From assembly GCA_963693285.1 (NCBI GenBank), contig OY848927.1, forward strand, positions 1,180,501-1,244,500: a stretch of 64,000 bases of DNA, in the 5' to 3' direction. Shown piece after piece: positions 1 through 64,000 of the stretch (positions are counted from its first letter, which is position 1; each line of letters begins with the position of its first letter). The stretch comes from Xestospongia muta (taxonomy: Eukaryota > Porifera > Demospongiae > Haplosclerida > Petrosiidae). The notes under the pieces were generated by a model. It did not search any database. It was not told the DNA's origin and worked only from the letters and a program-made list of their open reading frames with translations. A program made the translations under genes and the position numbers.

Positions 1-202
1 AACTCTAAACCAAACCTTAATCAATACAACATTAACTAGAGTATAATATTAATAACAGTTTGGGATATGGGATTAAGTTAACTAATAATATCATTCTATA
101 GCTACAATAATACAAAATAAAGTGAAAGTAAGTTATATGTATACTAGAGGTTAATGATGGCCAATAAACCATATATAAAACAAACATATCAATCATTTGT
201 AC

Positions 203-1199
<997 letters not shown>

Positions 1200-1244
1200 T
1201 TATCATGAATACAATCAAAGTACTTAAGTAATTAAGGTGTATTA

Positions 1245-4200
1245 TCAGTCATCTTCTAAAGGAGGCATTTCATCTGTTCCTTCTAGTACAATATCTTCCA
1301 ATGGTGGCATGCTATACTGAGATAAATGGGATGTCCCTTCATTATCTGACACTAAAGGTGTTTGACAAGCCACACACTTTTCATTAGTGGACTCATTCTT
1401 GACGTAGCAAGTAGAACAGGTCCATGTATCAGAATAAGCCTCCTCTTTATCAACAAAAGGCACAGCTGCAGGAGATTTTTCTGTCAGTTTAGCAGATTCT
1501 TCAACTCCTTTCTCAAAAAGCTCTTTAAATTTCATTGCAGTTTCTACAAGTTTAAACCTGATAACAAATTGATCAGGTTGGTCTACTTCCTCAGAGTAAT
1601 CAGCTTTAGTGAACCATTTGTAAGCTTTTGGATTGTTCATATGAGTCTCTATTTTCATCTCTGAAGTGAGGTAGTGATTACAACATAACTTGAGAATTTG
1701 GTCTCGTCGCATTATCAAACGAGTTTGACCTGTTTCAGAATATCGTATAATTTTCATGTTACCAATGCCTCTTTCTTTCCATTGCTTTACAGTACCATCA
1801 TAACGAAACAACTTTCCTTTCTCATTAAATAAAATTTCTCCATTTTCTTCACCAGACTTATATTCATATGTCTCTGGTAATGTAACTATCGGTTTAAAAT
1901 GGATACTTGCTTCTTCCTCAGGATTATCTCCACCCTCCTCCTCATCAGGTGCTGTGGTATGTGACGAAAACAATAGACGACCAGCACCAGCAAATTTAAA
2001 GTCAGAATCAGTTTTAAAACTGTTATCAAAACTATCGTCTCTTTTTGCTAAATCAGCAAAAGACTGGAGGCTAAATGCAGCCGTGGAAAAATAGCCACCT
2101 GTGGGTGTAGCATCGAAATTAGAAGGTCTGACTTGTGAGATAGAAGGTATTTGGATGGGCAATTCTGGCTTCTCATCTTTGGTTGGAATATCTGTAGTGG
2201 GTGTGGTCAAAGGAGGTGGAACATCTGTTTTGACAATTTCTGATTGATCTTGGTGAATTGGGAAATTAAAGTCATCTCTGCATCCTAAACAACCTGGACA
2301 GTCTGGTTTTGTGAGATAGTTGTAGAACGTTTTTGGTAGCTGGAGTTCCGTTGCTTTCTCCATCAGTTCAAAGGATGGTAGCTCTTCGTGAAGAAAAACA
2401 ATGTCCTCTTCTTCCTCTGCTTCTACTGACAGGTCTGTGACAAGAACAGGTTGCTTCTGCTCATATGAGACCACTTTCCGCAAACCATGCCCACTTAGAA
2501 AGGCTTGGTGGAATCTTTCTGCATCTAAAATTGTAGGAAAAACACCAGAAAACCATTCCACTTGTTTACTACCACTAGAATAGTCAGCAGTGGTTGACCA
2601 CACCCGGGACCGTTCGTGCTCTTCTTGATCAAGTCTATCAGAGGAACTGTCAGATCTCTTTCTTAAAGAAGATAACGAATCAATGATATGACTACACAAT
2701 ATATCACCAGTATCTTCAGCAGTCATATGTACACGAAGTTCTCCAGTGACTTTGTGCTTGAGTATTTCTATAGTACCATGACCTTTCTCTTTGACACAAT
2801 TTGTCTCACGATCTGTTGTATGAAGAGTAGCATAGCCAGAGAACAGGACATCATCCTGATCATCTTTAACTTCTTCCTCATTTTCTTCAACTTGATCTGT
2901 TAATGGAGGAATTAGCTCAGTTTTTGCATCTTTCACTTTGACTTCTTCCTCAGCTTCTTCTTCAACTTGATCCTTTAATGGAGGAATTAGCTCAGTTTTT
3001 GCATCTTTCACTTTGACTTCTTCCTCAGCTTCTTCTTCAACTTGATCCGTTAATGGAGGAATTAGCTCAGTTTTTGCATCTTTCATTTTGACTTCTTCCT
3101 CAGCTTCTTCTTCAACTTGATCCGTTAATGGAGGAATTAGCTCAGTTTTTGCATCTTTCATTTTGACCTCTTCCTCAGCTTCTTCTTCAACTTGATCCGT
3201 TAATGGAGGAATTAGCTCAGTTTTTGCATCTTTCACTTTGACTTCTTCCTCAGCTTCTTCTTCAACTTGATCCATTAATGGAGGAATTAGCTCAGTTTTT
3301 GCATCTTTCATTTTGACCTCTTCCTCAGCTTCTTCTTCAACTTGATCCGTTAATGGAGGAATTTGTTCAGTTTTTGCATCTTTCATTTTGACCTCTTCCT
3401 CAGCTTCTTCTTCAACTTGATCCGTTAATGGAGGAATTAGTTCAGTTTTTGCATCTTTCATTTTGACCTCTTCCTCAGCTTCTTCTTCAACTTGATCCGT
3501 TAATGGAGGAATTAGCCTGGCTTCTGTATCATATGCATCAGTTTCTTCTAGTTTCATATCTTCAGGTTTTAGAGTTTCATTGATATTCTCTTGTTCATCT
3601 TTATTTTCACTTTCAGACTCTGTACTCTTCTCTTCGGCTCCTCCAATTTTCTTCATATCATTATTTTCCTCTCCTTTGCAACCACTTTCAAATGCTGACT
3701 TGAATTCAAGAGCAATTTCTGGAGTCTTAAAACGAATGGCAAGTTTTTCTGGTATCAGGTCTATCCCTTCTGTCCCAGATGTAGTGTCTTCATCAGCAAA
3801 GTCACAAGCACACCACATCCATGTTTTCTTACTACCAGGGTAAGGAGACAGCACCATTTCTGGAGAAAGATAATGATTACAACATAGTTTAAGAATTTGG
3901 TCACGTCTCATAACACAACGATATCTGTTGGTTGTCTTGTTCTTAAGAATCTTCATTTCTCCTATTCCTCTCTCTTTCCATTGGTTGTTATCAAAACGAA
4001 ACAGTTTGGCATGTTGACAAAATATAGTTTCATCATTTTCTTCTCCTGTGCTGACATTTTCTAGTTTAGGGAGAGAGACTAGTGGTTTGAAGTGTAATTC
4101 TCTTTCTTTCTCTGGATCATCCTCGTCGACGCCATCCTCACCTGTTTTTCTTGGACTGACTGGTTTTAATACTGGCTCTGTTACTGAAGGTCGATCAAAA

Positions 4201-4339
4201 TTAAAACCACCTTGTGTAGATGCTAGTTGACTGAAAGAGAAGGCTGCTATCTCCTTTGGTTTGTCAACTGCTGACTCTTCTACTGCTTTCTCTCCTTCAT
4301 TTTCTCCTTCTCCTTCACTTCCTTCACTCTCTTCCTCTT

Positions 4340-4372
<33 letters not shown>

Positions 4373-7300
4373 TCTCCTCCTCTTCTTCTTTGCTATTTAC
4401 TTTTTCTTCTTTAGTCAAGTCCTCCTTTTGGGGTGATTTTGGAATACCAACAGTACTTAATAAGTTAATTTTACCAGAAACTGGGGGACAAGTAGCCCCT
4501 GGCTGAGATGGAAAACTTGGAAATTGAGACAGAAAACTGGAGATAGGAGGTGTTATTGCTGTAGGACCAGTTGAGAATCCTTTAAATCCTCCAGTTGTGG
4601 GTTGAGATAGAACACTGGACGCAGCAGGTGTTGTTATTGGAGGACCAGTTGAGAAACCTTTAAATCCTCCAGTTGTGGGTTGAGATAGAACACTGGATGC
4701 AGCAGGTGTTGTTATTGGAGGACCAGTTGAGAATCCTTTAAATCCTTCTAGTTTAAATCCTCCAGTTGTGGGCTGAGATAGAACACTGGAAACAGCAGGT
4801 GTTGTTATTGGAGGACCAGTTGAGAAACCCTTAAATCCTCCAGTTGTGGGTTGAAACAAAGAACTAGAGACAGTAGATGTTGTTGCTGTAGGACCCAAGA
4901 ATCCTTCTAGTTTAAATCCTCCAGTTGTGGATTGAGATGGAGTACTAGAGACAGTGGAAAAATTTGAGAGTGAAAATCCTTTAGAAGGATCTAATTTAAA
5001 CCCACCAAAACCACTATTGACAGACAGTGGTTCAACTGAAGCTCCAAGTGATGGGAAGGAAGGGACATTTGTACTGCCTCCATCTTTCAAAGTACCACAA
5101 GCAATACATTTAGCATCAGTGACTTTATTTGATACATAACATGCATTACATTCCCAATCATTTGAGGGTTTAGTAGAAGGAAGAGGAGATTCTGGTGTCA
5201 CATCCTTTACTAAGCTTGAATTGACAGGGTGAGTTTCATCATTATCTTGAAGCTTCTTAACACAATCATCAAATTGTGTTTTAAAAGTGTTAGCAGTACT
5301 GATTAGTTTAAATCGTATGACAAACTTCTCTGGTTTAGCTGTTTCGTCAGCAAAATCACTAGGTGTAAACCACACCCAAGATTTTTGAGTGTTACCAAAA
5401 GGTTTAAGTGACATATCTTTAGTGATGTAATGATTGCAAGATATCTTTAAAATCTGATCTCGTCTCATCAGTAATCTTATTTTGAGTTTCTGGGAATGTT
5501 TTAAGATCTTAATGTTGCCTGTTCCACGTTCTTTCCATTGCTTTGTGCTCTCATCAAACCGATACAACTTACATCGCTCAGAAAACAAAATGTCTTCATT
5601 TTCTTCACCTGTGGGTATCTCATCTAACTCTGGTAATGTAACCAGAGGAGTGAATTCTATACTTGTATCAGGAGAACCTACAGAAAATGATGGAGATTGT
5701 TGTGGTTCATCTTCTGTATTTGACAATGATGCAGAAGGTGGAGTTGTTAGCAAGGACGTCAATAATGGCGTTGCTTTACTTTGAGAAGGAAGTGATGAAA
5801 TTGGTTTGAATTGTGTAGGAGGTAATGTAGTACCAGATGAACTAGTTAGAAATTGAAATGGTTTAACCAAAGAAGGAGGTTGTTCTATTTTATTTGATGA
5901 GGGTGGAGCTATAGGTGGTACATACGATTTTGATGATGGAAAACCAGACTGATCAATGGGTGGAGTAGTAGGTCCTCTGAATTGTCCTAACTGAGAATGG
6001 GATGGACCAACTGGTGCTCCTAACATAGCAGATTGAGTGAAAGATGACACACCTCCCAATTGAGAATGAAGTGTAGTTAGTGTACCAGTAGATGGAGTTA
6101 ATATCGGCACACCTCCTAATTGAATATGATGAGGTGAAGTCCCTGACGCAGTGCCTGGAGTATGTGATGTCAATCCTCCTAATTGTGGACGAGGTTGACC
6201 AGTTGGAGTTCCTGATGAAAAAAGTGATGGTACACCTCCTGATTGAAAATGAAGTGGAGCTCCTGAACTAGTAGGTGGATTGAGCAGTGAAACACCTCCT
6301 GATTGAGGAGGAGCTCCTGAACCAGTAGGTGGAATAAACAGTGGAACACTTCCTGATTGAAGATGAAGTGGAACTCCTGAACTAGTAGATGGATTGAGCA
6401 CTGAAACACCTCCTGATTGAGGAGGAGCTCCTGAACCAGTAGGTGGCACAAACAGTGGCACACTTCCTGATTGAGGACGAAGTGGAGCTCCTGAACTAGT
6501 AGGTGGATTGAGCAGTGAAACACCTCCTGATTGAGGAGGAGCTCCTGAACCAGTAGATGGAATAAACAGTGGAACACTTCCTGATTGAGGCTGAAAAGGG
6601 GCTCCCAAGCTAGTAGGCAGATTGAACAGTGGCACACCTCCTGACTGAGGCTGAAAAGGGGCTCTCAGTACAGTAGGTGCTGGCACACTTCCTAAATGAG
6701 AGAGAGGCTGACTAGTTCCAGATGGCACTTCTCCCAATTGAGGAACACCAGACAATGGTTTAATGGTAGCTGATCCCATTGAAAACCCAGGAGTGGTAAA
6801 CCTCTGGAAATTACCAGGTAATTTAGCAACAGAGGTATGAGTAGTAGCAACACTTTTGTCAAGAGTAAACCCCTGGTAATTTTCATCATTAGTTGGTGAA
6901 AACAAAGCAGATGGAGCTTGTTTTCTCAAAGGCGGTCCATCATCTGGTGATAATGGGCTAGATACTGGAGGCATGCTAAAAGAGACTTGAGGTCTCACTT
7001 CATATGGAGTTCTAATAGGTTGTTGTGCAAAAGTAAATGATGTAGGCGGATGATATGAAGTACCAAATTGGAATGGTTGAACAGTGGATGAAGTTAGATT
7101 AAAAGTTGGGTGAGTATATGGAGCTAAACTGGTTATTGGATAAGTGGGTGGAGTTACTTGGAATATTGGATGTGAGGGTGGAGTTTGTCTTGGTGCATGT
7201 GGAGTTAATGTCATAACTTGTGCATTACCACTTGGGAACATGTGGCTTAATGGGCGTGGCTGAAATGGCTGGACAGGGATGGAGCTTTGAGGTGAAGGAA

Positions 7301-10300
7301 ACAGTGGTTTTCTAATATATCTTTCAGACATATTGAATTGAGGAGGACTCCTGAACTGATTACCTAATTAATTAATTAATTAATATAATTGCATGTAGTA
7401 CTTTGCTATTAACCTGAAGGTGAGCTCCATGTTTGTGACCTTCGATCCTGTGGAGATGATCCCTGATTCTGCGTAGCCTGCAAGTGCTTCAATTCCATCA
7501 CTTGTTCCTGAAAAATCAGTTATGTAAACAAGTTAAACAAATTATAACAAGTTTACTGTTAAATATTTCATCTTTTTTTCCATGGAGGCAATTTTTTCTT
7601 TGTCACTTGTTTCAGGAGAGAGAATATCCTAGAAACATCAACTACGTTTACATGCAATGTTAAAAAATAAAACCTACTCTTTTGGTGGGTGTGGTTTCTT
7701 TCACGTTACCTGCTACAGGTGTTGATGTCTCAGGATGACTCATTAACGAGAGCGATGTCATAGTGGGTGTGTCTTTTTGCAAAGGTGTGGACTTAATGGC
7801 TGAATCAAATAGTGCTTGAATCCTATTACGTTCTTTATATATCTTTTGTTTTAAGACCTATAATAAAATAAAGAACAGTACATGTGATCTCCCTTTGTCT
7901 GACTCTTCAACTATTTATCCACTTATTACCTCGTCATCTGAGTCAGCAGATCTCTTTACAGCACTCTTAATGGCAGCTAAAGCCTTCTCTAACAACAACA
8001 CTTTCATATTAGCATCGTCGTTATCAGATTGAGATAACATTACATATATCTATTGCACAAGATATAACACATCAAGTCTTTAGTAATGGATCCTCATTTA
8101 AGAGACATTTTTAACATAGAGAGATTTCATTACCTGAGATTGATTCCATGATGATTGTGCAGTAGATACTTGTTGGTAGTATGCCAAAGCTTGTTGAGTG
8201 TCATGTTGATAAAGTGCTGCATTAGCTAATGCCATAAGTGCTTCCTCTTTGTCCTCGTCACTTGGAAAAACACGACTTACTACAAAACAAATATTAAATT
8301 TTGATTAAAAAATGGTAGTTTTCAATGGAATATATTAGAAATATTGCTACAATTAAAAATATAAGTCACACTACATTATTTTATGTCTAGTTGTCTACTA
8401 AAATTGATACCACAATATCTTAAAGCTATGTTTAAATAAATACCTTCAGCTAAAAAGTAGCTATTTTACAATTATATGTTGTCACTGTTATGTGTCTAAA
8501 TTTTTTTCCTCAGAAAAACATGTGTAGATAGTTTAATAGCTCAAATATAAATTGATTGCAGTGTTGTCTTCAAGCTCACCATTTTTGGTATATTGAGGAG
8601 AGAATAGTCCCAATGGTGTCTCTTGTTTACGTGGGGGTGTATGAGACACACCCCTTAATGGAGTACGAGAACGAGAACGAGAACGTGACCGTACAGGAGT
8701 GAGTGACAGACGCTGAGGGGATCTAGAACATTCATTTAACAATAACGACCAATAATTTGCACTCCAGTCCAAAAATACCTGCATACAAGTACATATAATA
8801 TATAAAATATATTTTGTATGAATATATATATATATGTATATATATATATAGGTATATATATTACAGACAGACACACACACACACACACACATACATTGAC
8901 AGTTTCTCTATTAGCAAAGGCAGTTTCCTCAGAATCAGAAGCTACAATGACTTCAGCCTGGAAGAAACAAAACAGTCTAATAAATGACCATTAGTAGTTT
9001 AAATAATAATAACAATCCAATTAAATCCATCCCTACATGTGCCCATGTATTAAAATATTATGTATTTCATGTTGTCATGGTCTTACTCTCTGTTTGAAGT
9101 GTCTAGCTAATACTTGGATCTGTTGATAGTTTAATTTCAATGGAGCATGTCCTCTGACTTCTGACAAAAACAGTGAGACATTTTTCTTTGCCAACAATGC
9201 TTCAGTCAAACTAACAAAGAAATAGTGATAAGTGAAGACAAAAGAACCATACATACATAATAGTTAGGTTATTCACTAAAGCTATCACTTCTTTCATTTA
9301 CAAGTATAAGACAAGTATAGTAAACAAAGTTTGATGTATTTTAAAGATACATTTATCACAGCCTATAATAGCAGTAATAGAGATGTTCAGTCAAATACAC
9401 ATTAAATGACCATGTTATCATGTATACATATATTAATAAGACAGTCTACTTCTTTGGGTTCAGTTATAAAATATATTATAATTATAATAGTATTAAATTT
9501 TAACAACACTTTACCTTAAGTTAGAAGACATCAATCTCCTCACATCACCATATAAGGTAATAAGGTGTTGAGGTAATGTCACCATTGGCCATGAAAATCC
9601 TTCATTTGTTAAGTGAACTGCCAACTCTTGATTACATGATTGTGTGTAATAATTCATTGCTAATACTAGAAAAGCCTAAAGTAGAAATAAAACTATAAAC
9701 CACACCCACTCGCTCCATTTATTCACCTCTATATCACACAAGCATAAAGTATCAGTGTCACCTCTCATTATGAGGGGTGTGGTCTGAGGTAGTGATGGAA
9801 ATAGAAGGACAACCCAATCATCATCTTTAGTAATAAAAAACATAGTAAGAAAATTGCACAGTACTATTTCAATTATAATGACACGCCTCCAATAAGTCAA
9901 GTACATGCACAGGTATTCGATTAAGTAACATTTTTATTTCTCCTTACAAGGTACTTTGTTATAGAGAGCCTTATGTACAAGACAAAACCAAACAATAGCT
10001 GGTAACACATCAATATATTGTTGAACATATTCTAAAGAGAAGACATTATTGACTCCTAAACATAGCATTTAACGATTACCAGAATTAAAGTCACTCGTTT
10101 CTTTTATGTACTGAGATACAATGGCAGGTGTGATTTGTAACAAGGTCGTATCTAAAGCCATAAATGATGTCTTCAAATCATATCCTCTGTTACCAAACTA
10201 ATAAAATAAAAAAATAATGTGTCAGTAACATATCATGTGATAGTCACCTGATTATCAATGAACAAGACTCGAGTTGCTAATAAACGTCCAGCATCAGAGG

Positions 10301-12156
10301 AAAACTCATGAACACACTTAAAAATTTCATCTTCTCCTTTTAACTTTACAACGAGTTGTAATTGGTGAACTAAATTATTCATAGTTATAAAATGGATGTA
10401 TACCTATTGCAATAGACATACCACAAACAGAGATACGTGTCCAATTTCTCTGTCGCCATGGTTCCATGTCTGCCAAATCTGTTTGAGGTAAATGGTTGAA
10501 GGAAGACAAATTAATAGGCGGGACAAAAAGTGATGCTACAAGACAAGCCACTCCCACCTGCCAATATTGTAACTGAAAAGAAAAGTAATTGGCTAGTTGT
10601 TCTAGAGGCCACTCCCACTTGATTACCTTCTCTGAAGCTTTTCCCATTAGATATTGAGATGCTAAGAAATAAAACTGTCCTTTAAGTTCAGACAAGAAGG
10701 TTTGAATTCTTTCAGATGATGGTGCATACATACCATAGGATAGTGCAGTGTATAAAACACTGTCAAATCTTGAGTGAGTGAGAAAGAGAGAGAGAAAAGT
10801 AGAGTACATCAAATTCTAGCTATATACTAACTTGATCAATAAATTTAATAAAATCAAAACTACTGATCGTGTTTCTATCACTTGTCTCATCTCAAGCTCA
10901 AAAAGATCACACATTATTTCCAAAAGTGAAATCATTGTCAACAAAACTCTCGTGATATCACCACCACCTAGGAACCAAATACATACTGTTATATATCAGA
11001 GTACAATAGCTTACTTGTTGACTTGATATAAGTCAGATATCTCTATAAGACACATCATTACAGTAATATAATTATTTGCTGTAATTACCTCATGCACATC
11101 AAGGGTCTTCCTCATCCAATTAATATTATGACGATAGTGACCCAAATATTGGACACGACGACAATAAACATAGGCTTCATCCAAATTATCTGCATCAAAT
11201 TAAATAAATAATATTTAAATATTGTGTCATCACCTTGTGTGAGATATCTGTTTATTAAGTTAATGAGTAAAGATGGATCTTCAGAAAGACTAGCCTAGAG
11301 AGAGATAGAGAGAGAGAGAAAATAAAAACACACACACTTTTCAACCTAACCGTATCTGATATCATTTCTTCTGCCAATGAAGTATCAAAAACGTTATTGC
11401 TGAGGAAAACCCTTCCCTAGGATATAGTAATAAGTCATTAGTCAACTAACTACATGTACAAACCTTTAACTTAGACAATATTGGATGATTTGAGTCAACT
11501 TCAGATACAGTTTCCATCCAATCCTATTACAAATGAAATGATGTCACTATGATGTCATCACAATAGCGTCACTCACTTTCAATTCATCTTTCGATACTTC
11601 AGGTAAGGAGCAATACAACTCACCAACTATTAATTAAGTCACATAATTAAAGGTCCTTCTTCTAACTTACCAGCAATAATGACATCAGATTGATCTTTCT
11701 TAAAATACAGGGACCTATAACAGAAATCAACACTAAGTCAATAGTCACATGACTATCACATGACTTTACCTTTTATAAGCAGCCAATGCTTTACCAGGCT
11801 CATCGTGTTCTTTGTAAACTTCAGCTAACAGTTTGTGTGCTTTGTAATCGTCTCCTCTGAGGGTTAAATATTGTGTCAAATACCTAATAGAAAGACAGTA
11901 TTACACCAAATGGCAAAGTTAATGAGCCACGGGTGGTCAAGTCAAGCCATGTGTCTTCTTTTTCTGAACTCACCAGATAGCCTCACTATATAACTGTGCT
12001 TTCTTACATAGCTTGGCTAATGTGTAGCCTTGTAGCTTGCGCTGTATATGAAAGTAAAATAGACCAAATAGTGACCACACCCACCTCCTCATGGCTTGCA
12101 GCTTTCGATTCAATAGCTGCTATGTGACGAGTGACAACTTCTTTTGACCAACTCAT
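1245..12156 (-). CDS. RANBP2: RanBP2/Nup358-like nucleoporin
   Basis: Cytoplasmic-filament nucleoporin that binds Ran-GTP through RanBD1 domains; role from family knowledge. The first exon (12085-12156) starts MSWSKEVVTRHIAAIESKA, like the RanBP2 N-terminus. About 20 short exons (11974-12041, 11770-11883, 11671-11714, 11577-11626, 10834-10968, 10375-10800 and others) carry the TPR-like and helical region, including FLSELKGQFYFLASQYLMGK. The final exon, about 1245-7350, encodes roughly 2030 residues. In order it holds a proline-rich repeat region; RanBD1 (residues ~565-710, QWKERGTGNIKIL, LLMRRDQILK); a C2-C2 zinc finger DWECNACY...CIAC (~740); GF-containing repeats; a poly-Glu tract; a second RanBD (~1120); an acidic 25-residue repeat array; a degenerate RanBD (~1560); an LQLPKTFYNY motif as in human RanBP2; a third RanBD (~1850); and a last zinc finger TWTCSTCY (~1980). 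There is no cyclophilin domain or E3 region that I recognise. The exact acceptor of the big exon (near 7350) is uncertain. Confidence 0.92.
2899..3525 (-). repeat. 75-bp coding tandem repeat in RanBP2-like gene (9 units)
   Basis: Nine head-to-tail 75-bp units recur at 2899, 2974, 3049 and so on to 3499. Each encodes 25 residues of the type LIPPLTDQVEEEAEEEVK plus MKDAKTE. Units differ by only a few bases, so the array is young or homogenised. It lies between the second Ran-binding domain and the degenerate one. Confidence 0.95.
4560..4975 (-). repeat. GF-containing coding repeats (about 78-bp unit)
   Basis: Units with GGFKGFSTGPPITTP followed by a Ser/Gln-rich stretch recur every 78 bp, one with a 15-bp insertion near 4745. 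The GF dipeptides in a Ser/Thr/Pro-rich background fit a nucleoporin FG-type region. Confidence 0.85.
6190..6690 (-). repeat. Proline/glycine-rich 114-bp coding repeat
   Basis: A 114-bp (38-residue) unit recurs at 6301, 6415 and 6529, with partial units on each side. It encodes SGGVSLLNPPTSSGAPL and SGSVPLFIPPTGSGAPPQ alternately. It belongs to the low-complexity region between the N-terminal helical part and the first Ran-binding domain. Confidence 0.9.
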
Positions 12157-12495
12157 AATAGATATAGTGACGTATCTACCTTTTCAAAGCTATAAATTAT
12201 CGTCCCTTAAAATGAAAGGCATAGGAAGGTCTTTTAGTCAAAATCCAGTTCAAAGCAGCGTGAACTCCGTGTACGTAGTCCGTGTTATGTCCGTATACTC
12301 GATGAATAATAAGTAATCAATAAAAGTTGGTATATACAAAGGACAAAACCAACTTCATTCATTACAATACACTATGTTAGTTTCACACTTAAACAGAAGT
12401 ACTGTTCACAGCATGCAATCCATATCTAGTAATAGTATTGTCTTTGAACATTTACCACAATGGGATAGATATAGTAACATTGCTGTCTTCTAGAA
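12157..12495. promoter_or_regulatory. Divergent promoter region, RanBP2-like (-) / sulfotransferase (+)
   Basis: Only 339 bp separate the two start codons, which point away from each other, so both promoters must lie here or overlap the genes. I see no TATA box placed convincingly for either gene. The call rests on gene orientation alone. Confidence 0.5.
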
Positions 12496-14385
12496 ATGCT
12501 CCGGTCACCTTTACTCTTCCAAAACTTGGTGTGGTTGGCTGTGTGTCTCTTATTGATATTAGCCCCAAGTTCATATTTATTTGGTATATTTTCATGTCAG
12601 TGTATTGATGAACAGCTCATTAGTACAAAACAGATCAAACTTCATTCTGGAAAACTTCATCCTTCTGGTTAGTTTAAAAATTAGTACTGATTTAAACTAA
12701 CTATCTACTAATATTTTTTCACTGTTTATTTTATTTTATTTTAAATTGTGCTTATATCAATTCAGCACTGTACATGTAACTTGTAAGAAAGAAACAAACA
12801 TATTGCTATAACAGTTACATTAGTTCTAGCTAGTACTAGTATTTTAGCTGGTGTTATGTGCTACTTAATAATCTTTCAGATGTAATGTCAATTTCAATGA
12901 CTCAATATCTCCAATATCATTAGCCTAGGAATTTGTGGAAACCATTAACTATACAAATGTCTACAATATTGGTGACTGTATAAAGTATGCAGTTAGAATA
13001 TTGACACAAATATAAATAAATATTTAATTACATATTTCTTAATTATAGATGACTACAACATCTATATACGTTCAGTATCTGAAATTGAGAGTAAACTTAG
13101 ACGTTGTTTTCATTCTCTCAGTATTGATGATATGCCACATAATAGAACATTCTGGATCAAAGCAAAAGCAGGTGTTGAAAATGCTATCAACATGCTACAG
13201 TCAGTTATACCAAATAAGTTGGAACAAGGACACAAGAGTGTTTGTTGGAACACTACCTTCCTAGCAATCTTAGGAAGTGATGGTATCCTTAGTGGCAGTA
13301 TAGGTGACCAATCATTCTACATTGATGTCAGTTCCAGCACAGATTTCTTAGATCCTAGGCACTACTATCTTCGAATGCTAAAAGAAGAGACAGGTATTAT
13401 GAATAGTGAAGGGTTATATTCAACAAGAATATGTATTCCAAGAGTCTTTTTAGCTGGGTTTCCAAAGTCCGGATCGACAGCATTAGATAATACTCTTACA
13501 GTACATCCAAACATTCATCACGGACTATCTAAAGAACCAAGATGGTGGACTCCTCCATTTATTCATCCAAATAGATATCCGTTCAAAGCTAATATAAATT
13601 ATTTTGTTAAATATCTTCTACAATATAACTACAGGACAATGCAAGCACATCCTCATGATGATATTCTCCTATTGGATTCAAGTCCTAATCTACTTGCAAG
13701 ATGGTCTAACATTGGTTATGAGGAAGACTATGAAGACGTGTGTCTAATACCAACAGTACTTTCTATTACTATTCCAAAACCACAGTTCATTATTATACTT
13801 CGCAATCCAATCGAGTTTCTGTACTCCACATTTTGGTTTCGTTGTTCCAGTAAAGTCTATAGAGACTACAACTTAACAGAAGTACAAGCTCGTCGTGGCC
13901 CTTATGTCTTTCATGCCATAGTTTTAGACAGAGTGGCTGATTTTCGCAAATGCTCTCAGACAAATCCCACTGAAAAATGTGTCCTAGAACAAGCACTAGT
14001 CCAAGTTAAGCATCCTAACAGTTTTCCTTGTGGCCATGTGCCCTTGGGTTTTGCTGTGTATTATGTTCATATAATGAAATGGTTTAGTCTGTTCCCTCGT
14101 AGAAGCTTCTTTTTTGTTACATCTGAAGAGTTTTTCCAAGCTCCATTTCGGACTACTCAAAAGATATGGGATTTCTTGGATCTACCTCAACCCAAACTAA
14201 ACTATACCTTTTTGAGCAAGAGACTACAAAGGAGTCGAAATACACAGACTCATTTTGACTACCGTCATGACCGTGAACTCCAAATGCTCCCTCAGACTCG
14301 AATTCTGTTGCGAGAATTTTTTAAGCCATTTAATGCTATCCTGTCAAGTCTATTAAACAGTGATAAATACTTGTGGAAAGCATAG
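12496..14385 (+). CDS. Golgi carbohydrate sulfotransferase, type II membrane protein
   Basis: Transfers sulfate from PAPS to a sugar, probably on glycosaminoglycan-like chains in the Golgi; the substrate is not deducible. Two exons, 12496-12667 and 13049-14385, join in frame (Gly/Asp codon split 1+2) and give about 502 residues. A short basic N-terminus is followed by a hydrophobic anchor (NLVWLAVCLLLILAP, residues ~10-25). The 5'-phosphosulfate loop VFLAGFPKSGSTALDNTL lies near residue 195, followed by HHGLSKEPRWWTPP. The 3'-phosphate motif IIILRNPIEFLYSTFWF is near residue 305. The KEP-WWT signature recalls CHST15-type (GalNAc4S-6ST) enzymes, but I would not assign a specific orthologue. 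An ATG at 13132 exists inside exon 2, but starting there would lose the membrane anchor. Confidence 0.85.
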
Positions 14386-14490
14386 CACCATTGAATAAAT
14401 AGCACTATTGTATAACTAGCACCATTGTATAACTAGCACTATTGTACAACTAGCACCATTGAATAAATAGTACCATTGAATAACTAGCAC
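14386..14490. repeat. Short tandem repeat in sulfotransferase 3' UTR
   Basis: Five imperfect copies of an approximately 18-21 bp unit (AGCACCATTGTATAACT and variants) start right after the sulfotransferase stop codon. The stretch lies between two same-strand genes only 182 bp apart. Confidence 0.75.
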
Positions 14491-14567
14491 CATAATAATA
14501 ATAACTAAATTATCACTATTATCACTGGATAGAAAATTAAAAGTTATTGAATTAATTACTTTAATTA

Positions 14568-16327
14568 ATGAACAGGGACATCCTCAGAGGTATTATGTTG
14601 TGTCTGAGGACTGCCAATAGATTTTCTTCCCGTTACTTAACATCAACTCGTTCTCTGTCACAGACGACTCCCAGAAAGTTTTCCAGCCAACTTTGGCGAC
14701 CAGTAGCCTTTACTTTATTTGTGAGAGCACTCAATACTTATTGTATTTTTCACTGCATTATTTTGTAATAGGTTGGATGTGGTTCTTATACTGTTAGTAT
14801 CTTTATATATGACAGCAGAAAACATAAAGTAATACAGAAAAATCTTGACAGTTTGTCTGAACCTAGTGACCGAAGCACTTGGATTAAGAAGGTAACCCTT
14901 TTACTATATAGTCTCACATGCCTCAGAATGGGTGTGGTTTACAAGACTAGCCTTCTGTAGAGATCTAAACAATATTAATTATATAATTTCCTCTCAATTA
15001 GATCAAACAATGGTGGCAATATCAGTATTATCAAGACAAATTTTTCTATAGTTAGTTAGTTATCATAGTTTATAGTATGAGATACTCACACTAGCTCTAC
15101 TAGCATTAAATACATGTGTATTCTTAACATGGAGAGTCAGACGTCTTCATTCTGTTATGTTGCGTTATTTTCTCTCATCACCCACTAACAGTTAGTGTTC
15201 TAAATTGATATAATGAATAATGATTCATTATATCAGGTGCTACATCTTCCTTATTGCTCTGTTCATTCAGTCACATGGAGGTGTGGCATTTTTTAATCAA
15301 CATGTTTGTTTTATGGAGTTTTATACCACCATTCATTGGTAAGAAGCCACGCCCATCTCATTAACTCTTGTCAATTCATTTATTTAGCTATTGTTGGACG
15401 AGAAGTTAGTTGGCCATTTTACTTAACAGCTGGTATATGAGTATATGTATATGTATATATTGTGTATTTTATTAGGTACATTTGCTGCTATGGTTGGTCA
15501 TTATAGTAAATTAATGAGAGGGTTTTCCTCATTGCCATCACTAGGGGCAGTAAGTTCAATGTAATATTAATAGTTTATTGAGATTAAAACAACCTTTTTA
15601 AATCAAATTATCTAATTAACTATATTTGAGCCACTTATAAATACCACCCTCTGTATTTTCTTGCTAATTAAATCTTTAGATCACTAAGTAACAATAATAA
15701 CTGTCTTATATTGAAGGTTTCAGTGAATTTGATCTCGCCAGAATTAATTTCATAATTAAAGGGTTCTCCTCCTTTTATTGTAGTCTGGTGCTCTGTTAGC
15801 TATTGCTAGTCTAGTTGTGTTACATCATCCTGAAGCAACTCTCTATATCATTTTCCTTCCTTTTATACCTATACCGGCATACATGGTATGAATAGCTTGT
15901 CCCTCAATTAACATAATTATATCAACAATTAATAGGGTCTGTCATCTATTATCGCACTGGATGTAATAGGGTTAATACGAGGATGGAAGATCTTTGATCA
16001 TGCAGCTCATTTAGGAGGTGTGGTCTTTGGCTTGTAAGTTCGAGAGTTTGATGGACATAATATCTGAAGTAAATGTTTTGAAAATAATTTTGAAATCGAG
16101 GTTAATTAGCTGGATTATTAGGTCGTTCTGTTGTATTTCCAGAAATAATTATTTACTCTAAAGAAACTAAAGTTTTCAAAACATAAACATTCTCCACTAA
16201 ATCTTTTTGACTTATTCTTTTCTCATCTTGTAATAGATCCTATTATCAGTGGGGTCATGACTTTTTAATAAGATGTCGGCCACAAATACTACAACTTATT
16301 AGAAATATCACAAAATCTTTCAGATAA
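14568..16327 (+). CDS. PARL: PARL, mitochondrial inner-membrane rhomboid protease
   Basis: Serine intramembrane protease of the mitochondrial inner membrane; in animals it cleaves PINK1 and PGAM5 (family knowledge). Exon 1 (14568-14720) gives an Arg/Ser-rich, presequence-like N-terminus. Exon 2 starts at 14772 (GCGSYTVSIFIYDSRKHK). Later exons give IKQWWQYQYYQ, a helix ending LNTCVFLTWRVRRLHSVMLR, FSHMEVWHFLINMFVLWSF (rhomboid L2-like), the catalytic serine loop SLGA|SGALLAI split by an intron near 15550-15782, and the catalytic histidine segment GWKIFDHAAHLGGVVFG near 16000. The gene ends ITKSFR at 16327. The join near 15050 works only with a 44-45 bp intron ending CACACTAG, which restores the same spacing as human PARL. 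A second in-frame Met at 14595 is also a plausible start. Confidence 0.92.
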
Positions 16328-16600
16328 TAATAATATGTATGTACTACAAACATTTATATAATAATTCTATTTGTAAATGTAATAAAAACATCATAATTTG
16401 GATAAATAAAGCAGTACATCATTAGACTGGACATTGTGGTTACTAGATATGTTTATTATTTTTTTTGTTCTAGAACTTGAAATTCATCCTAGAGAGAGAG
16501 AAAGAGAGAGAGAGAGAAGAGCAAAGATATTCCAGTGTGTATTAACTAAGTATACTCCTCACCTAATATTGCTAAAATATATAGTACACACACTTAATAA
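16328..16600. other. Intergenic region between convergent PARL and myotubularin-like genes
   Basis: AT-rich spacer with a (GA)n tract at 16491-16517. It presumably holds both 3' UTRs. AATAAA-like hexamers occur near 16380-16410. I see no further gene. Confidence 0.5.
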
Positions 16601-16912
16601 GCACAATATAACTCTACATAACTATAATAACTGCACAATACTTACATCACTGGACTCTACATAACTATAATAACTGCACATGTACTTACATCACTGGACT
16701 CTGCATAACTATAATAACTGCACGTGTACTTACATCACTGGACTCTGCATAACTATAATAACTGCACGTGTACTTACATCACTGGACTGTGCATAACTAT
16801 AATAACTGCACATGTACTTACATCACTGGACTGTGCATAACTATAATAACTGCACAATACTTATATCACTTGACTCTACATATGTATAATAACTGCACAT
16901 GTACTTACATCA
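16600..16912. repeat. 44-bp minisatellite at the 3' end of the myotubularin-like gene
   Basis: About seven head-to-tail 44-bp units; the CATCAC word recurs at 16645, 16689, 16733, 16777, 16821, about 16864 (TATCAC) and 16908. The rightmost unit overlaps the last coding exon of the minus-strand gene. Each unit, read on the minus strand, contains GATGTAAGTAC, a good splice-donor match, and a TGCAG, an acceptor match. Confidence 0.9.
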
Positions 16913-19900
16913 CTGTATTCTTGTATGTTGTGAGGTGAGCTCTGACTTGACGATAATAGTCTGAAACATTCATCACAGACTCGTACTGGCTCTAAATAAC
17001 CCAGTGATGGAAGTACAGCTTTTTTTTGAGAACAATCAGCACAAAATATGTGACCACAATTCCTACATTAAAGAACATCAATTCAGACAGCAAAGAGAGA
17101 GATATATACTTACCTACAATGATGCTACACATATAGAGAAAGTGAGGTAGTACACAATGAGATTAAGAAGTACATTTTGACTTACTTTTCTTCTGTGTAT
17201 GGCAAACTTTTGATGACATAATAAACACACTTTAGCTTTGTTATCAGATACCCAGACTACAGTCTCACCACTGTCATGATCTGGAACCTAATGAGAAATG
17301 AACTGTTAACACAATGTGTTACTGTGTTAAGAACAAATGAATTAAAATATTAACAATATATCTACAGTGGAGTCTCCGTTGTGATACTATCTGTATTAGG
17401 ATACTTCTTGTCCTATACTAATACTTTAATAACTTCATTTTGAGGACATCCCCATACTAATACTTTAATAACTTCATGTTGAGGACATCCCCATACTAAT
17501 ATTTTAATAACTTCATGTTGAGGACATCCCCATACTAAGGTTTCACTAATATAAGCTGATTTACAAGCACTATTCTATTATTGCAGTACATATGGTAAAA
17601 TCATATTTACTTGACTAAATGCAATGTTTCCTTCAGGATTTGTTGTGGGTCCACCAATGTCAAATTCCATTGGAGTGACTTGTGCAATGGATGTACCATC
17701 CCATGCCAAAAAGTATTCCTCCCAAAGTCTTAACCGACGAATAGTCCAAGATGGTGTCAACAGCTAAGAAAGACTCTGACATAATAATAGCTTGATGTCA
17801 TCTGGCTTACTTCTTTGGTCTCCTTGTACCTGTGGTTGAGGTAGTTATCTTTCATAGCAGTGATATGAGCTGATATTGGTAATGTCTCAGTAAAAATACT
17901 GTTGTCAATTCTTTCAAGATGACAGTTGTAGAGAAAGGTACCAAACCTAATAGTATAAACATAATCTCATTTTGGTATGTTCATTAGTTCCTACCATGCA
18001 GTGTTCAGCTGTTCTGCTATGAACAGAAGTAAGGACATTTTAAATTCAAAGGCATTTGGATATTGGTTCATTATCTAGAGAGTAAGAGTTAGTTAGATAT
18101 GTAGGGGATAAGTGTAACCTGATGAACACAGTCAAGGAATTGAAAAAATATTGGAGAACGTTCATTTGGATGAAGTGGTTCTCCCAGTCTCTCATGAAAC
18201 TTGTGTCCATAAGCTAACCATTCTTTATGAATGAGGGTCTTAGAGAGAGAAAGAGAGTATAATTTCATCAGTGAATGCCTTATCTCCTACCATAAAACCA
18301 TCAATAGTTCTATAGTGAGGATCCATCATAAGTTGTGCTAGTGAGGTAAGTTGAGCAGTACGATCCCATCCATCACTGCAGTGAACCAAAGCATTACCAC
18401 TCTGCAGTTTAATATATCGTGCTATAATAGAACTACCCTGTAATAATGAAAGCAAACAAAAAATAGACAGTATTTGGTAATGTGATAACTGATTGCTATC
18501 AAAAACAGCAACTAATAAATATCATAGAAACTAATAACAAAAAGAAGGAAATAAAAATAGCTTAACGTACTACCTACAGAAGTCTTAAACAAATAAAAAC
18601 ATAATATCAACTATAGATGGAACATACATTATGTCATTTCATTGAGTTTAGGTGGGCATTACTATCTTACTCTCAATATTAAGCTAATATACTCCAGCCA
18701 TTGTGTGTTTTCAAGAGTTGAGAGCCATTTTGAGCTATTGGTGGATAGAGCTAATGCTTTAACTCCATCATAGCTATCTCTGACTGTATGTATATTAGGA
18801 ATGTCTAAATACATTAGTTTGCATCCATTATAACGTGAGACATCCTCTGTTCCTTTACCCTAAAGAATGGACACATACAAAGGATCAGTGGATGCATGGA
18901 AGACTTATGGACACATGATTGAACTTAATAACATTGAAATTAAGAAATTATGATTAAGTTAGAATTGATGACGGATACATAAATGACAATAAAATGAGAG
19001 ATAGAACTATTGATAAAGAATGTAATGAGAGAAATAGAACTATTGATAAAGGATATAATGAGAGAAATAGAACTATTGATAAAGAATGTAATGAGAGAAA
19101 TAGAACTATTGATAAAGGATATAATGAGAGAAATAGAACTATTGATAAAGGATATAATGAGAGAAATAGAACTATTGATAAGAGATATAATGAGAGAGAT
19201 AGAACTATTGATAAGAGATATAATGAGAGAAATAGAACTATTGATAAAGGATATAATGAGAGAAATAGAACTATTGATAAAGGAAATAATGAGAAATAGA
19301 ACTATTGATAAAGGATATAATGAGAGAAATAGAACTATTGATAAAGGATATATTGAGAGAAATAGAACTATTGATAAAGGATATAATGAGAGAGATAGAA
19401 CTATTGATAAGAGATATAATGAGAGAAATAGAACTATTGATAAAGGATATAATGAGAGAAATAGAACTATTGATAAAGGATATAATGAGAGAGATAGAAC
19501 TATTGATAAAGGATATAATGGAGAAATAGAACTATTGATAAACAATATAATGAGAGAGATAGAACTATTGATAAAGGATATAATGAGAGAGATAGAACTA
19601 TTGATAAAAGATATACATTAACAAACCATTATTCGGTTCCCAGTAGCAGCTGATGAAGAACGTGCATCAAATATTGTCAGACCACTTTCACTGGGACATG
19701 TAACCATAGCATATTTTATAAGTGCTTCATCTTCATTTGAATGCTACAAAATTGTATGATTGATTTATTTTAATATAATTTCATACTTTATCAGCTAAGC
19801 CTGGAAGTGGTTGAGCACTCCTCAGTAAAAATGTACCAGCAATACTGTCCATCCAAACCAAAGATGGTATTCTACCCTAAAAGAGATAGAGAGAATCATG

Positions 19901-20272
19901 ACAAAACAGTAAAATTTATTGTCTACAGACTTTGCTTCTAAATTTGGCTACTTCTGTTATCAACTCATCCTACAAGAGAGAAGAGGGAAAGAGATGAGAC
20001 AAAGACACACATATAACTAACTAACTACTTACACTTGCATCAGCTGGTACATAGAGGTAAGGAGGATACGAAGGACAGATACTATAGTCATCAGCATTTA
20101 ATTTACATTCTCTCCATTTCTCATTCTAGAGAACAGATTATTACAAAACTAAATTAAATCTTCAGAGTTACCATCAATCTGCACATATCTTTGTGAACTA
20201 ACTTCTCCACATTCCAGTCATTGATTGGTTGTAAGTCAGATCTTGAGAGAGAAGATCACAATGACTATCATT

Positions 20273-20321
<49 letters not shown>

Positions 20322-21166
20322 TACACACACACCTTGCAATATTAGAAGCAGGAGGATGGTTGACTATATTATTAACCAAATTATCAAGTCTTGACAATAA
20401 ACCAGATACAAGAGCTTTTGTTGGTGTTGGTAAAGTAAGACCTTGGTAAGCAGCTTCAAGAGCCTGTAGAGGAAGTCATTATCCATTATCTGTGTGTACT
20501 AACAAGTCTAACATACTGATATATCTGGTTTCTTGAATTGGTCCAATGGTATCTCTGTATCATCATCCTCTTCCTCATCACAAACTACTGCTAGACATTC
20601 AACTATAAATAATATGAGATGTTATGGCAATAATTCTAGACTTGTGAAAGCATTAAATGACCTAGAATAGCTACCATTAGTAAGCTCTAGACTAGTGAAC
20701 ATTAGTACTTTTACCAGTGACCTAGAATAGCTACCATTGATTCATACCTTGACTAAGTGGTATTAAAATTTCTTCATCTGCTAAGTCAGTCAAATCATCA
20801 TCACTATTAGATATATGTGCACCAAGTTTAGAGGAAGACTAGAGACAAAGATATTAAGAACATAATATAATGGTGAGATGTTATACCATTATGGCATCAG
20901 GCTCAATGTCTATAAATTCATCCACTAGATTATAAGTCTCATTAGCAGGATCCTTATCAACACAAAATGCATCACTACGACGACGACTGTCAAACGAATT
21001 GACTTTGTCCTTGATACAATATAATTAGATAATTTAGATAATTTTGGTATGTAAATAGTTACTTTCTTGTCTTTTGCCTTCTTTGGTAAAACACGTTTTA
21101 ATTTCATCAAATTCTTCTTCAATTTTACTTGTCTTTCAATATGTGAGGCCTGTTCAGAAACTCGCT

Positions 21167-21214
<48 letters not shown>

Positions 21215-23759
21215 GTCCTCTACTTACTATACATAACATTAGTGACCAACTTTAAGCAATTTCTTTGGCAGTATAGGTTTATTCTCTCCAGGTCTCAACA
21301 TAGTAACACCACTCTGATCTGAATCAATGACAAAAACCAGTCGAACTTCACGACAATCATAACAATAAATAGTTATAGAATAGCTGTCAACATTCTCAGC
21401 TGCTCCAGATGTCTGTCGACGAACCACCTGGATAAAATGAAAGGAAAACCATTGATTAATACATACAGAAAAAGACCAAATGTACAAGTCACTGGGGAGC
21501 ACTTACTGTATTTCCAGTACCATGTTCAACACGTTCAATGTTATTTAATGCAATCCACATACTGAGGTCCTACAAACAGAAACATAAGAGTTACTTACTG
21601 TACTCAATGTATTAAAGATAACAATCCCTACTTACTGTACTTATGTTGGCAGATGCTAGTGGTGATGTTGATAAGAAATGTATCCTTGTACCTTTCAAGT
21701 CACCCACAGAGAGTATAATTAACCTGTCATTTGATTGTCATGTTAGAGGTGGGGTAGTTAGAGTTGTTACCTGTAGTTTGTGAGAAGGACCAATGCTTCT
21801 GAACGATAATTACTAAGTTCAATGTATACTTTGGAGAAGGCTATCTCCACAACTTCAGTACTGCCTATAGTAAAGACATCTGACTCTTTGTCTATGACTG
21901 TCCATCCAATCATTTAAACTGTCTGTTTATTTATAAGTTTGTTTGTCCACCCATCTCTCTGTCCATTCATCCATCACCCTGTTTGTCTGTCCATCCTTCT
22001 ATTTCATACCAGGATAGTCTATTATCTGTGAATTGCCTAGCTGAACAGGGACTTGAAAACCTAAGCATTTAGTCACAGTTACAAGATCTTTATTTACATC
22101 CATATTTGCTAGTGTCTAGGATAACAAGAGGAAATATTGTCAATTTGTCTATTACATGTGAACTAACTATATTGTCCTCAATAGCTTCCAGCTGTATCTT
22201 AAGTTGAAGGTCACCTTTCACCTCCTCTTTAGAATTTTGACGAGACAATGAATACCACACCTCCTCTGATGTCTCTACCATCTATAAATTTTCAAAATTA
22301 TTAAGATGTCATCACAGAGTTCCATGTTCTGGGGTTTATCATTATATAAATTACTATAATGATACAGGTATTGGTATTATAGGTAACATAACCTGTAGGA
22401 TACTATGAGGATTACATTGATTGATACTGGTACACTGAATACTGGATACTGTTACATAAGATATAGGTACATAGGATATTGGATACCGGTACATACGATA
22501 TTGGATACTAGTACAAAGGATATTGGATACTGGTATACAGAATATTGGATACTGGTACATAAGATATAGGTACATAGGATATTGGATACTGGTACATAGG
22601 ATATTGGATACTGGTACACAGAATATAGGATACTGGTATATAAGATATAGGTACATAGGATATTGGATACTGGTACATAGGATATTGGATACTGGTACAC
22701 AGAATATTGGATACTGGTACATAAGATATAGGTACATAGGATATTGGATACTGGCACATAGGATATTGGATACTGGTACACAGAATACTGGATACTGTAC
22801 TAAGATTTCGGCACATAGGATAGTGGATACTAGTACATAAGATATAGGCACATGGATAACAGATACTGGTATATCGGATACTGAATACTAGTACATTAGA
22901 TAGTGGCCCATTTATCAAAGCAATTGCTTCAATAAAGTATTTAAACCTAGTTCAAACATGTTATCTTTATGTTGGCAAGTGTTACGAATAAAAACAGCTA
23001 TTATTAATCCATTCAATTTAATGTCATAACATTACTTATATATTGATATTGAAAAGTAATAACAATAACTGGTTATCTTACGTAGGATGGACATAGAGGG
23101 AATGAAGATAATGGTAGAACCACTTTACCCAAGAAATCATGAGGTTTAGCAATATCATGATCCCATACTTCAACCACAATATAACCAAATAAAAGAATAC
23201 GAAATTTGGTGTCATTACAAGTCTCTAGAAGAAAGAAGAGAGAAGACTACAAGTATGAAAGAAAGGAAAAAGACTGAAAAAGTAAAATAGTATTTTGTTT
23301 GCATTTAGCAGTCTCATTCTTAGTGTCAGTACCAGACGTTTCACTTTTCCTCCCCTAGCAAATATCTGGTACCGAGACTATCTCGATCCCAGAAGGAAAG
23401 TAAATATGGGAATAGAACTGATGACATAATCAATAAGTCATACCTTGTACTAATGCAAATGGTTCTAGATTTTGACTGAAGAAGACCATAGATTGCATCC
23501 ATTCAGGATTGAGTGAAGAAGGTTGTACACTGGTACGAGTACTAGTTTGGCCTACAGTTACTATACAGTAGGGGTCAGAGCGTCCATTAGTATCAGCTGC
23601 TACAAGGTTCCGAGCTCGCAGCACTAAAGAATAGAATAAATAAAAGTATGGATTTACAAGATGAATAATAAAGTAACTTTATATCTATACATAACCTCAG
23701 CTAATTCACTGACCTTCAACTCTTAGTTTTAAAGGAAGAATGGTGATATCCATACTCAT
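16876..23759 (-). CDS. Myotubularin-family phosphoinositide 3-phosphatase (C2-GRAM-phosphatase-FYVE)
   Basis: Predicted to remove the 3-phosphate from PI3P/PI(3,5)P2 on endosomes. The start is [16 protein letters not shown] at 23759. Exons near 23640-23430 and 23225-23085 give a C2 domain with Asp-rich loops ([26 protein letters not shown]), closing with [17 protein letters not shown] at about 22250. Exons from 22115 to 21240 form the PH-GRAM region ([28 protein letters not shown]). A basic then acidic linker spans about 21170-20400. Phosphatase exons follow: [18 protein letters not shown] (20070), IPSLVWMDS (19850), [16 protein letters not shown] (19700), and the active-site exon at about 18270-18436 with [13 protein letters not shown], an intact CX5R. 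C-terminal exons give a FYVE finger ([24 protein letters not shown]). The catalytic core looks most like MTM1/MTMR2, whereas a C-terminal FYVE is typical of MTMR3/4. Introns carry several minisatellites. Confidence 0.88.
17401..17540. repeat. 39-bp intronic tandem repeat, about 3.5 copies
   Basis: ATACTAATACTTTAATAACT followed by TCATGTTGAGGACATCCCC recurs at 17415, 17454, 17493 and 17532 (39-bp spacing). It lies in an intron of the myotubularin-like gene just 5' (gene sense) of the FYVE exons. Confidence 0.9.
18994..19615. repeat. 33-bp intronic minisatellite, about 18 copies
   Basis: The unit GAGAGAAATAGAACTATTGA plus TAAAGGATATAAT is repeated through the stretch with few changes, in an intron of the myotubularin-like gene between the IFDAR exon and the exon at about 18680-18860. 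The unit length is a multiple of three and lacks stops in several frames, so long repetitive ORFs appear on both strands; these are by-products of the repeat. Confidence 0.95.
20272..20332. repeat. (TC)n(AC)n microsatellite
   Basis: Compound dinucleotide tract in an intron of the myotubularin-like gene; similar (GT)n(GA)n runs occur at 21174-21212. Confidence 0.95.
22380..22905. repeat. GGATATTGGATACTGGTACATA minisatellite
   Basis: A roughly 22-23 bp unit (GATATTGGATACTGGTACAT) is arranged in a higher-order pattern that alternates ATAGGTACATAG and ACACAGAATA variants. It lies inside an intron of the C2 part of the myotubularin-like gene. Long Tyr/Ile/Pro-rich ORFs across it reflect the repeat. 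Confidence 0.92.
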
Positions 23760-23980
23760 TTAAAGTCTTTTCTCTTTGCAAAGTTACTCTACAAGTCAAA
23801 AAAGAGATTAACTCAGCATGGCATTAAACTATTGTGATGTGGGTGCGGCATTCTAGTAAGTAGTAATAATTATGAGGTAATATCGATCAATGAATAATGC
23901 TAGCGACAACCGCGTACAAAAGAGAATACGCCCTTCTATAACTATTTTGCTCGAATCATTGGAAAGGCTTGAAGTTCAGA
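23760..23980. promoter_or_regulatory. Divergent promoter region, myotubularin-like (-) / tetraspan copy 1 (+)
   Basis: Just 221 bp separate the two opposing start codons. The stretch holds a GTGATGTGGGTGCGG segment and otherwise AT-rich sequence. The call is inferred from orientation only. Confidence 0.5.
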
Positions 23981-25127
23981 ATGTCTGACGGAGGAGGTGG
24001 TGAATCCAGCGGCGGAGGTGGAATTTCTAAAAATCCTGTTATAGTAATAATGACACCTCATCCGTCACTGGGAATTGTTAAGTTTTGGCAGGGTATCGTT
24101 GAAGTGATAGCTCGGGGGATTGTATTGGTAAGTTATAATAAAACCCTTGTGTTTGTGATAGAATAGATTCAAGAATAAAATGTCTGTATTTAGTCTGGTT
24201 ATAGATATTTATACTGTAACTCCCGTAGCCATCTCCTCTAGACCTTTAGGGAGGGTGGGGCTGGTTATGCGAGATTTATGCCTCGCACAATATAACCAAC
24301 ACTAGCCTCTGTTAAAAGTAACGTAGTGAAGTGATCTGACATCATCATCTGATTAAAACAAAAATATGTTGTTGAATGCTAGCTTAAGTGAGGTGGGGCT
24401 TCAGTTCTCAACACATTTACAATTCCTACATATAATATCTATGGTTGATTCAGTCTAATGTAGCATTATATGTGATGTTTGAGTATATTAGTCTATTCTC
24501 TTATCATGTTAAGAAGTTGGAAACTACTAGTTGGCATAAACCATCTTAATGTTACATTACAACATTTATATTGAATAATTATTAAACAATATTCAACATG
24601 TATAATCTCAAAAGCAATATGGATATAGCTATTCAACTTGTTTGTGTGTCTCTATGTAGATTCTCCTAGTGGTAATGTTCATAGCTTCATCAGTGGCTGA
24701 AGATGAGGCTGCTAATGTCAGTGATGTTCCAAAGGTTTCTAATGCTAAGGCTGCTGCTGGTTGGACTATTTTCCTTGGTGTTGTTGCTTTTATCTATGAA
24801 GTTATATTTATTGTATGTCGGTTCCTGAACTTTGGATTCAGTATTAATTATCGCCAAATTTATCTCATAGTGGTAAGTGTAATGGATAGTTGCATATACT
24901 CTCTATCATCAGACCATTTTTGTCTCCATGTTCATATTAGGACATTGTTTTCAATGCAGTAGTCGCTCTAGGACTCTTTGCTGGGGCCATCAGTCTTGCT
25001 GTTGGTGCTGAATATGTTAGGCAGTTCATTGGTACTGGAACTGGATTTGATGACTTTTTAAGAACAGTTACTAATGCCTTAGGAGCTGCAGCTGTAAGTG
25101 TGTTTTGTATATGAACTATTGAAACTC

Positions 25128-25203
<76 letters not shown>

Positions 25204-25316
25204 AGTTCTTTAGCTTTGCATCCATGTTTGGTTTTATTTTCCTGATTGTTTGGATGATCCTATACCTTGTCTTTAGTTGGGATTTAAAAGTTGGCACTTC
25301 TGAGCAAAAGGCATAA
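23981..25316 (+). CDS. Four-helix (MARVEL-like) membrane protein, tandem copy 1
   Basis: Four exons, all joined at phase 0: 23981-24127, 24660-24872, 24941-25093 and 25206-25316, giving 207 residues. The N-terminus is Gly/Ser-rich (MSDGGGGESSGGGG). Four hydrophobic segments follow: IARGIVLILLVVMFIASSVA (~45-65), AGWTIFLGVVAFIYEVIFIV (~80-100), VVALGLFAGAISLAVGAEY (~125-145) and ASMFGFIFLIVWMILYLVF (~175-195). The tail after the last helix is short and cytosolic-looking. Size, topology and a short extracellular loop recall MARVEL proteins such as synaptogyrin or CMTM, but no diagnostic motif was found, so the family is a suggestion. A TTG codon at 23969 extends the frame, but the ATG at 23981 is the natural start and matches the other two copies. 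Confidence 0.8.
25131..25205 (+). repeat. (TC)n tract forming the 3' end of intron 3, copy 1
   Basis: About 75 bp of nearly pure TC run straight into the acceptor TCTAG at 25201-25205, so the microsatellite is itself the polypyrimidine tract. Confidence 0.95.
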
Positions 25317-26056
25317 ACTTTACTACTGCTACTTGTAATTGTATTAGTAAGAATGATTATTATAATTATTATTTTTCAGCCTCGCTAATTAATTTTTTTA
25401 GTTTTAATTAGTAATAATATGGTATCCTACTACCAAAATCCCTTTTGCTCATCTTTGCTAAAACAAAACAATGACTCAGTGAAAATCATGCAAGTTTTAC
25501 AGATGGACTTGCTATCTGGAAGTCCATTATATACTATATAGTTTGATGTCTTTATAATAGATAGTATTTTATATATGTTAAGGGCCAAAATTTGCAATTG
25601 GATCTTAACATTATTTTATGTATGATTTTTGCCCTTTCTTCAGGATTGTTTTAATAATACTTAAATAACAAATGATCTTGCAATTGAAAGTTGAAAGAGA
25701 GACTTGTCAAGTTTCTTATATAGTTAATTATAACTAGACCAAAGCAGTTGAATATTTATGTATTAAAACTTGATGATTAGTGATTGTTACTAAACTATCT
25801 CTTTAAAAATAAAATAAAAATAAAATACGCATGTTTTGCAAATAATACATTGAAATTAACAATAATTTTCGATATCGCCAGTAACGGTCGCCATACTATA
25901 CAAAATTAATACGACCTTAATTAATTAAAAGGAGTGTCAAGCGGAGGCGTGTAGTGACGTCACGCGTGTTAATATTAATAGTTATTAAATTTTAGATCAA
26001 TAATTATTAGCTTCTAACTGTTTTGCTCAAATTATTGGAAAGGCTTGAAGTTCAGA
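25317..26056. other. Intergenic region between tetraspan copies 1 and 2
   Basis: AT-rich 740 bp, closely matched by 27379-28101 between copies 2 and 3. No gene is seen. It holds copy 1's 3' UTR and, at its right end, copy 2's promoter region. Confidence 0.7.
25955..25962. promoter_or_regulatory. CRE palindrome TGACGTCA upstream of copy 2
   Basis: A perfect CREB/ATF-type palindrome lies 95 bp before the copy 2 start codon, inside a block (about 25870-25965) conserved upstream of copy 3. Function is inferred from the motif and its conservation. Confidence 0.55.
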
Positions 26057-27181
26057 ATGTCTGAGAAAGGAGGTGGTGAATCCAGCGGCGGAGATGGAAT
26101 TTCTAGTAATACTGTTATAGTAATAATAACGCCTCATCCATCACTGGCAATTGTTAGGTTTTGGCAAGGTATCGTTGAAATTATAGCTCGTGGGATTGTA
26201 TTGGTAAGTTATAATAATAACGCTTGTGTTTATGATAGAATAGATGTAAGAATAAAGTGTCTATATTTAATCTTGTTATAGATATTTATGCTATAATAAC
26301 TTGTGTAACCAACTCCTCGAGACCTTTAAGGAAGTTGAGGCTGGTTACGCGAGATCTATGGCTTCGCATAATTACTAACCTCTGTTAAAAGTAATGTAGT
26401 GAAGTGATCTGACATCATCATCTGGTTAGAACAAAAATTTGTTGTTGAATCCTAGCTTAAGTGAGGTGGGGCTTCAGTTCTCAACACATTTACAATTCCT
26501 ACATATAATATCTATGGTTGATTCAGTCTAAATGTAGCATTATATGTGATGTTTCTCTTATCATAGAAGTTGAAAACTAGTTTGCATAAACCGTCTTAAT
26601 ATTTGCATTACAACATTTAATTGGGTAATTATTAAACAACATTCAATATGTATTTCTCAAAAAAATTATGGATATAACTATTCAAATGTTACTTGTTTAT
26701 TGTGTGTTACACTATGTAGATTCTTCTAATGATAATGTTCATAGCTTCATCAGTGGCTGAAGATGAGGCTGCTAGTATCACTAATGTTCCAAAGGTTTCT
26801 AATGCTAAGGCTGCTGCTGGCTGGACCATTTTTATCGGTGTGGTTGCTTTTGTCTATGAAGTTTGGTTTATTATAGGTCGGTTCCTGAACTTTGGATTCA
26901 GTATTACTTATCGCCTAATTTATCTCATAGTGGTAAGTGTAATGGATAGTTACATATACTATCTATCATCAGACCATTTTTGTCTCCATGTTCATATTAG
27001 GACATTGTTTTCAATGCAGTAGTTGCTCTAGGACTCTTTGCTGGGGCTATTAGTCTTGCTGTTGGTGCTGAATATGTTAGGCAGTTCATTGGTAGTAACG
27101 ATGGTGCATTAGATGATTTTATAAGAACAGTTGCTAATGCCTTAGGAGCTGCAGCTGTAAGTGTGTTTTGTATGAGCTATT

Positions 27182-27266
<85 letters not shown>

Positions 27267-27378
27267 GTTCTTTAGCTTTGCATCCATGTTTAGCTTTATT
27301 TTCCTGATTGTTTGGATGATCCTATACCTTGTCTTTAGTTGGGATTTAAAAGGTGCCAGTTCTGAGCAAAAGGCATAA
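26057..27378 (+). CDS. Four-helix (MARVEL-like) membrane protein, tandem copy 2
   Basis: Same four-exon structure as the previous copy: 26057-26203, 26720-26932, 27001-27156 and 27268-27378, all phase 0, giving 208 residues. It has one extra codon in exon 3 (SNDGALDD in place of GTGFDD). Introns and flanks are alignable with copy 1 over about 2 kb, which shows a recent tandem duplication of the whole locus. Differences from copy 1 are mostly conservative, for example KGGGESSGGDG in the N-terminus and YEVWFIIGRF in helix 2. Family assignment is the same suggestion as for copy 1. Confidence 0.8.
27187..27267 (+). repeat. (TC)n tract forming the 3' end of intron 3, copy 2
   Basis: About 80 bp of pure TC ending in the acceptor TCTAG, at the same place as in copy 1. 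Confidence 0.95.
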
Positions 27379-28101
27379 AGTTTACTACTGCTACTTGTTA
27401 TTGAATGATTATTGTAATTATTTTTTAGCCTTGCTAATTAATATTTTAGTTTTAATTAGTAATAATATGGTATTCTACTATCAAAAGTCCTTTTGCTCAT
27501 CTTTTTCTAAAAAAACGATGACTCAATGAAAATCATGCAAATTTTACAAATGGACTTGCTATCTGGAAGTCCATTATATACTATATATATAGTTTGATGT
27601 CTTTATAACAGATACCATTTTATGTTAAGGACCAAAATTTGCAATTGGATCTTAACATTATTTTATGTATAAATTTGGCCTTTGTTCAGGATTGTTTTTA
27701 TAATATTTAAATAACAAATGATCTTGAAAGTTGAGACAGAGACATTTCAAGTTTCTTAGTTAATTATAACTAGACCAAAGCAGTTGAATATTTATGTATT
27801 AAAACTTGATGATTAGTGATAAGACACTGTTACTAAACCATTTCTTTAATAAAATAAATAAAAAATAAAATACCCATGTTTTGCAAATAATATATTGAAA
27901 GTAATGATAATTATCGATATCGCCAGTAACGGTCGCCATACTATACAAAATTAATACGACCTTAATTAATTAAAGGAGTGTCAAGAGGAGGCGTGCAGTG
28001 ACGTCACCAAGTTAATATAAATGGTTATTAAATTTTTAGATCAATTAGTTTTCTCTTCTGACTAGATTTGATTTGAACTTCGAAAAGACGATAGATTCAG
28101 A
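27379..28101. other. Intergenic region between tetraspan copies 2 and 3
   Basis: Paralogous to 25317-26056 and AT-rich, with no gene seen. It ends in the conserved upstream block of copy 3. Confidence 0.7.
27999..28006. promoter_or_regulatory. CRE palindrome TGACGTCA upstream of copy 3
   Basis: Same palindrome as upstream of copy 2, 96 bp before the start codon and in the same conserved context (AGTGACGTCAC). Confidence 0.55.
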
Positions 28102-30046
<1,945 letters not shown>

Positions 30047-30478
30047 CTTTTCAATCACCACTTTTCAGCTTTTTATTATGACATAATTGCAATAATCAAT
30101 TTTTTCTTTTGCTGTGTGTGAATCATTAAATTTTTATCATGAGTTATTATTATTTACAAATTAGAGGAGTGGTTAATTGTTACGCCCACGCATGAAAAGT
30201 AAAGGCGAGAACGGTGAGTTTTTGTTCTGTAATCCACTTGTTGACGACTTAGTAGACATCACTACTATTGTATTGAATTCGTATACTACTGTATTCAATT
30301 ACGTTGGTGGTAAAGACAATGAAGGACAGAGGAACCTTGAATCTTTGCATACAATAAATACATAAATTTATATAATATTATGTATAAACAATGTCCTAAA
30401 ATACTGATATTACATGTTAAACTTGTTCTCTCTTTTGCACACGTACAGACACTCTCTTTCAAATAGTTCTAACAAGCA
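30047..30478. other. Intergenic region between tetraspan copy 3 and the seven-helix gene
   Basis: AT-rich, with AATTTTTATCATGAG near 30130. A 62-codon ORF at 30177-30365 has no recognisable feature and no support as a gene. The promoter of the next gene is presumably at the right end. Confidence 0.5.
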
Positions 30479-33400
30479 ATGGATTCACCATCTTCACGAA
30501 AGACACCTCTTATTCGATTAAGTTCAGATCCTGTTCATGCTAATTCTAGTACTCGTCGTGACACCCAAGAAATGACAGATGTTGCCAGTGATCACCGTGA
30601 TGATTCAGGAGGGACAGTAAAAAAATTAGATACTTATGAAATCATTGAAGACACTCCCTCCGGCCATCAACAAAAAAATGTAAATAAACCACGAAGAACC
30701 ACATGGACAGGTAGAGACCATTGTATTATGTCACATGATAGTCACATGATCTAGGTACAAACAGGGGTCCACGTAGTCAAGCCAATCGACCACATTCAGT
30801 AGCTCCTTTACGTCTATCATCCTTGGATAAAACAACCTATCGTGCCGTAGAAAGGGAGAACCCTTCCACTAGTAAGCCTAATGATTTGTAACTATAATAA
30901 TAATATTCTATTACTAGGTGAATTACAAGCTCACTATGAACAAGAAGGTTTTAATATGATTTTAGAGGCTCCAGACAATCATTCTGAGAATATCATTGAT
31001 GGCCGTTTCTCAATGTCTATAATAGGAGAGGATGAAGAAGGATTTGTCTCTGTTGAGGTTGGTGCGACTCCAAGGGTTGGTTCAGGGGATCAGATGAGTG
31101 GTTAGCCCCTGTCCTTCATTATATGTACCAATACATTATCATTGAAATTATTTTGATACTATACTAACTCATTACATAGCAGTTTATGGTAATAAGTACA
31201 TGTAGAATTTCTGGCATATGCTATAACTCAATAGCCAAAATGATTTGCTAAACAAATGTTGAGATTTTGTAAACACACTGCCATTGTCAACTTATAGTAT
31301 TTCCTGTACTGTGAAGTGCTCTAGGTCAGTAACTCATATTATCATGTTAGTTGTTAGTAGTTGTACAGTTTGTTTTGTATTGGGTTAAAATAATACACTT
31401 TTGTTCATGTTTACATTGCAGGCTCTTGGCAATAGTAGTGATATGTCGACAGCAAAAGCATTAACAATGTGTACTAAGTATGTGCTAAAACCATATAATG
31501 CCTTTTTGAAAGTGGTATGTTATCTGTCCTTTCATCCTTTAACTTATCTTTCCATTCATTAATTCATCCATCCATTCATTAATCGTCTATTTATCCATCG
31601 ATTCATTTATTTATCCATTGACTCTAGATTGGTTGGCGTAGTTTCCGGTCCCAACATGTTGATGATACTCCTTGTTATAAAAGAGTTTGTAATGTCATTT
31701 ATCCTACATTTATCTTCTTAATGTTGGTGTTTACATCAATAAGTCAGATTGTCTCTTGTTTTTCAAGAACTCAAGTATGATGAATTTTTAACCCATCACC
31801 TCCATTCATTTCCATAAACACAGGCCACACCTCCACAGTCTTTTGATAATGGTTCATATTATGTCTTGTCATGTCAAGACAATGTAATAACTGGTACTGT
31901 TTTGGCCGATCTCTTAATACTTGCCTCTTATCTTTGGGCTTTTTATATATTCCGTTTTAGTGAAAAGGAACATCTATCAAGACTTATGCAAACAGTTAGT
32001 CTTTGTATCTTCAGTACTGTTAGTGATAGAGGGATGTTATTGTCACTGCAATTTCTTTAGGTTTTCCTTAGCTATAATTCAAAGCTTGTACGAAACTCAC
32101 AGAAACATTTAGTTCTAGTTCTCTTGTAAGTATATCTATTTTATTAGCAAACAAACTCAATGTTTTTATTAAACAGAACATTCTTGACAATGGGTGTGGT
32201 GTGGGTAGGCTTCTCAAATGTGACAAGTGTCTTCCGAATATTTGCATTAAGACTTCAGAAAAATAATACTTACATCGGATGGTTCTTGAGAGATGATGAT
32301 GACCCTTCATCTATTGTCACGTAAGTACTGAAGTAGCAAGCAGTTAATGAATATATATTAAATCCAATGGATGTGATGTTATTGTGTATCAAGATTATGT
32401 GTCTACTTGTGTAAAAACTGACTACTTCATGTTCTCTCTGACTATCTTTCTATTGGTGTTGTGTTAGTAGTCATGTGATCTCACATGTACAAATAATATT
32501 GTTATTTTGCCAAAGACCTTATAAATTATTCAATAGTATCTCAAATGTGATTTTTTCCACTAAAGTGCTGTAGCAATTTAAACACAACTATAAACTTTTT
32601 TACCTGCTTATTAAAAATACCAAAAACATTATTAAATAAAATAACTGGATTATGTAGTAGTGTATTACCACCTACTTTATACAAAACTACTGGTAAATTA
32701 TAATAATGTTACTTTCTATTCTCTCTTTTATAGCGGATCAAATGAACGTTATAGGCATCTCCATGATTGTCTAGTTGTTTTATCTTTCTTTGGTTTCTTG
32801 TTCTTTGATTTGCTCTATATTGCTGTAGTTATCAACTACGTCACTCAATGTCAGCTTCTACATTTTTTTATCAGAAATCTCAAGGAAAAAGTTCGTACTA
32901 AAGCTTTCTTGCTGGGCTATGCAGTGAAGGTATGATCCATCATATCATCTGAATCTATTCCTTTTTATTTATTTTACTTCTTTCCTCATTATAGGAGATT
33001 TTTCATGTCAACGAATACCTAAGAGTTCTCAATGGTAAACTGGCCAATGTGACTAGTCTTATCTTGTTTGTTTTCATTCAGGGTGTTATCTTATGTGAGT
33101 GAAAGTAGCTTTATAATCTTATAACTTACTTTCTATCCAGCTTATCGAGATCTTATGAATGTGAAACCTGATGACCATTTTGGTATTGCTGTTGGTATAC
33201 TTAATATAATACAATGGCTATCAGCAACATTGTTTTTGTTCATACAAGTCAGTGGTGTCTAACTAGTTGTTATAATTACATTTTATATAATTCTTTAGTC
33301 AACAAGATTAACAGCTGAATGTAACGGGTTAAGAAAACTTGGCCTTGAAATTGGAGCTCGTCCTTTTGTCTACTCAGACACGCCCCAAATTGTTCTCGAC

Positions 33401-33810
33401 TCCTTTGTTCTGTATGCTAGTTCAACCAATTATAAGGTAGACAGCAATACTGCTGGACTCATTGCAAAGCATTAGTACTGGCCTTGCCTTGATACAAATA
33501 GTGAATATGATATAGGACAGCCTGCCAATAATGTTAAGTATTTGTTTACTTTTGATTTGCTTGAATACACAGCTAGCTATACTATAAACATTGTATGTGG
33601 TTTTTTCCAGTTGTTATGTGTGTCAGTCTTAGCACAAACTTTTAGTTTATTTAGCATATTGTAGTTGATTACTTATGTTTTCTCCATTAGACTAAGTTGG
33701 GGTTCATTCCAATGTATCCTTCATTAGTGTTTGGATTTTTGTTTATATTGGGTCTAATATTGACACTTGATGTTGGATTGACACGATTTGAATTTGCTTC
33801 TTGGATATGA
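30479..33810 (+). CDS. Seven-helix membrane protein, gustatory-receptor-like candidate
   Basis: Thirteen exons join in frame (30479-30710, 30755-30871, 30918-31057, 31422-31514, 31628-31774, 31824-31994, 32061-32125, 32177-32320, 32734-32929, 32995-33094, 33141-33247, 33299-33436, 33691-33810), giving 589 residues; the total is an exact multiple of three. A long polar N-terminus (about 200 residues) precedes seven hydrophobic segments: YPTFIFLMLVFTSISQIV, TGTVLADLLILASYLWAFYI, LVLVLLTFLTMGVVWVGF, LSFFGFLFFDLLYIAVVINY, NVTSLILFVFIQGVILSY, AVGILNIIQWLSATLFLFI and PSLVFGFLFILGLILTLDVG. The positive residues between helices 4 and 5 (RNLKEKVRTK), the NEYLRVLNGKL stretch just before helix 5 and the K-GF-P-YPSL lead into the last helix recall insect Gr / GRL proteins, which have a cytosolic N-terminus. 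No TYhhhhQF motif is present. Similarity is by eye only. The N-terminus is longer than in usual Grs. Confidence 0.6.
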
Positions 33811-34026
33811 TGCGAACTACTGGTAAATCTACTTATCTGGATGAATTTTGCATATTACTACAAAAATCACATCAAAAGTTTTGTAGTTTGTATAAAGTGT
33901 TGTTTGTGTTGATGGATTTTAGTATCTACATTATATACAGTTTTTATATATTAAGATTATGTGTATTTTTTAAAGAAGGTACAAGAGTAAAGAAAACCAA
34001 TATGTCATAGATAAAGATAACTTCAT

Positions 34027-35906
34027 TCAATATTCATGACCACGATGTCTTCCTCGGCCATCATCTCTATAAAACACAAACAAATAAATGTTGCACTATA
34101 AAACAGTAGCCTGAAAACTTCACTCAGACTTGTGGATGACAAGCATACTTATACACATGGCTAAGCCATTATGACAAAGTATCTATCCAATTTCTAGGGA
34201 TCTTTATTAGTATACATAACCCATTCCTAAGACTATGAACCAACCATCCTAATATACCCACAACATACCTATAACCTGGACTACGTCGCTCATCATAGTA
34301 TGGACTCCTGTCTCTATAGTAGTATTAATTGTTAACAAACCAAAAATACACTCACTTACCTCCTATAACCTGGACTACGTCGCTCATCATAGTATGGGCT
34401 CCTGTCTCTATAGTAGTATTAATTGTTAACAAAACCATAAATATACTCACCTCCTATAACCTGGGCTACGTCGCTCATCATATGGACTCCTATCTCTATT
34501 TTATAAACAATTAATAAAATTCAGTAATAATATCTACTTACCTATAACCTGGACTATGTCGCTCATCATAGCGAGGACTTTTATCTCTATAAAAAATATC
34601 ACAACAATACAAAGAGTCCATCTACTTACCTGTATCCAGGACTACGTCGCTCTGGACTTCTGCCTCTAAATAAAAATAGAATATTAAGATAAAACTAAAT
34701 TACATTCACCTTACCTGTCATCATGATAATCTCGATAATCCCTGTTATTTCTACTTCTTCCACCTCGACCATGACCTGGGGACATGTCATATGATGCAAG
34801 AAAAATGTCACATGACTCACCATAATCTCGTCCACCATCTCGATCTCTTCTAGGCTACAGGGATAAAAAAGAGCTATTTTAAAAAGACGAGTGTGTCCAT
34901 TTCAGGAGACGAGCAGATATATGGTGATGATAATCATGCCACATTATTTTGTTTTCTCACCTTCTCTTTATTGCCATGAGACCATTCTACAATAATACGT
35001 GATCCTAATATCTCCGTCCCATGTTCATTCTGCAATGCATCCTTTGAAGATAAAGACATGTTAACATCAGATGTCTAAATACTTTATCAAGCTATGCCAA
35101 TCAACTAAATTTGAAACAATATATATTTGACCTGTGGCATATAAATCTTAGCACAAACTTTATAGATGTTATGAATTCCATACGAACGTTGATTTGTACA
35201 TTTGTATAACCTACTAACCTATACTATTACAAGTACCAAGTTAACAATATTGACTGGTTACAATATAATCAATACTTAATAGTTTCTACATACTGTTGGT
35301 TAGTGAGTATCACTTATCATGTGTAGGGCAATAAAAGTGGGTGTGGTTTAGGCTAATGGAAGCATGGTAGTCGAGTGGCAACATCTGGAGGTAGCAGTGG
35401 AAGAGGTAGCACTCATGTCTGGTCAAACTGGTTAAACCAGTTTCATATGACAAAACATTTACAAGTTAGATGAACTGGTTGTATCACAGAATAAGGATAT
35501 GGAATAGGAAGGGTAAGTAGTGGGTGGGGCTTAGAGTGCAAAGCCAGTACTTAGTGGTAGCTTCCCTTTAAGTATCAATGAACAAATGGACATATAACAG
35601 TGGTGAATGGACAAATAAAATGATATACCTCAGCATCACGTTTGTCTTCATACTCAATAAACCCATAAGCTGCAATGGAATAATATCTAATTGAGGAGCT
35701 CTAACAGACTTACCCATTTTCATTCCTTTGGAGAAACAATAGCAAAATTTGAAAAGAACATAAGAGCACGTGACACACAAAAGTGAATTACCTTGTTTCA
35801 CATCACAGCGATTCATCTTCCCATACCGATAAAAAATATCTTCCAAGTCTTTAGAACGACAACCAAGAGGTAAACGACCAATAAAAAGTTGGTGAGCGCT
35901 GGACAT
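34027..35906 (-). CDS. SR splicing factor (SRSF4/5/6-like), RRM plus RS tail
   Basis: Pre-mRNA splicing regulator by family. The RRM is built from 35792-35906 (HQLFIGRLPLGCRSKDLEDI), a 12-nt micro-exon 35714-35725 (Gly-Met-Lys-Met), 35629-35669 (AYGFIEYEDKRDAE, RNP1) and 34961-35041 (DALQNEHGTEILGSRIIVEW). Then come 34821-34854 (PRRDRDGGRDYG), 34715-34774 (Gly/Arg/Asn-rich) and five small exons, each encoding a DRSPYYDERRSPGYR-like unit (34630-34665, 34542-34586, about 34450-34496, about 34361-34409, about 34269-34313). The last exon ends RHRGHEY at 34027. The total is about 220 residues. The tail is shorter and richer in Tyr than in vertebrate SRSFs. The 5' part, from about 34931 onward, is included in the tandem duplication. 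Confidence 0.88.
34260..34670 (-). repeat. Tandemly duplicated RS micro-exons with their introns
   Basis: The exon AGACAGGAGTCCATACTATG (continuing ATGAGCGACGTAGTCCAGGT) recurs about every 90 bp together with flanking intron sequence such as TAGTATTAATTGTTAACAAA. Each exon starts with AGA or AGG after the acceptor and ends in phase 2, so units can be skipped or added without changing frame. Confidence 0.85.
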
Positions 35907-36106
35907 ACTCTTTCACAAGGTGTGGAATCAGTTAACGGCCATAAACGGAAACCCGTAATCTCCTCTAACACGTTGAAAACAGTTAATTTTTATTATAAAC
36001 TATATAGTTATTTTAACGTTAGAAAAAACGTTCACACTGTATAAAAGTTAGTGCAACAACAATTGTAAACAGAACAAATGTCACTAGAGATGCATGTATC
36101 AACTAC

Positions 36107-39100
36107 TTAACTGTCTAATATATAATTAAGAAGCCACTTTCCAGGCTCACTAATATACCCTAGAATTCCTTTCACAAAGGAAATAGATTTTTTACTGGCA
36201 TTGGTGGCACTTTCTGCCATTTTTTCCAATATTTCTTTCACACGGTTATGAGTCAAAGGAATCTTCTCTTCAGAAAGATTTACTGGAGCAGATTTAATTT
36301 GTGGTTTACTAGCACCTACTTCGATGACTTCTTCAACTTCCATACTATTTTTGCTCTCCACGCTGGTACCACCTTTGTCATTATCTCTTTTGCTTTTAGT
36401 GCCATTTTCTTTACCCATTGCACCATTATTGATCTCATCACCTTCTGTGTCATTTCTTGGTGGTAGAGAAGGAGTGGTCTCTTCCTCAAATGGTAGTAGC
36501 AGACGTGATGTTGAACTATTACCAGGTTCTTCCTAACAACATAGACAAATAAAGACAATCCTAATAATTTAGATGTCATTGTTTACTTTTAAATTATGGT
36601 TTATAACAATAATAGTATTATTGTTTATAGCCTGAACAAACAGCATGACATACTATGTCAAATGGGCAAGTGTAAAATGTATTATGAAAATCCCTACATA
36701 GTGAGTAGTTTTACACCAATGTATTAAACCACTATTATTGCTACACTGTCATTGTATCATGACAATTTATCAATCACCCTTCATTTTGAGGCTATTATGT
36801 AGGGATTGTCATTGATGCTGTTCCTACTTTGGTCTACTTAAGATGCTTTGTTCTGGTTGCCACATCTCATGATTATTTTGTATGAATATCCTTTGTGTGG
36901 TATGTGTAAACAATATTATAACTAAAAAATTACTTTTATCTTACCTGTGTCTTATCATTAACTGGTACCATACGATTATAGTTAACCTGAAGAAATAAAT
37001 TTGTCTCCTTTACTCTTGAACAAGAGGCATCCCAAAACTCCAAAAACCAATTGTCTCGATCAGGAAGGCTCAAAGGATGGGGATTCATGTGAGTTTTTTT
37101 GTAGTCTCCAGTAGGTACCACAGGGATTCCTTCAGCAATATTCGGACTTACACGTATGACATCTACTAGGAACTGTTTTAGTTCCTCCTTCCTTATCTCC
37201 ACTCGATGTTCAAATCTCTGTTTGAGCACTGTTACGTCATGCTCACCCAAATCAGAGGCAGTGTCAATATCTCTGTCATCTTTCCTAAAACAATCTTCCT
37301 TGTTAGCAAAAGTAAGAACAAACACTGCATAATTCCAGAACTCTTCTCCAAATGCCTTTGTGAGCTTTTCCATTGCATTCTTATCATCATCAGTAAGACG
37401 AGGATTGGTCATTTTAGTACAGTAAAGAACTAAACTGAGACGTTTACACTTATCTGTCATGTATTTAATGTATTCTTCCTCATTTACATTCCTATCTTGA
37501 AGACCAGGAGAGTCAAACACTGTTACCAGAACACCTTGAATAGTCACAGAATGTTCTGTAACTTCTGCAGTACGTCGTGTGGCACGGGCTCCTTCAGCAG
37601 CAACTTGAGCTCCAAGGATACCGTTAATAAGTGTAGATTTTCCCTGGCCTGTTTTTCCGGTAACAAGTATTCTAAGCTCTTGCTGACATGACCAGGTTTT
37701 AAGTAGCATATGTTCAAAGGTCTTAATTGCATCTTGTGTAAGCTCCTGAAGTGTTTTCTTTTTAAGAATTTTAGTTACAACACCACTGGAAGGCAGGTAT
37801 GCAGCCATTTGGCTTAGAATGCGAATGTTAAGGCTAGGGTCTTCAGAGATCAATTCTCTTAGCTCTTTCTCAACACAGTTGATTGTCTCCTGCTCAAGGC
37901 CATAAATTCTGAAAGTGACTTCTTTTTTCTTCAAAGGCACTTTTCGTGGAAGGATGGTAAGCATTTCTGAACGAGATGGTTGCTTTATCTTTTTCTTAAA
38001 TTCATTGCAAAAAACTTTGAAGTCACTATCTTGGTCAACAACAAAATGAAAACGTGTAATGACATCTGAATTATTGACATGAAATGACGCTAATTCATCA
38101 AAGACAACTGGAGTAGTCTCACGTGTTGGGTAACCAAGGTTACCAGCACCAAGACGGGGGATAGCGATAGATTGAAGTCCCTTAGCTTTGGCCTTTTGAA
38201 GAATGTTCTGAATGGCTTTTTTAAAATGCTATAAAAGAAAGAAATCAAATCAAAGGAACCCTTACATTATGTATCAGTATAATATGGTAAAAGGAACACA
38301 AATGAGATATCACTGGTCCAGAGGTATACATGTTTATTTTGAGGTTGACACTTAATTCATGTGTTATACTCAGGCTATGAATAATCTAGAAAGCCTAAGA
38401 ATGGTTTACACCATTCAATAAGTCTTGCAACTTCTAAAAATTTAATATTAAAATGGTTAGAGTGCTATCTATTGAGGTTTATTATAAACCATGCCATTAA
38501 AGTAGGTTGATGACGTTATTCATATGTCAGCATTATTGAAATCCCTCAAAACTGTCATCAAATTTAAATCAGACAGAGTATAGAATTGTATAGAAAAAAT
38601 TTCATTTATTGGTTAGTTTAACTGTACCATGCAGTAAGTCGGTAATTTCTATGAAACTGGTCAACAAATATACTATGTACATAAGTTTACTTATTTCCAC
38701 TTACTCTCATGGAATCTACATCATCATAATAGGGTAGAGCTACATGATAAATAGCTTTAGCTTTAGTATTATCAGCAGATGTTACTACTATTTGACCAGG
38801 TTTGAGCTTTCCTGAAGTGCTAATGTGTGTTTGAGCTTCATCTAATAGCTTTTGGCCACAAATCTTTGTTAATTGAGGAGATAGATCAAAGGTTAGGGTG
38901 GTAGAATTGACAATAACATCGACCTAAAAGGTAAAAAAGACATTGATAAATTGTAAGAGTGCACTTTACTATACATTTGAAAGATATTGTTCAATATATC
39001 AAAAGGAATCTTAGCATGTATATACTAAAACATATTAGTATACACATACTATACATCACAATTCAGATCTCTATATGCATTACTGGTATACAGTCTGTCA

Positions 39101-42100
39101 TGATCAACAAAGAAACTCAAGTTGTAAAAGATATCAACTCCCAATAAGAACATAGGAATGATGGCAAAAGCATGTCAAACAAGACCACAGAGGAAAAATA
39201 GTCTTCAAGGTCTTATTGTTTGTGCAATCCCAACTTGTTTACATATCCATAACAACCATATAAATCTATGTACAAGTATAATCATGCTATATAGTTCATT
39301 TACAGTCCTTTTTCTTTATTCTATTATCTATGAACAAACATAAACTAATTGGATATGATTCATACATTAAAATTTTCTTTGAAAATGGAAGCAATGTAGA
39401 GATGGTTTAGTATAACTCTATACAAAGATATGAGACAACCTGTTTAATTTTGGGTAAATATTCAGTGCTCTTTGAAAATCTATTTAATTGGACAACCCAA
39501 ACCATTCCTAAATAGGCAGTCCTGCCCAATACTAGCTGTGGTGAAATGTCACAGAGAATATAGTACTGAATATATCCTCTTTACTCATAATACATGTACA
39601 ATTACATAATCATCACGTAAATGTATTGGTACATTTACAATAACACGTACCTCTACATCTAAAATATTTCCCTTATAGATTTGGACAACCTCCTTTAGAC
39701 TACTAGTACTTCCACGTTTTTGTAAAGGTTGAGTTGTGTTGACAAGAGTGGTTGGGTCACTGAAAAAACTATAGCCTAACTCTTTCATCTTCTCTACAAA
39801 GATATGCTCATGTTTGGTATCTTTAATAAAGATCATGACAGAAAGATCATTATGCACAAACGGTCTTGCCAATACATTCAGAACAGCTTGAGCAAAATCA
39901 GTAACTGGATAGTTAACTGGAGGAGGAGCAACAATGATTTCTTTATTATCATTAGAGACGACATGATCAAAGAACTCTTCTAGAGCCTTTGTCAAAACAT
40001 CAAGTGGTCTTAAAGCATCTGTTAAATGAGGCAACACAACATGGCAATATGCCTGATTACCATTAGAGTGAATGACTGTTGTGATACCAGTGTGTACTTC
40101 ATGCTCATAGCCAGTTTGTTGTGCCATTGTGATCTCGTTATCAGGGATAAAAATTACAGGAGCATCAAAGTCGTTCTTGTTAAAGTCTCCACTGTAGACA
40201 GTGACACGCAATCCATCACGAGATGTTGCTTCGATAAGACAACACGGAACATTTGAGTAATTTTTTGATCTTTGAGGGTTGCCCCAAGTGGTTGCGTTTG
40301 CCTCCACAAACTTGTACTTTATAGTCACTTTGTGTGTGGACTCCAATTCTTGACATTTTGCATCAATGCTTTCCTTGACGATTTGATGCTGACCAGGGTC
40401 AGGTAGTAGTGAGACCGTCTTCATGAAAACCTCATCAAACAACGTTTCTACCCTTCCTTTAATGTAGTCAAGTGATCTAACTTCACCTTTAAGAGTAATG
40501 ACAACTTTGTCACTATAAGGATCTTTCATTGTTTTTTTCAACATCACTTTCTTTTCAAGTGCTAATTGTTGGAGTTTTTCAAACTTGCTATGTTGTTGTT
40601 TCATTATTACCTGCCATTTTCCATCTTCTACTTGAAATTTCTCCTCAACTTCATTAGGATGAGCTAAAAAAGGAAAGGATATAAAAGGTAAAGAGAGGTT
40701 TTGCATCCAAATCTTGCTAAGATTGCTCTGAACCATGCATGTGGTATGTTCATCAATTTATGCTGCACATATGGAAAAAATATGTGCAATAATTTCTCAT
40801 TTATCACATCTGAAAATACTATATACAACTAAACTATATACTACATGGACTAGTACTGTTTTCAAGTGTCATGGCAGATAAAATGATGGATGTCATCGTA
40901 GAAGCTATGTAGAATGACATAAAATTCAATGCATGTTTCATGCCATTGTTGCCATCTTGGAAGGCAACAAATCTGCAAATAATTAAGCTTCACTTTAAAG
41001 ATTATTACACTCAGCATTACTAACTACATATTATAACAAACATTTTATTCAGCAACTTAAAGAACAATCTAGTACTATTCACTGTGTAGAAACAAACAAT
41101 TCCTCTATAGAATCTACTCATTACCACACCCTTAGCTTGTCAATTGTCCTCCAATTGGCAACAGGTGGGCGTGTTTTTAATAATATTCATTGAAGTATGG
41201 AGTGACTGCAATAAATATGGTTTTACGTAACCATCTGTGCAATGCTTACATTCTGTGTCATAACATTGTATTATTATACAGCATTCAATGTTGTAACACA
41301 GAGACATGTTATCATAGTCTCATCCTCAAATCTACACACAACTGAAAAGGTCTGGTAACTTGATTTGTGTCCCAGCTTAGCCCAGCTAAGGAATGTTGCC
41401 CAGGTGTCATATGTAATTATGGGAGGTGTTGTAAAATAACATTTTTAGTATAGTTTGAAAATGGCTTTCCTTTGGTGAGACACAAAAGTCTACCAGGCCT
41501 ACCTTTCACTTGTGTATAGATCTAGGGACAAGACTAATCATCGTAATGATGTATTGAAATACTCTATCTACTTAGTCCTTACAGTATGTTCTGGGAAGAG
41601 TTTGAAAGGCAGGTACATCAGTTATTCGTACTGGTATACATACAATAGGAAGTCCCAAGAGATGAGATGGTGGCTGATTCATTACATTTGTCACTCCTAG
41701 ATATTATAAATACCAATAATTAAAAAACCCTGATTAAATAATATAAAAAATATAAGTAATAAGAAACAAACAAGGTAGCCATAGATGTTAGCAATGGCAT
41801 GTTCATTTATTTTAAATAGGATTTCTAAGAATTTGATTAGTTAGATATCTAATTCAGAGATTATACTTATCAAGATTGTAAACTATGTTATAATGTCAAT
41901 AAATAAAACTAAAGCACTATGGTTAATATCATTATGTCAAGAAAGTGACTTCTAATCCTACTTTATGTTATAGTTCACCAAAATTAGAGTATTATTACAA
42001 AAATTTATAATAATATTTTAATTTTGGTGAATTCTCTAATTTTGATATTTAATAATAACGTTGGTAAATTTATAGAGGTATTTTATGGATATTACTTTGA

Positions 42101-43500
42101 AAAAATTATTTAGTATAGAAATTAGAACTCCAAATTTTCAGAAATATTATGGTATACATAAATGTAATAAAGAGTAAACTAACCTTGTTTATCTGTAAAG
42201 GTCAAATAGGCAGTGTCCCCTTCCACCTCACACTGATTAATTTGTAAATCATAAGGTTTTCGACTAAAACAAGTCCTTAGAGCATTCTCAGTTGTTACTT
42301 TATTTAGGCGTATTCCAGTAATCTTCAAAGCATCTTCAGTCCCAAGAGAGATTGGTTCAATATTTTCATTACCCTCTGTGCATGAATAAATGTTCACTGA
42401 ATCTGAGGGACTAGAGATCAAGTCTGAAGTGGGTCTTTCTGCAGTGAAGGCAACAGGTTGGCCTCTTATAGTATGAGTCTTTGTCACCAAATATGGAAGA
42501 TCTATATAACAGAAACAGTTATGACTATAATAAGATTTGATCCCATTGTAAAGTTATTTCAACCAATCAATATGGAAATTTTAAAGTTATCAAGGCTCTT
42601 CACATAAGAAGTTGTACTATACCTATCATCATAGCTAAGCTAGTGAGTAGAGAATCACAAAATTTTATTACTATAAACAATTTGAGAATGGACAAGATCT
42701 TTAACATCAATTTTGTTTGCCTTCAGACAACCAATAATCTTATACAAAACACAGATAGATACATACATATACAATCACACAAATTAAAGCAAATTTAATA
42801 GTCAGGATGGTTATGTTTAGGCACATTATTTACCTGCAGAATCATCCAATTCCACAGTGATAGTACTTCCTTCGTCATCTTCATTGATTGCATTTATCTT
42901 TATTTCTCTGCCATCCAAATATCCTTCTACTCTTTCTTTTCCCAAACCATGGGGTGGATTGTGTACAACAACAAAACAGGGTGTGTTCAAACTATTGCAC
43001 CACTCATTGGTACAGTTTACATTGTAGTCATCAATAGTGAGGGGAAATTGATTTTTAAGTCTTTGCAGACCTAAAATAAAGTGAATCTATTATTAGATTC
43101 AATGGTTCAAAAATGGAGTTCTGACAATGAAATTATGTAAATCAATACATACATTTAGAGTACATGATATAAAATAGTGTTTTACCATATATAATAGTAA
43201 TAACATTACCCAGACAATAAAGGCACAAAGTATCATATAATTACATGCTAAAATACAGTGGAAGCACAATATTTTATCTAGTACCCAGCTGTTATTATAT
43301 ATATACTCACTCTCATCACTAGCTTTTATAGTTACTAAAATGGGGCCCCTCGAGCTCGGCGAATCTTCTAAATGGCTTGTTCGTTCGACTTCTACGCCAT
43401 ACACTTTAAGAGCTTGTTTAATATCTTTTCCTGGTGGAACTCCTTCAAGTTGAAGTGTGCACCTCACTGTTGGCGTAGTACAAGCAAGGTTAATAGCCAT
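36107..43500 (-). CDS. PARP14-like RRM/KH-macrodomain protein fused to an AIG1-type GTPase, copy 1
   Basis: Seven exons: 43311-43500, 42834-43070, 42184-42501, 39651-40663, 38705-38923, 36945-38228 and 36107-36532. They sum to 3687 nt with consistent phases, giving 1228 residues. The N-terminal exons (1-248) look like RRM-type modules of the PARP14 kind (CTLQLEGVPPGKDIKQALKV; CFVVVHNPPHGLGKERVEGY). Residues ~250-410 resemble its KH-like repeats. Residues ~415-580 form a degenerate macrodomain (TVYSGDFNKNDFDAPVIFI). Residues ~587-745 form a canonical-looking macrodomain (VDVIVNSTTLTFDLS, IPRLGAGNLGYP), likely to bind ADP-ribose. A P-loop GTPase follows: GKTGQGKST (~850), DSPGLQD (~898) and NKED (G4), closest to AIG1/GIMAP. 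An acidic Ser/Thr linker leads to a hydrophobic C-terminal tail (FVKGILGYISEPGKWLLNYI). No ADP-ribosyltransferase domain is present. The function is unknown; an immune role is conceivable from family membership only. Confidence 0.82.
41970..42035. repeat. Short inverted repeat, part of a decayed MITE in intron 3
   Basis: TTCACCAAAATTAGAGTATT is followed after a short loop by its inverse AATATTTTAATTTTGGTGAA. The same hairpin is at about 54419-54478 in the second copy, where about 290 bp of further sequence to the left adds a second, weaker pair of inverted ends (TTCTAAAAAATTGGCAAATT near 54172; ATTGGCAAATTTATAGAGGT near 54509). Probably a MITE that predates the duplication and was later trimmed in this copy. 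Confidence 0.5.
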
Positions 43501-43504
43501 AATC

Positions 43505-43697
43505 TATGGCGTGCCCGTTTGTTTCAAATTTTGATCCTAAATCTGGACAACTTTCTCAATTAGTATACGGAGTTGTACAATCGATATTGATCGATCGATC
43601 AATGCCGCCGCGATCAGTTGATTGTAAAACTCCGTATATTAATTAAGATAGTTGTCAGGATTTAGGATCAAAATTTTGAAACAAACGGCACACCATA
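43505..43697. mobile_element. Foldback/MITE element with about 80-bp inverted arms
   Basis: Left arm 43505-43585 (TATGGCGTGCCCGTTTGTTT...) and right arm 43619-43697 are near-perfect inverse copies; the right arm ends CAAACGGCACACCATA. The central loop holds GATCGATCGATC and GCCGCCGCG. The element is flanked by a 6-bp direct repeat ATAATC (43499-43504 and 43698-43703). The paralogous site at 57523 is empty, with one ATAATC. There is no coding capacity. It sits four bases upstream of the start codon of the macrodomain/GTPase copy 1. Confidence 0.88.
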
Positions 43698-43703
43698 ATA
43701 ATC

Positions 43704-45098
43704 AGCTACTGTTGGCAAGCAGAAACAACATTGATTGGTTAACTTGATTGTACAGATATTAGTTTCGTGCCCAATCTCCCATTCCTAAAAGCGAGTGGAG
43801 GACCTCTGGAAACGAGAATATAATTATAATCTTACATACACGCAGTCTGACGTCAAGTCAGTGCACAAATATATTCACTATCACAATGTAAATTTAACAA
43901 TTTTTATGTACTTCCAGTTGTCAAAAGTTAACAAATGACCTACAAAATAAGCGAGGTTCTTCAGAAGGTAGACTGTTAGATTTTACTTATTATAAGTAAA
44001 TTCTATAATAGGAATATAAGTCTTACAGTAATATTCCCATGACTAGGAAATTATAACAACCATTTTGGTGAGACAAGCCTGAATGAACATGTTATTTAAT
44101 TATTATATGGTAGTGGTGTGTTCAGTAATCCTTTCATATTGTGTTAACATTGAATGTTAATAATAAACAAAAAACCATAAATTGATGCATGTTGGAATAA
44201 AGGAGTATTTATAATTTTGAGATAAATGATGACTTTTAAAATAATTATTCAAGTTATTGTGGTTATTATAATTGTGAAAAACAAATTCAAAACCTAATAC
44301 ATCAAGAGTAAGCAAAAAGAAAATCAGCTATATGTTAATCATATATTCAAAGAAATAAGCTGACAAAGTTAAAGCACTCATTATAGATGAATACAAATAT
44401 AAAATACAAAGTAAGCAAAACAATGAAAAGATAAACAAAACTTCAAAGCAGAAGAAAATTATTAATAAAAAGCTTTGGGGGAGAACCTTCTATACTTTCT
44501 ATATTACCTACATTTACACAAAGAGCAAAAATTATTTTACAATGATGAATTCAATAAGGATACTTATTTGTGTATATAGCAAAGCCTCTTGTAGTTCCTC
44601 TATGTTCACAATGTCTAATTTTCTTTATTATTATAGAGTGTACTCAGGATATACTATACAACAATACTATATATAATTTGTAATGATTGATGTGATTATA
44701 TCAAAGTAAAAAAATGAGAGGTTACTTTCAAGGTCTATAGAATCACTACTTTATTCATTAAAGTGCTTGAAATAAGACTTTTAAACCAGATACCTCATGC
44801 GAAGTCATAAGTTTCTGTATAAAAGTAATCTTTAAAAGCCTTCTAGTTTTAGTTATTGTAGTGTTAACAGAAATAATAACCCTGCATTATTATGGTCAAT
44901 CAATAGTTTGAAAAAGATGTGAAACAATTACAAACAGCTCAGTTTAGTTACAAACAAATATAGCCAAAAAGAGAAAAAGACAATGCAAGTAACTATGTAA
45001 TGTAATATACTACTTTATGAAAGAAGTTCAAATAAGCTAGCTTTATAATAATACATTATGCGATAAATTAAACAATGCAAGTTTTTTAAAATGATCCT
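43704..45098. other. Spacer between MYO7 fragment and macrodomain/GTPase copy 1
   Basis: About 1.4 kb of AT-rich sequence, paralogous to 57530-58944. It should contain the promoter of the GTPase gene and the old MYO7 3' UTR. I see no gene in it. Confidence 0.6.
43848..43855. promoter_or_regulatory. CRE palindrome TGACGTCA upstream of macrodomain/GTPase copy 1
   Basis: The same palindrome in the same context (TCTGACGTCAAGTCAGT) is at 57680-57687 before copy 2. Here it is 348 bp from the start codon instead of 156 bp, because of the inserted foldback element. The role is inferred from the motif and its conservation. Confidence 0.5.
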
Positions 45099-45873
45099 CT
45101 AGCGTCTCCCTCCTAAACCACGTGGGCCAGCCCCTGATTGTTTTTTGTTTATATTAGCTAGTACAAGAGAGATGTAGGAAGTTAAAAGATCATCCATTTT
45201 GTAACCCTAAAGTAAAAAGGAAACTCATTATTTCTGCAAGAAAATTCTTTCTTTCTCCATTTATATAATAAAATTGTTCTTTTATTGTACTTACCAGTGT
45301 GGTTTCACAAAGGAGACGACTTCCTCGTAACAGATTTCCAATAGTCATATGGAAATAATTGGATCCACAGCTCCAGTTGGAGATCATTGTGAAAGGATGA
45401 GTGGCAAGGATTTCCTAATAAGGTAATAAAAAGAAATACATAAAAATCACATATAGTTATTGTGATATACCTTGTTGGCTGGATCAATGAGCATCACACC
45501 ATTCTTATTGAGACCAATCAATAATACATCTGGTAATCGTGGCTCTGTTGATTGCTAAAAAAAAGTAGAAAGAATAATAAAGTCTTGTGGTCTCTTTTCT
45601 CTTGCATAGTATCTTGATCATTGTCATATCATCATTCTAAACTTACTCGGACTTCAAAGAAAGCAGATCCAAATGTTTCCCATCGACTGACATATTTTAA
45701 GAAGCTTATCTTAGCCTCTTCTGAGCCTTTGGCATGATGTCGTGAGAAATTAGCAACAATTGCCTAAAGTAAGAATGAGTTAGATTTACTGCAAATTTGT
45801 ATGTACCCTTTTCCAGTCTTCAGGATGAAACTCTCGTAGCATATCATGTGGTACTAACTCCCTCAGCATTTGT
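45099..45873 (-). pseudogene. Myosin VII 3'-end fragment (duplicate of the last exons)
   Basis: Five exons that match the 3' end of the intact MYO7 gene (58945-59718): QMLRELVPHDMLREFHPEDW (45807-45873), a segment near 45680-45770 (KISFLKYVSRWETFGSAFFEVR), one near 45470-45555 (PDVLLIGLNKNGVMLIDPANK), [20 protein letters not shown] (about 45297-45415), and the end [20 protein letters not shown] through GAGPRGLGGRR, stop at 45099. Reading frames are open and differ from the intact gene by very few residues. The motor, first MyTH4-FERM, SH3 and most of the second MyTH4-FERM are missing because the duplication breakpoint lies directly upstream. It has no promoter of its own and is presumably non-functional unless it is transcribed from the SR fragment. 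Confidence 0.88.
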
Positions 45874-45945
45874 CTGTAAGAAATGTAGATATAAATATGG
45901 TGTACTGAGATAATAATCATGCCACATTATTTTATGTTTTCTCAC

Positions 45946-46895
45946 CTTCTCTTTATTGCCATGAGACCATTCTACAATAATACGTGATCCTAATATCTTC
46001 GTCCCATGTTCATTCTGCAATGCATCCTTTAAAAATAAAGACATGTTAATATCAGATGTCTAAACACTTTATCAAGCTATGACAATCAACTAAATTTGAA
46101 ACAATATATACTTGACCTGTGGCATATAAATCTTAGCACAAACTTTATAGATGTTATGAATTCCATATGAACGTTGATTTGTACATTTGTATAACCTACT
46201 AACTATACTATTACAAGTACCAAGTTAACAATATTGACTGGTTACAATATAATCAATACTTAATAGTTTCTACATACTGTTGGTTAGTGAGTATCACTTA
46301 TCATGTGTAGGGCAATAAAAGTGGGTGTGGTTTAGGCTAATGGAAGCATGGTAGTCGAGTGGCAACATCTGGAGGTAGCAGTGGAAGAGGTAGCACTCAT
46401 GTCTGGTCAAACTGGTTAAACCAGTTTCATATGACAAAACATTTACAAGTTAGATGAACTGGTTGTATCACAGAATAAGGATATGGAATAGGAAGGGTAA
46501 GTAGTGGGTGGGGCTTAGAGTGCAAAGCCAGTACTTAGTGGTAGCTTCCCTTTAAGTATCAATGAACAAATGGACATATAACAGTGGTGAATGGACAAAT
46601 AAAATGATATACCTCAGCATCACGTTTGTCTTCATACTCAATAAAGCCATAAGCTGCAATAGAATAATATCTAATTGAGGAGCTCTAACAGACTTACCCA
46701 TTTTCATTCCTTTGGAGAAACAATAGCAAAATTTGAAAAGAACATAAGATAAGAGCACGTGACACACAAAAGTGAATTACCTTGTTTCACATCACAGCGA
46801 TTCATCTTCCCATACCGATAAAAAATATCTTCCAAGTCTTTAGAACGACAACCAAGAGGTAAACGACCAATAAAAAGTTGGTGAGCGCTGGACAT
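45946..46895 (-). pseudogene. SR splicing factor 5'-end fragment (RRM only)
   Basis: Exons 46781-46895, the 12-nt micro-exon 46698-46709, an exon near 46612-46652 and 45946-46026 encode the same RRM as the intact gene, with one change (GTKILG for GTEILG). Promoter-proximal sequence is also copied. All RS-tail exons are missing: downstream of the donor at 45945 the sequence switches to MYO7 intron at about 45911. If transcription continues, the next acceptor is that of the MYO7 fragment (45873). The SR exon ends in phase 0 and the MYO7 exon needs phase 2, so the fusion would stop after about ten codons. Confidence 0.88.
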
Positions 46896-47122
46896 ACTCT
46901 TTCACAAGGTATGGAATCAGTTAACGGACATAAACGGAAACCCGTAATCGACTCTAACCACGTTGAAAAATCAGTTAACTTTTATAGTTATTTTTGAAAG
47001 TTAGAAAAAAATGCTCACACTTTGTAAAAGTTACTGCAACAACAATTGTAAACAAAGTAAATGTCACTAGAGATGTATGTATCAACTACTCCAACTGTAT
47101 TATATAATTAACAATGTATCAT

Positions 47123-50100
47123 TCACTTCTTCTTTATCAGTGTAAGAAACCACCTTCCAGGTTCCCCAATATATCTTATAACCCCTTCCACATAAGAAGC
47201 AGCTTTTTTACCGATAATTCTTCCAAGCATTCTTCCCAATATCGTTCTCAGACGGTCATTATTCAAAGGAATCTCCTGATTAGAAGGATGTTCTTGACCA
47301 TGTTCAGAAGGCATTTCTTCATGTTCATTATTCTCCTGATTACAACGATGCTCTTGCTCAGGTTCAGAAGACATTTCTTCAGATTCTGTATTTTCTATCT
47401 GAGTAGGTCCAATAGGAACATCATGGCCAAGTGTCTCCCTGGTAAATTCTTGAGCTGTGGGTATCTTCTCATTGGTTTGTTCCTCATGTATACTTGGTCG
47501 TGGTTTGGTTTCTGAAGTACTATTTTCTTTATCTGACTCCTGCAATGGTAAATCTTTTGATGCATCTTCCATTTGTGGTTTACTAGCAACTACTTTGATT
47601 ACTTGTTCAACTTTCATACTATCTTTGTTCTCCACACTGGTACTTTCTTTGTCCGTTGCACCATTATTGATCTCATCGCCTTTTGTGTCATTTATTGGTG
47701 ATAAAGAAAGAGTGGGTTCTTCTAACTCCAATGGTGGTAGCAGAGGTGATGTTGAACTATTACCAGGCTCTTCCTAACAACATAGACAAATAAAGAGAAT
47801 CCTAATAATTTAGATGTCATTGTTTATTTTTAAATTATGGTTTGTAACAATAATAGTCTGAACAAACATCATGACATACTATGTCAAAGTGGTAGGTGTA
47901 AAATGCAGTATAAAAATCTCTACATAGTGGTTTTACTTCAAGATATTAAACCAATATTGGTATACTGTCATTGTTACTAATTTAATATCATGACAATTTA
48001 TCAATCGCCCTTCATTTTGAAGCTACTATGTAGAGATTGTCATTGATGCCATTCCTACTTTGGTCTACTTAAGATGCTTTTGTTCCAGTTGCCACATCTC
48101 ATATTATTATGCATAAATATCCTCTGTATGGTAGAATAAATAATGTAACTGTCACTATGTGTAATCATGCTTCAAAGCTTCTAGCTCTCTTCATCAAGTG
48201 CCTTCTAACATTTTATATTTGCTCAAAACCTTATATCAATTTTCCAATCTTAAATGCATCAGTGTTTTACTGTGACATCAGCATCTTTAACACAACTATT
48301 ATTTCTATATTTATTATTGTACAATGCATAAGGACTGGAAAATATAGCTATTAGAAACGAGGTTTTGTTATTGTGCTATTAAGTTCTATAATAAAAAATT
48401 ATTGGCCAAACCTGTGTTGTTGGTGTAGGTTCTTCAATTCCATACAAGTTCTAAATATTAAAGAGAAAAACAATATTATAATCCAAAAATTACTTTTGTG
48501 TCACCTGTGTTTTATCTTTAACTGGTACCATACGATTATAGTTAACCTGAAGAAATAACTTGGTGTCCTTTACTCTTAAACAACAGGCATCCCAAAACCT
48601 GATAAACCAATTGTCTCGATCAGGAAGGCTCAAAGGATGGAGATTCATGGCAGTTTTTTTGTAGTCTCCAGTAGGTACCACAGGGATTCCTTCAGCAATA
48701 CTCGGACTTACACCTATGACATCTACTAGGAACTGTTTTAGTTCCTCCTTCCATAATTTCAGTCGATGTTCAAATCTCTGTTTGAGCACTGTTTTGTCAT
48801 GCTTATCCAAATCAGAGGCAGTGTCAATATCTCTGTCATCTTTCCTAAAACAATCTTCCTTGTTAGCAAAGGTAAGAACAAACACTGCATAATTCCAGAA
48901 CTCTCCTCCAAATGCCTTTGTGAGCTTTTTCATTGCATTCTTATCATCATCAGTAAGACGAGGATTAGTCATTTTAGTACAGTAAAGAACTAAACTGAGA
49001 CGTTTACACTTATCTGTCATGTTTTCAATGTATTTCTCCTCGTTTACATTCCTATCTTGAAGACCAGGAGAGTCAAACACTGTTACAGGAACATCTTGAA
49101 TAGTCACAGAATATTCTGTAACTTCTGCAGTACATCTTGTGGCACGGGCTCCTTCAGCAGCAACTTGAGCTCCAAGGATACCATTAATAAGTGTAGATTT
49201 CCCCTGGCCTGTTTTTCCAGTAACTAGTATTCTAAGCTCTTGCTGACATGACCAGGTTTTAAGTAGCATAAGTTCAATGGCCTTAACTGCATCTTGTGTA
49301 AGCTCCTGAAATGTTTTCTTTTTAAGAATTTTAGTTACAACACCACTGGAAGGTAGGTATGCAGCCATTTGGCTTAGAATGCGAATGTTAAGACTAGGCT
49401 CTTCAGAGATCAATTCTCTTAGCTCTTTCTCAACACAGTCGATTGTCTCCTGCTCGAGGCCATAAATTCTGAAAGTGACTTCATTTTTCTTCAAAGGCAC
49501 TTTTCGTGGAAGGATGGTAAGCATTTCTGAACGAGATGGTTGCTTTATTGTTTTCCTAAATTCATTGCAAAAAACTTTGAAGTCACTATCTTGGTCAACA
49601 ACAAAATGAAAACGTGTAATGACATCTGGATTATTGACATGAAATGACGCTACTTCATCAAAGACAACTGGAGTAGTCTCACGTGTTGGGTAACCAAGGT
49701 TACCAGCACCAAGACGGGGGATAGCGATAGATTGAAGTCCCTTAGCTTTGGCCTTTTGAAGAATGTTCTGAATGGCTTTTTTAAAATGCTATAAAAGAAA
49801 GAAATCAAATCAAAGGAACCCTTACATTATGTATCAGTATAATATGGTAAAAGGAACACAAATGAGATATCACTGGTCCAGAGGTATACATGTTTATTTT
49901 GAGGTTGACACTTAATTCATGTGTTATAACTCAGGCTATGAATAATCTAGAAAGCCTAAGAATGGTTTATACCATTCAATAAGTCTTGCAACTCCTAAAA
50001 ATTTAATATTAAAATGTCTAGAGTCTAGCTATTGATGTTTATTATAAACCATGCCATTAAAGTAGGTTGATGACATTATTCAAATGTCAGCATTATTGAA

Positions 50101-53100
50101 ATTCCTCAAAACTGTCATCAAATTTAAATCAGACAGAGTATAGATTTGTATAGAAAAAATTTCATTTATTGGTTAGTTTAACTGTATCATGCAGTAAGTT
50201 CCTTGAAACTGGTCAACAAATATACTATGTACATAAATTTACTCATTTCCACTTACTTTCATGGAATCTCCATCATCATAAGAGGGTAGAGCTACATGAT
50301 AAATAGCTTTAGCTTTAGTGTTATCAGCGGCTGTTACTACTATTTGACCAGGTTTGAGCTTTCCTGAAGTGCTAATGTATGTTTGAGCTTCATATAGTAG
50401 CTTTTGGCCACAAATCTTTGTTAATTGAGGAGATAGATCAAAGGTTAGGGTGGTAGAATTGACAATAACATCAACCTAAAAGATAAAAAAGACATTGATA
50501 AAATTGTAAGAATGAACTTTACTATACATTTGTAAGATATTGTTCAATATATCAGAAGGAATCTTAGCATGTATATACTAAAACATATTAGTATATACTA
50601 AAACAGACTAGTATATACTAAAACATATTAGTATATACACATACTATACATCACAATTCAGATCTCTATATGCATTACTGGTATACAGTCTGTCATGATC
50701 AACAAAGAAACTCAAGTTGTAAAAGATATCAACTCCCAATAAGAACATAGGAATGACGGCAAAAGCATTTCAAACAAGATCACAGAGGAAATAGTCTTCA
50801 AGGTCTTATTGTTTGTGCAATCCCAACTTGTTTACATGTCCATAACAACCATATAAATCTATGTACAAGTATAATCATGCTATATAGTTCATTTACAGTC
50901 CTTTTTCTTTATTCTATTATCTATGAACAAACATTTGTAGGTAATATGATGCATAAACTAATTGGATATGATTCATACATTAAAATTTTCTCTGAAAATG
51001 GAAGTAATGTAGAGATGGCTTAGTATAACTCTATACAAAGATATGAGAGAACCTGTTTAGTTTTGGGTAAATATTCAGTGCTCTTTGAAAATCTATTTAA
51101 TTGAACAATCTAAACTATTCCTAAATAGGCAGTCCTGCCCAATACTAGCTGTGGTAAAATGTCACAGAAAATATAGTACTGAATATATCCTCTTTACTCA
51201 TAATACATGTACAATTACATAATGTGTTGGTGGTTTTGCAATATCACATACCTCTACATCTAAAATATTTCCCTTATAGATTTGGACAACCTCCTTTAGA
51301 CTACTAGTACTTCCATGTTTTTGTAAAGGTTGAGTTGTGTTGACAAGAGTGGTTGGCTCACTGAAAAAACTATAGCCTGACTCTTTCATCTTCTCTACAA
51401 AGACATGCTCATGTTTGGTATCTTTAATGAAGATCATGACAGAAAGATCGTTATGCACAAATGGATTTGCCAATACATTCAGAACAGCTTGAGCAAAATC
51501 AGTGACTGGATAGTTAACTGGAGGAGGAGCAACAATGATTTCTTTATTATCGTTACAGACGACATGATTAAAGAACTCTTCTAGAGCCCTTGTCAAAACA
51601 TCAAGTGGTCTTAAAGCATCTGTTAAATAAGGCAACACAACATTGTAATATGTCTGATTATCATTAGAGTGAATGAATGTTTTGATATCAGAGTGTACTT
51701 CATGCTCACAGCCAGTTTGCTCCGTCATTGTGATCTCGTTATCAGGGATAAAAATTACAGGAGCATCACATTCGTTCTTGTTAAAGTCTCCACTGTATAC
51801 AGTGACATACAATCCATCACCAGATGTTGCTTCAATAAGACAACACGGAACATTTGAGTAATGTTTTGATCTTTGAGGGTTGCCCCAAGTGGTTGCATTT
51901 ACCTCCACAAATTTGTACTTTATAGTCACTTTGTGAGTGGACTCCAATTCTTGACATTTTGCATCAATGCTTTCCTTGACGATTTGATATTGACCAGGGT
52001 CAGGTATTAGTGAGATCTCATTCACTAAAACTTCATTAAATAACATTTCTAAGCTTCCTTTAATGTTGTCAAGTGATCTAACTTCACCTTTAAGAGTAAT
52101 GACAACTTTGTCACTATAAGGATCTTTCATTGGCTCTTTCAATATCACTTTCTTTTTGCATGCTATTTGTTGGAGATTTTCAAACTTGCTATGTTGTTGT
52201 TTCATTATTACCTGCCATTTTCCATCTTCTATTTGAAATTTCTCCTCGAGTTCATTAGAGTGAGCTAAAAGAAGAAAGGATATATAGTAAGTAAAAGGTA
52301 AAGAGAGGTTTGTATGCAAATCTTGCTAAGATTGTTCTGGACCATGCATGCGGTATGTCCATCAATTTATACTGCACACATGGAACAAATATGTGCAATA
52401 ATTTCTCATTTATCACATCAGCAAATACTATATACAACTAAAATATATACCACATGGACTAGTACTATATACTACATGGACTAGTACTATATACTACATG
52501 GACTAGTACTATATACTACATGGACTAGTACTATATACTACATGGACTACACTATATACTACATGGACTAGTACTATATACTACATGGACTAGTACTATA
52601 TACTACATGGACTACACGGACTACACTATATACTACATGGACTAGTACTATATACTACATGGACTACACGGACTACACAATATACTACATGGATTAGTAC
52701 TATATACTACATGGACTACACAGACTACACTATATACTACATGGACTAGTACTATATACTACATGGACTAGTACTATATATTACACGGATTAGTACTATA
52801 TACTACATGGACTAGTACTATATACTACATGGACTACACTATTTACTACATGGACTAGTACTATATACTACATGGACTAGTACTATATACTACATGGACT
52901 AGTACTATATACTATATGGACTAGTACTATATACTACATGGACTAGTACTATATACTACATGGACTACACTATATACTACATGGACTAGTACTATATACT
53001 ACATGGACTAGTACTATTTACAAGTGTCATGGCAGCTAAAATGATGGATGTCATAGTTGAAGCTATGTGGAGTGACATAAAATTCAATGCATGTTTCATG

Positions 53101-56100
53101 CCATGGTTGTCATCTTGGAAGGCAACAAATCTGTAAACAATTAAGCTTCACTTTAAAGATTATTACACTCACGATTATTGACTACATATTAACAAACATT
53201 TTATTCAATAACTTGAAGAATAATCTAGTACTATTCACTGTCTAGAAATAAACAATTCCTCTATAGAATCTACTCATTACTACACCCTTAAATTGTCAAT
53301 TGTCCTCCAATTGGCAACAGGTAGACGTGTTTTAATAATATTCATTGAAGTATGGAGTGGCTGCAATAACTGTGGTTTTACATAACCAATAACTACCCCC
53401 TGCAATGCTTGCATTCTGTGTCATAACATTGTATTATTATATAACATTCAATGTTGTGACACAGGAGACATGTTTATCATAGTCTCGTTCCCAAATCTAC
53501 ACACAACTGAAAAAGGTCTGGTAACTTGATTTATGTCCCAGCTAAAGAGTGTTGCTCACATGTCATTATGTAATTATGGGAGGTGTTATAAATGAACAAT
53601 TTTAGTATAGTTTGAAAATAGCGTTCCTTCACTGGGACACAAAAGTCTACCAGACCTACTTTTTACTTGTGTATATGTCTGAGGACAAGACTAGCCATTG
53701 TAATGATGTATTGAAATACTCTATCTACTTAGTCCTTACAGTATGTTCTGGAAGGAGTTTGGAAGGCAGGTATATCAGTTATTCGTACTGGTGTACATAC
53801 AATAGGAAGTCCCAAGAGATGAGATGGTGGCTGATTCATTACATTTGTCACTCCTAGATATTATAAATACCAATAATTAAAAAAAAGATAAATAATATAA
53901 AAATATAAGTAATAAGAAACAAACAAGGTAGCCATAGATGTTAGCAATGGCATGATCATTTATTTTAAATAGAATTTCTAAAAAATTGATTAATTAGATA
54001 TCTAATTCAGAGATGATACTTATCAAGACTGTAAACTATGTTATAATGTCAAAAATGAAACTAAAGCACTATTATTATTATTATCATTATACCAAGGAAG
54101 TGGCCTCTAATCCTATTTAAGTTATGGGTCACTTCAATAATTGACATGGCAAGTTATATACTGTAAAACTTCTAAAAAATTGGCAAATTAGACTCTCTTA
54201 TAGTAATTTTAAGGTTATAAATAAATTAGAATATTCATTATTCAAAATAATTAATTTCAATTAAATTAGAAGGTATAACCACTTCAAAAAACTGATTGGA
54301 TGTTTCAGATCTGAGACAAATTAACCTCAATAAATTTGAAAACAATTTCTAATAAGACTAGCTCATATCCTAAAGCTTGCATTTACTGTTGGAGGCTTAC
54401 TTGCTAAAATTAGAGGAGTTCACCAAAATTAGAATATTATTACAAAAAATTTATAATAATATTTAAATTTTAGTGAATTTCTCTTATTTTGATATTTAAA
54501 TAGTAACATTGGCAAATTTATAGAGGTCTTTTATGGACATTACTTTGAAAAAAATTATTTATTATAGAAATTAGAACACCAAATATTTATAAATATTATG
54601 GTATACATAAATACGATAAAGAGTAAACTAACCTTGTTCATCTGTAAAGGTCAAATAGGCAGTGTCACCTTCCACCTCACAATGATTAATTTGTAAATCA
54701 TAAGGTTTTCGACTAAAACAAGTCCTTAGAGCATTCTCAGTTGTTACTTTATTTAGCCGTATTCCAGTAATCTTCAAAGCATCTTCAGTCCCAAGAGAGA
54801 TTGGTTCAATATTTTCATTATCCTCTGTGGATGAATAAATGTTCACTGAATCTGAGGGACTAGACATCAAGTCTGAAGTGGATCTTTTTGGAGTGAAGGC
54901 AAAAGGTTGGCGTTTTATAGTATGAGTCTTTGTCACCAAATATGGAAGATCTATTTAACAGAAACAGTTATGACTATAATAAGATTTGATCCCATTGTAA
55001 AGTTATTTTAACCAATCAATATGGAAATTTTAAAATTATCAAGGCTCTTCACATAAGAAGTTATACTACACCTATCATTGCTAAACTAGAGAATAGAGAA
55101 TCACAAAATTTATTTCTATAAACAATTTGAAAATGAACAAGATCCTTATCATCCATTCATTTGCCCTCAGACAACCAATAATCTTTACAAAACAGATACA
55201 TACATGCATGTACAATCACACAAAACAAATTTAATAGTCAGGATGGTTATGTTTAAGCACATTATTTACCTGCAGGGTCATCCAACTCCACAGTGATAGC
55301 ACTTCCTTCATCATCTTCATCGATTGCTTTTGTGTTTATTTCTTTGCCTTCCAAATACACTTCTACTATATCTTTTCCCAAACCATAAGGTAGATTGTGT
55401 AAAACAACAAAACAGGGTGTGTTCAAACTATGATACCACTCATTGGTACAGTTTACATTGCACTCATCAATAGTGAGGGGAAATTGACTTTTAAGTCTTT
55501 GAAGACCTAAAATAAAGTGGATCTATTATTAGATTTAAAGGTTCAAAAATGGAGTTCTGACAATGAAATTATGTAAATCAATACATGCATTTAGAGTACA
55601 TAATATAAAACAGTGTTTTACCATATATAGTAACCTTGCAAAAATCCGGACTATGGCTAAATTCGGACTACTATATTGACTTGTGTTATCCAGCAAGTTT
55701 AGTCTGAAATTACAAACGCGACAGCACTGCCTAAAACCGCTCATTGTTCGCATATCTTACCAGCTACATCCACAAGACTCAGACCAGTGTATAGCTCAGA
55801 AATCAGGCTTTCCATTGATATATAATATAACAGGATTATTCTCACAAACACGTGGAATATTATTAATAAAATTAACGCGTGGATTCACAGACATCTAATT
55901 TACAGCAAACACAGAGAGGTAAGGCTATACTTTACAGTGGCTACATTTTACCAATATTATCAACAAGAGAGAAAAAATGTTAAATACAGAGAAGAGTAGA
56001 AAGAGACATGGATGGACTAAAGAGGCAATGAAAGAGGCTATAGATAAAATTAGAAAAGGAGAAATGACAGCTTATCATGCTCAAAAAGTTTACAGCATTC

Positions 56101-57524
56101 CTAAACAAAGTTTAAGTGATAGACTGACTGGAAAAGTAGAGCTCAATGCTAAATTGGGAAGACCAACAGCTTTAACAACAACTGAAGAAAATGAAATAGT
56201 TGAGAGGTGCATTTTAACAGCCAGCAAAAGAAACATTGAATCAGTTGTTATCAATACACCAGAAAACAATCCATCTACTTGTGCTTTAGCTGAAGGAACT
56301 GTATCTACATCGTCTGGTAGTACCCCAGGATCTCTAAGAGATTTTTTGGGAAGCTATTTCAAACACAGACACCCAGAAGAGTTACACAACAGTTTAGGAA
56401 ACGTCTTACTGGATTTGGGGAGTCTTACAGGTGAGGAAGTGCTAGAAAGAGCTCGAAAAGAAGAAGATAGGAAACAAAAAGAACTAGAAAAAGAGGAAAG
56501 GAAAAAATTAAGAGAAAAGAAAAAAATGAACAAGATGAAAAGAAGAAAGAAAACAAAAAAAGAAAAAAGATAAAGAAACAATGAAAAGAAAATGTGAATC
56601 ACAGAAAGTGGCACGAAAGTCTAAACGACGAAAGGCAAACAAGGCTGAGAAAGATGGATAGTTAGAATGCGGACAAGTCTCTGATGATGATGAACAATGG
56701 ATTCAATGTGAATCTTGCCGTGGATGGGTTCATCAGATTTGTGGTGGTCACCCTGGTTTAACTTGTGATCAACTTCAAGGACTTGTTTTTCTCTGCAAAA
56801 CATGTGATGCAGAGGAATTAGTAACCCATTAACAGTTCATAAGTAGTAAGATTTACCTTTAGTTAGGCTTGCTTTTCTTCTTTGTTTTGTTTAAAGCTAA
56901 GTATACACCATCAATCCTTGTAGAGCAATATTCATATACGTCCAGAAACATCCATTAAATAATCAGTATACTCATAGTCCGGATATATAATAACTAGTCC
57001 GAAATAAAAATTTTCAAGGACTCATTCAAAAAGAGTTATACTACTAAAATGGTGAGATTTATGATCATAATTTTACATCAAGCAACAATTTTGAGTATTT
57101 TTTTAAAAATTTTTACATGATGTTCTGTCTCAAACTTATGAGGAAAAAGGTGTTGACGCTTAGTGCAAAGTAAAAAATAGTCCGGAATTTGGCTACTTTA
57201 CTATATAATAGTAATAACATTTCCTACACCCAGACACTAAAGGCACAAAGCATCATATAATTACATGCTAAAATACAGTAGGAGCACAATATTTTATCTA
57301 GTGCACAGCTATTATCATAATTATATATACTCACTCTCATCACTAGCTTTTATAGTTACAAAAATGGTGCCCCTTGAGCTCCGTGAATCTTCTAAATGTC
57401 TTGTTCGTTCGACTTCTACGCCATACACTTCAAGAACTTGTTTGATATCATTTCCTGGTGGAACTCCTTCAAGTTGAAGTGTGCACCTCACTGTTGGCGT
57501 AGTACAAGCAAGATTAATGGCCAT
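47123..57524 (-). CDS. PARP14-like RRM/KH-macrodomain protein fused to an AIG1-type GTPase, copy 2
   Basis: Seven exons with the same lengths and phases as copy 1 except the last: 57335-57524, 55270-55506, 54633-54950, 51252-52264, 50257-50475, 48505-49788 and 47123-47773, giving 1303 residues. The GTPase keeps GKTGQGKST, DSPGLQD and NKED, and the macrodomain keeps the GAGNLGYP loop. About 8% of residues differ from copy 1 in the GTPase exon. The last exon is 75 codons longer. It holds an acidic linker with two imperfect blocks (EEMSSEPEQEHRCNQE, EEMPSEHGQEHPSNQE) and then the conserved tail (AASYVEGVIRYIGEPGRWFL). A possible extra in-frame 39-nt exon (about 48412-48450, NLYGIEEPTPTTQ) lies between exons 6 and 7 and has no counterpart in copy 1. 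Intron 1 contains the pogo-like transposon. Confidence 0.82.
52440..53020. repeat. 22-bp minisatellite in intron 3 of copy 2
   Basis: About 26 imperfect copies of CTATATACTACATGGACTAG plus TA. The equivalent place in copy 1 (about 40829-40860) has a single unit, so the array expanded after the segmental duplication. Confidence 0.95.
55977..56573 (+). pseudogene. Pogo-type HTH ORF of the transposon, catalytic domain missing
   Basis: A 198-codon ORF starts MLNTEKSRKRHGWTKEAMKE and continues through AYHAQKVYSIPKQSLSDRLT and GRPTALTTTEENEIVERCIL, a Pipsqueak/CENP-B-type helix-turn-helix as in pogo and Jerky transposases. It then passes straight to a low-complexity acidic/Lys-rich coiled segment (ERARKEEDRKQKELEKEERK) and stops. 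The DDE domain that should follow is absent, so this is an internally deleted, non-autonomous copy. Confidence 0.8.
56581..56832 (+). pseudogene. PHD-finger C-terminal remnant of the transposon
   Basis: After a frame change, MKRKCESQKVARKSKRRK leads to an in-frame TAG at about 56659 and then LECGQVSDDDEQWIQCESC, GWVHQICGGHPGLTC and FLCKTC, a PHD-type zinc finger with its Cys/His ladder. PHD-like fingers occur at the C-terminus of some invertebrate pogo-superfamily transposases. The stop codon and frame change show decay. Confidence 0.75.
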
Positions 57525-57529
57525 AATCA

Positions 57530-58944
57530 GTCAGTGTTGGTAAGCGGAAACGAGTTTGATTGGCTAACCTGATTGCACGAGGAGATCTAGTTCTGGTCTC
57601 GTGCCCAAACTCCCATTCGCGGTGGGCCTTTGGGAACGAGAATATAATTATAATGAAAATCTATTGCTTACACACAATCTGACGTCAAGTCAGTATACAA
57701 ATATATTTTATTCATTATCAAAATCTAAATTTAACAATTTGTTTATGTACTTCCAGTTGTCAAAAGTTAACAAATGATCTACAAAATAAGCAAGGTTCTT
57801 CAGAAGGTAGACTGTTCGATTTTACTTATTATAAGTAACTTCTATAATAGGAATATAAGTTTTACAGTAACATTCCCATTACTAGGAATTATAACAACCA
57901 TTTTGGTGAGGCAAGCCCAAGTGACCATGTTATTTAATTATTCTATAGGTGACAGGTGTGTTCAACAATCTTTTCATATTGTGTTAATGTTGAACGTTAA
58001 TTATGAACCAAAAACCATAAATTTGATCCATATTGGAATGAAGAAGGAGTATTTATAACATTGAGATAAATGATGAATTTTTAATTATTAAAGTTATTGC
58101 TAAGTTATTATAATTATGAAAAAGTAAATTCAAAACTTTATACACCAAGAGTAAGCAAAAAGAAAAGCAGTTATGTGTTAGTCTTATATTCAAAGAAATA
58201 AGCTAACAAAGTTAAAGCACTCATTATAGATGAATACAACTATAAAATAAAAAGTAAGCAAACAATGAAAAGATAAACAAAACTTCAAAACTGAAGAAAA
58301 TTATCAATAAAAAGCTTTGGGGGAGAACCTTTTACACTTTCTATATTACCTACATTTACACAAAAAGCAAAAATTATTTTACAATGATGAATTCAAAGGG
58401 ATACTTATTTGTGTATATAGCAAAGCCTCTTGTAGTTCCTCTATGTTCACAATGTCTAATTTTCTTTATTATTATATATAGAGTCTACTCATGATATACT
58501 TATACAACAATACTATATATAATTTGTAATGATTGATGTGATTATATCAAAGTAAAAAAATGAGAGGTTACTTTCAAGGTCTATAGAATCATTATTTTAT
58601 TCATTAAAGTGCTTGAAATAAAACTTTTAAACCAGATACCTCATCCAAAGTCATAAGTTTCTGTATAAAAGTAATCTTTAAAAGCCTTCTAGTTTTAGTT
58701 ATTGTAGTGTTAACAGAAATAATAACCCTGCATTATTATGGTCAATCAATAGTTTGAAAAAGATGTGAAACAATTACAAACAGCTCAGTTTAGTTACAAA
58801 CAAATATAGCCAAAAAGAGAAAAAGACAATGCAAGTAACTATGTAATGTAATATACTACTTTATGAAAGAAGTTCAAATAAGCTAGCTTTATAATAATAC
58901 ATTATGCGATAAATTAAACAATGCAAGTTTTTTAAAATGATCCT
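57530..58944. other. Spacer between MYO7 and macrodomain/GTPase copy 2
   Basis: Paralogous to 43704-45098, with no gene seen. It contains the MYO7 3' UTR region and the promoter side of the GTPase gene. Confidence 0.6.
57680..57687. promoter_or_regulatory. CRE palindrome TGACGTCA upstream of macrodomain/GTPase copy 2
   Basis: Perfect palindrome 156 bp before the start codon, conserved in copy 1 at 43848. Function inferred. Confidence 0.5.

Positions 58945-64000
<5,056 letters not shown>

Follow-up and report, generated by a model that had tools for sequence, protein, structure and literature searches.

A PARP14-like front half joined to an AIG1-type GTPase in duplicated genes of the sponge Xestospongia muta

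GIMAP and Toc34 GTPases are not known to carry macrodomains. A stretch of 64,000 nucleotides from Xestospongia muta (the window, in which all plain positions below are counted) raises the question of whether a GTPase of this kind has been joined to the macrodomain half of a PARP14-like protein, and what such a protein might do. The two genes of this locus appear to encode one protein, with a PARP14-like front half of RRM- and KH-like modules, a degenerate and a second macrodomain and a KH segment, followed by a complete AIG1-type GTPase and an amphipathic tail.

Gene models and domain content

The genes lie in a tandem duplication (35516..59755) whose two units, 46500-59755 and 35516-45910, align as collinear blastn blocks of 79-93% identity. 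Fusion gene A (47123..57524, minus strand) encodes 1303 aa in seven exons (57335-57524, 55270-55506, 54633-54950, 51252-52264, 50257-50475, 48505-49788 and 47123-47773), and fusion gene B (36107..43500, minus strand) encodes 1228 aa in seven exons (43311-43500, 42834-43070, 42184-42501, 39651-40663, 38705-38923, 36945-38228 and 36107-36532). Splicing of both genes was inferred: the exons were assembled manually, guided by splice borders and open frames. GT-AG introns and a single open frame were found in A and in B, in agreement with the original prediction of two intact duplicated genes with seven exons in one continuous frame. Rfam gave no match within 30000-64000 of the window.

Residues 97-159 of gene A (54901..55408, minus strand, spanning exons 2-3) resemble the third RRM of PARP14. 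The Pfam model RRM_PARP14_3 scored 21.3 bits here, just below its cut-off of 24, and was not listed for gene B; in paralogue D it scored 33.2 bits, over the cut-off, in two stretches with the best at residues 242-283. Exon 4 encodes a degenerate macrodomain 1 (gene A, 51363..51848, residues about 388-549; gene B, 39762..40247, assigned on the same basis; both minus strand). Although this region had no Pfam match in A or B, profile-profile comparison placed it with macrodomains at 95.3% probability over 140 columns, which upholds the degenerate first macrodomain that had been predicted. An AlphaFold model of exon 4 had a pLDDT of 38 and was unusable as structural evidence. Macrodomain 2 of gene A (49561..50475, minus strand) begins at the end of exon 4 and occupies exons 5-6, where a phase-0 intron interrupts it; that of gene B (38001..38923, minus strand) is likewise in exons 5-6. 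Pfam Macro matched residues 601-700 with 65.8 bits in A (E 4.4e-18) and 67.2 bits in B (E 1.6e-18), the cut-off being 22, and a profile built from A and D, searched against the PDB, matched PARP14 macrodomains best (E 6.7e-18).

The AIG1-type GTPase domain of gene A (48541..49260, minus strand) comprises residues 836-1075, and that of gene B (36981..37700, minus strand) is 89.2% identical to it over 240 codons. Pfam AIG1 (PF04548) matched residues 844-968 with 71.6 bits in A (E 7.7e-20) and 72.2 bits in B (E 4.8e-20; cut-off 27), the match extending over profile positions 1-127 of 212, the first 60% of a domain whose full length includes the G5/IAN part. Macro and AIG1 thus both scored far above their cut-offs in the two genes, and the motifs named in advance (VIVNS, GAGNLGYP, GKTGQGKST, DSPGLQD and NKED) were all found in the sequences. 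The G1, G3 and G4 motifs are present in A and B, together with RLTDDDKNAM(K/E)KL between G3 and G4, which may be the AIG1 conserved box. As read from the sequences, G4 is NKED in A/B and NMEN in C/D, and the latter form may alter nucleotide specificity. A conserved box between G3 and G4 is described for AIG1 proteins in the available part of PMC7053062. A structure model of exon 6 had a mean pLDDT of 63.7, and the GTPase part alone was used. In a GTPase tree the fusion GTPases lay on a branch of their own (100/99), apart from the fish GIMAPs and from a further 12 AIG1 rows taken from the same genome, and they do not group with GIMAP sensu stricto.

Both genes end in a C-terminal tail (minus strand), amphipathic and containing PG[KR]W in gene A (47123..47269) and 42% identical to it in gene B (36107..36247; E 9.9e-5). 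The likeness of the A tail to the D tail is weak (33% identity, E 0.008), the tail-end match between the pairs being borderline (E 0.008-0.01), and matches of the A tail to GTPase-only genes were at E above 0.02 only. In the A-D comparison the tail evolves fast (dN/dS 0.94).

Relatives in the same genome and the fusion junction

Two other fusion genes, C (1263 aa) and D (1259 aa), are complete and lie on another contig within a tandem array of GTPase-only genes; they share with A/B the domain order and the intron between exons 5 and 6. Between A and D, dS is 0.87; the GTPase has a dN/dS of 0.21, and the four front regions have values of 0.42-0.48, a sign of purifying selection between the A/B and C/D pairs. 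Between A and B dN/dS is 0.77, which could reflect relaxed constraint. The Pfam scans found neither a WWE nor a PARP domain in A, B or D. This architecture, a PARP14-like macrodomain front with an AIG1-type GTPase and without WWE or PARP, is borne out by the four intact copies and by the purifying selection between the pairs.

The front half is shared with two PARP14-like genes of the same genome, M1 and M2, read from their exon 4 on, which carry macrodomain 2 and continue into macrodomain 3 and PARP; WWE was seen in M1. Macrodomain 2 of the fusions is 62.7% (A) identical to M1 and 56.7% to M2, and exon 4 of M1, too, has no Pfam match. PARP matches in the genome number at least 37, with none among the matches listed on C11 or at C13:3.861-3.896 Mb. 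The KH-like segment of gene A and the helix after it (49261..49533, minus strand, within exon 6) contain the fusion junction. The KH of the fusions is recognized through the alignment with M1; in M1 itself KH_PARP14_8 scores below the cut-off. Gene D can be aligned to M1 until FVHEK/FVYEK, and the next helix aligns to a GTPase-only gene. Since the relatives share the front half but proceed to macrodomain 3 and PARP, the fusion is a PARP14-like front cut after the KH segment and followed by a whole GTPase gene.

The 15 GTPase-only genes of the C13 and C2 arrays are 59-69% identical to the fusion GTPase, and the C-terminal tail of D has a 91% match behind four of them. No PARP14-like part was present upstream of five of the 15 genes, in the 25 kb inspected. 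A caspase link of the array, as in Amphimedon, was considered and rejected, there being no match at C13:3.84-3.96 Mb or C2:7.28-7.33 Mb among the 106 caspase matches listed. Further relatives are located at C13:2.04 Mb and at C1:6.39 and 6.41 Mb.

Possible function and alternative readings

On balance, the protein is most likely an effector under GTP control that is directed to its target by a recognition arm of the PARP14 type. That target could be RNA, a protein, or a complex in a modified or stressed state, and the GTPase would serve as a nucleotide-controlled switch. GIMAP, Toc34 and septin relatives self-associate, and the fusion GTPase may do the same, with the tail guiding the assembly to membranes. 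Given a recognition arm and a self-associating switch, the ADP-ribose-writing output of PARP14 would thereby have been exchanged for an output of GTPase assembly. The setting is probably cell-autonomous defence, an immune role that we infer from the families involved. Bacterial wall parts elicit a response of AIG1-family genes in a snail (PMC7053062), as immune challenge reportedly does in a coral (PMC3723955). In the sponge Dysidea avara, two GTP-binding (GIMAP-family) genes are among the immune genes that differ between exposure to symbionts and to seawater microbes (PMC11229196, in the part available).

An integrated decoy or sensor is a less probable explanation. Here the PARP14-like half would lure pathogen antagonists by mimicking PARP14 or its partners, and their touch would fire the GTPase. 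Such a role would fit the decay of the pockets whereas the fold region persists, the fast evolution between A and B, the tandem duplication with an array of GTPase relatives, and the occurrence of the same joining twice (see below). However, no pathogen partner is known, and the decay of the pockets also fits a plain loss of ADP-ribose binding.

We rank behind this the proposal made originally, that an ADP-ribose reader or eraser is coupled to the GTP switch, and consider it unlikely. Macrodomain 2 of A/B retains VIVNS and, as loop 2, GAGNLGYP, and it matches PARP14 macrodomain structures. But the pocket has decayed differently in each pair, loop 1 being shorter in A/B, and GAGNLGYP (loop 2) having disappeared from C/D. 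The loop motifs of MacroD-type mono-ADP-ribosyl-hydrolases, N(6x)GG[VLI] and G[VIA][YF]G (PMC10470015, in the part available), are missing from all four fusion proteins (gene C being scanned as its 3' 1067 aa), whereas both occur in each of two frog PARP14 records used as a yardstick. The loop-1 motif is found in 55 of 120 listed, mostly fish, proteins as against none of the four fusions; a stricter loop-2 pattern is found in none of the 120, although one of them (P0045) shows the plain motif. Because of this uneven decay and the missing hydrolase motifs, the eraser role is unsupported and the reader role weak; ADP-ribose reading by the fusion macrodomains is doubtful.

It is very improbable that the fusion is an artefact of the gene models, with PARP14-like and GTPase exons in separate mRNAs, or that the genes are decaying relics. 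The joining of exons by hand and the A/B dN/dS would allow for this. However, a single exon (48505-49788 in A, 36945-38228 in B) holds the C-terminal half of the macrodomain, the KH segment and the entire GTPase, as it does in all four copies, and we reject the separate-gene reading for this reason. In addition, the coding frames of M1 and M2 break at the same place in macrodomain 2 (splice borders not checked singly), and the four copies are without frameshift across a dS of 0.87.

Independent origin in fishes and comparison with known systems

Of the 120 proteins listed, 94 combine macrodomains with AIG1; nearly all bear fish names, and they are deposited under titles such as PARP14-like, GTPase IMAP family member or zgc:195075. 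Descent of the sponge and fish proteins from one ancient fusion, suggested by their equal domain order, can be dismissed, as a common clade in the GTPase tree is 372 log-likelihood units worse (p-AU 1.25e-8) and macrodomain 2 has 62.7% identity to M1 as against 22-30% to the fish matches among the 140 listed. The fusion thus appears to have arisen at least twice, independently in ray-finned fishes. In line with the original note, no description of macrodomains and AIG1/GIMAP in one protein was found among the literature matches listed, but the architecture is common among fish proteins in the database.

PARP14-type recognition and AIG1/GIMAP-type GTPases, immunity modules mostly studied apart, are found joined, and the twice-independent joining suggests that they act in one pathway, an idea directly testable in fish possessing the fused genes. 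More tentatively, the PARP14 front half may be a portable arm, moved at least twice (sponge and ray-finned fishes) from an ADP-ribosyltransferase to an AIG1-type GTPase, giving a new guard-like class of immune effector in which the sensing of PARP14-type targets, or of PARP14 antagonists, would trigger GTPase assembly at membranes.

The nearest GTPases in the protein database, at 41-44% identity, belong to GTPase-caspase-ApoL proteins of Amphimedon queenslandica (P0001-P0005). P0001 matches AIG1 with 52.4 bits (cut-off 27, profile positions 3-128), which qualifies the statement, in the available part of PMC7053062, that Amphimedon has no AIG1 genes. When A and D were searched against proteins as an alignment of two rows, nothing scored; relatives in other sponges were thus not found, a result that says little on absence. 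In contrast to the fusions, the GTPase leads in P0001, followed by caspase-like and ApoL-like regions, and there is no macrodomain. From exon 4 onward the fusions resemble PARP14, M1 and M2 in the degenerate macrodomain 1, macrodomain 2, KH segment and frame break, with a PARP14-type RRM in paralogue D, but they have the GTPase and tail in place of macrodomain 3, WWE and the PARP catalytic domain. The GTPase-only genes share the fusion-type GTPase, the preceding helix in the one aligned, and the D-type tail behind four. Finally, the four fish proteins scanned have two macrodomains and then AIG1, the same order as in the sponge fusions, with RRM_PARP14_1 in three of the four; they differ in having a GIMAP-branch GTPase, a full AIG1 match (profile positions 1-206 or 1-207 of 212) and a macrodomain 2 joined directly to the GTPase (median gap of 4 residues in 93 proteins).

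Gene structure and surroundings of genes A and B

Genes A and B, in which a PARP14-like front half is joined to an AIG1-type GTPase, lie on the minus strand at 57524-47123 (1303 aa) and 43500-36107 (1228 aa), respectively. The original prediction of two genes at these positions, each with one continuous frame over seven exons, was borne out, and all introns have GT-AG borders. The predicted co-occurrence of macro and AIG1 domains was confirmed by Pfam, with Macro scoring 65.8 bits in A and 67.2 bits in B (cut-off 22) and AIG1 scoring 71.6 and 72.2 bits (cut-off 27). The entire GTPase is encoded in exon 6 together with a KH-like segment and the macrodomain's C-terminal half, so this part of the fusion is free of splicing inference.

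The two genes sit in a tandem duplication (46500-59755 versus 35516-45910) made up of collinear blocks of 79-93% identity. Gene A has, in its intron 1, an insert of approximately 1.56 kb (55633-57196) that is missing from gene B; the insert has CCGGAC-type ends and carries a 216-aa open frame on the plus strand (55923-56573), presumably for a transposon-type DNA-binding protein. A minisatellite with a unit like AGTCCATGTAGTATATAGTACT occupies 52466-52991 in intron 3 of gene A and is absent from the aligned part of gene B. A possible cassette exon, 39 bases long, in frame and bordered by AG/GT, lies at 48412-48450 in intron 6 of gene A; comparison with intron 6 of gene B found no clear counterpart. 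Intron 3 of both genes keeps coding-like stretches (41560-41700/53720-53860 and 40860-40975/53020-53135) that fall outside the modelled fusion protein. Upstream of gene A, frames at 59631-63481 resemble what we take to be an unconventional myosin tail (MyTH4/FERM), and sequence that looks like pieces of the 3' end of this myosin-like gene, and like pieces of an SR-type splicing factor, is found again next to gene B (45100-46020 and 35000-35900). The left part of the window contains a 2040-aa open frame (1245-7367) with Ran-binding-type repeats, presumably RanBP2/Nup-like.

Genomic copies and origin of the two halves

The genome searched (158 Mb, 28 contigs), probably that of a demosponge since its nearest GTPases in the protein database are Amphimedon's, contains two further fusion genes on contig 13, C (3861152-3874115, 1263 aa) and D (3879063-3896153, 1259 aa). 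Macro, AIG1 and RRM_PARP14_3 all score above the Pfam cut-off in D, and reading frames are intact in all four fusion genes. Among the 62 genomic matches to exon 6, 19 cover the GTPase at an identity of at least 59%. Besides the four fusions, these comprise 15 GTPase-only genes, of which contig 13 carries 12 and contig 2 carries 3. C and D are embedded in the contig 13 array, with GTPase-only genes on either side.

Contig 13 also carries two PARP14-like genes, M1 (2857501-2864143) and M2 (2127101-2132800), both partial assemblies from exon 4 onward. M1 matches the fusions at 40% over the exon 4 region, for which no Pfam match was found in M1, 63% over exon 5 and 66% at the beginning of exon 6; the break in the frame of macro2, the second macrodomain, has the same position in M1, M2 and the fusions. 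After the shared part, M1 continues with a third macrodomain (macro3), a sub-threshold KH_PARP14_8 match, a WWE domain scoring 29.5 bits (cut-off 21.1) and PARP matches in two successive exons (33.9 and 27.0 bits; cut-off 26.7), and M2 contains macro3 (42.4 bits) and PARP (28.6 bits). The pairwise alignment of D with M1 stops inside the KH segment at FVHEK/FVYEK, and that of D with a GTPase-only gene starts at the helix directly after it. Search matches to the 47-residue C-terminal end of D also occur 3' of GTPase-only genes, at 91% in four cases and more weakly behind others (some at E > 0.01). These alignments and the recurring tail indicate that the fusion is the front of a PARP14-like gene joined to a whole GTPase gene. 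None of the genome's PARP catalytic matches (at least 37) lies at a fusion locus. Five GTPase-only genes occupy a 25-kb region upstream of C, in which the only front-half matches at E ≤ 0.001 are C's own first exons.

Active sites, selection and a proposed mechanism

The GTPase motifs G1 and G3 and a conserved-box-like stretch are intact in all four fusions. G4 is NKED in A and B and NMEN in C and D (contig 13: 3861152-3896153, loci L041-L044 and L047), the latter type being shared with the GTPase-only gene L033; nucleotide specificity may be shifted in C and D. By the Nei-Gojobori method with Jukes-Cantor correction, A and D differ at an overall dS of 0.87, with dN/dS of 0.21 for the GTPase, 0.42-0.48 for four front regions and 0.94 for the tail region. 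Overall dN/dS is 0.77 for A versus B, a value that is also expected under relaxed constraint, and 0.52 for C versus D (C as its 3' 1067 aa).

The data establish the architecture, origin and conservation of the fusion. We propose that the front half would serve as a recognition part, the GTPase as a switch that assembles, and the tail as a membrane contact (hydrophobic moment highest in A at 0.71, lowest in B at 0.55, and 0.67-0.68 in C and D), the protein as a whole acting in defence. By analogy, family roles would support this proposal: PARP14 takes part in interferon responses, snail AIG1 genes are induced by bacterial wall parts (PMC7053062), and GIMAP-family genes of the sponge Dysidea avara are among the immune genes that differ between exposure to symbionts and to seawater microbes (PMC11229196). 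Less probably, the fusion is a decoy or an ADP-ribose reader. GAGNLGYP, the loop 2 motif of macro2, is kept in A and B, but relative to M1 their loop 1 region has lost five residues in length; C and D have AVVKRGYL or AVIKRGYS in place of GAGNLGYP, and VYVNY in place of VIVNS. Mono-ADP-ribosyl-hydrolase motifs, as defined in PMC10470015, are absent from all four fusions and from the parts of M1 and M2 read; both are present in the two frog PARP14 yardstick records (P0007 and P0009). Since loop 1 is shortened in A and B and loop 2 is replaced in C and D, ADP-ribose binding is unlikely as a shared function. The missing hydrolase motifs make the predicted eraser role unlikely.

Comparison with fishes and Amphimedon

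Querying the protein database with the stretch of A that spans macrodomain and GTPase gave 12 proteins, including one Paralichthys record with both domains (E 1.1e-9). Used as query, this record gave 318 proteins, and among the 120 listed, 94 (query included) combine macrodomain and GTPase, the macrodomain coming first in 87. The names listed are of ray-finned fishes, from Gymnothorax (eel) to perch-like, apart from a few records without organism name. Four that were scanned (P0012, P0023, P0045 and P0076) have two Macro stretches each and match AIG1 over 1-206 or 1-207 of 212, with RRM_PARP14_1 above cut-off in three.

The GTPase tree comprised 32 non-fish rows and 17 hand-picked from 114 fish rows (97 left out), 49 in all; 10 of the fish rows have a macrodomain and 7 lack one, and the contig 2 genes lie outside the tree. 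The sponge fusions share a group (97/98) with one ENA protein and with GTPase-only genes from their own genome, and this group next joins Amphimedon (94/89); fish rows, macro-bearing and macro-less together, form one group (100/99). Monophyly of the fusions among sponge rows is weakly supported (68/95), and long branches were flagged for ena_P0006, ena_P0010, spg_L010 and the spg_L014 group. Forcing sponge and fish fusions together was 372 log-likelihood units worse (p-AU 1.25e-8), so that a common clade is rejected. For the macrodomain, identity of A to M1 is 62.7%, versus 22-30% to fish matches among the 140 listed. These comparisons indicate that the sponge and fish fusions are independent.

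The original prediction knew of no earlier description of this combination. We found no description of a macrodomain joined to AIG1/GIMAP in the open-access literature, a scope outside which most subscription papers fall; the fish proteins, however, were already in databases, under names that give no hint of the joining. It is the convergence between sponge and fishes that gives the finding its interest. The nearest GTPases to those of the sponge fusions in the protein database are from Amphimedon, and they stand despite the statement in PMC7053062 that Amphimedon lacks AIG1 genes. According to a precomputed Pfam list, the GTPase of these proteins (P0001-P0005) is joined to a caspase-like region and, in most of them, also to one that is ApoL-like.
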